From a virus, in the IMG/VR virus record IMGVR_UViG_3300024415_000652, positions 1 through 43,754 of that record: 43,754 nucleotides of DNA; one strand, given 5' to 3'. The notes beneath the pieces were generated by a model. That model saw only the letters and a list, made by a program, of their open reading frames with translations, was not told the DNA's origin and did no database searches. Each line of letters opens with the position of its first letter. Positions within the stretch are counted from its first letter, which is position 1. Of this stretch, positions 1 through 43,754 are shown in pieces. Position numbers and translations under genes: made by a program.

Positions 1-852
1 GAACGAATCATTTATAAATCATCTACTAAGTTAAAGAACAACCGATTTTTTGGAATCGTAGTAAGTGAAGTAAGAAATCCATCTACAACTGAAAAATATT
101 CAATTGGTAATTATAGAGGATTGGTACACAAAACTATTAATATGTGTGAACGACATGGATTAAAGTTTTACAATGATATGGTACTATTCAATTCTCAACA
201 CCAAGCATCAAGAGTAGGTAAAACTTATTTCGATAGAAATCGAAAGATACCATCCGTACATCAAAACATCTTAATATTTGTTAAGGGAAATCCAGACATT
301 GCTACCGAAGAAATCAAAGGTGGTGAGTTTGAATGTCAAGTAAATGGTACAAAATACTTGACTTTCAGACATGCAGCTGTTTCAATTAATCCAAATAAGT
401 TGGTAGCTTCTGAAGTTAAGAGAAGATGTATAAGTAGAAAATCAAAATATAAGGATTGGCAGATAATAGGAAAAGAAACCAAACCAGAGATAAAATATGT
501 TATAGGAGATATTCCATTTGAATCACCTTTACAAGTATGTGATGTGATTGATGATGTGAGTGAACAACAATGTAGAAATATGTTTGAATCAAATAATCCC
601 AAATTCAGACATTGGAAAAGAGTGGAACCAAAAGATTGGAATATATCTTATAAAGATATGGAAGATTTATGGAACCTATCAGATAAAGCAGGTGGGATTA
701 GTATTTTCTCTGAAACAATTCAATGTGGTGATAAAAAATTCATTTCGGTGAATGAAGCTGCTAAGGAATTTGGAGTAAGTGGAGAACGAATTAGACAGAA
801 GTTAAAATCAGAAAAATATAAAGATTGGAAACATTTGGATAATTCAAATTAA
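1..852 (+). CDS. DNA methylase C-terminus with NUMOD-like DNA-binding repeats (5' partial)
   Basis: The frame is open from the first base, so the gene starts upstream; the TTG at 121 is internal. Window residues 16-96 (FFGIVVSEVR, GNYRGLVHKT, HQNILIFVKG) resemble the end of phage-type DNA-modification methylases, which methylate adenine or cytosine using SAM; the SAM and catalytic motifs lie outside the window. After about residue 105 come three related segments, each ending in an aromatic-basic-x-Trp motif (YKDW near 151, FRHW near 203, YKDW near 275). The last contains a helix-turn-helix-like stretch (ISVNEAAKEFGVS). These resemble NUMOD-type repeats of homing endonucleases, which bind DNA. 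Methylase call fairly sure; repeat identity is by resemblance. Confidence 0.7.
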   Translation, partial: ERIIYKSSTKLKNNRFFGIVVSEVRNPSTTEKYSIGNYRGLVHKTINMCERHGLKFYNDMVLFNSQHQASRVGKTYFDRNRKIPSVHQNILIFVKGNPDIATEEIKGGEFECQVNGTKYLTFRHAAVSINPNKLVASEVKRRCISRKSKYKDWQIIGKETKPEIKYVIGDIPFESPLQVCDVIDDVSEQQCRNMFESNNPKFRHWKRVEPKDWNISYKDMEDLWNLSDKAGGISIFSETIQCGDKKFISVNEAAKEFGVSGERIRQKLKSEKYKDWKHLDNSN

Positions 853-865
853 TTTCGTATATTAG
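834..865 (+). promoter_or_regulatory. Bacteroidota-type promoter, TTTG-N20-TATATTAG
   Basis: TTTG at 834-837 and TATATTAG at 858-865 with exactly 20 nt between. It overlaps the end of the methylase gene and drives the TonB-dependent receptor at 892, followed by an A-rich leader. One of thirteen sites with identical spacing in this window. Confidence 0.75.
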
Positions 866-891
866 TTAAATTAAATTAAAAATAAAGTAAA

Positions 892-2868
892 ATGAGAAAA
901 CTATTAGTTGTATTAAGTGTTTTATTAAGCACTCAAATTAATGCCCAAACAACTGATACTACAATCGTATTAGATGATGTAGTAATATCAGCAACTCGAA
1001 GTGAGATAAGTTTGGAAGATTCACCAGTACCTACTGAGGTAATTGGTAAAAAAGAGATTGAAGAACTCAATCTTATAACGATGCAAGATTTACTTAATCT
1101 AAAAGGATTTGTTGCACCGATGAAAAGTGGAGGTTTCCAATTAAGAGGATTATCTTCAGAGTATGTATTAGTAATGATTGATGGAGTACCAATCGCAGGT
1201 AGAGAAAGTGGTGCGTTGGATATCTCAAACATCAACCTTGCAAATGTGGAAAGAGTTGAAATCGTAAAAGGTTCAATGTCATCCCTATGGGGTAACCATG
1301 CAATTGGTGGTGTAATTAATATTATTACTAAGAAAGGTGGAGAACCTTCAGCAATGTTGATGACTCAATATGGAACTAACAATTCATCTTTAGTTGGGTT
1401 AACTACAACATTGGGTAAAGATAAATTTAAAAACGTATCTAAGATTACTTATGGTAAATCTGATGGATTTGATATTGACCCTTTAACTTATGGGCAAAAC
1501 GTTTTACCATTCTCCTTAACCAACATAACCAATAGAAGTACTTACGATGATGGAGTAAACAAATATTCATTAGGAATTAGTTTATTTGATAAAACATCTG
1601 AAGGTCAAACTGTAACTGAAACAAATACGCAAGGACAATTAGTTGAAGTAGATGAGACAAATGAATCACAAAATCTTATTATAGATTTGAACTATAAAAG
1701 AATATTTGGTAAATATGTAAGTGAGATTAAATTATCTAACTCACATTTTCAAAACTCAAATAAATCTTCATTTGAATACTTTGGACAACCAGTTGAACAA
1801 TTAGATGAGAGTGACCAAAACATTTTCCAACCTGAGATGATTAATTCTTATAATTGGAATGGAAACAATCAAACTACATTTGGATTTGGATATAGAGGAC
1901 ACGAATACAATACTGAAAGATATGGTGGTAACAAATCACTTAATTCATCTTTTGGATATGTACAACATTATCTAAAGTTAAAAGATTTAAACATTGTAGC
2001 TGGTGGTAGATATGATAACTATTCAGATTTCGGTTCGAACTTTTCACCAAAGGTATCTGCAACTTACAATTTAGGTAAGTTTAGATTAAGTTCATCAGTT
2101 GGGTATGGATTCAGAGTACCTGATTTCAGAACTCTATATATTAATTATGGTTCGTTTACTTCTGGTTTTTATGTATTGGGTGCATATAACATCGAAGAAC
2201 AAATCAACTTTTATTCTGACCAAAACCTAATTGCTTTCCTATCATATGGAATGGATGAGATTACACAACTAAAATCTGAAACTTCTATCTCTTATGATTT
2301 CGGAATATCTTATAAATTAGATAGTAAGAGTAAGATTGGTGTAAACTTCTTCCAAACTAACACAACTGATTTGATTGAATCAGTATTAGCTGGAATGTTT
2401 GTCAACCAAACTTTACTTTTTGGATACACAAATATATCAGAAGCAACATTTAAAGGTGTGGAATTAGAAACTCTTATCCAAAAGGATAGATTCAGATTTG
2501 ATGGTTCGTATCAGTATTTAGAAACTGAAGCAAATCAAGCAGATGGAACTGAGTTCTTCCTTTCTGAAAGACCTACACACTTAATCAATCTAGCAACAAC
2601 TTATACATTAAAGAATGGATTGAGTGTAACTCTTAATGGAGTTCACAAATCAGAATACTTCTTTAGAGATGTTGATAGAAGTGGAACACAAGACCCAAAT
2701 GAATTTGTACCATCTCATACATTACTAAATACATTAGTAAGTTCACCTGAGATTAAAGGAATGAGATTGGGTATTGGTGTTAATAATATTTTAGATTTTA
2801 CTAATGTGGATTATCTAAAGCAACAAAATGGAAGAACCATTTTTGGAAAACTAACTTATAAATTTTAA
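892..2868 (+). CDS. TonB-dependent outer-membrane receptor
   Basis: A 658-residue outer-membrane barrel receptor for TonB-driven uptake. Residues 1-18 form a signal peptide cleaved before Gln19, a Bacteroidota habit. A TonB-box-like stretch (VLDDVVISATR) precedes the plug domain at about 38-150, with typical plug motifs (LRGLSSEYVLVMIDGVP, VERVEIVKGSMSSLWG, GGVINIITKKGG). The rest is barrel, ending in the aromatic LTYKF. There is no N-terminal carboxypeptidase-like domain and no SusD partner, so it is closer to siderophore, heme or B12 receptors than to SusC; the substrate cannot be told. Its own promoter at 834 has the same form as the others here, so it is part of this genome's expression programme. 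A TonB receptor in a phage is unusual. Confidence 0.93.
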   Translation: MRKLLVVLSVLLSTQINAQTTDTTIVLDDVVISATRSEISLEDSPVPTEVIGKKEIEELNLITMQDLLNLKGFVAPMKSGGFQLRGLSSEYVLVMIDGVPIAGRESGALDISNINLANVERVEIVKGSMSSLWGNHAIGGVINIITKKGGEPSAMLMTQYGTNNSSLVGLTTTLGKDKFKNVSKITYGKSDGFDIDPLTYGQNVLPFSLTNITNRSTYDDGVNKYSLGISLFDKTSEGQTVTETNTQGQLVEVDETNESQNLIIDLNYKRIFGKYVSEIKLSNSHFQNSNKSSFEYFGQPVEQLDESDQNIFQPEMINSYNWNGNNQTTFGFGYRGHEYNTERYGGNKSLNSSFGYVQHYLKLKDLNIVAGGRYDNYSDFGSNFSPKVSATYNLGKFRLSSSVGYGFRVPDFRTLYINYGSFTSGFYVLGAYNIEEQINFYSDQNLIAFLSYGMDEITQLKSETSISYDFGISYKLDSKSKIGVNFFQTNTTDLIESVLAGMFVNQTLLFGYTNISEATFKGVELETLIQKDRFRFDGSYQYLETEANQADGTEFFLSERPTHLINLATTYTLKNGLSVTLNGVHKSEYFFRDVDRSGTQDPNEFVPSHTLLNTLVSSPEIKGMRLGIGVNNILDFTNVDYLKQQNGRTIFGKLTYKF

Positions 2869-2874
2869 AATTGT

Positions 2875-3732
2875 ATGAAAATTTTAGTGACTGGCGGGAA
2901 CGGCTTTATCGGTTCTAACTTAATCAAAAAACTCTTGAAGGAGGGACACGAAGTTGTTTCTTTGGATGACCTTTCAACTGGACTTAAGGAATATGAAGTG
3001 GAAGGATGTACATATGTTTATGGAGATATTGAAAATCTTCTTTATTGGAAAGGTGAATCATTTGATTTATGTTATCATCTCGCTGCGTTAGCTAGAATTC
3101 AACCTTCATTCGATGACCCAATGGAAACATTTAGAGTAGATACTCAAGGTGTATTGGTAGTTGCTGAATGGGCTAGACAAAATAATATTAAGGTTGTATA
3201 TAGTGGTTCATCATCTAAATGGTGTAATCCAGAAACTTCACCATATGCAACTTGTAAAAAGTTAGGTGAGGATGTTTTAAAAATGTATCGAACTGCTTAT
3301 GGATGTGATTTTGAAATCGCAAGATTCTATAATGTATATGGACCAAATGAATTAGTTGATGGACAGTGGGCAGCTGTGATTGGTATTTGGAGAAAACAAA
3401 TCGAAGAAGGAAAACCAATTACAATTATATCAGATGGAGAACAAAGAAGAGATTTTACTCACGTAGATGATATTTGTGATGCATTATATAAGATTGGTAC
3501 AACTGATAAAAAGCATGAAGATGCTTGGGAGTTAGGAACTGGTATGAATTATTCAATTAATGAAGTATTTGATTTCTTCCAAGAATCATTTGGTGATTTA
3601 GAAAAAGTACATTTACCAGATGTTCCGGGTAATTATAGAGAAACTCTAAGAGAAAATGATGATACATTAGAAAGATTAGAGTGGGCACCTAAAGATAGTT
3701 TAAAAGATTATATTTTATCTCTTAACTCATAA
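2875..3732 (+). CDS. NAD-dependent nucleotide-sugar epimerase/dehydratase
   Basis: A 285-residue extended short-chain dehydrogenase. The Rossmann glycine motif TGGNGFIGS is at residues 6-14, Asp31-Asp32 follow the second strand, SSS is at 112-114 and the catalytic Tyr124-x3-Lys128 is intact. RFYNVYGPNE and the QRRDFTHVDD segment match UDP-glucose 4-epimerase-like enzymes. It acts on an NDP-sugar in the cytoplasm; the exact sugar is unknown. It is shorter than the usual 310-340 residues. It lies 6 nt after the receptor gene, likely in one transcript, and pairs with the second family member at 5499. Confidence 0.88.
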   Translation: MKILVTGGNGFIGSNLIKKLLKEGHEVVSLDDLSTGLKEYEVEGCTYVYGDIENLLYWKGESFDLCYHLAALARIQPSFDDPMETFRVDTQGVLVVAEWARQNNIKVVYSGSSSKWCNPETSPYATCKKLGEDVLKMYRTAYGCDFEIARFYNVYGPNELVDGQWAAVIGIWRKQIEEGKPITIISDGEQRRDFTHVDDICDALYKIGTTDKKHEDAWELGTGMNYSINEVFDFFQESFGDLEKVHLPDVPGNYRETLRENDDTLERLEWAPKDSLKDYILSLNS

Positions 3733-3734
3733 AA

Positions 3735-3983
3735 ATGAAGATAACGGATAAAAAACTATCTTTTAACGAAAAACTATATAAATACGGAGTGTTATACTTC
3801 GGAACTGGATTGATGATGGTATCACCATTCTTTATAGATTCAGTTTATGGAAAAGTAGGAATGTTAGTTGCACTTTCATTGATTACTATTCAAACACAAA
3901 AAACAAAACAATATAACCTATCCCTACTAAATGCAGTAGGGTTTATGGGTTATCTTTATTCACTTATAACAAGTTTACAATGA
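3735..3983 (+). CDS. Small membrane protein
   Basis: An 82-residue protein with about three hydrophobic segments (near residues 17-32, 38-50 and 62-80) and a basic N-terminus. No family recognised. It starts 2 nt after the epimerase stop and its stop overlaps the next start (ATGA), so it is translated within the operon. Confidence 0.7.
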   Translation: MKITDKKLSFNEKLYKYGVLYFGTGLMMVSPFFIDSVYGKVGMLVALSLITIQTQKTKQYNLSLLNAVGFMGYLYSLITSLQ

Positions 3984-4768
3984 AAAAGTTATTACTATTT
4001 ACATTTATTATAATCCTAAGTTCGTTTGGAGAGATTACTGCTTGGGGTAAAATTGGACATCGAACTGTTGGTGAGATTGCTGAAAGACATCTTAAACCTG
4101 AAGTTAAACAAAAGGTTTACGAATTGTTAGATGGTGAATCACTTGCATCAGTATCAACTTGGGCTGATGAGATGAGAAGTAATCCAGAGTTCGATAAGTA
4201 TTCAACTTGGCATTATGTAAATCTACCATTAGATAAAGATTATGATGATGTTTCTCACATTGGACCAAATGTAGTTAAGATGATTAACACAGCTATTCCA
4301 ATTTTGGAATCACCAATGGCAGAGAAATCAGTAAAACAATTTTGGTTGAAGTATTTAGTACATATGGTAGGTGATGTTCACCAACCACTTCACACTGGTA
4401 GAGAAGAAGATTGGGGTGGAAACAAAATTGATGTTTACTTCAAAGGTAGAAAGGATGCTGAGAGTTTAACTAACTTACATGATTTATGGGATGCTGGATT
4501 GATTGATGATTTTAAAATGTCTCATTCAGATTTATCTACTCATCTAATTAACAAATATGGTTCGATGCCTGTTGAACAACGAAAAGCAAAAGATTGGGCA
4601 AATGAATCACATCAATTCGTACCAAAGATATATGAAACAAAAGAAGGTTCATATCTTTCATACGATTATGTTTATGAGAATTTTCCAATTGTGGAACAAA
4701 GGTTATATGAAGCAGGAATCAGATTGGCAAATCTTTTAAACAATATATTTAGTGAGCAAGTTAATTAA
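3980..4768 (+). CDS. Secreted S1/P1-type zinc nuclease
   Basis: A 262-residue protein with a signal peptide cleaved before Trp22; in this family the mature N-terminal Trp is itself a zinc ligand. All nine ligands of the trinuclear zinc site can be matched: Trp22, His27, Asp63, His78, His128, Asp132, His138, His167 and Asp171. Length agrees with the family. S1/P1 enzymes cut single-stranded DNA or RNA and remove 3'-phosphates. The signal peptide puts it in the periplasm or outside the cell, so it would not act on cytoplasmic host DNA before lysis. It might destroy extracellular or periplasmic nucleic acid or scavenge phosphate and nucleosides (inference). The start overlaps the preceding stop. 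Confidence 0.93.
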   Translation: MKKLLLFTFIIILSSFGEITAWGKIGHRTVGEIAERHLKPEVKQKVYELLDGESLASVSTWADEMRSNPEFDKYSTWHYVNLPLDKDYDDVSHIGPNVVKMINTAIPILESPMAEKSVKQFWLKYLVHMVGDVHQPLHTGREEDWGGNKIDVYFKGRKDAESLTNLHDLWDAGLIDDFKMSHSDLSTHLINKYGSMPVEQRKAKDWANESHQFVPKIYETKEGSYLSYDYVYENFPIVEQRLYEAGIRLANLLNNIFSEQVN

Positions 4769-5306
4769 TTTATTCGGAGGACCGGGAATAGGAAAATCAG
4801 GAGTGTCTGCTGGTATTACCTATGAATTGAAGAAAAGACACATTAGTTGTAATAACCCATATGAATTTCCAAAGAGATTAGCATGGGATAACAACATACC
4901 AGCAATCAAAGACCAACTTTATGTTTTCGCAAATCAACATAGAGGGATTGCTGAAAGTTATGGTAAAGTAGATTATATAGTAATTGATTCACCAATTCTA
5001 TTTTCTACGATTTATCATACCTATTATACTGATGGATATCCTGCAGAATTTTATGGAGAAGAGTTTCATAATTTTGTTATCAGTTTACACAAAAGGTATA
5101 ATAGTATAAACATACTTTTAGAAAGAGGTGAAACTCGACATAATGATGATGAAAGATTTCAAGATATAAAACAATCTATTGAAATTGATTCATTATGTAA
5201 AAAGATATTAGATGATAATGGATTCAACTATCACACTATTAAAGTGGATGAGTTTGCAGTTGATAAGATTATTACTCTATTGGATTTAAATAATGAATCA
5301 AAATAA
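4752..5306 (+). CDS. P-loop AAA/NadR-like kinase-type ATPase
   Basis: 184 residues starting at GTG 4752 and overlapping the nuclease gene by 17 nt. A Walker A motif (GGPGIGKS, residues 9-16) follows the first strand; YIVIDSP near 76-82 is a Walker B-like strand. Overall it resembles the AAA_28/NadR-like ATP-binding proteins common in phages, which are often nucleoside or nucleotide kinases. The substrate is unknown. Confidence 0.75.
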   Translation: MSKLINLFGGPGIGKSGVSAGITYELKKRHISCNNPYEFPKRLAWDNNIPAIKDQLYVFANQHRGIAESYGKVDYIVIDSPILFSTIYHTYYTDGYPAEFYGEEFHNFVISLHKRYNSINILLERGETRHNDDERFQDIKQSIEIDSLCKKILDDNGFNYHTIKVDEFAVDKIITLLDLNNESK

Positions 5307-5502
5307 AAGATATCATAAAGAAATGAAACGTTACCGTATAATCGAACACACTCTTAGAGATAAATCAGTCTTTATAGTTGAGTGGAACGATAGGTGGTTT
5401 TTTGGATTATGGGGAAGATGGCATCCTACATTTCAAACTTTGAAAATAGAAGAAGCTATTTCTAAAATACATAGATTGGTAAATATAAAATTAATGAAAT
5501 GA
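5293..5502 (+). CDS. Small basic protein of unknown function
   Basis: 69 residues from ATG 5293; a shorter start at ATG 5323 (MKRYRII) avoids the overlap with the kinase gene and has an A-rich leader. The centre is rich in Trp and aromatic residues (WNDRWFFGLWGRWHP). No family recognised. Its stop overlaps the next start. Confidence 0.6.
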   Translation: MNQNKRYHKEMKRYRIIEHTLRDKSVFIVEWNDRWFFGLWGRWHPTFQTLKIEEAISKIHRLVNIKLMK

Positions 5503-6401
5503 GAATAGTAGTAACAGGTGGTTGTGGATTTATAGGTTCATCCTTTGTAAATCTTATAAATAAAGTTCCAAATACTGAAATAGTTGTTATAGATAAACTA
5601 ACTTATGCATCTAATCCATTTTTAATTCCAAAAGATATACCTCTTATTAAAAAAGATATTTGTGATATCACTTTAGATGATATTGGATACGCTGATTACA
5701 TTGTGAACTTTGCTGCTGAATCTCATGTGGATAAATCAATACATAATGGATTACCTTTTGTGAAATCAAATGTAGAAGGTACATTTAATATGATAGAGAT
5801 TGCAAAACAAATACCTAACTTAAAGAAGTTTGTACAAATATCAACTGATGAAGTTTATGGTGATATGGAAAGTAGAAGAATCGGTGAAGCTGATGAACAT
5901 ACTTCATTAGAACCCTCATCATATTACTCAGCTACTAAAGCAGCAGCTGACCACTTAGTTACTGCAGCTGGTAGAACTTATGGATTACCTTATTTAATTA
6001 CGAGAACTTGTAATAATTATGGTGCGCATCAAAATGATGAAAAGTTTTTACCTACAATAGCTCGTTCAATTAAAGAAAATAAACCAATTCCTCTTTATGG
6101 TGATGGAAAACAAATGAGAGAATGGATTTGGGTTGAGGATAATGCTCAACTAATTTATGATTTGATGATATCGGAAATCGGAATATGGAATATTGGTAGT
6201 GGTGATAATTGGACTAATAGAAGTATTGTTCAACAAATTGGAGTGATTCTAAATAAGAAAGTAAAGTTAGAGCATGTTGAAGATAGGTTAGGACATGATA
6301 GAAGATACTCAATCGATTTCAGCAAACTTCAATATCTGAAAAAGGATTATAACATAACCACAAAAACTTTAGAAAAATTTCTTACAGAAACATTTGGATA
6401 A
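5499..6401 (+). CDS. dTDP-glucose 4,6-dehydratase-like enzyme (RmlB family)
   Basis: 300 residues, extended SDR fold. TGGCGFIGS (6-14) binds NAD; STDEVYG (115-121) supplies the dehydratase Asp-Glu pair after the Thr; YSATK (Tyr143, Lys147) is the catalytic pair; RTCNNYG and the MREWIWVED segment are family hallmarks. The family turns an NDP-hexose into the 4-keto-6-deoxy sugar, the entry to deoxy- and aminosugars of surface glycans. It is about 40 residues shorter than cellular RmlB. The product would suit the DegT-like enzyme at 34346. Last gene of the transcript starting at 834. Confidence 0.88.
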   Translation: MRIVVTGGCGFIGSSFVNLINKVPNTEIVVIDKLTYASNPFLIPKDIPLIKKDICDITLDDIGYADYIVNFAAESHVDKSIHNGLPFVKSNVEGTFNMIEIAKQIPNLKKFVQISTDEVYGDMESRRIGEADEHTSLEPSSYYSATKAAADHLVTAAGRTYGLPYLITRTCNNYGAHQNDEKFLPTIARSIKENKPIPLYGDGKQMREWIWVEDNAQLIYDLMISEIGIWNIGSGDNWTNRSIVQQIGVILNKKVKLEHVEDRLGHDRRYSIDFSKLQYLKKDYNITTKTLEKFLTETFG

Positions 6402-6424
6402 TTCAAATATTTTTCTTATATTAG
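6393..6424 (+). promoter_or_regulatory. Promoter, TTTG-N20-TATATTAG plus TGTAATTG start region
   Basis: TTTG at 6393-6396 and TATATTAG at 6417-6424, spacing 20 nt, then three bases and TGTAATTG as at the leader-class promoters downstream. It overlaps the end of the dehydratase gene and drives the small-protein operon from 6451. Confidence 0.75.
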
Positions 6425-6450
6425 AGTTGTAATTGTAAAAAGACCTTAAT

Positions 6451-6792
6451 ATGAGTAAAGTAATTGGAACAAAGTACGGAATTGAGATTACCAAACCTTG
6501 GAATCAAAAGATGTACGATTGGAACGAATTAGTTGGAAAACTAATCAAAATTGATTTATTTAACAAATTAGAAGAGTTCTATAAAAAAGGTGATAGAGCT
6601 GGTATGAATAAGATAGCTAATTCATTCGGACCTTCTTATGGTGAAGGTTATGATGTTGATGCAGTATTCGATAGTGTATTTGAAGATATCACACAACTTC
6701 AGAACTACCAAATCAATGAAGAGCTGGAATGGTTAGTAAAAGATAGATTAATTAAAGAACCTAAATACGGATTTGTAGGATATGATAAGTAA
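6451..6792 (+). CDS. Conserved-looking phage protein, unknown
   Basis: 113 residues, soluble, with several Trp and a charged middle (EEFYKKGDRAGM). No family recognised. First gene after the promoter at 6393. Its end overlaps the next gene by 11 nt. Confidence 0.7.
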   Translation: MSKVIGTKYGIEITKPWNQKMYDWNELVGKLIKIDLFNKLEEFYKKGDRAGMNKIANSFGPSYGEGYDVDAVFDSVFEDITQLQNYQINEELEWLVKDRLIKEPKYGFVGYDK

Positions 6793-6994
6793 ACTTAAAG
6801 AAGATTGGAAAAAAGACCCCATACTAAAAAAATGGTATGGAGTTAATTGTACAACCAAAGGTACTGATTGTAAATGTGCTGATGGTGACCACTTAGTAGA
6901 ACTATGGGAACAAGATAGTTGTGTAAGGGGAAGAATAGACACAGTTGTTTGTACAACTTGTGATTCAATTAAAACATTTAGTATAATAAGATGA
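6782..6994 (+). CDS. Small Cys-rich protein, probable zinc binder
   Basis: 70 residues with Cys23, Cys30, Cys32, Cys47, Cys57 and Cys60. The CxC and CxxC pairs suggest zinc binding. No family assigned. It overlaps both neighbours by 4-11 nt, typical of translational coupling. Confidence 0.65.
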   Translation: MISKLKEDWKKDPILKKWYGVNCTTKGTDCKCADGDHLVELWEQDSCVRGRIDTVVCTTCDSIKTFSIIR

Positions 6995-7194
6995 CAACAA
7001 TAATGTTTTTAATTGGTTTCTTAATCTTTATTTTCTTTATCGCAGGTCAGATATGGGAAGTAAAAACTGAATCCCAAAATGAAATAGACTATAAGAACTA
7101 TTACGAAAGACATAGTTTTGAAAGAAAAAAGAATCCTAAAACAAGAAAGGGTTCTCAAAGTAGAGTAAAAAACTATAATAATAAATGGAAATAA
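6991..7194 (+). CDS. Single-pass small membrane protein
   Basis: 67 residues. Residues 4-19 are strongly hydrophobic (IMFLIGFLIFIFFIAG); the rest is very basic (ERKKNPKTRKGSQSR), so an N-out/C-in anchor is likely. First of a run of small membrane proteins. Unknown function. Confidence 0.65.
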   Translation: MTTIMFLIGFLIFIFFIAGQIWEVKTESQNEIDYKNYYERHSFERKKNPKTRKGSQSRVKNYNNKWK

Positions 7195-7334
7195 TAATTT
7201 ACTTCGGATTGTACCTTTTAATTACAGGATTGTTTGGATTTTATGCATTTTTAGATGCACCCACATGTGATGAGAATGGTAACATAATCGAAGATTCAAA
7301 ATTAGAAAAATGGAAAAAACGGAGAAAAAAGTAA
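7185..7334 (+). CDS. 49-residue membrane peptide
   Basis: ATG 7185 overlaps the previous stop. Hydrophobic residues 3-23 are followed by an acidic stretch and a Lys/Arg-rich C-terminus (KWKKRRKK). Continuous, coupled to both neighbours, and the same topology as the gene before it. Unknown function. Confidence 0.55.
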   Translation: MEIIIYFGLYLLITGLFGFYAFLDAPTCDENGNIIEDSKLEKWKKRRKK

Positions 7335-7474
7335 GACAGTATAGAAGCAGGCAGGGTAGAAGTGATAGACAATATCAATCCACTATGAAAGCCATGACTT
7401 ATGGTTGTGGAACATTTATAGTAGGGTTGGTTATTTATGGAATATACCAAGCAGTTACAACTGTATTCTTATAA
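7310..7474 (+). CDS. 54-residue membrane peptide
   Basis: ATG 7310 lies inside the previous gene. A basic N-terminal half (KKVRQYRSRQGR) is followed by one hydrophobic segment (GTFIVGLVIYGIY, about 34-46). The stop TAA at 7472-7474 shares its last A with the next ATG. Unknown function. Confidence 0.55.
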   Translation: MEKTEKKVRQYRSRQGRSDRQYQSTMKAMTYGCGTFIVGLVIYGIYQAVTTVFL

Positions 7475-7692
7475 TGGGTAACTTAAATAGAACTTTACCT
7501 GTTGTGGTGGTTCACAAAGGACCTCGTAAAAACTCTAAAATACATTTAGAGGTCTTTGAAAACACCAGAGTTGATGATATTATATCAACAACAAAAAGGA
7601 AACCTCTGATACCAAAGGAAAATGAAATATTAGACTTAGGTGTTGGTGATAGTTTCATAGAGAAATATAAAAAGAAACATAAATTAAAGTAA
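7474..7692 (+). CDS. Small soluble protein, unknown
   Basis: 72 residues starting at ATG 7474, which overlaps the preceding stop (TAATG). The frame is open further upstream to 7405, but that part is the shadow of the preceding gene. Basic C-terminus (IEKYKKKHKLK). No family recognised. Confidence 0.65.
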   Translation: MGNLNRTLPVVVVHKGPRKNSKIHLEVFENTRVDDIISTTKRKPLIPKENEILDLGVGDSFIEKYKKKHKLK

Positions 7693-7698
7693 ATTAAA

Positions 7699-7902
7699 AT
7701 GAAGAAAGCGTTAGAATTTTTCGGATTGTATTATCCAATCCTATTGGCATTTGTATCTTTTCTGTTTTCAGTAACACTATGGTTTAGTGGAAATCAGTTA
7801 GAAGGAATCTTTGTTGGAATTTGGGTTCCATCAATACTATCGGCATCTGTTGCAATCAGACAGAGAAGAAATGATTATAGAGAACACTTAAACAGAAAGT
7901 AA
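7699..7902 (+). CDS. Two-helix small membrane protein
   Basis: 67 residues, two hydrophobic segments (about 11-29 and 37-52) with a short loop and a basic C-terminus (RQRRNDYREHLNRK). Reminiscent of small phage membrane proteins; no family assigned. Confidence 0.65.
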   Translation: MKKALEFFGLYYPILLAFVSFLFSVTLWFSGNQLEGIFVGIWVPSILSASVAIRQRRNDYREHLNRK

Positions 7903-7903
7903 G

Positions 7904-8149
7904 ATGACTGTTGGAATTTTTATATTCGGATGTATTGTATTCGGATTGTATGTGTTTGGATATTTGTACATGATTTGGTGGGCAAATGATTCACAAAGAA
8001 GAGCAATGAGAAGAGATGATATCAGAGATGGAATCGTTTCCGATGAAATGGATATGGATGGTATGGGTAACTTCAGTAGATTTCCTGCTGATGATGAACC
8101 TAAGAAAAGAATTAAGTTAACAAAAAAGAAAGTTAAAACAAAAGTATGA
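7904..8149 (+). CDS. Single-pass membrane protein with charged tail
   Basis: 81 residues. Residues 3-26 form a glycine- and aromatic-rich membrane helix; the tail has an acidic Met/Asp-rich part (DEMDMDGMG) and a Lys-rich end. Starts 1 nt after the previous stop and overlaps the next gene. Unknown function. Confidence 0.65.
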   Translation: MTVGIFIFGCIVFGLYVFGYLYMIWWANDSQRRAMRRDDIRDGIVSDEMDMDGMGNFSRFPADDEPKKRIKLTKKKVKTKV

Positions 8150-8427
8150 GTTTATTAGTAGGGTTATGTTCAATTATAGTATTACTTGGATTTACATTTA
8201 TACTAACGTATTTATTTGAATATACACACGAATACCCAATGGCATTAGTTGGGATTATGATGTTTGGTGATATGTTATTAGCTGGAACTTGGTATTTAAT
8301 TGGAATGGAAATTGGTGTAGAATCAGAACAATCATTCAAAAGAGGTATTGCACTAGCATTTGCATTTATGTCATTTGGTAGAGCATTGATATTCTTAGTT
8401 AATGCTAAAAAGAAAGGTTATCTATAA
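8146..8427 (+). CDS. Three-helix membrane protein
   Basis: 93 residues with three hydrophobic segments (about 2-24, 30-50 and 66-86) and a Lys-rich C-terminus. The stop shares a base with the next start. No recognised family. Confidence 0.65.
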   Translation: MSLLVGLCSIIVLLGFTFILTYLFEYTHEYPMALVGIMMFGDMLLAGTWYLIGMEIGVESEQSFKRGIALAFAFMSFGRALIFLVNAKKKGYL

Positions 8428-9011
8428 TGAAGAACTTGATTGTAGTTGGACATCCTAATCAGAAATCCTTTTGTTATAATGGTATTATGAAAACCATTAA
8501 AAGAGAGTTACAAAAGCATGATGAGGAGATTAAAATAATTGATTTATATAGAGATGAATTTCATTCATCCGATAGAAAGGCACTAATTAAGGGTTACCAA
8601 AAATTGGTAACTTGGTCTGATAGAATCTATTTTGTATCACCAGTGTGGTGGTTCCGATTAACACCAAGAATGGAAGTATTCTTTGATGAAGTACTTACAC
8701 CTGGATTTGCATATAAGTTTGTTCCTTTGTTTGGACACTATGCTTATCCAAAACCATTTTTGAAAGATAAGAAAGTTAGAACGTATATTACACATGGGGC
8801 ACCAATGTTACCTGTTGTTACGTTATATCTAAACTCAGTTAAATTGAGATTAGTAATGGGTGTGTACACATTTGTATTTGGTTGGAACATTAATAGATGG
8901 AGAAAAACAAAACAATTTTGGTCTGTACCATTTGTAGATAAACATAAAAGAAGAAAATATCTACAAAGTGTAAAAAAAGATGTTAGAAAAGATTTAAAAT
9001 TTGAGATTTAA
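8427..9011 (+). CDS. NAD(P)H oxidoreductase, flavodoxin-like fold (NQO/KefF type)
   Basis: 194 residues. VVGHPNQKSFC near 6-16 binds the flavin phosphate; FVSPVWWFRLTP (69-80) and FFDEVLTPGFAY (85-96) are family hallmarks of the Flavodoxin_2 group (quinone reductases, KefF). It would use NAD(P)H to reduce quinones or other small acceptors in the cytoplasm. Its role here is open; redox partnering with the bilin reductase is possible but unsupported. Starts and stops overlap both neighbours. Confidence 0.85.
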   Translation: MKNLIVVGHPNQKSFCYNGIMKTIKRELQKHDEEIKIIDLYRDEFHSSDRKALIKGYQKLVTWSDRIYFVSPVWWFRLTPRMEVFFDEVLTPGFAYKFVPLFGHYAYPKPFLKDKKVRTYITHGAPMLPVVTLYLNSVKLRLVMGVYTFVFGWNINRWRKTKQFWSVPFVDKHKRRKYLQSVKKDVRKDLKFEI

Positions 9012-9925
9012 TGAAGTTTGTAGATAAGATTTATATTATATCAATGCATAGGCATGGAATTCGTAGAAAGAATGTCTATGATGATTTACTATCAGCTGGT
9101 TATCCCCATAAAAAAATAGAATGGGTTGATGCTATTGATGGTTCTAAATTAGATATTGATGAACTTTTGGATGAAAATAAAATAAGTCATAAGTTTATAG
9201 ACCCAAATGGTGCATTAACTAAATCAATTTATGGATGTGCTTTATCACATCAAAAAGTATATGAACGATTCTTAAAAACTGATGATAGTGTTAAAACTGC
9301 ATTAATATTAGAAGATGATGCTCATATAACTAATGTTGGGTTGAGAACTTTAATTGAAGGTTCTAGAGGATATGAAATGTTAGCTGATGATGTAAAGAAT
9401 ATTGATTGGGGAATTGTAATGGTTGGTCACATTGATAAGGATATAGAAGGTAAACAATGTGATGAAGCACTTGTTCTTCAACATATGGATAGATATCCAA
9501 TAGGATATGCAGCTCATTCCTATATTATAAACAAAGAATCAGCTCAAAAATTAATTGATAATAATTCACCTATTGAATTTGCAGCAGATGTAAATTTACA
9601 TTGTAGTGATGTTGAAATATATTCAACACCAGTATCTCATTTTGGTCAAAAGACTGGTAGATATTTTAGATGGGAAACTCAAAGAATGCTGTTACAACAC
9701 GAAGAATATATTCTTTATGAGTTGCAGGATTTTGGTAATGAGTATTTTTCATCTACTACATTTGGTGATAATTTCACCGAAGGTACAAAAAGGTATCTTA
9801 AAACTGCAAATATTTCATCTAAGCTAGATGTTGAAAAAGTAACGTTTGAACCATTCACTAATAGTTATGGAGATTTAATTGAAAATTGGGGAACAATATA
9901 TTTAAGAATTAAAGATTATGAGTAA
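9011..9925 (+). CDS. Glycosyltransferase family 25 (LPS-type)
   Basis: 304 residues. YIISMHRHGIRR at the start, CALSHQKVYE (76-85) and the metal-binding LILEDDA (98-104) match GT25 enzymes, which add galactose or other hexoses to lipopolysaccharide or proteins. Cytoplasmic. It sits between an oxidoreductase and thyA rather than in the glycan cluster at 31-41 kb, but may act with it. Overlaps thyA by 8 nt. Confidence 0.88.
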   Translation: MKFVDKIYIISMHRHGIRRKNVYDDLLSAGYPHKKIEWVDAIDGSKLDIDELLDENKISHKFIDPNGALTKSIYGCALSHQKVYERFLKTDDSVKTALILEDDAHITNVGLRTLIEGSRGYEMLADDVKNIDWGIVMVGHIDKDIEGKQCDEALVLQHMDRYPIGYAAHSYIINKESAQKLIDNNSPIEFAADVNLHCSDVEIYSTPVSHFGQKTGRYFRWETQRMLLQHEEYILYELQDFGNEYFSSTTFGDNFTEGTKRYLKTANISSKLDVEKVTFEPFTNSYGDLIENWGTIYLRIKDYE

Positions 9926-10826
9926 TATAGAAAAACAATATCAAGGTATCTTACGAAAGTTGGTACTTTATGGAAAAGAAAAAGGAGATAGAACTGGAAC
10001 TGGTACACTATCTTACTTCGGAGACCAAATCAGACACAATATGGCTGATGGATTTCCTTTACTAACCACAAAGAAGATGGCAGTTAAAACTATGATGACT
10101 GAATTGAAGTGGTTTCTAAAAGGAGATACTAACATAAAATATTTAGTTGATAACAATTGTCATATTTGGAATGGTGATGCTTACAAAGCATATCGAAGAA
10201 TTCCTACTAACCAATTAGATGAAAGAACTTTCATTCATAGGATTAAGACCCAAGATTGGTTTGCTAAAGAGTGGGGTGAGTTAGGACCTATCTATGGTAA
10301 ACAATGGAGAGATTGGCATTCTCAGAAGTTTAATGTTGCCAAAGGTGAAGGTTACTTACTACAAATTGACCAGATTGCAAAACTTATTGTTGATTTAAAA
10401 AAGAACCCCGATAGTAGAAGATTAATGGTATCTGCATGGAACGTGGGTGAAATTGAAGAAGTGGTTCTTCCTCCTTGTCATTATGGATTTCAATGTTATG
10501 TTCAAGATGGTAAACTATCCCTAATGTGGAATCAAAGAAGTTGTGATACTTTCTTAGGTATTCCATTCAACATTGCAAGTTATGCAACTTTACTACTTTT
10601 ACTTTGTGAAGAAACTGGATTAGAAGCTGGTGAACTGATTGGTAACTTAGGTGATGTACATTTATATAAGAATCATATTCAACAAGCAAAAGAACAAATA
10701 GTAAGAGAACCATTCCCATTACCTACAATTGAATTATCAAATGTGGATATTTTAAATGGAGAATGGGATTACGAAATAAAAGGTTACGAATATCATCCAA
10801 CAATTAAAGCACCATTATCTAATTAA
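9918..10826 (+). CDS. thyA: Thymidylate synthase
   Basis: 302 residues, full length. Methylates dUMP to dTMP with methylene-tetrahydrofolate. DRTGTGT (24-30) binds phosphate, LPPCHYGFQ holds catalytic Cys187, and RSCDTFLGIPFN and NLGDVHLYKNH are canonical. The C-terminus HPTIKAPLSN matches the usual ThyA tail that closes over the substrate. Supplies dTTP for phage replication. The 30-nt 3' end is nearly repeated at the end of the gene after next (11191-11220). Confidence 0.97.
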   Translation: MSNIEKQYQGILRKLVLYGKEKGDRTGTGTLSYFGDQIRHNMADGFPLLTTKKMAVKTMMTELKWFLKGDTNIKYLVDNNCHIWNGDAYKAYRRIPTNQLDERTFIHRIKTQDWFAKEWGELGPIYGKQWRDWHSQKFNVAKGEGYLLQIDQIAKLIVDLKKNPDSRRLMVSAWNVGEIEEVVLPPCHYGFQCYVQDGKLSLMWNQRSCDTFLGIPFNIASYATLLLLLCEETGLEAGELIGNLGDVHLYKNHIQQAKEQIVREPFPLPTIELSNVDILNGEWDYEIKGYEYHPTIKAPLSN

Positions 10827-10827
10827 T

Positions 10828-10926
10828 ATGAAAACTCTTAGAAAAATATGGAATCACTTACTATGGTTGGAAGAACAACGAATCAAATGTGCTATTAAAT
10901 CAGGTAGTGCAGGGCCCTTAATGTAA
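10828..10926 (+). CDS. 32-residue basic peptide
   Basis: ATG 10828 lies 1 nt after the thyA stop; 33 codons to TAA 10926. It contains WNHLLWLEEQRIKCAI and ends in SGSAGPLM. A comparable small protein occurs, as far as I recall, in other marine phages, but I cannot name a family. Likely real because of tight spacing and amphipathic composition. Confidence 0.45.
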   Translation: MKTLRKIWNHLLWLEEQRIKCAIKSGSAGPLM

Positions 10927-10932
10927 TGAATT

Positions 10933-11220
10933 ATGAAACCATTAAAGAAATATAAAAAACTAACCAAAAAACAATTAGAAGAGTATGAGAATAAAAAACT
11001 CACTTCTAAAGATATAGTAGAAATGGAACAACGAGGTTTTAAAATTCCTTTAATAGTAAAGTTAAATTCTTTACAAGAAGAAAAAATAGAGTTTTCTAAA
11101 AATACATTAACAGATATGTTAAGATTTGCTATTGACAGAGAGTATTATGAAAAAGCAGCTATATTAAGAGACTTATTAGAAAAAACACACCCAACAACTA
11201 AAGCACCATTATCAAATTAA
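10933..11220 (+). CDS. UVR-motif-like small protein with ThyA-like C-terminal tail
   Basis: 95 residues. Residues 46-83 look like a UVR (UvrB/UvrC) helical-hairpin motif (AIDREYYEKAAILRDLL), a protein-interaction element. The last nine residues, PTTKAPLSN, copy the thymidylate synthase tail PTIKAPLSN; the DNA at 11191-11220 matches 10797-10826 at 28 of 30 positions. This points to duplication of the thyA end, either during insertion of this segment or by recombination. Function unknown. Confidence 0.65.
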   Translation: MKPLKKYKKLTKKQLEEYENKKLTSKDIVEMEQRGFKIPLIVKLNSLQEEKIEFSKNTLTDMLRFAIDREYYEKAAILRDLLEKTHPTTKAPLSN

Positions 11221-11226
11221 ATTATT

Positions 11227-11745
11227 ATGAAACCATTAAAAGAAGCAACACACGATAAACATAAAGAAGCTGAGAATATGCTATTCAATAAGAAAATGTT
11301 TAAAGGAGAATTAAACAAAGAAGAGTATGGATGGTATCTTCGTTCTCAGTTTAATATTTTTAAAACTATTGAAGATAACTTTGAACTTCCACATAAAGGA
11401 TTAAGTAGAGTTGAAGCAGTAGCATTTGATTTAATGTCTTTGGGTGTTAATGAATTAGTTTGTGATGAAGCAACGAGAGATTATTTAGAATATCTAAAAG
11501 GATTATCACAAGAGAATGCCAACGCTCATATCTATTTGAACTACTTAGCAATTATGTTTGGTGGTCAAATGATGAAAAAGAATACACCAGGTTCTGGTAA
11601 AATGTATGATTTTGAAAATATGAGAGAATCTATGGAATCAGTAAGAGCTATTCAAAAAGATGAATGGGCTGATGAAGTAAATAAAGGTTTCGATTTTATG
11701 ATAAAGATTTTTAAAAACTTAGAAGGATGTCTTACTATAAACTAA
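11227..11745 (+). CDS. Heme oxygenase
   Basis: 172 residues. LKEATHDKHKEAEN (4-17) aligns with the proximal helix of heme oxygenases, His12 being the heme ligand. HIYLNYLAIMFGGQMMKK (101-118) is the distal helix with its Gly-Gly-Gln kink. The family splits heme with oxygen and electrons (ferredoxin in cyanobacteria and their phages) into biliverdin, CO and iron. Shorter than the usual 210-240 residues but with both heme helices. The bilin reductase gene starts 19 nt before its end, so the two are translationally coupled and biliverdin can pass to the next enzyme. Start ATG 11227 follows an A/T-rich leader. Confidence 0.88.
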   Translation: MKPLKEATHDKHKEAENMLFNKKMFKGELNKEEYGWYLRSQFNIFKTIEDNFELPHKGLSRVEAVAFDLMSLGVNELVCDEATRDYLEYLKGLSQENANAHIYLNYLAIMFGGQMMKKNTPGSGKMYDFENMRESMESVRAIQKDEWADEVNKGFDFMIKIFKNLEGCLTIN

Positions 11746-12404
11746 AAGATAGAATATTTCACCATTCGGAGAAGTTTAAAGCATTGATTGAAGCACAAGA
11801 TGGTGTAGAGTTAATGGAAACTGATGATTATGGTTGGGAGAATTATCGTTATGAAAATGATAGATTCAGATTAGCGCATGTTGAAAGATATTCTCATATG
11901 GGATTAGAAGTTGTACACATAACTTGTTTTCCAAGAGAGTGTTCTAAGATGCCTGTTTTTGGATTTGATGTAGTTGGATATCAAAACGATGAGAAACAAA
12001 TGTCTAAGATTAGTGGAGTGTTTATGGATTGGTCACCAGTTATGTATGAAGAGAAGTGGCATGATACCCAATGGAATAAAGATAGAAAGTTACCAGTTTG
12101 GGCAACTGTATTCTCAAAAGATTTCATAGCAGTAAGACCTACTGAAGATGAATATGAAAAAATATTTGAAGTTGGATTCGATGCATTTGAAAGATGGTTA
12201 GATAAATTAAACTCAGATGAAGATTTAACCGATAATGTGAATGATATTGAGGAGATTATTAAGAATCAAAACACTTATTGTGAACACCAAGCTTCTAATA
12301 AAAGAACCTTTGGAGCACTAAAAGCAAATATTGGAGAGGAAAAAGCAAAGTATTTTATGGAAGAAGTACTATTTCCAAAAATAAAAACTGACAATTTGTC
12401 ATAA
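11727..12404 (+). CDS. Ferredoxin-dependent bilin reductase (PcyA/PebS/PcyX family)
   Basis: 225 residues, family length. VVHITCFPRECSKMPVFGFD (62-81) aligns with the PcyA segment holding catalytic His88 and Asp105; here they are His64 and Asp81. MDWSP (100-104) matches the A-D-[LF]-[ST]-P strand. YCEHQASNKRTFGALKANIG (184-203) and EEVLFP (212-217) match the conserved C-terminal helix and LFP end. The family reduces biliverdin to phycobilins with ferredoxin electrons. His64 fits PcyA- or PcyX-like enzymes better than PebS, but the product cannot be fixed from sequence. Overlapped with heme oxygenase. A bilin pathway in a phage whose promoters look Bacteroidota is unexpected. Confidence 0.85.
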   Translation: MSYYKLKDRIFHHSEKFKALIEAQDGVELMETDDYGWENYRYENDRFRLAHVERYSHMGLEVVHITCFPRECSKMPVFGFDVVGYQNDEKQMSKISGVFMDWSPVMYEEKWHDTQWNKDRKLPVWATVFSKDFIAVRPTEDEYEKIFEVGFDAFERWLDKLNSDEDLTDNVNDIEEIIKNQNTYCEHQASNKRTFGALKANIGEEKAKYFMEEVLFPKIKTDNLS

Positions 12405-12436
12405 TTTGGAATTGTGGAATAAATTTCGTATATTAG
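12405..12436 (+). promoter_or_regulatory. Promoter, TTTG-N20-TATATTAG, apparently leaderless
   Basis: TTTG at 12405-12408 and TATATTAG at 12429-12436, spacing 20 nt. The ATG of the next gene (12443) is only 7 nt past the -7 box, where transcription should begin, so the mRNA would be leaderless or nearly so. Drives 12443 and probably groES-groEL. Confidence 0.75.
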
Positions 12437-12442
12437 TATAAT

Positions 12443-12712
12443 ATGTTTAAAGCAGAAGAAATTAGAACAGTGGATGGATTCCGAAAACACTTCGGAGAAC
12501 CAAAGACAGGAATGTTAATGGATTTATCTGCTGAATTCATTGATTCATATCATAGATTTGGGGTTGACCCAATTGAATTGGTTGATGGGTTTGGTTTAGA
12601 TTGGGTTCAATTAATAATGGATTACAATGAGGATATTGAAGAGTACGAATTATGTGCTATCTTCAGAGATTTAATAAATGATTATATAAAAACAAAAACA
12701 AAAGTAAAATAA
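12443..12712 (+). CDS. Small acidic protein upstream of groES
   Basis: 89 residues, acidic middle (DYNEDIEEYELCAIF) and Lys-rich end. No family recognised. First gene after the promoter at 12405, 4 nt ahead of groES, so co-transcribed with the chaperonin genes. The start sits at the predicted transcription start. Confidence 0.65.
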   Translation: MFKAEEIRTVDGFRKHFGEPKTGMLMDLSAEFIDSYHRFGVDPIELVDGFGLDWVQLIMDYNEDIEEYELCAIFRDLINDYIKTKTKVK

Positions 12713-12716
12713 GTTT

Positions 12717-13007
12717 ATGGCAAACATAGGTAAACCTTTAGCAGATAGGGTTCTTTTAAAATTAGAAGATGTATCTGAATCAAAATCAAGTGGTGGGATT
12801 ATACTTAACACAACCACACAAACCATTCAAACAGCTGAAGTAGTTGAAGTATCCAACGGATTTGTTGGACAGACTGGTGATATTATTCAATTAAATGTTA
12901 AGAAGGGTGATAAAGTTCTTATCAATAACGGAGCCGGACAAAAGGTTAAGTTAGATGGAAACGATTATTACTTAGTTAGAGAATCAGAAATTTTAATGAT
13001 AGTATAA
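12717..13007 (+). CDS. groES: Co-chaperonin GroES
   Basis: 96 residues, full length. KPLADRVLLKLED at the start, the mobile loop SKSSGGIIL (about 22-30) that binds GroEL, and the GDKVLINNGAGQKVKLDGNDYY roof and barrel strands are typical. Caps the GroEL chamber. Directly upstream of groEL with a 3-nt gap. Confidence 0.95.
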   Translation: MANIGKPLADRVLLKLEDVSESKSSGGIILNTTTQTIQTAEVVEVSNGFVGQTGDIIQLNVKKGDKVLINNGAGQKVKLDGNDYYLVRESEILMIV

Positions 13008-13010
13008 GTT

Positions 13011-14618
13011 ATGGAGAATAAACAAATCAAATTTTCATCCAGCTCAAGAGAAGCTCTTAAAGCTGGATTAGATACTTTAGCAGATGCAGTTAAAGTAACA
13101 TTAGGACCTGCTGGTAGAAATGTTCTACTACAAAAGGGTAACGGAGCACATATCACCAAAGATGGTGTGAGTGTAGCAAAAGAAGTACAATTAGAAAATC
13201 CTTATATGAATATGGGTGTTCAGTTGGTAAAAGAAGTATCACAAAAAACAGCTGATGAAGCTGGTGATGGTACAACTACTGCAACTGTATTAGCACAAGC
13301 TATCGCTAAGAAAGGATTTGAAATGGTAGAAGCTGGAACAAATCCTGTTTACCTTAAAAGAGGTATGGATAAAGCTGTGGAAGTTGTAGTATCTGAATTA
13401 GATAAACAATCAGTTAAAGTAGGTGATAAGGTAGAACAAATTGCTACTATCTCAGCAAATGGTGATGAGAACATTGGTAAACTTATCGCTGATGCATTTG
13501 AGAAAGTTGGTAAGGATGGTGTAATCACAGTTGAAGAATCAAAAGGTATTGAAACATCTATGGAAATTGTAGATGGTATGCAATTCGATAAAGGATTTCT
13601 TTCAACACACTTTGCTACCAATCAAGAAAAGATGATAGCTGAGATTGAAAATCCATACATTCTATTATATGATGGTAGAATCTCAAATATGAATGATATC
13701 CTTAAACTATTAGAAGGAGTAGCACAATCATCTAAACCATTAGTTATTATCGCTGATGATGTAGAAGGTGAAGTATTGGGTACTTTAGTAGTTAATAAAC
13801 TAAGAGGAGCTCTTAATGTATGTGCAGTTAAAGCACCAGCATTTGGTGATAGAAAGAAAGAGATGATGAAAGATATTGCTACTGTAACTGGTGGTACTTT
13901 TATTCAACCTGAAATTGGACAGAAGTTAGAAGATGTTACAATGGATATGTTGGGTGTAGCTGAAAAGATTGTTGTTGGTAAAGATAATACCACAATTATA
14001 AACGGAGCAGGTTCATCTGATGAGATTGGTGAAAGAGTTAACGCTATCAAAACTCAGATTGAAGAATCTAAATCAGATTATGAAAGAGAGAAGATGCAAG
14101 AGAGATTAGCTAAGTTAGCTGGTGGTGTTGCAGTTCTTTACATTGGGGCTGGTTCTGAAGTAGAACTAAAAGAAAAGAAAGATAGAGTTGATGATGCACT
14201 ACAAGCTACTAAATCAGCAATTGAAGAAGGAGTAGTTGAAGGTGGTGGTATCGCTTTACTTCGTACTATCAAATCATTAAATGGTTTAGAAACCGAAGAT
14301 GCTTGGGAAACTGATGGAGTTGAAGTAATTAGAGAAGCTTTATCAGCACCAATTATTCAAATTTTGGAAAACGCTGGACAAGATTATACAACAGTTTTAG
14401 AAAAACTTTTTGAAGATAGTAAAATAGGTTACAATGCTAGAACTGAAAAGTTTGTAGATATGTTTGCTGATGGAGTTATTGACCCAAAGAAAGTTACTCG
14501 ATGTGCAATTCAAAACGCAAGTTCAGTTGTTGGAATGATTTTAACTACCGAATGTATGATAGTTAATAAACCAAATACTGAAGAAAAAGTAGCACAAAAA
14601 CAAATGTTAATGGGATAA
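13011..14618 (+). CDS. groEL: Chaperonin GroEL
   Basis: 535 residues, full length. [23 protein letters not shown], the ATP-site GDGTTTATV (85-93), and the equatorial, intermediate and apical domains are all present. The usual C-terminal Gly-Gly-Met repeats are missing; the protein ends in QKQMLMG. That tail lies inside the folding chamber and affects capacity and timing, so the phage version may suit a large phage substrate (inference). Gene order groES-groEL is as in bacteria. A hairpin follows the stop directly. Confidence 0.97.
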
Positions 14619-14658
14619 TCACATATATATTGGAAATTTATTTTCCCATATGGTGATA
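14619..14658 (+). terminator. Long hairpin at the groEL 3' end
   Basis: Starting on the base after the groEL stop, ATCAC (14619-14623) pairs with GTGAT (14654-14658), enclosing a second A/T-rich stem (ATATTGGAAA with TTTCCCATAT, one mismatch). No U-tract follows, so it is more likely an mRNA 3'-end stabiliser or processing site than an intrinsic terminator. Confidence 0.45.
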
Positions 14659-14698
14659 TATTATATACAATTTAGAGGGGTTGTATGATAGTAAAGAC

Positions 14699-14722
14699 CC
14701 TACTTCGGTAGGGTTTTTTATT
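14699..14722 (+). terminator. Rho-independent terminator with UUCG loop
   Basis: CCTAC-TTCG-GTAGG (14699-14712) makes a short stem with a stable UUCG tetraloop, followed by GTTTTTTATTTTATT. Ends the groES-groEL transcript. Confidence 0.8.
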
Positions 14723-14773
14723 TTATTCCCATAGTTATTCTTGGAATTCCGATGTTTTGTAAAGGAGGAAGTT

Positions 14774-14830
14774 ATGACGAATTTAACTAAAACAAAGGAG
14801 ACAAACTATGGACATGTTAAACAAAGTTAG
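14774..14830 (+). CDS. 18-residue leader peptide candidate
   Basis: ATG 14774 has a strong Shine-Dalgarno AAAGGAGG at 14761-14768, rare in this window. The reading frame (MTNLTKTKETNYGHVKQS) ends at 14830, overlapping the start of the membrane protein at 14808 in another frame, so it may couple translation. It may equally be chance; the Shine-Dalgarno is the main support. Confidence 0.35.
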   Translation: MTNLTKTKETNYGHVKQS

Positions 14831-15047
14831 CAATTGGGCTAAACAATTAACAGAAGTAGGTGTGAGTTTAATCGCATTTGGAATCGTTCTTGAGATTTTA
14901 TTCAAAGGAGCAGTTATTCCATTTTGGCCTAACGTTTCCGTAATAGATAATATTATGGGATTAATAGGTGGATTAAGCAATGAAGGACTAATCGGATTAG
15001 TTGGTGCTTTCATTATTTATCACATACTGAAGAAGAAAGATTACTAA
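14808..15047 (+). CDS. Small membrane protein, Shine-Dalgarno driven
   Basis: 79 residues. Residues 14-33 and 46-72 form two long hydrophobic, Gly-rich segments; the end is KKKDY. AAAGGAG lies about 8 nt before ATG 14808. Bracketed by terminators at 14699 and 15081, so it is its own transcription unit, probably strongly expressed. Similar small membrane proteins occur in marine myoviruses as far as I recall, function unknown; holin or virion roles are possible. Confidence 0.75.
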   Translation: MDMLNKVSNWAKQLTEVGVSLIAFGIVLEILFKGAVIPFWPNVSVIDNIMGLIGGLSNEGLIGLVGAFIIYHILKKKDY

Positions 15048-15080
15048 GATTTAGTAACTTTAGGTAAGAAATAGCTATTA

Positions 15081-15113
15081 AAACCCTCACATTTGTTTGT
15101 GGGGGTTTTTCTT
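15081..15113 (+). terminator. Rho-independent terminator
   Basis: AAACCCTCAC (15081-15090) pairs with GTGGGGGTTT (15099-15108), ten pairs with one G-U, loop ATTTGTTT, then TTCTTTATATTT. Ends the 14808 transcript. Confidence 0.85.
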
Positions 15114-15130
15114 TATATTTATATATGTAG

Positions 15131-15180
15131 CCCGTGTGGACTGGGTTGATAATAGAGTCGCGGGTGGAGTGAACGCATCC
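15131..15180 (+). ncRNA. GC-rich structured RNA or leader candidate
   Basis: A G/C-rich patch in very A/T-rich surroundings with nested complementarity: CCCG (15131-15134) with CGGG (15161-15164), GACT (15139-15142) with AGTC (15156-15159), then GGA-G-TG / CATCC (15166-15180) closing an AACG loop. It lies between a terminator and a 25-codon gene with its own terminator, so it could be the structured leader of that gene or a small RNA. No known family recognised; it does not fold as a tRNA. Confidence 0.4.
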
Positions 15181-15229
15181 GTAAAAATCGTTGCATAAGT
15201 TTAATCTTTAACAAAGAAAGGAGCTTAGC

Positions 15230-15307
15230 ATGAACGATGAATATTTAATAGCAATGGAGAGTAATCAATCTCATTTGCTTGAACTCATCAAAGAGCTTGA
15301 GAGTTAA
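15230..15307 (+). CDS. 25-residue acidic peptide with Shine-Dalgarno
   Basis: MNDEYLIAMESNQSHLLELI and five more residues; helical and acidic. GAAAGGAG (15216-15223) is a good Shine-Dalgarno 6 nt before the ATG. A terminator begins 7 nt after the stop. The small unit of GC-rich leader, peptide and terminator suggests genuine, strong expression. Function unknown. Confidence 0.55.
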   Translation: MNDEYLIAMESNQSHLLELIKELES

Positions 15308-15313
15308 CCACAC

Positions 15314-15347
15314 AACCCCTACGTTTTGTAGGGGTTTATAATTTTTC
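15314..15347 (+). terminator. Rho-independent terminator
   Basis: AACCCCTAC (15314-15322) pairs with GTAGGGGTT (15328-15336), nine perfect pairs, loop GTTTT, followed by TATAATTTTTC. Ends the 25-codon gene's transcript. The span 15048-15361 otherwise holds only the upstream terminator and the GC-rich patch. Confidence 0.85.
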
Positions 15348-15361
15348 AATATTTATACTAT

Positions 15362-16330
15362 ATGAAGAGAACATTAATTTTAATAATTTTAGGATTCTTA
15401 TTAACATCTTGTGGAGCAAGTTATCAGTTATCCACTATAAATCACGACCCAGTTTACATAGATGATGTAAGGGTTGATGTTATTGAGAATGAAATGCAAC
15501 TTGATTGGAAGTTAAGAACTGATAGTAAGTTCAGATGGGATTTTTCTCGTTATGCTTCCACACAAAGTTTAAGATGGCACTATGATTTCTATTATGATAA
15601 TAGAATGTGGAGAAGTCCATTTAGGAGCCCATTTGATTTCTATTGGAACTCAAATGATTTTTGGTGGCATTGGGGTAGTAACAATTACTTTATGTCCAAC
15701 CATTGGAATAGATTTGGATTGTATGGATACAATCGATGGTCACCATTTGGATATGATAGATGGGGATACAATAATAGCTGGGGTTGGAGTGGATATGGAT
15801 ATAATGGATATGGATTCAACGATTGGGCTTGGAGAAATAGAATGAATGATATTGCTTATCATAACAAAAAGAGAACCAATACTGCATACATAAATGGTAG
15901 GAGAGGTTCTAATAATGTTGTAACACCAAATGGTGGTAGTAGTAGAGGAAATGATGTAGTAATCAGAAATAGAGGTAGAAACAACAATGTGAATATCTCT
16001 GAAGATGTAAGAAGATATAAGGATAAAATTATAGTTAGAAAAAACATAGATGATATCGCAAGAGATTTGAATAACGGAAGAAATGTAAGAACATATGAAA
16101 ATCCCAATAGAATTAGGAACAATAATAACAACAACATTAACAGAAGTAATATTAACAACAATAGACCTTCAAGAAATTATAATGTACCAAGACCTAATAA
16201 CAATAACAATAACAATATAAGGAGAACACCTCCACCAACAAGAGTTTCACCACCTGTTAGAAGTAATATCAGCAGAGGAAGTTCAAATACTGGTAGAAGT
16301 TCATCATCAGTTATCAGAAGAAATGAGTAA
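15362..16330 (+). CDS. Lipoprotein, Trp/Tyr/Asn-rich low complexity
   Basis: 322 residues. Signal peptide with lipobox LTSC, lipid on Cys17, so anchored in a membrane, likely outer. Residues 60-155 are extremely rich in Trp, Tyr, Gly, Phe and Asn; 175-322 are Asn/Arg/Ser-rich low complexity including Asn runs and a Pro-rich patch. Similar disordered lipoproteins occur in flavobacterial genomes, so host origin is plausible. Phage lipoproteins often block superinfection, but nothing here proves it. Confidence 0.8.
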   Translation: MKRTLILIILGFLLTSCGASYQLSTINHDPVYIDDVRVDVIENEMQLDWKLRTDSKFRWDFSRYASTQSLRWHYDFYYDNRMWRSPFRSPFDFYWNSNDFWWHWGSNNYFMSNHWNRFGLYGYNRWSPFGYDRWGYNNSWGWSGYGYNGYGFNDWAWRNRMNDIAYHNKKRTNTAYINGRRGSNNVVTPNGGSSRGNDVVIRNRGRNNNVNISEDVRRYKDKIIVRKNIDDIARDLNNGRNVRTYENPNRIRNNNNNNINRSNINNNRPSRNYNVPRPNNNNNNNIRRTPPPTRVSPPVRSNISRGSSNTGRSSSSVIRRNE

Positions 16331-17369
16331 ATCAACTGACATATTGAATGAAGGATTAAAAGAATTAGGAATCACCGATTTCAAATCTCTCTTTAATAAA
16401 ATGCCACCTCAACTACAAAAGAGAGTGTATAACTTAAAGAACTTTGGACAAAGGTTAGATAAACATCCAGAAGGAAATGTACTTAAACATACTATTATGG
16501 TTGTTAATCGTTCAATTAAAGATGATGATATCGATATAGCTATTGCTGCTATGTTTCACGATATAGGAAAAGATGTAACTGCTGGTATTCATCCAAAGAA
16601 AGGACACATCACACATTTTGGACACGAAAAGGTATCAGCTATGTTATCTAAAAAGTATCACAAATGGATTCAATCAGTTGGTGGTAATCCAGCTAATGTT
16701 TATTACATTGTAAAGAACCATATGAAATACAAACAATTGGATAATATGGGAATCAAAAAGGTAGCTAAGTTAAAATCATTCAGAGCATTTGATAAGTTAA
16801 GTAAGTTTTCTAAACACGATAGAGGTGGGTTAGGTGAAGATTCACCAACAAAAGCACATCCTCAAGGTGGTAGGATACTTACCAACAAAACAACTGTAAT
16901 GGATATGTTGGATGTAATCTCACATAAAGAATTTGGACCTGATTATCATAAACTTAATAATTCACAAAAAAAGAAAGTTCATAAGATTGCACTAAAACAT
17001 AAAATCTTAGAATCGTATTTAGAAGAAAGAAGTAAAGGTAAATTAAGACCAGCTGATAAACTTAGAAGAAAAGCAGCTATGGCTGGAAAGAGAGCTGCTA
17101 TTGCAAGAAGAAGAAAAAGAACAATGACTAGAAGAAAACCTCTTGCTAAATTGAAGAAGATTGCATACAAAAAAGCATATCTTCAAGTGTATGATGAATT
17201 TATGAAGGATTTATTTCCTGGTATGAAGAAAAAAGATTTATCTATTCAACAAGCAAAGATAGTTCATAAGAATGTATTAAGAAAAAAGAAGAGAGTTTTA
17301 AAGAGAGCTAAGTTTAGATTCCTACCAGCATTAAGAGATAAGGAAGTACAAAAATTTAAAAAAGATTAA
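16323..17369 (+). CDS. HD-domain phosphohydrolase fused to basic phage tail domain
   Basis: 348 residues, overlapping the lipoprotein by 8 nt. His56, His79-Asp80 in MFHDIGKD and GHITHFGHE (94-102) form an HD metal-dependent phosphohydrolase core of the kind acting on nucleotides or RNA ends. Residues about 236-345 are densely Lys/Arg (AAMAGKRAAIARRRKR and following), resembling basic proteins encoded near structural genes of T4-like phages. The join of an enzyme with a nucleic-acid-binding basic module is unusual. Substrate unknown. Confidence 0.75.
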   Translation: MSKSTDILNEGLKELGITDFKSLFNKMPPQLQKRVYNLKNFGQRLDKHPEGNVLKHTIMVVNRSIKDDDIDIAIAAMFHDIGKDVTAGIHPKKGHITHFGHEKVSAMLSKKYHKWIQSVGGNPANVYYIVKNHMKYKQLDNMGIKKVAKLKSFRAFDKLSKFSKHDRGGLGEDSPTKAHPQGGRILTNKTTVMDMLDVISHKEFGPDYHKLNNSQKKKVHKIALKHKILESYLEERSKGKLRPADKLRRKAAMAGKRAAIARRRKRTMTRRKPLAKLKKIAYKKAYLQVYDEFMKDLFPGMKKKDLSIQQAKIVHKNVLRKKKRVLKRAKFRFLPALRDKEVQKFKKD

Positions 17370-17370
17370 T

Positions 17371-17478
17371 ATGCAAGAAGTAATTGTAAGTGGAAGTGTT
17401 AAACACCTAAGTGAATATGATACTGGTGAGATACCTCAACCAGATACATCACCTTTCACAAGTCCAACTGATGAATAA
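17371..17478 (+). CDS. 35-residue acidic peptide
   Basis: ATG 17371 is 1 nt after the HD gene; 36 codons ending TAA 17478, which overlaps the start of the next gene (ATGAATAA). Pro/Ser/Thr-rich end (IPQPDTSPFTSPTDE). Unknown function. Confidence 0.5.
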   Translation: MQEVIVSGSVKHLSEYDTGEIPQPDTSPFTSPTDE

Positions 17479-17785
17479 AAAACAAAAAGAAGATTCTGGA
17501 GGATTCCAAAAACTACTAATTCAAATGATGAATAGAAGGTGGTTGATTACATCCATCGTTCTATATACTTTCGTAATAGTTACAACTGGAATACTTATAT
17601 CTATACACACAGGCACAGAAGTTGCAGGTGAGTGGAAAGAGTTATTACTTTTATTATTAGGAGCATTTATTGGTTCTTATGGTAAAATTATTGATTATTG
17701 GTTCTCCGATACTGACAAAGATAAAATGTTAGTTCAGAAGATGGATGAAGAAGATGGAGAATCATTATCTAATACAAAAAATTAA
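17471..17785 (+). CDS. Two-helix membrane protein
   Basis: 104 residues from ATG 17471; the frame is open upstream to 17411 but that part shadows the preceding peptide. Two membrane helices (about 24-45 and 56-74) and an acidic C-terminal tail (MLVQKMDEEDGESL). The layout resembles small phage membrane proteins, some holin-like; no family is certain. Confidence 0.65.
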   Translation: MNKKQKEDSGGFQKLLIQMMNRRWLITSIVLYTFVIVTTGILISIHTGTEVAGEWKELLLLLLGAFIGSYGKIIDYWFSDTDKDKMLVQKMDEEDGESLSNTKN

Positions 17786-17787
17786 TT

Positions 17788-18021
17788 ATGAACCCATTAG
17801 TTTGTATAAAAGCAATTAAAGAAGTTAATGATTCAGTAGAGGGAAATGACCCAAGAGGATGGATGCATGAATGTGCAGAAGAAACTTTACTGAATATGGG
17901 AAATGGACATGATTTCAAAAAGTGTTTGATTCGTAAGATGAAATCTACGAAACAACATATCGAAAATCCTGAAGGTTATGCTAATACGTTATATGAGAAA
18001 ATCAAAGGAAAATGTTCGTAA
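17788..18021 (+). CDS. Four-cysteine small protein, paralogue of 27552
   Basis: 77 residues with Cys6, Cys29, Cys46 and Cys76. It aligns along its whole length with the protein at 27552: CIxAI near the start, DPRxWMxEC, FKxCLIxKM, NPExYA and IKGKC at the end. The four Cys are conserved, suggesting a metal site or disulfides. Family unknown. Last gene before the terminator at 18054. Confidence 0.7.
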   Translation: MNPLVCIKAIKEVNDSVEGNDPRGWMHECAEETLLNMGNGHDFKKCLIRKMKSTKQHIENPEGYANTLYEKIKGKCS

Positions 18022-18053
18022 GCTAGTCGTATAAAAAAGAGGCTAGTATATAG

Positions 18054-18082
18054 AAACCCAACCCCGTAAGGTTGGGTTTTTT
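18054..18082 (+). terminator. Strong Rho-independent terminator
   Basis: AAACCCAACC (18054-18063) pairs perfectly with GGTTGGGTTT (18070-18079), loop CCGTAA, followed by a T run. Separates the HD-gene operon from the leader-class promoter at 18109. Confidence 0.92.
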
Positions 18083-18108
18083 GTGTCTAAAAATAAATCA
18101 CTTTTTCC

Positions 18109-18139
18109 TTGGATATGTCAAATATTATTCGTATGTTAG
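18109..18139 (+). promoter_or_regulatory. Leader-class promoter, TTG-N20-TATGTTAG
   Basis: TTG at 18109-18111 and TATGTTAG at 18132-18139, 20 nt apart, within TTGGATATGTCAAATATT, shared almost letter for letter with the promoters at 29339 and 30187. Followed after three bases by TGTAATTGAG. Confidence 0.8.
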
Positions 18140-18142
18140 TAC

Positions 18143-18196
18143 TGTAATTGAGTTGGGGATAAAACCTCAAACGTTAAACCTTTAAACCGATAAAAT
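18143..18196 (+). promoter_or_regulatory. Repeated 5' leader with hairpin, copy 1
   Basis: Starts with TGTAATTGAG; TTGGGG (18153-18158) pairs with CCTCAA (18165-18170) around loop ATAAAA, with one G-U pair. GTTAAACCTTTAAA follows, then an A-rich stretch to the ATG 26 nt after the stem. The stem differs in sequence from copies 2 and 3 but keeps pairing. Confidence 0.65.
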
Positions 18197-18439
18197 ATGA
18201 GTGATTTAAGAAATTTTGATTTAGGAGAAGCAGTTGAAGATTTTAACCTCTTCGAAATGTTGGTAAATACCAAAGAGTATGTTACCAAAGATGAGTTCAA
18301 CTTTATCGTTGGGTGGGATGCAACTGAGAAGAACAACTTCTCATATGTTGATTCTTACTTAGGTGATTATCTAAACCTAAACCTTTATTCAGAACATGAG
18401 CATCACGATTTTCAATATCGAATGGAGTGTGGAATTTAA
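18197..18439 (+). CDS. Small acidic protein, unknown
   Basis: 80 residues, acidic and aromatic (FNLFEMLVNTKEY, HEHHDFQYRMECGI). No family recognised. First gene behind leader copy 1. Confidence 0.65.
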   Translation: MSDLRNFDLGEAVEDFNLFEMLVNTKEYVTKDEFNFIVGWDATEKNNFSYVDSYLGDYLNLNLYSEHEHHDFQYRMECGI

Positions 18440-18463
18440 AATATAAATCTTAAAATAAATAAT

Positions 18464-18664
18464 ATGGCTGAATTAAAACTAAAACAATATATGTTCACCT
18501 TCGAAGGTGGGGGTTGGAACACTGTTTGGGCTAAAACCTTAAAAGGAGCTAAGAAATTGGCAGTTAAGGAATATGAATATTCCGATACGTTGAATGTAAG
18601 ATTAGATTCAGTTCACCTAGCAACTGAAGAAGGATTGAGGGCAGCAATGAGTTTATTTTATTAA
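18464..18664 (+). CDS. Small protein, unknown
   Basis: 66 residues, likely alpha/beta (LKQYMFTFEGGGWNTVWAKT, then a Lys/Ala-rich helix). Unknown. Second gene of the leader-copy-1 operon. Confidence 0.65.
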   Translation: MAELKLKQYMFTFEGGGWNTVWAKTLKGAKKLAVKEYEYSDTLNVRLDSVHLATEEGLRAAMSLFY

Positions 18665-18683
18665 AAAATAATTAAGAAAAAGC

Positions 18684-18714
18684 TTGTATATGTCAAATAT
18701 TTTTCGTATGTTAG
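18684..18714 (+). promoter_or_regulatory. Leader-class promoter, TTG-N20-TATGTTAG
   Basis: TTG at 18684-18686, TATGTTAG at 18707-18714, 20 nt apart, then TAC and TGTAATTGAG. Same ATATGTCAAATATT core as the promoter at 18109. Confidence 0.8.
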
Positions 18715-18717
18715 TAC

Positions 18718-18771
18718 TGTAATTGAGTTGGAGATAAAGCTCCAAATGTTAAACCTTTAAAACCTTAAAAT
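18718..18771 (+). promoter_or_regulatory. Repeated 5' leader with hairpin, copy 2
   Basis: TGTAATTGAG, then TTGGAG (18728-18733) pairing perfectly with CTCCAA (18740-18745) around ATAAAG, then GTTAAACCTTTAAAACC. Relative to copy 1, the changed fifth position of the 5' arm (G to A) is matched by C to T in the 3' arm. The ATG is again 26 nt past the stem. Confidence 0.7.
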
Positions 18772-19053
18772 ATGAATTACATTAATAATGAAAATGTCAA
18801 ATCAATCCTTTCAATAGGGGATTGGAATGTATCAGAAGATTCAATGACTGGAACTATCGAGTGGAATCACCCTTCAAAAACTACTACTATCCTTGCAACT
18901 CCCAATTGGGAAGAGGAAGGTTTAGTTCCAATTGATATGACTAACGAAGATGGTGATTATGAAAATATTATTGATGTAGTATTGAGTGGTTCTATTAAAG
19001 AACAAATGAATCAGTATGAAACAATTGTAGAATCAGTATTAGTAAATATTTAA
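18772..19053 (+). CDS. Small acidic protein, unknown
   Basis: 93 residues, acidic, with strand-rich middle (SMTGTIEWNHPSKTTTILA). No family recognised. First gene behind leader copy 2 and 3 nt from the protease-like gene. Confidence 0.65.
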   Translation: MNYINNENVKSILSIGDWNVSEDSMTGTIEWNHPSKTTTILATPNWEEEGLVPIDMTNEDGDYENIIDVVLSGSIKEQMNQYETIVESVLVNI

Positions 19054-19056
19054 GAG

Positions 19057-19449
19057 ATGAAATTAGAAACTGTTAAAAAAATCGTTGAAGAAGTTTACCC
19101 AAAGATTGAAAAGTTTTATGGGATTTCAAAGTTCTTCCCAGAGTGTACTCCTTATGTAGAGTATGAAACTTCAATATATGGTAGGTTAAGTGGTGAAGAG
19201 GATGATGGTACTACCGGTGAGGAAACTCCTCATGCTGAGTTTGATAGAATGGATAACTCAATTGTTATTTACTATCCAAAGATGGAAAGTAGAAAACATA
19301 TTGTTCAAACATTGGTTCACGAATACCAACACTATCTACAATCACCATCTTGGATGAAAAGATATTACGATATGGGTTACCATTATGGAAACCATCCATA
19401 CGAAGTTGCGGCTTACAAAGAAGAAGAAAATTATACTAAATTTATTTAA
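19057..19449 (+). CDS. Zincin-type metalloprotease-like protein
   Basis: 130 residues. HEYQH (88-92) is an HExxH zinc site, and Glu116 in HPYEVAAYKEE is well placed as third ligand, as in other small phage zincins. It has no signal peptide, so a cytoplasmic target. Function could be processing of a phage or host protein; none identified. Confidence 0.75.
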   Translation: MKLETVKKIVEEVYPKIEKFYGISKFFPECTPYVEYETSIYGRLSGEEDDGTTGEETPHAEFDRMDNSIVIYYPKMESRKHIVQTLVHEYQHYLQSPSWMKRYYDMGYHYGNHPYEVAAYKEEENYTKFI

Positions 19450-19459
19450 ACCTTAAAAG

Positions 19460-19642
19460 ATGATTAAAAAAATTAAATCAAAACTACTTACTTATTTATT
19501 TACCGATTGGGTAAAAACTGAAACCGATTTGGAAACTCTTAAACTAACAACTCAGATGTTAAAGAATAGAGAGATTCAAATTACTGGAATCAAACCAGTA
19601 TTAGGATTTAGGTCTCATACAACTAATACCGAAATTCAATAG
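19460..19642 (+). CDS. Small basic protein, unknown
   Basis: 60 residues, Lys-rich start with hydrophobic stretch (SKLLTYLFTDWVKT) and a helical middle. Resembles short phage proteins with no function known to me. Lies between two coupled genes. Confidence 0.55.
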   Translation: MIKKIKSKLLTYLFTDWVKTETDLETLKLTTQMLKNREIQITGIKPVLGFRSHTTNTEIQ

Positions 19643-19643
19643 T

Positions 19644-19847
19644 ATGTATTGGGCAAAGGATATGATACCAATGGGTGGCGATTTATATGTTGTCAAACGA
19701 AAGTTTAAAATTGAAAACTTTGAAAAAGTAATGCAACACTTCGGAGCTAATGAAGTTTGTGAAAACTACCATTGTGAAACTGTATTAAAAGGAAGAGATG
19801 GTTATTACTATCTTTGTGATAAAGTAGATGATGCAGAAATTGTTTAA
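19644..19847 (+). CDS. Small protein, unknown
   Basis: 67 residues with two Cys (CENYHCETV). Starts 1 nt after the preceding stop and overlaps the next gene by 20 nt. No family recognised. Confidence 0.55.
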   Translation: MYWAKDMIPMGGDLYVVKRKFKIENFEKVMQHFGANEVCENYHCETVLKGRDGYYYLCDKVDDAEIV

Positions 19848-20337
19848 ACCAAACTTAACTCCAAAAGAGATAATCCAAATGGGTTCATTTGGTGGAACTT
19901 ATTTTCATCCAACTGATAGAAATATCGATATAGATGTGAATGAATTCCCTCCAGAATGGTTTGTAGGGTTGCCTACGGAGTTCTACTACTCTAAGAAGTA
20001 TATTCGTAAGGTGAACTATTTTAAAACCAAATGCGGACAATCTCAAGAAGAGTGGGAAAAGATGGGTTGGATTAACCCAATAGACCCAAGAGGTTGGTTC
20101 CAATGGTATTGTAGATATTATATGGGTAGAAGATGTGAAGATGATGATAGGCAGATTCGTAGATGGTTGAACTTCTCAGGTCCAAATGGAAGATGGAGAA
20201 ACTATATCTACACACAAATCCATAAAAGAGGTGGTGATATCTCAGATGAGAGTTATTCTTTGGGAGCTAGACAATCACTACTTCATTGGGCTTATAAAGT
20301 AAATGAAAAAGATTACGAAATTTGGAAAAAAAAGTAA
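19828..20337 (+). CDS. Conserved hypothetical with DPRGWFQWYCRYYMGRR motif
   Basis: 169 residues, Trp- and Tyr-rich. LTPKEIIQMGSFGG at the start, PPEWF, then WINPIDPRGWFQWYCRY and a C-terminal QSLLHWAYKVNEKDY match a conserved protein I recall from phages and bacteria with no assigned function. The same pattern argues it is genuine. ATG 19828 or the next codon could be the start. Confidence 0.75.
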   Translation: MMQKLFKPNLTPKEIIQMGSFGGTYFHPTDRNIDIDVNEFPPEWFVGLPTEFYYSKKYIRKVNYFKTKCGQSQEEWEKMGWINPIDPRGWFQWYCRYYMGRRCEDDDRQIRRWLNFSGPNGRWRNYIYTQIHKRGGDISDESYSLGARQSLLHWAYKVNEKDYEIWKKK

Positions 20338-20345
20338 GAAAAAGC

Positions 20346-20376
20346 TTGCATGATTCAAAATTTTTACATATATTAG
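20346..20376 (+). promoter_or_regulatory. Leader-class promoter, TTG-N20-TATATTAG
   Basis: TTG at 20346-20348 and TATATTAG at 20369-20376, 20 nt apart, then ACC and TGTAATTGAG. The -33 surroundings differ (GCATGATTC) but the geometry is the same. Confidence 0.78.
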
Positions 20377-20379
20377 ACC

Positions 20380-20430
20380 TGTAATTGAGTGGGGATAAAA
20401 CCCCAATGTTAAACCTTAAAATTTAAAAAA
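20380..20430 (+). promoter_or_regulatory. Repeated 5' leader with hairpin, copy 3
   Basis: TGTAATTGAG, then TGGGG (20390-20394) perfectly paired with CCCCA (20401-20405) around ATAAAA, then GTTAAACCTTAAAA. The ATG lies 25 nt past the stem. The pairing is perfect where copy 1 has a G-U pair. Confidence 0.7.
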
Positions 20431-20706
20431 ATGACTTATTCAGAATTATCAACGATGACCATTGAAGATTTGAGAAATCTAAACTCTATGGTAATCGAAA
20501 CAATCAAATCAAAAAAATCGTTATTAGCATTAGAGAAGAAAGATTCTCTTTACGTTGGTGCTATCGTTTCAGTTGACCATCCAAAGATGGCTGGACATGA
20601 ATTGAAAGTAACTAAAATTAATAGAACTAAAGCTGTTTGTGAATTAATAAATGGTATGGGTTCTTACAACGTTCCCCTAAATATGATTAACATTATAAAC
20701 GGATAA
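20431..20706 (+). CDS. Small KOW-like protein, unknown
   Basis: 91 residues. Helical first half (SELSTMTIEDLRNLNSMV), then a small beta domain (VGAIVSVDHPKMAGHELKVT) resembling KOW/SH3-like folds seen in short phage proteins. Function unknown. First gene behind leader copy 3. Confidence 0.65.
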   Translation: MTYSELSTMTIEDLRNLNSMVIETIKSKKSLLALEKKDSLYVGAIVSVDHPKMAGHELKVTKINRTKAVCELINGMGSYNVPLNMINIING

Positions 20707-20709
20707 CCT

Positions 20710-20943
20710 ATGGCTAGATACAAAACTTACAAAATTGAAAAAACACCTACTGAAAAATTTACTGAGATGGTAACTATCTCTAAGAAAGTAAAAGGTAAAC
20801 TTTTTGAAAAGAAGTTTATCTCAGAAGAAAAAGCAAAAACTTGGATAGAATTCGGAGCTGCACACAAACTCATTAACAATGGGGCTAAGAAAGTAAAGAA
20901 TGAATTGGGTTCAATTGGAATATTAACTGAAACTGCATGGTAA
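20710..20943 (+). CDS. Small basic protein, unknown
   Basis: 77 residues, Lys-rich. Segments KKVKGKLFEKKFISEEKAKT and NNGAKKVKNELGS. No recognised family. Overlaps the next gene by 7 nt. Confidence 0.6.
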   Translation: MARYKTYKIEKTPTEKFTEMVTISKKVKGKLFEKKFISEEKAKTWIEFGAAHKLINNGAKKVKNELGSIGILTETAW

Positions 20944-21293
20944 AATTTGACCCAAATAATGAACTTTCCGATGAGGAACTAAATAAGTTGGGTGAAGAAA
21001 ACTTCGATGACTTCTTAGATTACTTAGACCAAAAAGCTGAACATCTAAAACAATTCACCAAACCATTGAGTTCATATCATACTAAGAGATACGCATCTAT
21101 TTCAGCGGCATCGCAAGGTAAAGAACTTTCTAAGGAAGATATAAAGAAAGCTGGTGAGATTGGTAAAAAGAATGAAGATGCAGCAGCTGCTAAGATAGCA
21201 GATAGATTGGCTGAATATGAAAAGAATCATCCTAAGTATAAAGATGAGGGTATAAAGAATATCAAAACTAATAGGTCTCAATGGTTCGATTAG
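20937..21293 (+). CDS. Helical charged protein, unknown
   Basis: 118 residues, acidic start (DEELNKLGEENFDDFLDYL), then Lys/Ala-rich helices. No family recognised. Coupled to both neighbours. Confidence 0.6.
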   Translation: MVKFDPNNELSDEELNKLGEENFDDFLDYLDQKAEHLKQFTKPLSSYHTKRYASISAASQGKELSKEDIKKAGEIGKKNEDAAAAKIADRLAEYEKNHPKYKDEGIKNIKTNRSQWFD

Positions 21294-21448
21294 TAAATTG
21301 GTTTATCGATTTATTTAAACCCAAACCTAAGATAAGAAAGTTTGAAGGTAGTATAGTTGATAATTGTTGGACTTGTGGATGTGGGGCTTTAAACGCAGCT
21401 TATAGAAGTACTTGTGGAAATTGTAATAAAGAAATAGATGAAAGTTAG
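21281..21448 (+). CDS. 55-residue zinc-ribbon-like protein
   Basis: ATG 21281 overlaps the previous gene. Basic first half, then CWTCGCG ... TCGNC, two knuckles of Cys that look like a zinc ribbon (residues 29-49). The stop overlaps the next gene. Function unknown, possibly nucleic-acid binding. Confidence 0.6.
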   Translation: MVRLVNWFIDLFKPKPKIRKFEGSIVDNCWTCGCGALNAAYRSTCGNCNKEIDES

Positions 21449-21629
21449 TTGGTATTATAGAGAGATGGGTAGTAGAAATAAAAAGACTGGAAAGTTATCC
21501 TACTACAATGTAAAAGTAACTGATTATAAAATATCAGATTGTGAATGTAAAGCTAGAGAGTTCAGACCTCACTCTGCTTGTAAACATATGAAGAGGTTAC
21601 ATGAAAAGTTAACACATTTAAGTATATAA
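21438..21629 (+). CDS. SWIM zinc-finger-like protein
   Basis: 63 residues. Cys35-x-Cys37, a ten-residue spacer, then Cys48-x-His50 fits the SWIM zinc-finger pattern CxC...CxH, usually involved in DNA or protein binding. A single small SWIM unit on its own is odd. Overlaps the zinc-ribbon gene by 11 nt. Confidence 0.65.
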   Translation: MKVSWYYREMGSRNKKTGKLSYYNVKVTDYKISDCECKAREFRPHSACKHMKRLHEKLTHLSI

Positions 21630-21630
21630 T

Positions 21631-22203
21631 ATGGGAGTAGATATTTCGGGTAGAAACCCAATACACAGAACACCAAAGCATGAATACCCAAATTGGAATG
21701 AGATTTCTGATAAGGAAAAAGATGATTGGTTTGAGATGGATGAGAAATGGCAGAAAGAAAATCCTGGTGATTACTTTAGAAGTAATTGGTGGGGATGGAG
21801 ACCAATTGTTCAACTTTGTGAAACAGTAGATAACATCTACGGATTAGGTATTAATTTTGAGAATTGGGGTTCCAATGATGGAGCTGGTTTAGAAACTCAA
21901 GAAGAGTGTGATAAACTTGCTGATGGATTAGAAAGATTTACATCTAAAATTGATTGGGTTGATGATGAAGATTGGATGGGTATCTTTACTGAATGTTGGA
22001 GTACGTTAGAAGGTGGTTTCGTTGATAATAGTGAAAAAGAAATTAAGGAACTAAATTCACAATACGAATGGGGTGATGTGATTAGAGAAGTAATTATGTT
22101 ACCAAGTGGTAAAGTTGTAGAACCTGCTCACAAAACTTACAAATGTAGAATTGATACATTCATTAACTTCCTAAGAGAGTGTGGTGGATTTAGTATTTGG
22201 TAA
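21631..22203 (+). CDS. Conserved phage-like hypothetical protein
   Basis: 190 residues. GVDISGRNPI at the start, FRSNWWGWRPIVQLCE in the middle and FINFLRECGGFSIW at the end match a hypothetical protein I recall from several phages and prophages. Trp-rich, acidic. Function unknown. One nt from both neighbours. Confidence 0.75.
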   Translation: MGVDISGRNPIHRTPKHEYPNWNEISDKEKDDWFEMDEKWQKENPGDYFRSNWWGWRPIVQLCETVDNIYGLGINFENWGSNDGAGLETQEECDKLADGLERFTSKIDWVDDEDWMGIFTECWSTLEGGFVDNSEKEIKELNSQYEWGDVIREVIMLPSGKVVEPAHKTYKCRIDTFINFLRECGGFSIW

Positions 22204-22575
22204 ATGATTTATAGAAGTAGAAAACTTATTAGACCCGAACATCTAAATTCAAGAGGTACACTATTTGGTGGTGAGCTTCTAAAATGGATTGATGAAGAAG
22301 CAGCTATATTCGCTATCTGTCAATTGGGTGAAAAGAATATTGTAACGAAAGCAATGTCTGAGATTGATTTCCAAAGTTCTCCTCAGAATGGAGATATCAT
22401 TGAGATTGGTTGTGGGTTACATAGTATAGGTAATACATCTATAAACGTAAGTGTTACAGTTAGAGATAAAAATTCTAAGAACAATATAATTAAAGTAGAG
22501 AAAATTACATTTGTTCTTTTGGATGAAAATGGGAAACCAAAAAAACATAATATAAAAGACCCATTGGATATATGA
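22204..22575 (+). CDS. Acyl-CoA thioesterase, hot-dog fold (YciA/ACOT-like)
   Basis: 123 residues, one hot-dog domain. Asn15, Gly18, LFGGELLKWIDEEAA (20-34, with Asp30) and AMSEIDFQSSPQNGDIIEI (50-68) match the YciA/BACH acyl-CoA hydrolases. The family splits CoA thioesters to free acid and CoA. It might adjust acyl pools used by the ACP/AMP-ligase module at 39-41 kb (inference). Overlaps the GT2 gene by 4 nt. Confidence 0.85.
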   Translation: MIYRSRKLIRPEHLNSRGTLFGGELLKWIDEEAAIFAICQLGEKNIVTKAMSEIDFQSSPQNGDIIEIGCGLHSIGNTSINVSVTVRDKNSKNNIIKVEKITFVLLDENGKPKKHNIKDPLDI

Positions 22576-23570
22576 AAATATCAGTTATAGTAAGGACTTG
22601 TAATAGACCTGATTTTTTAGAAGAAGCTCTAGCTTCTATACAATTACAAACTCATAAAGATTGGGAAGTCATTGTGTTTGATGATGGTGATACATCTGAA
22701 AACCAATCTATTGTAAATGAGTTCAAAGATAGAACTGATAATTTAGTAACCTACATAAATTCAGGTAAACAATATCACTTATTCAAAGAAAGTTGGAAGA
22801 TAGCTCCAAAGATATCACAAGGTGAAATTATGATTCGTTTGGATGATGATGATATTTTGGATTCAGAATGTTTAGAATATGTGGATAAAGTATTTTCAGA
22901 AACACCTGATTTAGATTTTGCTTATGGAAGTTCTGTTTTATTTAATGGAGATGAGTTGACAGATATAATGGAAACTAAAACTCCAATTGATTATCCAAAA
23001 ACTAAATCAACTTGGTCTGGTTATATAGAAGGATATCCATATAATAAACCTTGGAGTCATACACATGATTACTTCGATGAACCAAGACATCCATCTTCGA
23101 TAATACATTCATCTAAATTAAATCAGTTTTGTATTTTTCATCCTTATGTAATGAGAACCAAATCAATTCTTCCAGTGTTAGATAAAATAAATATGACTTC
23201 TAACTTTGTTGATGACATAGAATTTTTAGGTTCTTTGGATAATTTAGGATTAGGTTACAATACTTTAAATAAAGTTTTAACTTATGTTAGAAAGCATGAT
23301 AAAGGTAGTGTAACTGATAAAGATAGGAAGATAAATGGTGTAAACTTATGGGATGATATCTTCAGAGTTAGAGATGAAGTTGACTTTCTGAGACCAGATG
23401 GTTTAACTTTTAAATCAAAAATTATAAAAATTAAATTTGATAGTAATTATACTCTCACAATAGATGTGGAATTAAAGGAAAAATTTAAAAAAACTTTAAG
23501 TAATATTAACAAAATAGTAAATCCTAAAATCAATCATTTCAATGATAAGTTTGATTGGAGGATGTTCTAA
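22572..23570 (+). CDS. Glycosyltransferase family 2
   Basis: 332 residues, GT-A fold. SVIVRTCNRPDFLEEALASI starts the nucleotide-sugar domain; DDG near 37 and RLDDDD (89-94) supply the metal-binding Asp residues. The remainder, with charged helices, defines the acceptor. Cytoplasmic or membrane-associated; donor and acceptor unknown. Stands outside the main glycan cluster. Confidence 0.87.
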   Translation: MKISVIVRTCNRPDFLEEALASIQLQTHKDWEVIVFDDGDTSENQSIVNEFKDRTDNLVTYINSGKQYHLFKESWKIAPKISQGEIMIRLDDDDILDSECLEYVDKVFSETPDLDFAYGSSVLFNGDELTDIMETKTPIDYPKTKSTWSGYIEGYPYNKPWSHTHDYFDEPRHPSSIIHSSKLNQFCIFHPYVMRTKSILPVLDKINMTSNFVDDIEFLGSLDNLGLGYNTLNKVLTYVRKHDKGSVTDKDRKINGVNLWDDIFRVRDEVDFLRPDGLTFKSKIIKIKFDSNYTLTIDVELKEKFKKTLSNINKIVNPKINHFNDKFDWRMF

Positions 23571-23583
23571 AATTAAATTAAAA

Positions 23584-23718
23584 ATGGTAGAAAAAAGCAG
23601 TGGCCCACAACTAAATTCTTTAAGAGACAATTATAATAAATTGGTTTCTAAAAAAGCTATGGTTGGTAGAAGTAAAAAGGTAGTTTGGGAATCTAAGAGA
23701 AGATTTTCAAATATTTAA
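23584..23718 (+). CDS. 44-residue basic peptide
   Basis: ATG 23584 to TAA 23718, Lys/Arg/Ser-rich (KKAMVGRSKKVVWESKRRFS). Preceded by an A-rich leader like those of other genes here. The TTTG of the tRNA promoter begins 8 nt after the stop. Unknown function. Confidence 0.5.
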   Translation: MVEKSSGPQLNSLRDNYNKLVSKKAMVGRSKKVVWESKRRFSNI

Positions 23719-23725
23719 AAAAAGA

Positions 23726-23757
23726 TTTGGAATTGTAAAAAACTTTTCGTATATTAG
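23726..23757 (+). promoter_or_regulatory. tRNA-array promoter, TTTG-N20-TATATTAG
   Basis: TTTG at 23726-23729 and TATATTAG at 23750-23757, spacing 20 nt, 56 nt before the first tRNA. No TGTAATTG start region or hairpin. Drives the tRNA cluster. Confidence 0.78.
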
Positions 23758-23800
23758 TAAACTAATAAGAAAAGAGGTTCTTTGACTTGATGATAGTATA

Positions 23801-23911
23801 ACGAATACCGAACACCACAGTGGTGGAATAGGTAGACACGATGGACTTAAAATCCATTGAACAGTAATGTTCGTGCGGGTTCAAGTCCCGCCTGTGGTAC
23901 TTGGTATTCGT
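23801..23911 (+). repeat. 9-bp inverted repeat flanking tRNA-Leu
   Basis: ACGAATACC (23801-23809) is perfectly complementary to GGTATTCGT (23903-23911), 4 nt before and 3 nt after the mature tRNA. It would extend the acceptor stem into a longer helix and may guide RNase processing. No such repeat flanks tRNA-Arg. Confidence 0.6.
23814..23899 (+). tRNA. tRNA-Leu (anticodon UAA)
   Basis: 86 nt. Acceptor ACCACAG/CTGTGGT with discriminator A, D-arm with GGTAGAC, anticodon stem ATGGA/TCCAT with loop CTTAAAA giving UAA, long variable arm, T-arm GCGGG-TTCAAGT-CCCGC. CCA is not encoded. Reads UUA, favoured in this AT-rich DNA. Confidence 0.95.
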
Positions 23912-23923
23912 AGAAAGATAAAC

Positions 23924-24026
23924 GGAGAGGAGAGAATGAGGTCTTTATGAGTTTGTACCAATACAACCACTAATAAACACATATTAAAATAAAGAGCCGG
24001 CTCCAATCGGTAGGTAGCTCCTCTCC
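23924..24026 (+). ncRNA. Structured RNA candidate in tRNA spacer 1
   Basis: GGAGAGGAG (23924-23932) pairs perfectly with CTCCTCTCC (24018-24026), closing a 103-nt domain. Inside are a hairpin TTGTA-CCAA-TACAA (23953-23966), the 12-nt element ATTAAAATAAAG (23983-23994) repeated in the next spacer, and a GC-rich AGCCGGCT block. No known family recognised. Supported by the perfect closing stem; not by alignment. Confidence 0.45.
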
Positions 24027-24038
24027 AACATATTGAAT

Positions 24039-24112
24039 GCACCCATAGCTCAACTGGATAGAGCATCGCCCTTCTAAGGCGAGGGTTATAGGTTCGACTC
24101 CTATTGGGTGTA
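24039..24112 (+). tRNA. tRNA-Arg (anticodon UCU)
   Basis: 74 nt. Acceptor GCACCCA/TGGGTGT (first pair G-U), discriminator A, D-arm GCTCAACTGGATAGAGC, anticodon stem TCGCC/GGCGA with loop CTTCTAA giving UCU, T-arm ATAGG-TTCGACT-CCTAT. No encoded CCA. Reads AGA. Confidence 0.95.
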
Positions 24113-24157
24113 CTGGTGAACACAACTTAGTTGTTAGTAACCGAACATTAAAATAAA

Positions 24158-24316
24158 GTGTAGGTGGAATAAACCTACACAATGAAGAGGGAAGGTTGAG
24201 GAAAACGTAATATCCTTGTGTTCTGCAGACACTATAAGGTTGGGCCGAAACTGAGTTTTTGATGAGAAAAAACATCGACGGGTGTTCTCATAAGGGGAGC
24301 TTCCTTCATCTTCATT
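24158..24316 (+). ncRNA. Multi-stem structured RNA candidate in tRNA spacer 2
   Basis: First a perfect hairpin GTGTAGGT (24158-24165) / ACCTACAC (24173-24180). Then a domain closed by AATGAAGA (24181-24188) with TCTTCATT (24309-24316), continued by GGAAG (24190-24194) with CTTCC (24300-24304). Inside: CCTTGTGT/ACAC-TAT-AAGG (24214-24239) and ATGAGAA/TTCTCAT (24262-24291) with an inner CATC/GGTG pair. It ends 4 nt before tRNA-Ser, so it is probably released by tRNA processing. Not recognised as RNase P, tmRNA, 6S or a hammerhead. Confidence 0.55.
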
Positions 24317-24319
24317 TTA

Positions 24320-24404
24320 GGAAAGTTGGCAGAGTGGTCGAATGCACTTGACTTGAAATCAAGCGTACCGCAAGGTACCCGGGGTTCGAATCCCTGACTT
24401 TCCG
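24320..24404 (+). tRNA. tRNA-Ser (anticodon UGA)
   Basis: 85 nt. Acceptor GGAAAGT/ACTTTCC, discriminator G, anticodon stem CTTGA/TCAAG with loop CTTGAAA giving UGA, long variable arm GTACCGCAAGGTAC, T-arm with GGTTCGAATCC. No encoded CCA. Reads UCA. Confidence 0.95.
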
Positions 24405-24405
24405 C

Positions 24406-24851
24406 AAACTATCGTTCATTGAAATATTGAATTTAAATTTAAAAATAAAATTATGGAAACACTATATATTGTATTAGGTGCATTCTCATCGATTTTTATA
24501 TTCCTATTGGGGTATGCGGCGAAGGGTGTATTTGATTTAAAAAACAGAGTAGATTATTTAGAATCATTCTTAGAAGATACCGATAATAGAATCGATATCG
24601 TAATTAACAAAACCAGAGAACAATTGGTAAACCAAATGGATTCTATGGAAAGGCACTTGGATGGAAATGATAAAGAGATTTATGCATTTATCGATTCAAG
24701 ATTAGATAAGTTAGAAAACAAATTCAGAGGTGATATTGCTTCTGGAGTTGAAGTTAGAAAAGTTATAGAAAAAAGTGAAAAAGCAAACGAAAGATTGGAT
24801 GAGTTTATCAAAACTTTTCAATCACAATAAATAAATAAAGAACGATAGTTT
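24406..24851 (+). repeat. 12-bp inverted repeat around a small gene
   Basis: AAACTATCGTTC (24406-24417) begins 2 nt after tRNA-Ser; its exact reverse complement GAACGATAGTTT is at 24840-24851, just past the gene at 24453. It could close a long loop in the transcript. About one such match is expected by chance in this window, so the evidence is weak. Confidence 0.35.
24453..24830 (+). CDS. Membrane-anchored coiled-coil protein
   Basis: 125 residues. One N-terminal membrane helix (YIVLGAFSSIFIFLLGYAA, 5-23) followed by a long heptad-rich charged helix (about 28-120). The gene sits inside the tRNA array between tRNA-Ser and tRNA-Ala and within the inverted repeat. Function unknown; the form suits a membrane spacer or spanin-like part, but no lipoprotein partner is near. 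Confidence 0.65.
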   Translation: METLYIVLGAFSSIFIFLLGYAAKGVFDLKNRVDYLESFLEDTDNRIDIVINKTREQLVNQMDSMERHLDGNDKEIYAFIDSRLDKLENKFRGDIASGVEVRKVIEKSEKANERLDEFIKTFQSQ

Positions 24852-24858
24852 AAGTATT

Positions 24859-25050
24859 ATGAAGAAGAAGGGAAGATATAAAGAGAAGTTGGATTGGGAT
24901 GACATGACCCAAGGTGAAGCTGCTCATCATATCGGAAAGAAGATGACTGAGAAAGTAGAGAAATCTAAAAAGGATTTCAAAAGAAAACCAAAACATAAAA
25001 ACCGAGAAAGGTTTGATGATTATGGTTACTATCCCGATGGGGATATGTAG
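24859..25050 (+). CDS. Small basic protein in tRNA array
   Basis: 63 residues, Lys-rich (KKMTEKVEKSKKDFKRKPKH), ending in an acidic DYGYYPDGDM. The stop lies 2 nt before tRNA-Ala, so mRNA and tRNA share a transcript. Unknown function. Confidence 0.55.
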   Translation: MKKKGRYKEKLDWDDMTQGEAAHHIGKKMTEKVEKSKKDFKRKPKHKNRERFDDYGYYPDGDM

Positions 25051-25052
25051 GA

Positions 25053-25126
25053 GGGGAATTAGCTCAGCTGGCTAGAGCGCTTCGCTTGCACCGAAGAGGT
25101 CATCGGTTCGACTCCGATATTCTCCA
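25053..25126 (+). tRNA. tRNA-Ala (anticodon UGC)
   Basis: 74 nt. Acceptor GGGGAAT/ATTCTCC (one G-U), discriminator A, D-arm GCTCAGCTGGCTAGAGC, anticodon stem CTTCG/CGAAG with loop CTTGCAC giving UGC, T-arm ATCGG-TTCGACT-CCGAT. No encoded CCA. Reads GCA. Confidence 0.95.
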
Positions 25127-25146
25127 CAGACTGCCAGTCAAGCATT

Positions 25147-25218
25147 GGCCCGTTCGTCTATCGGTTAGGACGTTAGGTTTTCATCCTAGAAAGAGGGGTT
25201 CGACTCCCCTACGGGCTA
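25147..25218 (+). tRNA. tRNA-Glu (anticodon UUC)
   Basis: 72 nt. Acceptor GGCCCGT/ACGGGCT (first pair G-U), discriminator A, D-arm with GGTTAGGAC, anticodon stem TTAGG/CCTAG with loop TTTTCAT giving UUC, T-arm GAGGGG-TTCGACT-CCCCT. No encoded CCA. Reads GAA. Last of five tRNAs. Confidence 0.94.
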
Positions 25219-25237
25219 CTAATTTTAAAAGAGAGAC

Positions 25238-25618
25238 ATGAAAAAACTATTTTTAATTGTAACACCATTTTTCTTCAGTTCAATATTGAAAGCTCAATCA
25301 ATTGATGGAGAATCATTTAAATTAAGTACAACGGATGGTATTTCATCATTTGTATTTGAGGACCAAAACTCAGATGGAAGATTCATAGGTGGTCAGTTGG
25401 TAAAAAATTATTTATCACTTAAATTAAATTCTGAAGAGTTTGTAACCTTTCAATCAAATCTTAAAAAAGTATCCAAAAAATCAGAATATACAATAGAAAC
25501 TGAAACTTATGCTTTGGATAAGTATAGCTGGGATGATAGTCGTACAATCTATGTAAGAAGTGGTAATAAAATAGGTGAGATTAAAAAGAGTGAAGTAAAA
25601 TCAATATTAAAATTGTAA
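25238..25618 (+). CDS. Secreted protein with signal peptide, unknown
   Basis: 126 residues. Residues 1-19 form a signal peptide ending KAQ, typical of Bacteroidota; the rest is Ser/Lys-rich with alternating strands (TDGISSFVFEDQNSDGRFIG). No family recognised. Follows tRNA-Glu by 19 nt, so may share the tRNA transcript. Confidence 0.65.
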   Translation: MKKLFLIVTPFFFSSILKAQSIDGESFKLSTTDGISSFVFEDQNSDGRFIGGQLVKNYLSLKLNSEEFVTFQSNLKKVSKKSEYTIETETYALDKYSWDDSRTIYVRSGNKIGEIKKSEVKSILKL

Positions 25619-25635
25619 AAATAATTCACTTTTTA

Positions 25636-25667
25636 TTTGGATTTCTCATTATTTTTTCGTATGTTAG
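25636..25667 (+). promoter_or_regulatory. Leader-class promoter, TTTG-N20-TATGTTAG
   Basis: TTTG at 25636-25639 and TATGTTAG at 25660-25667, 20 nt apart, then TAC and TGTAATTGA. The leader is short and lacks the paired hairpin. Drives 25702-27026. Confidence 0.78.
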
Positions 25668-25701
25668 TACTGTAATTGATGAGAAACCCTAATAAATAAT
25701 T

Positions 25702-25917
25702 ATGATAGTAGAAAAACCAAAAAGTAACGGAATAACAATTGATTTGACTGGACCACAAGGTAACGCTTTTTACCTTTTAGGAACTGCTAAGAATCTTGCT
25801 AAACAACTTGGATTAAACGAAGTTGAGATTATGGAAGAAATGAAAAGTGGTGATTATGACCATTTAGTTCAGACCTTCGATAACTACTTCGGTAGTGTAG
25901 TAACACTTTATAAATAA
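25702..25917 (+). CDS. Conserved phage-like small protein
   Basis: 71 residues. ITIDLTGPQGNAFYLLGTAK and MEEMKSGDYDHLVQTFDNYFG resemble a short phage protein I recall as widespread, without known function. First gene behind the promoter at 25636. Confidence 0.65.
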   Translation: MIVEKPKSNGITIDLTGPQGNAFYLLGTAKNLAKQLGLNEVEIMEEMKSGDYDHLVQTFDNYFGSVVTLYK

Positions 25918-25935
25918 AACAAATTAACAAACATT

Positions 25936-26274
25936 ATGGGTAAGACAAAGGAATTATTATATGATGGAAACATCTTTGATGATTGGAAAATTGAATCAAA
26001 TGATTTACCAAACCATCATTGGTTTATGAATCCTGATTTACGATTTGATATGGAATATGAAGAATGGAGTAACTCTGAAGCATATGTTACGTTTGTAAAT
26101 GAAGAGATTGATATCACTAAGAAAAAATATTCAGATGGTGATATTTCTGATGCTCTACAATATGCTCATAAATCTATCATTATTGAACCTGAAGAGGTTG
26201 GAAAAGAAGTTTACAATAGACTCTTTTCAGAAAAAATATTCGAATATCTAAATAAAACATATGGCACCAATTAA
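25936..26274 (+). CDS. Small acidic protein, unknown
   Basis: 112 residues, acidic, Trp-containing (DDWKIESNDLPNHHWFMNP). No family recognised. Overlaps the next gene by 14 nt. Confidence 0.6.
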   Translation: MGKTKELLYDGNIFDDWKIESNDLPNHHWFMNPDLRFDMEYEEWSNSEAYVTFVNEEIDITKKKYSDGDISDALQYAHKSIIIEPEEVGKEVYNRLFSEKIFEYLNKTYGTN

Positions 26275-26443
26275 AAGTAAAAAGAAAAGAAGAGACGAAA
26301 TAATTAAAAATCTTAGGCACACAATAGAATCTGAATCATCTAAATTAGGTGGTAATATGGAATTGGTTGCTAAGCTAGATAAAAAGTTACAATCTATTTT
26401 AGATGGTACTTTTGTTAGTAAGATGAGAAAAGCAAGAAAGTAG
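26261..26443 (+). CDS. Small basic helical protein
   Basis: 60 residues, Lys-rich at both ends (KSKKKRRDEIIKNLRH and VSKMRKARK). Unknown. Directly abuts the next ATG. Confidence 0.55.
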   Translation: MAPIKSKKKRRDEIIKNLRHTIESESSKLGGNMELVAKLDKKLQSILDGTFVSKMRKARK

Positions 26444-26788
26444 ATGCGTAACCTTATTTATGGGGTACTATTGTTTACAATAGCCCAAGCAATCATATGG
26501 ATTCAAACCAATGGACAGTTTGTATGGCCTTGGTTCAAAAAGAATCCATTTTTAGTATCATTAGCTGGTGGTACTCTAATCTCATACGTTTTCATTAAGG
26601 GAACGTGGTTAGTTGCAGAACACTTTAATGGTGCATTATGGCCAGGTAGATTTATAGGGCAGGCAAGTGGTATCCTGATATTTGCGTTTATGACTTGGTT
26701 TTTTCTGAATGAAGGAATCAACACTAAAACAACAATATCTTTAGTACTTGCAGCAATTCTAATAGGAATACAAATATTTTGGAAATAA
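26444..26788 (+). CDS. Four-helix membrane protein
   Basis: 114 residues with about four membrane helices and a conserved-looking FNGALWPGRFIGQASG. It resembles small DMT-superfamily-like membrane proteins of marine phages. Substrate or role unknown. Starts on the base after the previous stop. Confidence 0.65.
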   Translation: MRNLIYGVLLFTIAQAIIWIQTNGQFVWPWFKKNPFLVSLAGGTLISYVFIKGTWLVAEHFNGALWPGRFIGQASGILIFAFMTWFFLNEGINTKTTISLVLAAILIGIQIFWK

Positions 26789-26807
26789 CCTTTAACACCA
26801 AAGAGAG

Positions 26808-27026
26808 ATGAAAGAAATTGATTTACACGGATTAACATATGATGTGGCAGTTGATAGAGCTGAAGATTTTGTATTGATGGAATCACACAATGGGATATTT
26901 CAATGTAGAATCATTACAGGTAATTCATATAAGATGACAACAAAGATTGTAAAGATGTTGGAATCGCATGAGTTTAATTGGTATATCCCAACTTGGAATA
27001 CTGGTGAAATAATAGTTACACATTAA
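26808..27026 (+). CDS. Smr-domain protein
   Basis: 72 residues, a minimal Smr (MutS2 C-terminal) domain: IDLHGLTYDVAVDRAEDF with the DLHG motif (5-8) and IITGNS (35-40) in place of the usual TGxG. Smr domains cleave RNA or branched DNA. As a stand-alone unit it might act on mRNA or on recombination intermediates. Last gene before the promoter at 27027. Confidence 0.75.
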   Translation: MKEIDLHGLTYDVAVDRAEDFVLMESHNGIFQCRIITGNSYKMTTKIVKMLESHEFNWYIPTWNTGEIIVTH

Positions 27027-27058
27027 TTTGGATATTTAAAATATTTTTTGTATATTTG
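27027..27058 (+). promoter_or_regulatory. Host-consensus promoter TTTG-N20-TATATTTG, leaderless
   Basis: TTTG at 27027-27030 and TATATTTG at 27051-27058, 20 nt apart, matching the classic Bacteroidota -7 box exactly, unlike the TTAG form seen elsewhere. The ATG at 27065 is 7 nt past the box, so a leaderless transcript is expected. Confidence 0.8.
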
Positions 27059-27064
27059 TAAAAT

Positions 27065-27565
27065 ATGATTATAAACGGAGATAAAAAGATTGTAGGATTT
27101 ACGGCTGGGAATTTTGATATTCTTCATCCGGGTTATATCTATACATTTCAAACTGCTAAGAAACATTGTGATTATTTAATGGTGTTTCTTCAGAATGACC
27201 CATCAAAGGATAGGGCAAATAAGTACACACCTGTTGTTCCAAGAGCTGAGAGGTATAATGCATTAATGGAGATGGAATCGGTTGATGCAGTTTATGCTTA
27301 TCAAAGTGAAGAAGAACTTAGAAACTTGATAGATTTCTTCAAACCTGATGTTAGAATCTTAGGTGAGGATTATATTGGTAAACGATTTACTGGTGATGAT
27401 TTACCACCAAAGGTTATATATACTTCAAGAGCACATGGTTGGAGTACAACAAAGTTAAAAAATGATGTTACTATTCAAACTTTGAAAAATAATCCACAAT
27501 TATTGTTAGCTCATCCAGAAGTTTTGGAATCAATCAAACAATTAAAATACGATGGAGATGAGTAA
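27065..27565 (+). CDS. Cytidylyltransferase-like nucleotidyltransferase
   Basis: 166 residues. GNFDILHPGYIYTF (15-28) is the nucleotide-binding site of the glycerol-3-phosphate cytidylyltransferase/RfaE family; the second His of HxGH is Tyr (HPGY), as I recall from a related bacterial/phage subgroup with the same GEDY motif. WSTTKLKN is the C-terminal phosphate-binding motif. It would activate an alcohol- or sugar-phosphate with CTP or ATP. The substrate may feed a glycan. Confidence 0.8.
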   Translation: MIINGDKKIVGFTAGNFDILHPGYIYTFQTAKKHCDYLMVFLQNDPSKDRANKYTPVVPRAERYNALMEMESVDAVYAYQSEEELRNLIDFFKPDVRILGEDYIGKRFTGDDLPPKVIYTSRAHGWSTTKLKNDVTIQTLKNNPQLLLAHPEVLESIKQLKYDGDE

Positions 27566-27788
27566 TTCTGAATGTATTAGAGCTATTCAATCACTTAGTA
27601 GAAGAATACAAGGTGTTGACCCTAGAAAGTGGATGAGAGAATGTATAGAAGAATCCAATGGAAATGGTGATACCTTTAAACAATGTTTAATCAAAAAAAT
27701 GGAAACCAAACCACATCTAACTAACCCAGAAGTTTATGCTGATGAGTTGTTGATGTTAATAAAAGGAAAGTGTAAGATAAATGAGTAG
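27552..27788 (+). CDS. Four-cysteine small protein, paralogue of 17788
   Basis: 78 residues with Cys8, Cys31, Cys45 and Cys74, aligned with the four Cys of the protein at 17788, plus shared DPRxWMxEC, FKxCLIxKM, NPExYA and IKGKC. A start two codons later (27558, ATGAGTAA overlap) is equally likely. An in-genome duplication about 9.8 kb apart. Function unknown. Confidence 0.7.
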   Translation: MEMSNSECIRAIQSLSRRIQGVDPRKWMRECIEESNGNGDTFKQCLIKKMETKPHLTNPEVYADELLMLIKGKCKINE

Positions 27789-28020
27789 AGAAAAATGCAT
27801 CACTTGTAAAAGTGAAACACCATATCATCTGAGTACTGATATAGAATATCGTTCTCATTATGTAGAAGGAGCAGGACAACTATGTGAATTATGTTGGAAT
27901 GATTACTTCGAAGATGATGAAAGAGTATTAATGATTTCTGAGAAAATCATAAAAGATAATCCTAACAATTATACGTTAGGTGAAAAAGTTAGAACAATAT
28001 ATAATAAATTAACAAAATGA
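27781..28020 (+). CDS. Small zinc-knuckle-like protein
   Basis: 79 residues. CITCKS (6-11) and CELCWN (35-40) are two CxxC pairs that probably bind one zinc. The remainder is charged. Unknown function. Overlaps both neighbours. Confidence 0.6.
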   Translation: MSREKCITCKSETPYHLSTDIEYRSHYVEGAGQLCELCWNDYFEDDERVLMISEKIIKDNPNNYTLGEKVRTIYNKLTK

Positions 28021-28385
28021 AATTAGATTTTAGAGCAAGAACAACATTTACAATTACCAATGTAACAAAACCGATTACTTTAAATTCGGATGATTTTAAA
28101 AACGTTGAACCACCATTTACAGGTGATACCGAAGAACAATTTTATGAATATATTTCAGATGTACTTAGTTCTTGGGATGGTGAAGAATTTTTAGAAGATA
28201 ACAAAGAACATTTCTCTGAAGAGATGGCAAATAAATTGTATGATACATTTGTAGAATATCCAACAATAGAGATGTTTGATTCACGATACAAAAGTGATGA
28301 AGTAGTAGTAGATGGTGGTAAGATTGATGATAATTATAGAAGATACGCTGGATTTAACCCAATATACACACCAAAATATGAATAA
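28017..28385 (+). CDS. Acidic protein, unknown
   Basis: 122 residues, acidic (DTEEQFYEYISDVLSSWDGE), probably alpha/beta. No family recognised. The stop overlaps the next start. Confidence 0.6.
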   Translation: MKLDFRARTTFTITNVTKPITLNSDDFKNVEPPFTGDTEEQFYEYISDVLSSWDGEEFLEDNKEHFSEEMANKLYDTFVEYPTIEMFDSRYKSDEVVVDGGKIDDNYRRYAGFNPIYTPKYE

Positions 28386-28563
28386 ATTAACGTATCTTAT
28401 CACAGAAGATGGTGAAACTTACTCAATGGAGTTTATCACCGATAGAACTGCAAGTTGGACTGAATCTCAGTATATGAGACATCGTACCAATATTCAAATG
28501 AATTTAATTGGTGAAGAACCAACAAATGAAACCAAACCAACCGCAAGAAAAATAGATTTTTAG
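28378..28563 (+). CDS. Small protein, unknown
   Basis: 61 residues from ATG 28378 (ATGAATAA overlap with the preceding stop). The frame is open to 28312, but the upstream part shadows the previous gene. Strand-rich (YSMEFITDRTASWTES). Unknown. Confidence 0.55.
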   Translation: MNKLTYLITEDGETYSMEFITDRTASWTESQYMRHRTNIQMNLIGEEPTNETKPTARKIDF

Positions 28564-28566
28564 ATT

Positions 28567-29130
28567 ATGGCAAATCATATGGAAACGTATATCAACATTA
28601 AAAATGGTGATATCAAAGTAGCAGAAAAATTAAAAGAAATATTCACACCACCAGAAGGTGATTACGAAACTAGTACCGAAGATTTATATAAAAGATTGTA
28701 TGGTGATGAAGCACCTGAGGAATACGATAGAGGTTGGGTATGTGATAACTTAGGTGCTAAATGGGTTTATTCTGATTTTGAATATGATGAAGAACCTCAA
28801 CATATTCATCTAATGTTAACATCAGCTTGGAGTGTACCAATTCAGTTATTAGAGAAGTTAGGAAAAATTCTAACTGATATCAAAGAAGATTGTTATATTT
28901 GTGGTACTTATGAAGATGAATCGATGGACCCATGTGGAGCTTTTATCTACGCTAAAGATTATGATGATATCGAAGATTACGATGATGAGTACGATTGGGA
29001 TAAAGATGAAGAAGATGATTTCTATCGTGAAACTTGGCATGATAAGATAGCTGAGTTAGGAAAAGAAGTAGAGGGAGCTTACTTAGAGTTTTTAGAAGAT
29101 AAGAAAAATAATCCTGAGGATTATGAATAA
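28567..29130 (+). CDS. Acidic DUF1281/Api92-like phage protein
   Basis: 187 residues. CDNLGAKWVYSDFEYD followed by LMLTSAWSVPIQLLEKL resembles the Api92/DUF1281 phage proteins, whose hallmark is a W-G-T-K-W then T-A-W-x-x-P pattern; the first motif is altered. The C-terminal half is extremely acidic (DYDDIEDYDDEYDWDKDEED), perhaps a DNA mimic. Function unknown. Confidence 0.6.
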   Translation: MANHMETYINIKNGDIKVAEKLKEIFTPPEGDYETSTEDLYKRLYGDEAPEEYDRGWVCDNLGAKWVYSDFEYDEEPQHIHLMLTSAWSVPIQLLEKLGKILTDIKEDCYICGTYEDESMDPCGAFIYAKDYDDIEDYDDEYDWDKDEEDDFYRETWHDKIAELGKEVEGAYLEFLEDKKNNPEDYE

Positions 29131-29165
29131 TATATTATATTTATTAACATAAACACTATCTAAAT

Positions 29166-29297
29166 ATGGGACTTAAAGAAACTCTAGCAAAAAAGATTTT
29201 AGAAGCTAAGTTGAATAAAGCAACTAAGCACGCTCAATCTTACATTCAGAAATTACAACAAAAATTTGATGATTTAATCAGGTCAGAAAAGGAGTAG
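29166..29297 (+). CDS. 43-residue helical peptide
   Basis: ATG 29166 to TAG 29297. Helical and basic (ETLAKKILEAKLNKATKHAQ). Preceded by an A/T-rich gap of 35 nt. Unknown function. Confidence 0.5.
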   Translation: MGLKETLAKKILEAKLNKATKHAQSYIQKLQQKFDDLIRSEKE

Positions 29298-29338
29298 TAA
29301 AATTTACTAAAATTTATTAAAAAAAGTTGGGAAAATCC

Positions 29339-29369
29339 TTGGATATCTCAACTTTTTTTCGTATGTTAG
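29339..29369 (+). promoter_or_regulatory. Leader-class promoter, TTG-N20-TATGTTAG
   Basis: TTG at 29339-29341, TATGTTAG at 29362-29369, spacing 20, then TAC and TGTAATTGAG. TTGGATAT-C-C-A core shared with those at 18109 and 30187. Confidence 0.8.
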
Positions 29370-29372
29370 TAC

Positions 29373-29415
29373 TGTAATTGAGTGGGGATATTCCCAAAAC
29401 CTTTAAAATGTTATT
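29373..29415 (+). promoter_or_regulatory. Repeated 5' leader with hairpin, copy 4
   Basis: TGTAATTGAG, then TGGG (29383-29386) paired with CCCA (29393-29396) around GATATT, then AAAACCTTTAAAA. The stem is shorter than in copies 1-3 and the ATG is 19 nt away. Confidence 0.5.
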
Positions 29416-29712
29416 ATGAATTATTTAATCCATCCTGAAACCTTAATGTTTAACGCTAAATCTCGCATCAAAGGATTTAGTGAAATGATTACGCATGGAA
29501 GCGTTCAACAACACACACTATTAGAACTAGCAACTGAGGTTGCTGAAGAGTGGACAAATGATTGGGATGAAGACCAAGGATTTGGTTCTTCTGATGGAAC
29601 TTATATGTTGAAAGAGTTCATCGATTCCGTAATAGGGTTGGTTCATTGGAAGCACCATAAGAAGGAGTATTCTACTGAGTTTAATCCTGTATTAGAAGTT
29701 GTAAAAAAATAA
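29416..29712 (+). CDS. Small acidic protein, unknown
   Basis: 98 residues, helical, with ATEVAEEWTNDWDEDQGFGSS and a His-rich VHWKHHKKEY. Resembles a short phage protein; function unknown. First gene behind leader copy 4. Confidence 0.62.
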   Translation: MNYLIHPETLMFNAKSRIKGFSEMITHGSVQQHTLLELATEVAEEWTNDWDEDQGFGSSDGTYMLKEFIDSVIGLVHWKHHKKEYSTEFNPVLEVVKK

Positions 29713-29715
29713 GAT

Positions 29716-29949
29716 ATGTTAAATAATAAAATTGATTTTGAGACTCTAAGTAAAGTTGAAAACGAATTCGGTAACTTTGAAATCGGACAAGTTCATGGTG
29801 GTGGTAATCCCATCTACCTACGATTCGGATATTGGAATCGAGTGGATGTAGTGAAACTCAACGAAATCTTAGATTATCATGCTACGGCAATTGAAGATGA
29901 GTGGTATGATGATGATTGTGGATACAAATATAACTATAAATTGGTGTAA
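29716..29949 (+). CDS. Small protein, unknown
   Basis: 77 residues. Strand-rich with GGGNPIYLRFGYWNRVDV and an acidic C-terminus. Reminiscent of small phage hypotheticals. Unknown function. Confidence 0.6.
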   Translation: MLNNKIDFETLSKVENEFGNFEIGQVHGGGNPIYLRFGYWNRVDVVKLNEILDYHATAIEDEWYDDDCGYKYNYKLV

Positions 29950-29953
29950 AGAT

Positions 29954-30061
29954 ATGAACGAATACTTAGAAGAATTGATGTTAGCTAATACCGATTTCTC
30001 CTCAGAACAAATAGTTGAGATGGAAAATTGGGAAATCCTCATGCATTTGGGGTGGGAATGA
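29954..30061 (+). CDS. 35-residue acidic helical peptide
   Basis: ATG 29954, 4 nt after the preceding stop; the upstream open frame from 29879 shadows that gene. Acidic helix (EYLEELMLANTDF, QIVEMENWEIL). The stop overlaps the next ATG. Confidence 0.5.
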   Translation: MNEYLEELMLANTDFSSEQIVEMENWEILMHLGWE

Positions 30062-30186
30062 TTAAACCAAAAGAAGAGTTTAAATTATCAGTTAGAACCC
30101 TAAACCTAATGGTAAGAATGGGGCACACAAACCTAAAAAATGTGGTCAAAAATATCCAAAAAAATCGAAAAAAAAGTACGAAATAA
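30058..30186 (+). CDS. 42-residue basic peptide
   Basis: ATG 30058 overlaps the preceding stop (ATGA). Lys/Asn-rich end (KNIQKNRKKSTK). The promoter at 30187 starts on the next base. Unknown function. Confidence 0.45.
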   Translation: MIKPKEEFKLSVRTLNLMVRMGHTNLKNVVKNIQKNRKKSTK

Positions 30187-30218
30187 TTTGGATATGTCAA
30201 ATATTTTACATATATTAG
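30187..30218 (+). promoter_or_regulatory. Leader-class promoter, TTTG-N20-TATATTAG
   Basis: TTTG at 30187-30190 and TATATTAG at 30211-30218, 20 nt apart, then TAC and TGTAATTGAG. The leader (30222-30253) lacks a convincing hairpin. Confidence 0.8.
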
Positions 30219-30253
30219 TACTGTAATTGAGAGTAAAACCTAAAACACTATTT

Positions 30254-30457
30254 ATGAAAAATTATCAAATCGTTTTAACTACTTTTGTTTCCTTCTTTAT
30301 CGCTTATTCGGTATTGGTTGGAATAGCACAACAATATGTTCATTTCGCAGGTCCTCTGAATGAGATGGCAGTATTTATCCTTGCTTCAACAATGGGATTC
30401 ATATCCCTTATTGGTTGGAATTGGAAAGGATTATGGAACTGGTTAGTAAAATCTTAA
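30254..30457 (+). CDS. Two-helix small membrane protein
   Basis: 67 residues from ATG 30254; the frame reads further back to TTG 30227, but that is the leader. Membrane helices at about 6-27 and 37-55, then a Trp-rich end (IGWNWKGLWNWLVKS). Unknown. Confidence 0.62.
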   Translation: MKNYQIVLTTFVSFFIAYSVLVGIAQQYVHFAGPLNEMAVFILASTMGFISLIGWNWKGLWNWLVKS

Positions 30458-30475
30458 AACTTAAAACTATAAATT

Positions 30476-30760
30476 ATGATGAATTGTACGATAAAAGTAA
30501 TGGCTCAGTATTTCGAAAATTATTCAGATACTAACACACCTTATTGGAAACCAAAAGGTGGACAGGAATTTCAAATTGTAATTGATTCAGATACTATATT
30601 GTATTCTGATGAGTTAAAGAGTCATCTTACAACTTTAGTAGCTGCTCAATCCAATGAGCATTGTAAGTATGAGTACATCGAACATGATGTTGAGTTTATT
30701 AAACCAATAGTATTGGAAAGTAAGGAGTTGGAGAGTTTAATTCAAACTGAATTTGCATAG
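30476..30760 (+). CDS. Small protein, unknown
   Basis: 94 residues. VMAQYFENYSDTNTPYWKPK and GGQEFQIVIDSDTI look like a small alpha/beta phage protein. No family named. The TAG stop overlaps the next GTG start. Confidence 0.6.
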   Translation: MMNCTIKVMAQYFENYSDTNTPYWKPKGGQEFQIVIDSDTILYSDELKSHLTTLVAAQSNEHCKYEYIEHDVEFIKPIVLESKELESLIQTEFA

Positions 30761-30993
30761 TGAAAACCTCAGTTCACCATACATTAGATAAGGAGCAGGC
30801 AAACCTTCTGAAGAAGTTAGATGCTTGGTTAATGGATAATATGCTTACACAAGGTGGTGAGGAATTGGTGATGAAATTAAGAGAGTTAATTACCAAAATT
30901 GAAGAAGCGGGTTATTATGATACACCCACAAAAGAACTCTTGAATGAGTTAAGATATCAGTATATGAAGGATACTAAAGAGGAATCTGATTAA
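30760..30993 (+). CDS. Small helical protein, unknown
   Basis: 77 residues starting at GTG 30760, overlapping the preceding stop. Helical and charged (KEQANLLKKLDAWLMDNML). Unknown function. Precedes a weak hairpin. Confidence 0.55.
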   Translation: MKTSVHHTLDKEQANLLKKLDAWLMDNMLTQGGEELVMKLRELITKIEEAGYYDTPTKELLNELRYQYMKDTKEESD

Positions 30994-31007
30994 CTGATAT
31001 TTATATG

Positions 31008-31041
31008 AACCGAATAGTTTTGAAAATCGGTTTTGTTGTTT
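31008..31041 (+). terminator. Possible terminator
   Basis: AACCGA (31008-31013) pairs with TCGGTT (31027-31032), 13-nt loop, then TTGTTGTTTAA. The U-tract is interrupted, so strength is doubtful. Confidence 0.45.
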
Positions 31042-31057
31042 AACTAAAGGGAAACCT

Positions 31058-31645
31058 ATGAGAAAACACATTATATTAGGATTATTGATAGTTGTTGCTC
31101 TACTATCGTTTGGAATGAGTGATTCCAAAGAAAAAGGGCAAAACCTTCCAACAATTGAACAATTGGAAGAAGAACAAAGATTAAAAGAACAAGCTATAAA
31201 AGATAGTATAGCTAGTTACCACAAAGTTGAATTGGATAATTTCCTATCAGCAATCGGATTTAGAGAGAGTGGTAATAGATACGATATAACTAATACATTT
31301 GGTTATATGGGAAAGTATCAGTTTGGTAGAAGTACTCTAAAAGGATTAGGATACAAAGTATCCAAAAAGGAGTTTCTAAATAACCCAGACTTACAAGAAG
31401 AAGCAATGTTATCTTTGTTAAACCATAACAAAGAGAAACTACAACAATATATTGATGTTTATGATGGTAAAACTATAAACGGAATATATATTACTGAGAG
31501 TGGTATCCTTGCAGCTGCTCACTTAGGAGGACAGGGTTCTGTACGAAGATACTTTAGAAACGGAAAGGTTTTTAAGGATGGGTATGGAACTAAAATTACT
31601 TCCTATATGAGTCAGTTTAGTGGATACGATATCAAATTAAATTAA
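31058..31645 (+). CDS. Membrane-anchored lytic transglycosylase-like protein (lysin candidate)
   Basis: 195 residues. An N-terminal hydrophobic segment (4-20) serves as signal anchor or signal peptide; residues 33-58 form a charged coiled coil. FRESGNRYDITNTFGYMGKY (68-87), with catalytic Glu70, and AAHLGGQGSVRRYF resemble lysozyme/SLT-type muramidases of Bacteroidota phages. It would cut peptidoglycan in the periplasm, for lysis or entry. Follows the weak terminator at 31008. Confidence 0.75.
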   Translation: MRKHIILGLLIVVALLSFGMSDSKEKGQNLPTIEQLEEEQRLKEQAIKDSIASYHKVELDNFLSAIGFRESGNRYDITNTFGYMGKYQFGRSTLKGLGYKVSKKEFLNNPDLQEEAMLSLLNHNKEKLQQYIDVYDGKTINGIYITESGILAAAHLGGQGSVRRYFRNGKVFKDGYGTKITSYMSQFSGYDIKLN

Positions 31646-31648
31646 GTT

Positions 31649-32293
31649 ATGAAAAAAATACACTTCGGTTGTGGCTGGAACTTCTTAGAAGGTTGGGATA
31701 ATACAGATATGGTAATTCCACCTAACTTAACCAAAGAACAAGAACAACGCATCAAAATAATAGATGTTACTCAGACTCTACCTTATGAATCTGATAGTGT
31801 AGACTTTATATTTCACGAACATATGATTGAACATATCGATGAAGTCGATGGTTACTCTTTCCTAAATGAATGTTATCGTATATTAAAACCAGGTGGTGTA
31901 ATGAGAATATCATGTCCATCTATTGATGGTGCTATGGATGTATATCATAATTGGGATAATGTTAGTGATGAGTGGAAGCAAGAATCTGGTCTAGTAACTA
32001 AAGCTAGATTTATTAATCATTTTATTTATTATGAAACTGCTGGATATCAAGGTAAAAAGTTTGAAGCTGATGGTAGTATTAAGATGGTAAATAATCCAAA
32101 TTATTGGCATAAGTATATGTATGATAGAGAGGACTTTGATTATAAGTTAAAGTACATTGGATTTAGTGATGTAAACTTTGTTAATAAACATGAAAGTCAA
32201 TACTCAGAATTAAAAGGTTTAGAACGAAGGTTTGGTGGTAAATTTAAATTATGGCCAATCGAAAGTGATATAACATTAGAAACTAAAAAGTAA
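31649..32293 (+). CDS. SAM-dependent methyltransferase, class I
   Basis: 214 residues. HFGCGWNFLEGWDNTD (5-20) is the SAM-binding loop, DFIFHEHMIEHIDE the acidic strand, and ECYRILKPGGVMRI the classic LKPGG turn of type-11 methyltransferases. These often methylate sugars or small molecules; it begins the glycan cluster, so O-methylation of a sugar is plausible. Confidence 0.82.
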   Translation: MKKIHFGCGWNFLEGWDNTDMVIPPNLTKEQEQRIKIIDVTQTLPYESDSVDFIFHEHMIEHIDEVDGYSFLNECYRILKPGGVMRISCPSIDGAMDVYHNWDNVSDEWKQESGLVTKARFINHFIYYETAGYQGKKFEADGSIKMVNNPNYWHKYMYDREDFDYKLKYIGFSDVNFVNKHESQYSELKGLERRFGGKFKLWPIESDITLETKK

Positions 32294-32301
32294 ATTAAAC
32301 T

Positions 32302-32709
32302 ATGAGAAAATCGTTATGGATAGCTTTAGGGTTATTTTTCGTAGGCTGTGCCTACATCGGAGTACTTCTTCCTGGAGTACCAACCACATTTTTTGTAATA
32401 CTAGCTGCATGGGCATTTAGTAAATCATCTGAGAAATTCAATAAGTGGTTACACGAACATCCATTGTTCGGAAAGTATCTTACCAATTGGGAAACCAAAA
32501 AAGTATATCCAACTAGAGGTAGATGGGCTATGGTAGGAGTTATGTGTATTTCTTTAATTTCAATGTTCTTTACAGTTCCTCTTAGGGTTGTAGGGTACGC
32601 TGCTATTACATTTGTACTGATTATAATTTGGGCATTTAGATACCCTGGTTCAGTTGAAGAATATGATAAACGAATTAAAGAAGGAAAGAAAATTGGCTGG
32701 TTCAAATAA
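32302..32709 (+). CDS. DUF454 (YbaN-like) inner-membrane protein
   Basis: 135 residues with two or three membrane helices. GVLLPGVPTTFFVILAAWAF (20-39) and HPLFGKYLTNWETKKVYP are the family signature. Function of DUF454 unknown. The next gene starts inside it. Confidence 0.85.
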   Translation: MRKSLWIALGLFFVGCAYIGVLLPGVPTTFFVILAAWAFSKSSEKFNKWLHEHPLFGKYLTNWETKKVYPTRGRWAMVGVMCISLISMFFTVPLRVVGYAAITFVLIIIWAFRYPGSVEEYDKRIKEGKKIGWFK

Positions 32710-33679
32710 AATACCAAATATCAATCCAACTAATATAGGATTTGGAATAAAAACGTATGTACCAACTATTGATTATTATTTAGATTTAATCAAAAGTGGT
32801 ACTAACTTTAAATTCATCAGATGTAATCACGGATTATTAGACCCTTTTGCTAGGTCTATGAGTAATACCGAATTCAATAAATTAGTTTCCAATAAAGAAT
32901 ATAGAAAGATAGCAGAAAAAGTAGCTGAGTATCATACTCATCATCATCCTCAACTTAGAAGATGGCATGGTGATATGAATGAGAAGTATATTCAGTTACT
33001 AACTTTCTTTGTACAATTTTTTAATGATGAGATTCTTAATGAAGATAGTGAGTTTGATTTTGGAATATCGTTATGTAATGGAATTTGGAGAGCATCTGAT
33101 AATGTAGAACATAAAGATGTAATAAGTAGAGGTAACGCATTTCTATCTTTAAGTCAAAATTTAGATAAGATATATTTTCATGGAGGTTTAGCTAGACACT
33201 ATGCAGTTACAGGTGAAATATTTCAATTATTTGATTTACTTAATGAATTAGATTATGATGTTATATTTGTGGGAGCTCCTTACTTTAAGATAGCTGAAGC
33301 TGTATATAACATAAAGAACTTTATACATATTCCTATATCTTATACAAATGCTATTAAAAACTTCGATGAAACAATAGTTACTCTAAAAAATACAATTAAG
33401 AAAAAAGAAACAATCATATTCAATTCTTGTGGACATGATTTAACTTTTTACTTAGCTGATAAGATTAGAGGTATTGATGTATCTCAGATGGATGTTGGTA
33501 GAGCATTGGATTGGAATATTAATAAAAGCTTTGTAAGGAACGAACATATTGAAGCGTTTAATAACTTACCAAATGGTATTTACAAACCTTGGGAACAATA
33601 TGGTGAGAATCCTTGGTTAACTTGGGCAAGACCTACTCATATGAATGTAGTAAAACGATTGAGGCAAAACAATGAATAA
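32663..33679 (+). CDS. Possible GT-D/DUF1792-like glycosyltransferase
   Basis: 338 residues from ATG 32663; TTG 32693 with an AAGGAAAG leader is an alternative start giving less overlap with DUF454. YDVIFVGAPYFK and IIFNSCGHDLTFYLADKI followed by SQMDVGRALDW resemble the GT-D fold pattern in which a late Ser-x-Gly...Asp-x-Gly binds the donor. The match is only moderate. Position in the glycan cluster supports glycan work. Confidence 0.5.
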   Translation: MINELKKERKLAGSNKIPNINPTNIGFGIKTYVPTIDYYLDLIKSGTNFKFIRCNHGLLDPFARSMSNTEFNKLVSNKEYRKIAEKVAEYHTHHHPQLRRWHGDMNEKYIQLLTFFVQFFNDEILNEDSEFDFGISLCNGIWRASDNVEHKDVISRGNAFLSLSQNLDKIYFHGGLARHYAVTGEIFQLFDLLNELDYDVIFVGAPYFKIAEAVYNIKNFIHIPISYTNAIKNFDETIVTLKNTIKKKETIIFNSCGHDLTFYLADKIRGIDVSQMDVGRALDWNINKSFVRNEHIEAFNNLPNGIYKPWEQYGENPWLTWARPTHMNVVKRLRQNNE

Positions 33680-34289
33680 AGTATTTGGTATTGGAATGAA
33701 CAAAACAGGTACTACAAGTCTCAAATTTGAGTTTATGAGATTGAGATATAATGTAGGTGACCAAAGAGAGATTGAACAAAAGTTTTGGGCTTGGAAAAAT
33801 AAAAGATGGGATGTTATAATTGATTATTGTAAAAGATATGATTTCTTTCAGGACTTTCCATTTTCATTTCCAAATACCTACAAAGAAATGGATAAAGTAT
33901 TTGATGCTAAGTTTATATTAACAATAAGAAACTCAGCTGAAGAATGGTATGATTCATTAGTTAGATTTCAAACTAAAACTGGAGCATTTAATTCAAATGG
34001 AAAATTACCAAATGCTCAAAATCTGAAAGAAGCAATTTATATCAGAAAAGGTTGGATGTACGATACTCATGTGAGTTTGTTTGATGTAACTGATGATGAT
34101 TTATATAACAAAGAAGTATTAATAAAAACATATAACAAATATAACGAAGAGGTTATTGATTATTTTGGAGATAGGGAAGATTTTTTAGTTTTAAATTTAG
34201 CAGAAAAAGATTCTTATAATAAGTTCTTAGAATTTATGGGAGAAGAAAGTCCTTATAGTACATTCATGCATAAAAACAAATCTAAATAA
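33672..34289 (+). CDS. Sulfotransferase (PAPS-dependent), first copy
   Basis: 205 residues. GIGMNKTGTTSLKFEF (6-21) is the PAPS 5'-phosphosulfate loop with Lys11; KFILTIRNSAEEWYDSL (80-96) supplies the 3'-phosphate Arg86 and Ser88. Sulfotransf_4-like. It would sulfate a sugar or other acceptor. Another copy lies at 37963. Overlaps the preceding gene by 8 nt. Confidence 0.85.
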   Translation: MNKVFGIGMNKTGTTSLKFEFMRLRYNVGDQREIEQKFWAWKNKRWDVIIDYCKRYDFFQDFPFSFPNTYKEMDKVFDAKFILTIRNSAEEWYDSLVRFQTKTGAFNSNGKLPNAQNLKEAIYIRKGWMYDTHVSLFDVTDDDLYNKEVLIKTYNKYNEEVIDYFGDREDFLVLNLAEKDSYNKFLEFMGEESPYSTFMHKNKSK

Positions 34290-34290
34290 A

Positions 34291-34322
34291 TTTGTAATTC
34301 TCAATTATTTTTCGTATATTTG
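34291..34322 (+). promoter_or_regulatory. Host-consensus promoter TTTG-N20-TATATTTG
   Basis: TTTG at 34291-34294 and TATATTTG at 34315-34322, 20 nt apart; canonical Bacteroidota -7 box like the one at 27027. It drives the glycan genes from 34346. Confidence 0.8.
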
Positions 34323-34345
34323 TATAAATAAATTAGGTAAAAAGT

Positions 34346-34999
34346 ATGGCAAACGGAATTTACAAAGTAACCGATGAGTTTGAAGAAAAGTTAGCACATT
34401 ACACTGGTGCTAAATACGCAGTAACATTAGATAATATGAGTAATGCTTTATTTTTAGCATTGTATTATGAAAATCATATTAAAAAAAGTATTAAAGGAGG
34501 TTGGGTATCATGTCTATCCAGAACATATCCATCTGTACCTTGTGAAATCATTCACGCTGGATTAAAAATAAAATGGATACCTGTTGAAGGTAAAACTATT
34601 AAAGGTGCATACCAATTAGAGAATAGTAATGTATGGGATTCAGCTCTATCATTTACAGCTGATATGTACCAAAGTGGTACACATATGTGTGTATCATTTA
34701 CAGGTCCTTACAAACATTTTAAATTATCGAAAGGTGGAGCAATTCTAACTGATGATTATGAAGCATATCTTTGGTTTAGAAGAGCAAGATATAGTGGTAG
34801 AAGAGAAGTATCTTATCACGAAGATAACTTTGATATGATTGGATGGAACTTTTATATGATGCCTGAACTTGCAGCTAGAGGTTTATTACTTATGGGTCAA
34901 TTCTATAATATGGATGGAACTAAAAAACATAATGAGGATTTGGAGTTACCATATCCTGACTTAAGTAAATTTGATGTCTATACTAAGGTAGATTTATGA
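34346..34999 (+). CDS. Truncated DegT/DnrJ/EryC1-like aminotransferase
   Basis: 217 residues, homologous to the first half to two-thirds of PLP sugar aminotransferases (about 370). FEEKLAHYTGAKYAVTLDN, NVWDSALSF with Asp98, and SFTGPYKHFKLSKGGAILT (117-135) are family motifs; Lys123, seven residues before the GG pair, is in the position of the PLP Schiff-base Lys. The C-terminal domain is missing, so it may need a partner, be compact, or no longer aminate. Likely acts on a 4-keto sugar such as one made by the enzyme at 5499. Confidence 0.7.
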   Translation: MANGIYKVTDEFEEKLAHYTGAKYAVTLDNMSNALFLALYYENHIKKSIKGGWVSCLSRTYPSVPCEIIHAGLKIKWIPVEGKTIKGAYQLENSNVWDSALSFTADMYQSGTHMCVSFTGPYKHFKLSKGGAILTDDYEAYLWFRRARYSGRREVSYHEDNFDMIGWNFYMMPELAARGLLLMGQFYNMDGTKKHNEDLELPYPDLSKFDVYTKVDL

Positions 35000-35673
35000 T
35001 AGGTATAATGCAACCATATTTCTTTCCGTACATTGGATATTTTCAACTTATCCAAGCGGTAGATTCATATGTTAATTTAGACCATGTATCTTTTATGAAA
35101 CGGAGTTATATGGTTAGAAACACATTAAAGAATGATGTTAACATTTCTATATGTGTTCAAGGTGCTAGCCAAAATAGAACCTGTGATGAGGTGTGTACTT
35201 TATCCGATAGTAAATGGTTCGATAAGTTTTATAAAACATTAGAACATCAATATAAGAAGGAACCTTTTTATGATGTGATTATGAAAGAGATTATTGAACC
35301 TTGGAAAGAGAATGTATTATTAAAAAATGAGATTTCAATATCAGATTTTAATTTCAGTGCTATTATTAGAATATGTAACTACTTAGATATTGATACTGAA
35401 TTTCATACAACAAGTGTTGGTATAACTGAAAGAAAATTGAATGAAGGAATACAAGATATTACTAAACACTTCAATGATAACCACTACATTAATGCAATTG
35501 GTGGACAGAGTTTGTATTATAGAAATGATTTTGAATCGGTTGGTTTAAAATTAAACTTTATACAAATGAAAGATTTAGATGTGGATAACCCATATCTATC
35601 TATTTTAGATTTATTATTCAGATATGATAAAGAACATCTAAAAAAACAATTAAATAAATACGAATTAATATGA
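34996..35673 (+). CDS. WbqC-like protein
   Basis: 225 residues. QPYFFPYIGYFQLIQAVDSYVNLD at the start is the WbqC family signature; that family occurs in O-antigen and S-layer glycan clusters and is thought to modify aminosugars. Role not fixed. Overlaps the DegT-like gene by 4 nt and the next gene by 4 nt. Confidence 0.88.
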   Translation: MIGIMQPYFFPYIGYFQLIQAVDSYVNLDHVSFMKRSYMVRNTLKNDVNISICVQGASQNRTCDEVCTLSDSKWFDKFYKTLEHQYKKEPFYDVIMKEIIEPWKENVLLKNEISISDFNFSAIIRICNYLDIDTEFHTTSVGITERKLNEGIQDITKHFNDNHYINAIGGQSLYYRNDFESVGLKLNFIQMKDLDVDNPYLSILDLLFRYDKEHLKKQLNKYELI

Positions 35674-36344
35674 AAAATAAAGTTATAATTTTTGGTATAT
35701 TGGATACAGCTGAGTTAGCTCATTATTATTTAACTAATGATTCTGAATATGAAGTTGTAGCATTTACAGTTAATAAAGAATATATGAAAGGTGATACATT
35801 TACACCAATAAATTCTGATAAATCATATCCAGTTGTACCATTTGAAGAGTTAGAAAATACATATCCACCATCTGATTATTTATTCTTCGCACCAATGACT
35901 GGTGTAAAAATGAATAATGTTCGTAAAAGAATTTACGAAGAAGGTAAGGAAAAGGGATATGAGTATATTTCTTATGTATCTTCTAAGGCAACTGTTTGTG
36001 ATAACAAAATAGGTGAGAATTGTTTTATCTTAGAAGATAATACACTTCAACCATTTACTGAAATTGGTAACAATGTTGTTATGTGGAGTGGTAATCATAT
36101 CGGTCATCATGGTAAAATCGAAGACCATGTATTCTTTACATCGCATGTTGTACTTTCAGGACATTGTCTTGTTAAGGAACGAGCTTGGATTGGTGTAAAC
36201 GCAACCATAAGAGATTATATTACAATAGGAGAGGGTTCATTAATTGGTATGGGAGCTTTGGTAACAAAGAATACCGAAGATGATGGATTATATATGGGAG
36301 CTCCTGCTAAATTACAAAAAGCACCAGCAAGTAGAGTTTATTAA
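35670..36344 (+). CDS. NeuD-like hexapeptide sugar acyltransferase
   Basis: 224 residues. A Rossmann-like N-terminus (VIIFGILDTAELAHYYL) binds the sugar nucleotide; residues about 100-215 form left-handed beta-helix coils, with the catalytic His region GNHIGHHGKIEDHVFFTSH (near 147-165). Transfers acetyl or similar acyl from CoA to an amino sugar. Follows WbqC in one operon; matches the DegT enzyme's product. Confidence 0.83.
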   Translation: MKNKVIIFGILDTAELAHYYLTNDSEYEVVAFTVNKEYMKGDTFTPINSDKSYPVVPFEELENTYPPSDYLFFAPMTGVKMNNVRKRIYEEGKEKGYEYISYVSSKATVCDNKIGENCFILEDNTLQPFTEIGNNVVMWSGNHIGHHGKIEDHVFFTSHVVLSGHCLVKERAWIGVNATIRDYITIGEGSLIGMGALVTKNTEDDGLYMGAPAKLQKAPASRVY

Positions 36345-36345
36345 T

Positions 36346-37248
36346 ATGTGGGTAGATAGAAAAAATATATTTAACGATGAACATTCACAAGTTCCAATAA
36401 TTGATATCATTGGAGATAGGTGGAGAATCTATTACTCTACTAGATTAAATGGTAAGAGTGTACCTATGTGGATTGAGGTTGACCCAAAGAACCCATCTAC
36501 AATATTAGGTAAATCAGATAAACCCATTTTAGAATTAGGTAAGCCAGGTTCATTTGATGTTGCTGGAGTAATGCCAACGGATATTATAAATCTAAATGGT
36601 TTAAAATATATGTATTACATTGGATGGACTCAGAGAATGGATGTTCCATATCATAATACGATAGGATTAGCAGTTAGTAGTGATAATGGTGATAGTTGGA
36701 AAAAGGTATCTAAGGGTAGTGTATTTGGTTCAGATGATATTGAAACTGGATATACTGGTACGATTGATGTAGTGGAGGGTGATAATATGTATTTTGGTTA
36801 TTACCTATCTTGTAGGGATTGGAAAGAGTTTGATGGGAGAATGGAACCTATATATGATATCAAAATAGCTCAATCTAAAAATGGATTAGGAAATTGGAAA
36901 CCACTAAATATATCAGCTGTATCTTTGAAAGAAGGTGAAGGTGGTATATCAAAAGCATCGGTATTAAATATTGAAGGTAGATATTATATGTGGTATTCTA
37001 CAAGAATGGAATCTGATTATAGAGAGAATTCTGATAGAAGTTATAGGATTAAATGTTCAGTTAGTGATGATTTAATTAATTGGGAAGAATCAGAAAAATT
37101 TGGATTAGATATAGATATTAATAGTGAGTGGGATAATATTATGGTAGAATACCCAGAAGTATTTGAATATGATAACGATATTCACTTATTATATAATGGT
37201 AATAAATTTGGAGAAACAGGAATAGGATATGCTAGACTTAAAAAATGA
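36346..37248 (+). CDS. Five-bladed beta-propeller glycosidase-like protein
   Basis: 300 residues from ATG 36346; the frame is open to 36280 but that is the tail of the preceding gene. Repeated blades with RWRIYYSTR, YMYYIGWT, NMYFGYYLSCRD, YYMWYSTRM and IHLLYNG are typical of GH43/GH32/GH130-like folds. It carries no signal peptide, so it acts in the cytoplasm or is released at lysis. It might trim or transfer sugars; specificity unknown. Confidence 0.75.
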   Translation: MWVDRKNIFNDEHSQVPIIDIIGDRWRIYYSTRLNGKSVPMWIEVDPKNPSTILGKSDKPILELGKPGSFDVAGVMPTDIINLNGLKYMYYIGWTQRMDVPYHNTIGLAVSSDNGDSWKKVSKGSVFGSDDIETGYTGTIDVVEGDNMYFGYYLSCRDWKEFDGRMEPIYDIKIAQSKNGLGNWKPLNISAVSLKEGEGGISKASVLNIEGRYYMWYSTRMESDYRENSDRSYRIKCSVSDDLINWEESEKFGLDIDINSEWDNIMVEYPEVFEYDNDIHLLYNGNKFGETGIGYARLKK

Positions 37249-37966
37249 TGGAATAACAATATTGAAGGGATTCTTTGAACCAGAAACCATTGAGGAACTG
37301 AGAGAATCAGCTAAAAATGTATTCAGAATACAATTCAAACATTTTGGATATTCTGATGAAACTTTTGAAGAATCTATGGTTAGGTTATTTGAAGAACAAT
37401 TTGATACATTTCAAAATTGTGGTAAGTTGATTCAATCTGGATTGATTGAGTTATACAATATAGCTTATCACGATAAGTTAATAGAACAACTAAAGTTATT
37501 TGGGTTAGATAATCCATTAGTATGTACACGTCCAGTTCTTTTCTTTAATCATCCAAAGTTAGCTAAAAAAGAACAATACTACAAAACACCAATGCATCAA
37601 GATTATCCATCAATGTTAGCATCATCTGATTCGGTGGTAGTTTGGATTCCACTTATGGATGTATCCAAAGAAAATGGTTCAGTTATATTTTATCCACAAT
37701 CTCATTTATTAGGTCCTTTGAAAAATGGAGTAGATGAAAGTGGATTCGCAGAAGTTGAATTTAATAAAGATGATTACGATAAAATTCAACCATCATTAAA
37801 AATGGGAGATATAGTTGTATTTTCTACTTTATTAGTACACGAATCGGGAACTATACTAAATGATGATATTAGATGGTCTTGTCATTTTAGATATACTAAT
37901 TTAAATGATAAGGATTTTATTGAAAGAGGATTTCCTTCACCATACCTTTATAAATCAATAGCATGA
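37229..37966 (+). CDS. Phytanoyl-CoA dioxygenase family (PhyH) oxygenase
   Basis: 245 residues. MHQDYPSM supplies His123-x-Asp125 and LLVHESG His204, the iron facial triad; Arg215 should bind 2-oxoglutarate. ENGSVIFYPQSHLLG is a PhyH hallmark. Uses oxygen and 2-oxoglutarate to hydroxylate a small molecule, here probably an acyl or sugar group of the glycan. Overlaps its neighbours by 4-20 nt. Confidence 0.85.
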   Translation: MLDLKNDGITILKGFFEPETIEELRESAKNVFRIQFKHFGYSDETFEESMVRLFEEQFDTFQNCGKLIQSGLIELYNIAYHDKLIEQLKLFGLDNPLVCTRPVLFFNHPKLAKKEQYYKTPMHQDYPSMLASSDSVVVWIPLMDVSKENGSVIFYPQSHLLGPLKNGVDESGFAEVEFNKDDYDKIQPSLKMGDIVVFSTLLVHESGTILNDDIRWSCHFRYTNLNDKDFIERGFPSPYLYKSIA

Positions 37967-38508
37967 AAATATTTCAAATAGGTTTTAATAAGTGTGGTAC
38001 AAAATCCCTTTCGGATTTCTTTTCCAATAATGGATATCTCTCAGTACATTGGGATAACTACAAATGGGATAATCACTTCACCCAAAATCTAAAAGAGAAT
38101 AAACCCCTTTTGGATGGTACGAACCCCCACGTCGTTTTTTTTAGTGATATTGGGTTTGTTCAAAGACAATTTCAGATATTCGCACAACAATACCCCACGT
38201 CGAAATTTATTTATAATGTAAGAAATATTGATAGTTGGTTAGATAGTAGAGAAAGACAATATAAAAAACATCCCCTGGCTTTTTCTGATAACTTTGGATT
38301 TACGATTCAAGCTGGCTTAGATAGAAGAGATTATTGGAAATCCGAATGGTTGTATCACAAAAAAGTTATAGAAGAATACTTTGTAGGTTTACAAGCGGAG
38401 AGGTTATTAAAGTTTGATATAGAAAAAGATGGAGTGGAGAAGTTAATCGAATTCTTACCCCATATGGAATTCACTAATTTGGAGTTTCCACATAGTAATA
38501 AAGGATAA
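37963..38508 (+). CDS. Sulfotransferase (PAPS-dependent), second copy
   Basis: 181 residues. GFNKCGTKSLSDFF (7-20) with Lys10 is the 5'-phosphosulfate loop; KFIYNVRNIDSWLDSR (81-96) gives Arg87 and Ser91. Diverged from the copy at 33672, so probably a different acceptor. Its middle is less A/T-rich than its neighbours, which may signal separate acquisition. Confidence 0.82.
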   Translation: MKIFQIGFNKCGTKSLSDFFSNNGYLSVHWDNYKWDNHFTQNLKENKPLLDGTNPHVVFFSDIGFVQRQFQIFAQQYPTSKFIYNVRNIDSWLDSRERQYKKHPLAFSDNFGFTIQAGLDRRDYWKSEWLYHKKVIEEYFVGLQAERLLKFDIEKDGVEKLIEFLPHMEFTNLEFPHSNKG

Positions 38509-39062
38509 TGTTTTTAAGTAAGAAAGAGTTAGATAAGATAGGATTCAAATCCATTGGTGAAAATGTGTTAATATCGGATAAGGCATCGATATACTCACCT
38601 CACACCATAACGATTGGTAACAACGTTAGGATAGATGATTTTGCCATTCTTTCACAATCTGAGGAATTGATTATTGGAGATTATGTTCACATAGGTTGTT
38701 ATACTTCCATCATTGGTTCAGGACCAGTGAAGCTGGAGGATTTTGTATCTATTAGTGGGAAAGTTTCGATTTATTCTTCAAACGATGATTATACAGGACT
38801 TAAAATGACAAATCCAATGGTTCCTAAAGAATATACAGGAATAAAGAGTGGTGAAGTAACAATCCGAAAACATACTATTATAGGATGTAATTGTGTAGTG
38901 TTACCAAACACAATTTTAGGTGAAGGAGTATCGGTTTCTTCTCTTTCACTTTTAAATGGAACTTATGAAGAGTGGGGAGTATATTCAGGAAACCCAGCAA
39001 AAAGAATAGGTAAAAGAGTAAAAAGATTATTAAGATATGAACAAGCTTTACGAAATAATTAA
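38508..39062 (+). CDS. Hexapeptide-repeat acyltransferase
   Basis: 184 residues. Hexapeptide coils ([IV]GxxVxI repeats such as IGENVLISDKASIYSPHTIT, IGDYVHIGCYTSI, IGCNCVVLPNT) and YSGNPAKRIGKRVKR at the end define a sugar O- or N-acetyltransferase of the left-handed beta-helix class. Overlaps the ACP gene by 26 nt. Confidence 0.85.
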   Translation: MFLSKKELDKIGFKSIGENVLISDKASIYSPHTITIGNNVRIDDFAILSQSEELIIGDYVHIGCYTSIIGSGPVKLEDFVSISGKVSIYSSNDDYTGLKMTNPMVPKEYTGIKSGEVTIRKHTIIGCNCVVLPNTILGEGVSVSSLSLLNGTYEEWGVYSGNPAKRIGKRVKRLLRYEQALRNN

Positions 39063-39258
39063 TGGAATCCTAAAAGAGAACGATTTAGATACGTTTGATA
39101 AATTTGAGGATTCACACCATCTAAAGAATGATTTAGGATTGGATTCATTTAATCTAGCAGAATTAACTGTATTGATTGAGGATGAATATGATATTGATAT
39201 CTTTGAAGGAGATTTGGTATTTACGATTGGTGATATAAAACAAAAGTTAAATGGATAA
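39037..39258 (+). CDS. Acyl carrier protein
   Basis: 73 residues. GLDSFNLAEL (34-43) holds Ser37, the phosphopantetheine site; four helices and net acidic charge fit ACP. It would carry the acyl group activated by the neighbouring AMP-ligase. Too far from fatty-acid genes to be the housekeeping ACP, so it is a dedicated one. It needs host phosphopantetheinyl transferase. Confidence 0.92.
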   Translation: MNKLYEIINGILKENDLDTFDKFEDSHHLKNDLGLDSFNLAELTVLIEDEYDIDIFEGDLVFTIGDIKQKLNG

Positions 39259-40345
39259 GATTTTTCTTATTGATAAAAATGAAATAACTTATAACGATTT
39301 AATAAGTTATGTAAATGGACAGATAACCATATGGGATTCCCAATACTCTGATTTAGAGAGATTTATATTGGATACCATCAAACGATTAGCTTCTGAACCT
39401 TATATAGAGAACCATTCTCATTTGATTGATGTGATGGAGGATACAAACGGAAATATTGAATTGAAAACTTCAGGAACAACAGGAGAACCAAAGATAATTT
39501 ACCAATCGTTTGAAAAGATGATTAGAAATATCAAACTGAAGGATGAGGATATGGTTTGGGGATTATTTTATCCTATTAATAGAATGGCTGGTTATCAAGT
39601 TCTTTTTCAAGCTCTTTTGAACAAAGATACTTTGGTAAATATGAATGGATACCAATATAGTGAGATACAACAAAGAATACTAAGTTATGGAGTAACTCAT
39701 ATATCTGCTACACCAACTTTGTACAAAATGATATTAGATAGGGTATATCCTAACGTAAAACAAATAACATTTGGTGGTGAACGTTCTTCAAAAGATTTAC
39801 AACACAAAATATCAGATTATTTTCCAAACGCTAAAGTTAAAAATATCTATGCATCAACTGAAGGTGGGAGTTTATTTGCTTCAAATGGTGATACTTTTAC
39901 CATTCCTACTAAATTTATGGATAAGATTAGGATAAAAAATGATGAAATTTGGTTACACAAAGATATAGTTGGTGATTCATTTCACATAAAATGGGATGGA
40001 AATTGGTATAATACTGGTGATTTAGTTACATTTGTAAACAAAAATGAGTTCAAAATCGTTGGAAGAAGTACGAATATCGTAAAAATTGGAGGATATAATG
40101 TGAATTTAGAACTAGTTGAATCAAAAATCCAGCAATTGGATGGTGTAAAATTGGTAAAAATCACTTCAAAAGAGAATTCTGTGTTGGGAAATATCTTAAT
40201 TGGTGAAATAATTCATTACGATGGGTATTCTTTGATTGATATCAAGCGTAATATGAAAAATGTGTTGGAAAAATGGGAGATTCCAACGAAATTAAAAGTT
40301 GTAGAATCAATAGAACTAACTGAAAATGGAAAAATTAAGAGGTAA
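39251..40345 (+). CDS. AMP-dependent acyl/acid ligase, compact
   Basis: 364 residues. TSGTTGEPK (73-81), YASTEGG, WYNTGDL, GRSTNIVKIGGYNV and final NGKIKR are the adenylation-domain core motifs A3, A5, A7, A8 and A10. It would load an acid onto the ACP encoded just upstream (8-nt overlap). Shorter at the N-terminus than usual (about 500), as in some carrier-loading ligases of glycan clusters. The acid is unknown. Confidence 0.87.
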   Translation: MDKIFLIDKNEITYNDLISYVNGQITIWDSQYSDLERFILDTIKRLASEPYIENHSHLIDVMEDTNGNIELKTSGTTGEPKIIYQSFEKMIRNIKLKDEDMVWGLFYPINRMAGYQVLFQALLNKDTLVNMNGYQYSEIQQRILSYGVTHISATPTLYKMILDRVYPNVKQITFGGERSSKDLQHKISDYFPNAKVKNIYASTEGGSLFASNGDTFTIPTKFMDKIRIKNDEIWLHKDIVGDSFHIKWDGNWYNTGDLVTFVNKNEFKIVGRSTNIVKIGGYNVNLELVESKIQQLDGVKLVKITSKENSVLGNILIGEIIHYDGYSLIDIKRNMKNVLEKWEIPTKLKVVESIELTENGKIKR

Positions 40346-41045
40346 AATCATAGTAACTGGAATTTCCAAAGGATTGGGATTCGAAACAACTAAGAAATTA
40401 TTAGATTGTGGATGGGATGTAATTGGTATAAGTAGAACTTATAATGATGAATTTTGGGATTATCCCGGCTTCCAATGGTTAAAATACGATTTATCAGATT
40501 CTCAACAAATTGAAGGTTTTCTTAAAGAAAATATAGGAAATAAAGAAAAAATTTACGGATTCGTTAACAACGCTGCGCTAGCTTACGATGATATAATTAC
40601 CAATATGAAGGTAGAAAAGTTGGAAAATATGTATAAAATTAACGTATTTTCACCAATTTCTATTACAAAATTTTGTTTAAGGAACATGCTATTTCATAAA
40701 ACAAAAGGTTCAATTATTCACATTTCTTCAATAAGTGTTCATACAGGATATAATGGATTATCAATGTATGCTTCTACAAAAGGAGCGATTGAAGCGTTCT
40801 CAAAGAACACCGCTAGAGAGTGGGGAAGGATTGGAATTCGTTCAAATTGTATTGTAGCTGGGTTTATGGAAACTGAAATGAGTGGTACATTAAGTGATGA
40901 ACAAAGAGATAGAATTTACAAAAGAACTTCACTTAAAAAACCAACTGATACTAAATCAGTAGCAAATACCATAGAATTTTTACTATCTGATGGTTCAAAT
41001 TCAATTACAGGTCAAAATATAAACGTAGATTCGGGAACAATATAA
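40326..41045 (+). CDS. FabG-like 3-oxoacyl reductase (SDR)
   Basis: 239 residues. TGISKGLG (11-18), NNAA (81-84), Ser135, Tyr148-x3-Lys152 form a classical SDR; the sequence resembles 3-oxoacyl-ACP reductase. It would reduce a carrier-bound ketoacyl group or a sugar ketone with NADPH. It overlaps the ligase gene by 20 nt, completing an ACP-ligase-reductase set. Confidence 0.87.
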   Translation: MEKLRGKIIVTGISKGLGFETTKKLLDCGWDVIGISRTYNDEFWDYPGFQWLKYDLSDSQQIEGFLKENIGNKEKIYGFVNNAALAYDDIITNMKVEKLENMYKINVFSPISITKFCLRNMLFHKTKGSIIHISSISVHTGYNGLSMYASTKGAIEAFSKNTAREWGRIGIRSNCIVAGFMETEMSGTLSDEQRDRIYKRTSLKKPTDTKSVANTIEFLLSDGSNSITGQNINVDSGTI

Positions 41046-41137
41046 TGGAAGATATAGGATTTATAATAATTATAATATTTGGAGGACTTTTATCAGGATA
41101 TTTACGATATTCGGAGTATAAAGATTTGGATAAGTGA
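41045..41137 (+). CDS. 30-residue membrane peptide
   Basis: ATG 41045 shares a base with the SDR stop. One hydrophobic helix (GFIIIIIFGGLLSGYL) then a charged end. The promoter at 41125 overlaps its 3' end. Unknown. Confidence 0.5.
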   Translation: MEDIGFIIIIIFGGLLSGYLRYSEYKDLDK

Positions 41138-41156
41138 AATATTTTTCGTATATTAG
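41125..41156 (+). promoter_or_regulatory. Promoter, TTTG-N20-TATATTAG
   Basis: TTTG at 41125-41128 and TATATTAG at 41149-41156, spacing 20 nt, 17 nt before the methylglyoxal synthase ATG. Starts the transcript for the metabolic genes to the window end. Confidence 0.78.
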
Positions 41157-41173
41157 TACAAATATAGTAGTAG

Positions 41174-41584
41174 ATGAACAAAATTAAATATGATTTTTCA
41201 CAAATGAAGTTTGCGTTAGTAGCTCATGATAATAAAAAAGCTGATATGGTTGCTTTTGTAACCAAAAGATTGGATTTTTTCAATAGAGAAGATGTAGATA
41301 TTGTAACCACTGGAACAACTGGTGCTCATTGTGAACACGCTGGAATTACTAAAGTTCAAAAACTTTTATCAGGTCCACTTGGTGGAGATGCACAAATTGC
41401 AGCAATGGTGAGTACAGGTGAAATAACTGGAGTTATCTTTTTAAGAGACCCATTGGGAAAACACCCTCACGATGTGGATATCAATATGTTGATGAGATTG
41501 TGTGATGTACACAATGTACCACTAGCAACAAATTATAAAACTGCTAGTATTTTGATAAAATGGTTTAAAAATCAAGTAAAATGA
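41174..41584 (+). CDS. mgsA: Methylglyoxal synthase
   Basis: 136 residues. LVAHDNKK (15-22), TTGTTG (45-50), SGPLGGDAQIAAMV (66-79), FLRDPLG and HPHDVD (97-102) match MgsA, including the phosphate loop and the catalytic Asp and His. Converts dihydroxyacetone phosphate to methylglyoxal and phosphate. A phage might free phosphate when sugar phosphates pile up, or use the toxic product; both are inference. The stop overlaps the next start. Confidence 0.93.
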   Translation: MNKIKYDFSQMKFALVAHDNKKADMVAFVTKRLDFFNREDVDIVTTGTTGAHCEHAGITKVQKLLSGPLGGDAQIAAMVSTGEITGVIFLRDPLGKHPHDVDINMLMRLCDVHNVPLATNYKTASILIKWFKNQVK

Positions 41585-41775
41585 AAATTTACATAGTAAT
41601 AGCATTTAATAAACAAGACTTCTACCCCGTAGGAGTTTGTGATAGTTTGGTTTTAGCTAAACAATACGCTCAAAGGGAGTTTAAAGAAAGAGCTCGTTCA
41701 CATAGAGTGTATGTTTATGAGAAAACAATGAACGCTCCACAATTGTTGGAGGATAAAATAGTATTTAAATTATAA
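41581..41775 (+). CDS. Small protein, unknown
   Basis: 64 residues. Alternating strands and a basic helix (LAKQYAQREFKERARSHR). No family recognised. Overlaps the mgsA stop by 4 nt. Confidence 0.55.
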   Translation: MKIYIVIAFNKQDFYPVGVCDSLVLAKQYAQREFKERARSHRVYVYEKTMNAPQLLEDKIVFKL

Positions 41776-41789
41776 AAAGGAAAAGAGTT

Positions 41790-42869
41790 ATGAATTACGC
41801 ATTGACGTATGATGATATTCAGCTGGTTCCAGCATTTTCGAATATCAAATCAAGAACAAATATCAATCTTCGTACAAAGTTGAGTAGAAGATATGGATTA
41901 TTAAATCCTATCGTAGCTTCACCAATGGATACAGTTTGTGAGTTTGATATGGCTTTAAAAATGGCACAATTAGGAGGTGTTGGTTGTATTCATAGATTTA
42001 TGAGTATTACTCACCAATGTGATATTGTAGAAGAATTATATACAGCTATTCATCACGAAAGAGTAAATGAACCTTCAATAGCGGAAGCTTGGGGAGTTAT
42101 GTATGATGATTGGCATGGTGAAATTCCTCACGTTCCAATTATGGCTGCTATCGGAGTTCAAGAAGAGGATAAGAAAAGAGCAAAAGCATTGGTTGAAGCT
42201 GGGGCTAATGTTCTACTAATCGATGTAGCTCATGGAGACCACCAAAATGTTATTGATATGATTCATTGGTGTAAAACACAAGATGATTTGGTAATGGTAG
42301 ATATCATAGCTGGAAATATAGCTACACAATCAGCTGCTGAAACCTTATTAGCTTATGGAGCTGATGGTTTGAGAGTTGGTATTGGTGGTGGTTCACTTTG
42401 TACAACGAGAATGAAAACTGGATTTGGTGTTCCAAATGTAACTTCATTAGAAGAAGTTTTGAAAGTGAGTGGAGTACCAGTTATGGCTGATGGAGGTATT
42501 AGAAGTAGTGGTGATATGAGTAAAGCTCTAGCAATTGGAGCTGAAACTGTAATGTTGGGTTCCTTATTAGCTGGAACTGATGAATCTCCTGGTAAGATTT
42601 TGGAAACTTCAAAAGGATTATATAAAAGATATAGAGGTTCAGCATCATTGGAAACCAAAGTAACTCACGGACAGCAAGAAAGAAATGTTGAAGGAGAATC
42701 TACAACAATTCCATACAAAGGTGGAGTAAAATTCATTGTAAATGGATTATTGGATGGAGTAAAATCAGCACTATCTTATGCTGGAGCTGAAGAATTAAGA
42801 TTTTTTTATCCAGAATATGTAATTGTAACTAACGCAGGACAGAATGAAGCTAAACCACATTTACTATAA
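41790..42869 (+). CDS. IMP dehydrogenase/GMP reductase-family enzyme, no CBS domains
   Basis: 359 residues, a TIM barrel. LTYDDIQLVPAFSNI, VASPMDTVCEFDMA, the Asp146-containing LLIDVAHGDH and GIGGGSLCTTRMKTGFGVP with catalytic Cys204 are all present. CBS domains are absent; only a short linker lies near 92-115. In the flap the Arg-Tyr pair of IMPDH is not seen (EGESTTIPYKGG), which leans towards GMP reductase or an odd IMPDH. Either way it tunes guanine-nucleotide pools for replication. GGAAAAGAG precedes the ATG. Confidence 0.85.
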   Translation: MNYALTYDDIQLVPAFSNIKSRTNINLRTKLSRRYGLLNPIVASPMDTVCEFDMALKMAQLGGVGCIHRFMSITHQCDIVEELYTAIHHERVNEPSIAEAWGVMYDDWHGEIPHVPIMAAIGVQEEDKKRAKALVEAGANVLLIDVAHGDHQNVIDMIHWCKTQDDLVMVDIIAGNIATQSAAETLLAYGADGLRVGIGGGSLCTTRMKTGFGVPNVTSLEEVLKVSGVPVMADGGIRSSGDMSKALAIGAETVMLGSLLAGTDESPGKILETSKGLYKRYRGSASLETKVTHGQQERNVEGESTTIPYKGGVKFIVNGLLDGVKSALSYAGAEELRFFYPEYVIVTNAGQNEAKPHLL

Positions 42870-43048
42870 TGATAAAATGGTTCAAAACAAATAAAAAGTT
42901 GAGAGAAATTCTCAATAAGAAACAAGAAGAGATTGATAATCTCAGAAATGACTGGTTTCTGAAACGAAAAGAGATTTCAGATTTGAAAAGAGAACTTATG
43001 TTAGCTAGAAGAATGTGGGATATTTCAGATAAAACAAAAAAATACTAA
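42869..43048 (+). CDS. 59-residue coiled-coil peptide
   Basis: ATG 42869 shares a base with the previous stop. Highly charged heptad-like helix (LREILNKKQEEIDNLRND) to TAA 43048. Unknown function. Confidence 0.55.
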   Translation: MIKWFKTNKKLREILNKKQEEIDNLRNDWFLKRKEISDLKRELMLARRMWDISDKTKKY

Positions 43049-43049
43049 T

Positions 43050-43475
43050 ATGGAAGCAAAAAAGAAAGCAATTATAGTTAGTGGGTACTTTAACCCAATT
43101 CACAAAGGACACTTAGAGTTATTTGAGTTAGCTAAACAAAATGCTGATAAACTTTGGGTGATTGTAAATTCAGATAAACAAAGAGAACTGAAAGGTTCTG
43201 AGTATTTTATGGATGAGGATGAGAGATTACAAATCGTAAAAGCTATTAGATATGTAGATTACGCTCTGATTTCTCAAGATACCGATAAAACTCAATGTGA
43301 AACTCTTAAACAATTCTCAGAAATGTTTAGTGAAGTATATGATTTAGCATTTGCTAATGGTGGAGACCAAAATAACGATACAATTCCAGAAGCTGAGGTT
43401 TGTAGAGAAAATGGTATTCAATTAATGGATGGATTGGGAGTTAAAATCCAATCTTCATCTTGGTTATTAAAATAA
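43050..43475 (+). CDS. Cytidylyltransferase-like nucleotidyltransferase, second type
   Basis: 141 residues. SGYFNPIHKGHLELFELAK holds the intact HxGH (His18-His21). GSEYFMDEDERLQIVKAI and a final SSSWLLK fit the adenylyl/cytidylyltransferase fold (glycerol-3-phosphate or pantetheine type). Distinct from the HPGY enzyme at 27065. Substrate unknown. The next gene's start shares its last base. Confidence 0.8.
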   Translation: MEAKKKAIIVSGYFNPIHKGHLELFELAKQNADKLWVIVNSDKQRELKGSEYFMDEDERLQIVKAIRYVDYALISQDTDKTQCETLKQFSEMFSEVYDLAFANGGDQNNDTIPEAEVCRENGIQLMDGLGVKIQSSSWLLK

Positions 43476-43754
43476 TGATAAAAAAGTTCAAATTATTTTG
43501 GGATAAGTTTACAACGAGATTCGCTGTACCTTTACTAATTGTGAGTATGGTTTGGAATACTTACTTAGGTTGGGAGAGTAGAACCAATGCTAGAGCAGCA
43601 GAATATAGATTCAAATCCTATATATTAGAACACAGACATTTACCAATTGAAGAAAATATCTATACTATAACTTCGGTTGATGGTGAAGAAATTGAAATTG
43701 ATGAATCAACATATGGAGAAGTGGATTGGAGATGGTTGAAAGAAAATGGATGGG
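43475..43754 (+). CDS. Single-pass membrane protein, 3' partial
   Basis: Starts at ATG 43475, overlapping the stop before it; open to the window end (93 codons seen). Basic N-terminus, one membrane helix (FAVPLLIVSMVWNTYLGW, 16-33), then an acidic extension. Topology suggests anchoring with the tail outside the cytoplasm or in it; unknown function. Confidence 0.6.
   Translation, partial: MIKKFKLFWDKFTTRFAVPLLIVSMVWNTYLGWESRTNARAAEYRFKSYILEHRHLPIEENIYTITSVDGEEIEIDESTYGEVDWRWLKENGW

Follow-up and report, generated by a model that had tools for sequence, protein, structure and literature searches.

Why would a phage whose host does not photosynthesize carry genes for making a bilin? The reason for bilin cassettes in phages of non-photosynthetic hosts has been called "still enigmatic" (PMC11480375), and the question is raised again by a gene pair in the virus record IMGVR_UViG_3300024415_000652, of which we analyzed a stretch of 43,754 nucleotides, referred to here as the window. 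The pair consists of a heme oxygenase (HO) gene followed by a gene for a ferredoxin-dependent bilin reductase (FDBR). Phage HO-FDBR pairs with non-photosynthetic hosts are already known from the pelagiphage Mosig and from phage CB_2 (PMC11480375). What is new here is a separate clade of FDBRs of the Glu type, a partner clade of HOs that lacks the canonical distal residues, and the probable residence of both in jumbo phages of Bacteroidota. Taking the locus as a whole, the explanation that we favor, with about even confidence, is a two-gene heme-to-bilin cassette of a Bacteroidota jumbo phage by which heme would be dismantled for its iron.

The HO and FDBR genes overlap and are maintained

The HO gene (172 aa) occupies positions 11227 to 11745 and the FDBR gene (225 aa) positions 11727 to 12404, both on the plus strand, so that their reading frames share 19 nt (11727 to 11745, plus strand), which is consistent with translational coupling. 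A preliminary description, made from the sequence alone, had given both open reading frames and their overlap exactly there, and the residues that it named are all present: His12 and GGQ at 112-114 in the HO, and His64, Asp81, YCEHQ at 184-188 and LFP at 215-217 in the FDBR. Its residue account nevertheless overlooked Glu53 of the FDBR, which is diagnostic of PcyA, and the absence from the HO of the distal Asp and Arg. Likewise, its interpretation of the locus as an HO with a PcyA-type FDBR in a phage stands, but the HO is not canonical and the pair is not rare.

A promoter-like site of the Bacteroidota type (12405 to 12436, plus strand) separates the FDBR gene from its downstream neighbor, which starts at 12443 and is followed by groES and groEL. 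This site bounds the HO-FDBR unit on its downstream side. The groES and groEL genes, at 12717-14618 of the window, lie 3' of the pair in close relatives as well, and the GroEL of the window is closest to copies from Bacteroides phages (about 55%).

Compared with five relatives, the FDBR gene has dN/dS values of 0.06-0.25 and the HO gene values of 0.15-0.32. These low values indicate that both genes encode maintained proteins, and both are under purifying selection. Copies of the pair do sit in differing gene neighborhoods among the 57 loci sampled, as would be expected of a recently acquired and decaying passenger that has no function in the phage. This explanation is extremely unlikely, since selection on the genes is strongly purifying and the FDBR active sites are intact across a deep clade, and the dN/dS values largely refute it.

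The window is a fragment of a jumbo phage with a probable Bacteroidota host

The first 18.0 kb of the window (from position 1) align with the final 21 kb of G002, an IMG/VR contig of 252.6 kb, and the part from 28.3 to 43.5 kb matches the first 11.5 kb of the same contig. The approximately 10 kb between the matched parts, which include tRNAs, have no counterpart in G002. This contig encodes a T4-like set of terminase, portal, major head protein, UvsX, DnaB-like helicase and DNA polymerase, and 146 proteins are common to it and a 274-kb contig (G005). It follows that the window represents a piece of a jumbo phage. Elsewhere in the window are a gene for an S1/P1 nuclease with a signal peptide (3980-4768) and a block resembling glycan-modification genes (31649-43475; methyltransferase, sulfotransferase, WbqC, PhyH, hexapeptide transferase and a FabG-like protein) together with IMPDH.

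The preliminary description had proposed a Bacteroidota host, in part because of its promoters. Promoter sites of the form TTTG-N18-22-TATnTTnG do occur in the window, with nine on the gene strand and one on the other, against an expectation of about one. The corresponding counts are 39 and 7 for G002 and 36 and 8 for G005, as against 7 and 10 for phage Mel-JY01 and 0 and 1 for 50 kb of the cyanophage P-SSM4. The Flavobacterium phage immuto also lacks an excess (0 and 1 in 50 kb), so the absence of these promoters is uninformative. Distant members of the clade (L012-L015 and L029) likewise show no excess, the promoters being found in the window's own sub-lineage. Shine-Dalgarno-like sites precede a small fraction of the genes in the window (0.15), G002 (0.14), G005 (0.09) and immuto (0.02), and a larger one in Mel-JY01 (0.37) and P-SSM4 (0.35). 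Grouping the loci according to their FDBR clade gives fractions of 0.16 and 0.06 for the two halves of the clade that holds the window, as against 0.47-0.57 for clades B, C and PcyX; L019 (0.39) and L029 (0.33) are exceptions to this pattern. In addition, G002 encodes at 20180-22900 (minus strand; L165) a SusC/RagA-like TonB-linked protein (TIGR04056, E 1.8e-27, below the curated cut-off), and such a protein is a hallmark of Bacteroidota. The gene lies on the strand opposite to most genes of the phage. Proteins of 1086-1096 aa with weaker similarity to TonB receptors are encoded in G005, G009 and G010.

The neighbors of the portal protein are those of Mel-JY01 (48.5%), immuto (49.2% over 82%) and the Rhodothermus phage RM378. 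Because Mel-JY01, which is listed under Microcystis, is as near in its portal as the Flavobacterium phage, a Bacteroidota host is something that we infer; we regard it as very probable. The earlier host proposal is thus borne out by the promoters, the scarcity of Shine-Dalgarno sites, the SusC/RagA-like protein and the kinship of the portal, and is qualified by the equal nearness of a phage listed under Microcystis.

This nearness is what speaks for a cyanobacterial host, in which the pair would aid light harvesting as proposed for the cyanophage genes pebS and ho1: Mel-JY01 supplies one of the two nearest portals and, among sequenced phages, the closest UvsX (52.5%). However, Mel-JY01 has neither the promoter enrichment nor an FDBR match, and its use of Shine-Dalgarno sites is like that of cyanophages, whereas the large relatives of the window have fractions of 0.09-0.14, enriched Bacteroidota promoters and, in G002, the SusC/RagA-like protein. 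We therefore consider a cyanobacterial host highly unlikely. Mel-JY01 itself (PP395634.1, listed under Microcystis elabens) has 56 proteins in common with G002, another relative of which infects Flavobacterium, and its listed host deserves a check.

The Ala-Gln signal peptides of the preliminary description were also found, in a TonB receptor at 892-2868 (INAQ|T) and in the product of 25238-25618 (KAQ|S). The former is a phage-borne TonB-dependent receptor (PF00593, E 2e-34) that is present in G001 and G002 as well. Uptake of heme by this receptor is conceivable: its best NCBIfam models are those of B12 and heme receptors, though both matches are far below their cut-offs, and it has no His between the FRAP-like and NPNL-like stretches.

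The FDBR has the catalytic triad of PcyA and belongs to a separate clade

In a profile search, the FDBR falls inside PF05996 (Fe_bilin_red) with 77.4 bits against a cut-off of 31 (E 1.7e-21), and not outside this family, the outcome that the preliminary description had named as telling against its reading. The closest solved structures by sequence are PcyX (5owg, E 5e-20) and then PcyA. AlphaFold2 models of both the HO and the FDBR were built from alignments of related phage proteins. The FDBR model (pLDDT 93.0) is an alpha/beta/alpha sandwich, and its best Foldseek match is Nostoc PcyA (2g18; TMq 0.79, E 1e-13). The structure prediction suggested earlier thus returns the solved PcyA fold.

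Residue alignment places Glu53 (codon at 11883 to 11885, plus strand), His64 and Asp81 of the FDBR at E76, H88 and D105 of Synechocystis PcyA, whereas PcyX has an Asp at the first of these positions; the same position is Gln in the E76Q mutant of PcyA (PDB 3i95). With the NCBIfam equivalog model for PcyA (PRK02816), the FDBR scores 89.9 bits, under the cut-off of 206. We then placed it in a tree of 128 FDBR sequences that was computed by a quick search after removal of the Glu/Asp column and rooted at the midpoint; the tree is without CB_2, proteobacterial PcyA and pre-PcyA, and its cyanobacterial references are fragments. The 69 rows of the Asp type (PcyX) form a single clade (SH-aLRT 99). 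The window FDBR sits outside it, in its own clade of the Glu type (n=28, support 96) that under the midpoint root is also apart from cyanobacterial and cyanophage PcyA. Glu53 is conserved in 28/28 rows of this clade, and the Glu/Asp label switches only three times across the whole tree. The phylogeny that the preliminary description had proposed therefore yields a clade of the FDBR's own, and identity with PcyX is ruled out both by Glu53, where PcyX has Asp55, and by this position. Judged by its catalytic triad, the FDBR appears to be of the PcyA type and to represent a separate, unstudied branch.

Glu76 is specific to PcyA and is required for reduction of the 18-vinyl group (PMC10151467, PNAS 2023). 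The FDBR of phage CB_2 was shown to make phycocyanobilin, a product that according to the same study probably reflects the absence of the PcyX residue Asp55 (PMC11480375). Given the Glu53-containing PcyA triad, the role of Glu76 and the product of the CB_2 enzyme, phycocyanobilin is predicted as the product of the window FDBR with reasonable confidence, provided that the pair is active. The phage tree is thereby split between two predicted product types, phycocyanobilin for Glu and phycoerythrobilin for Asp.

The FDBR shares its Glu/His/Asp triad and its fold with cyanobacterial and cyanophage PcyA, but it sits elsewhere in the tree, set off by a branch with 1.1 changes per column, and its identity to them is about 22-27%. 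Furthermore, no HO gene is annotated adjacent to the cyanophage PcyA copies that we read, whereas in the window the HO gene lies directly 5'.

Some loci depart from a single FDBR with Glu or Asp at this position. In L057 (7255-8636) and L086 (7941-9282), tandem FDBRs follow one HO, the first of the Asp type (PcyX-like) and the second of the Glu type, which suggests that one phage may make two bilins. A small FDBR clade (L147, L149, L148, L134 and L144) has Lys at the place of Glu76/Asp55 (KHD), and the clade-B members L039 and L043 have Gln there.

The HO retains its fold and has an altered distal helix

The HO matches PF01126 in a profile search with 53.8 bits against a cut-off of 23 (E 2.9e-14). 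Its AlphaFold2 model (pLDDT 94.8) has HmuO (1iw1; TMq 0.81) as the best Foldseek match, with values of about 0.81-0.84 across HmuO and HO-1, so here too the prediction agrees with the solved fold of the family. Alignment to 5kzl and HO-1 identifies His12 (codon at 11260 to 11262, plus strand) as the proximal heme ligand, corresponding to His25 of HO-1, and this His is present in every aligned row. Fold, proximal His and the GG of the distal helix are shared with human HO-1 and with Corynebacterium HmuO. Unlike these enzymes, the window HO is short (172 aa) and has Asn105, Ala108 and Ile109 (codon of the last at 11551 to 11553, plus strand) in the places of Arg136, Gly139 and Asp140 of HO-1.

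These replacements extend beyond the window. In a tree computed without the distal columns, the HOs paired with the window's FDBR clade likewise group in a single clade (30 rows, support 97). Every one of the 30 has I, L, M or F in the place of Asp140 and Asn in that of Arg136, while 25/30 have Ala in that of Gly139. By comparison, PcyX-associated and other HOs have Asp in 72/77 and Arg in 67/77 at these distal places. The analysis thus exposes a clade of HOs that lacks the residues thought to deliver protons.

The distal hydrogen-bond network through which HO-1 and HmuO deliver protons is built on Asp140 and Arg136. Changes at Gly139 or Asp140 strongly cut the activity of human HO-1, Asp140His being the case covered in PMC7948506. 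Given this loss on mutation, and since the window HO has neither the distal Asp nor the distal Arg, its activity may be reduced, altered or wired in another way; the enzyme may be slow or carry out other chemistry. The uniformity of the replacements within one clade would also fit a change of function, in which a hydrophobic distal pocket serves heme binding or removal, or yields another biliverdin isomer, and the FDBR acts on that product or on biliverdin of the host. We think such a change unlikely, since the fold, His12, the distal GG and the constraint on the gene are kept, and the gene is still coupled to that of the FDBR. Moreover, plant HO-1 lacks both residues, having Ala and His instead with the Ala at the place of Gly139, and is active through another network (PMC7948506). 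It is quite likely that the pair catalyzes the conversion of heme to a reduced bilin.

The HO-FDBR cassette is widespread in viruses

A pattern scan of IMG/VR found at least 575 FDBR relatives among the 599 matches listed and at least 573 HO relatives among the 599 matches listed. Of 120 distinct loci with both genes, 115 have HO and FDBR side by side, and in 106 the two overlap or touch. The same order, HO then FDBR, in at least 115 viral loci marks the window pair as a new branch of a cassette that is already known. None of 50,697 phage records contains a close relative of the pair. A scan of plasmids with patterns found no FDBR relative, and from a scan of genome contigs with two narrow patterns for cellular relatives the sole match was a MAG contig, its FDBR being of the PcyX type; relatives in bacteria may still exist. 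A 335-kb contig of a Neomarinimicrobiota MAG (L088; PBPT01000016.1) has a PcyX-type FDBR and an HO about 1 kb apart with another gene between them, and resembles a phage contig that was assigned to the MAG in binning. In several clade-B loci (L028 6942-7517, L036 6858-7421 and others), a gene for a RyR-domain protein adjoins or overlaps the start of HO.

In the literature that we searched, which was mostly open-access, we found no report of the cassette in Bacteroidota phages, and a paper on Bacteroidota jumbo phages, the moraphages, mentions no heme or bilin gene (PMC12619734). With the present pair, the range of the cassette would come to include phages that infect a further major heterotrophic phylum.

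The pair resembles phage hemO-pcyX, known from Mosig (EXVC030M) and from the marine metagenomic PcyX (5owg), in that the HO gene comes first and overlaps an FDBR gene whose product belongs to the PcyA/PcyX branch and has the His and the Asp, and the host of Mosig is also non-photosynthetic. In contrast, PcyX has Asp in place of Glu53, makes phycoerythrobilin and forms its own clade (support 99); the HO of Mosig keeps the distal Asp and Arg; and Mosig, unlike the relatives of the window, encodes its own ferredoxin. The pair vHemO-vPcyA of the freshwater phage CB_2 (Wegner et al. 2024, PMC11480375) likewise combines a phage HO with an FDBR that lacks the PcyX Asp55, in a non-photosynthetic host. 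Its proposed host differs in being alphaproteobacterial, and its genome carries a 5-ALA synthase gene, valaS (PMC11480375), whereas none was recognized near the window pair.

Possible roles of the pair during infection

We propose that the HO would open heme to give biliverdin IX-alpha, iron and CO, and that the FDBR, made in step with the HO through the overlapping frames, would reduce the biliverdin to phycocyanobilin with reduced ferredoxin or flavodoxin. The host is proposed as the source of this donor because the related contigs searched yielded neither a Fer2 nor a Flavodoxin_1 gene. A candidate donor encoded by the phage, a Flavodoxin_2-type oxidoreductase (8427-9011), is present in several close relatives and was set aside, as it is unlinked to the pair elsewhere. 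The benefit in infection would be iron freed from heme for iron enzymes of the phage, and removal of biliverdin by the FDBR would pull the HO reaction, leaving phycocyanobilin as an end product. Iron enzymes of this kind include the class I ribonucleotide reductase small subunit NrdB, in 9/18 records, with several of the larger relatives among them, and a PhyH-type dioxygenase at 37229-37966 of the window.

Heme dismantling is preferred because phage iron enzymes exist and no phage bilin acceptor was found: profiles of PHY, GAF and phycobiliprotein domains have no match in the 18 records, which comprise 17 phages of this kind and Mosig. Iron-using genes are, however, common in phages, so they give this explanation no particular preference over others. 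We hold it slightly short of even that dismantling of heme for iron is the main benefit.

The conservation of Glu53 bears on a different explanation, in which phycocyanobilin is itself the purpose and would load, or displace biliverdin from, a bacteriophytochrome or other bilin protein of the host and so alter light or redox signaling. Glu53 is kept in all 28 rows although plain disposal of biliverdin should be possible without it, and this suggests that the pigment itself is needed. Expressed in E. coli, the HO and PcyA of CB_2 yielded a functional phytochrome (PMC11480375), and in Bradyrhizobium ORS278 hemO-pcyA-alaS adjoins bphP. On the other hand, the lack of acceptor domains in the phage records counts against this explanation, as does the lack of a conserved neighbor: the 57 loci sampled across all clades share the pair as their only common unit, with no third gene conserved next to it. 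A purpose of this kind is conceivable, though in our view somewhat unlikely. Only tentatively, and with doubt, do we suggest a deep, phage-only bilin branch in which an HO rebuilt with a hydrophobic distal pocket (a new proton route or altered chemistry) and a phycocyanobilin-making FDBR would serve a purpose other than light harvesting in non-photosynthetic Bacteroidota hosts. Culturable Bacteroidota exist (Flavobacterium) and related T4-like phages have been isolated, so that the role of the cassette could become testable.

No ferrochelatase was found. In Mosig (MT647606), the gene at 303-1073 of locus L009 is annotated as a putative ferrochelatase and has no PF00762 match. Its homologs stand directly 5' of HO in clade C, and one of them shows a weak match to 2OG-Fe(II) oxygenases.
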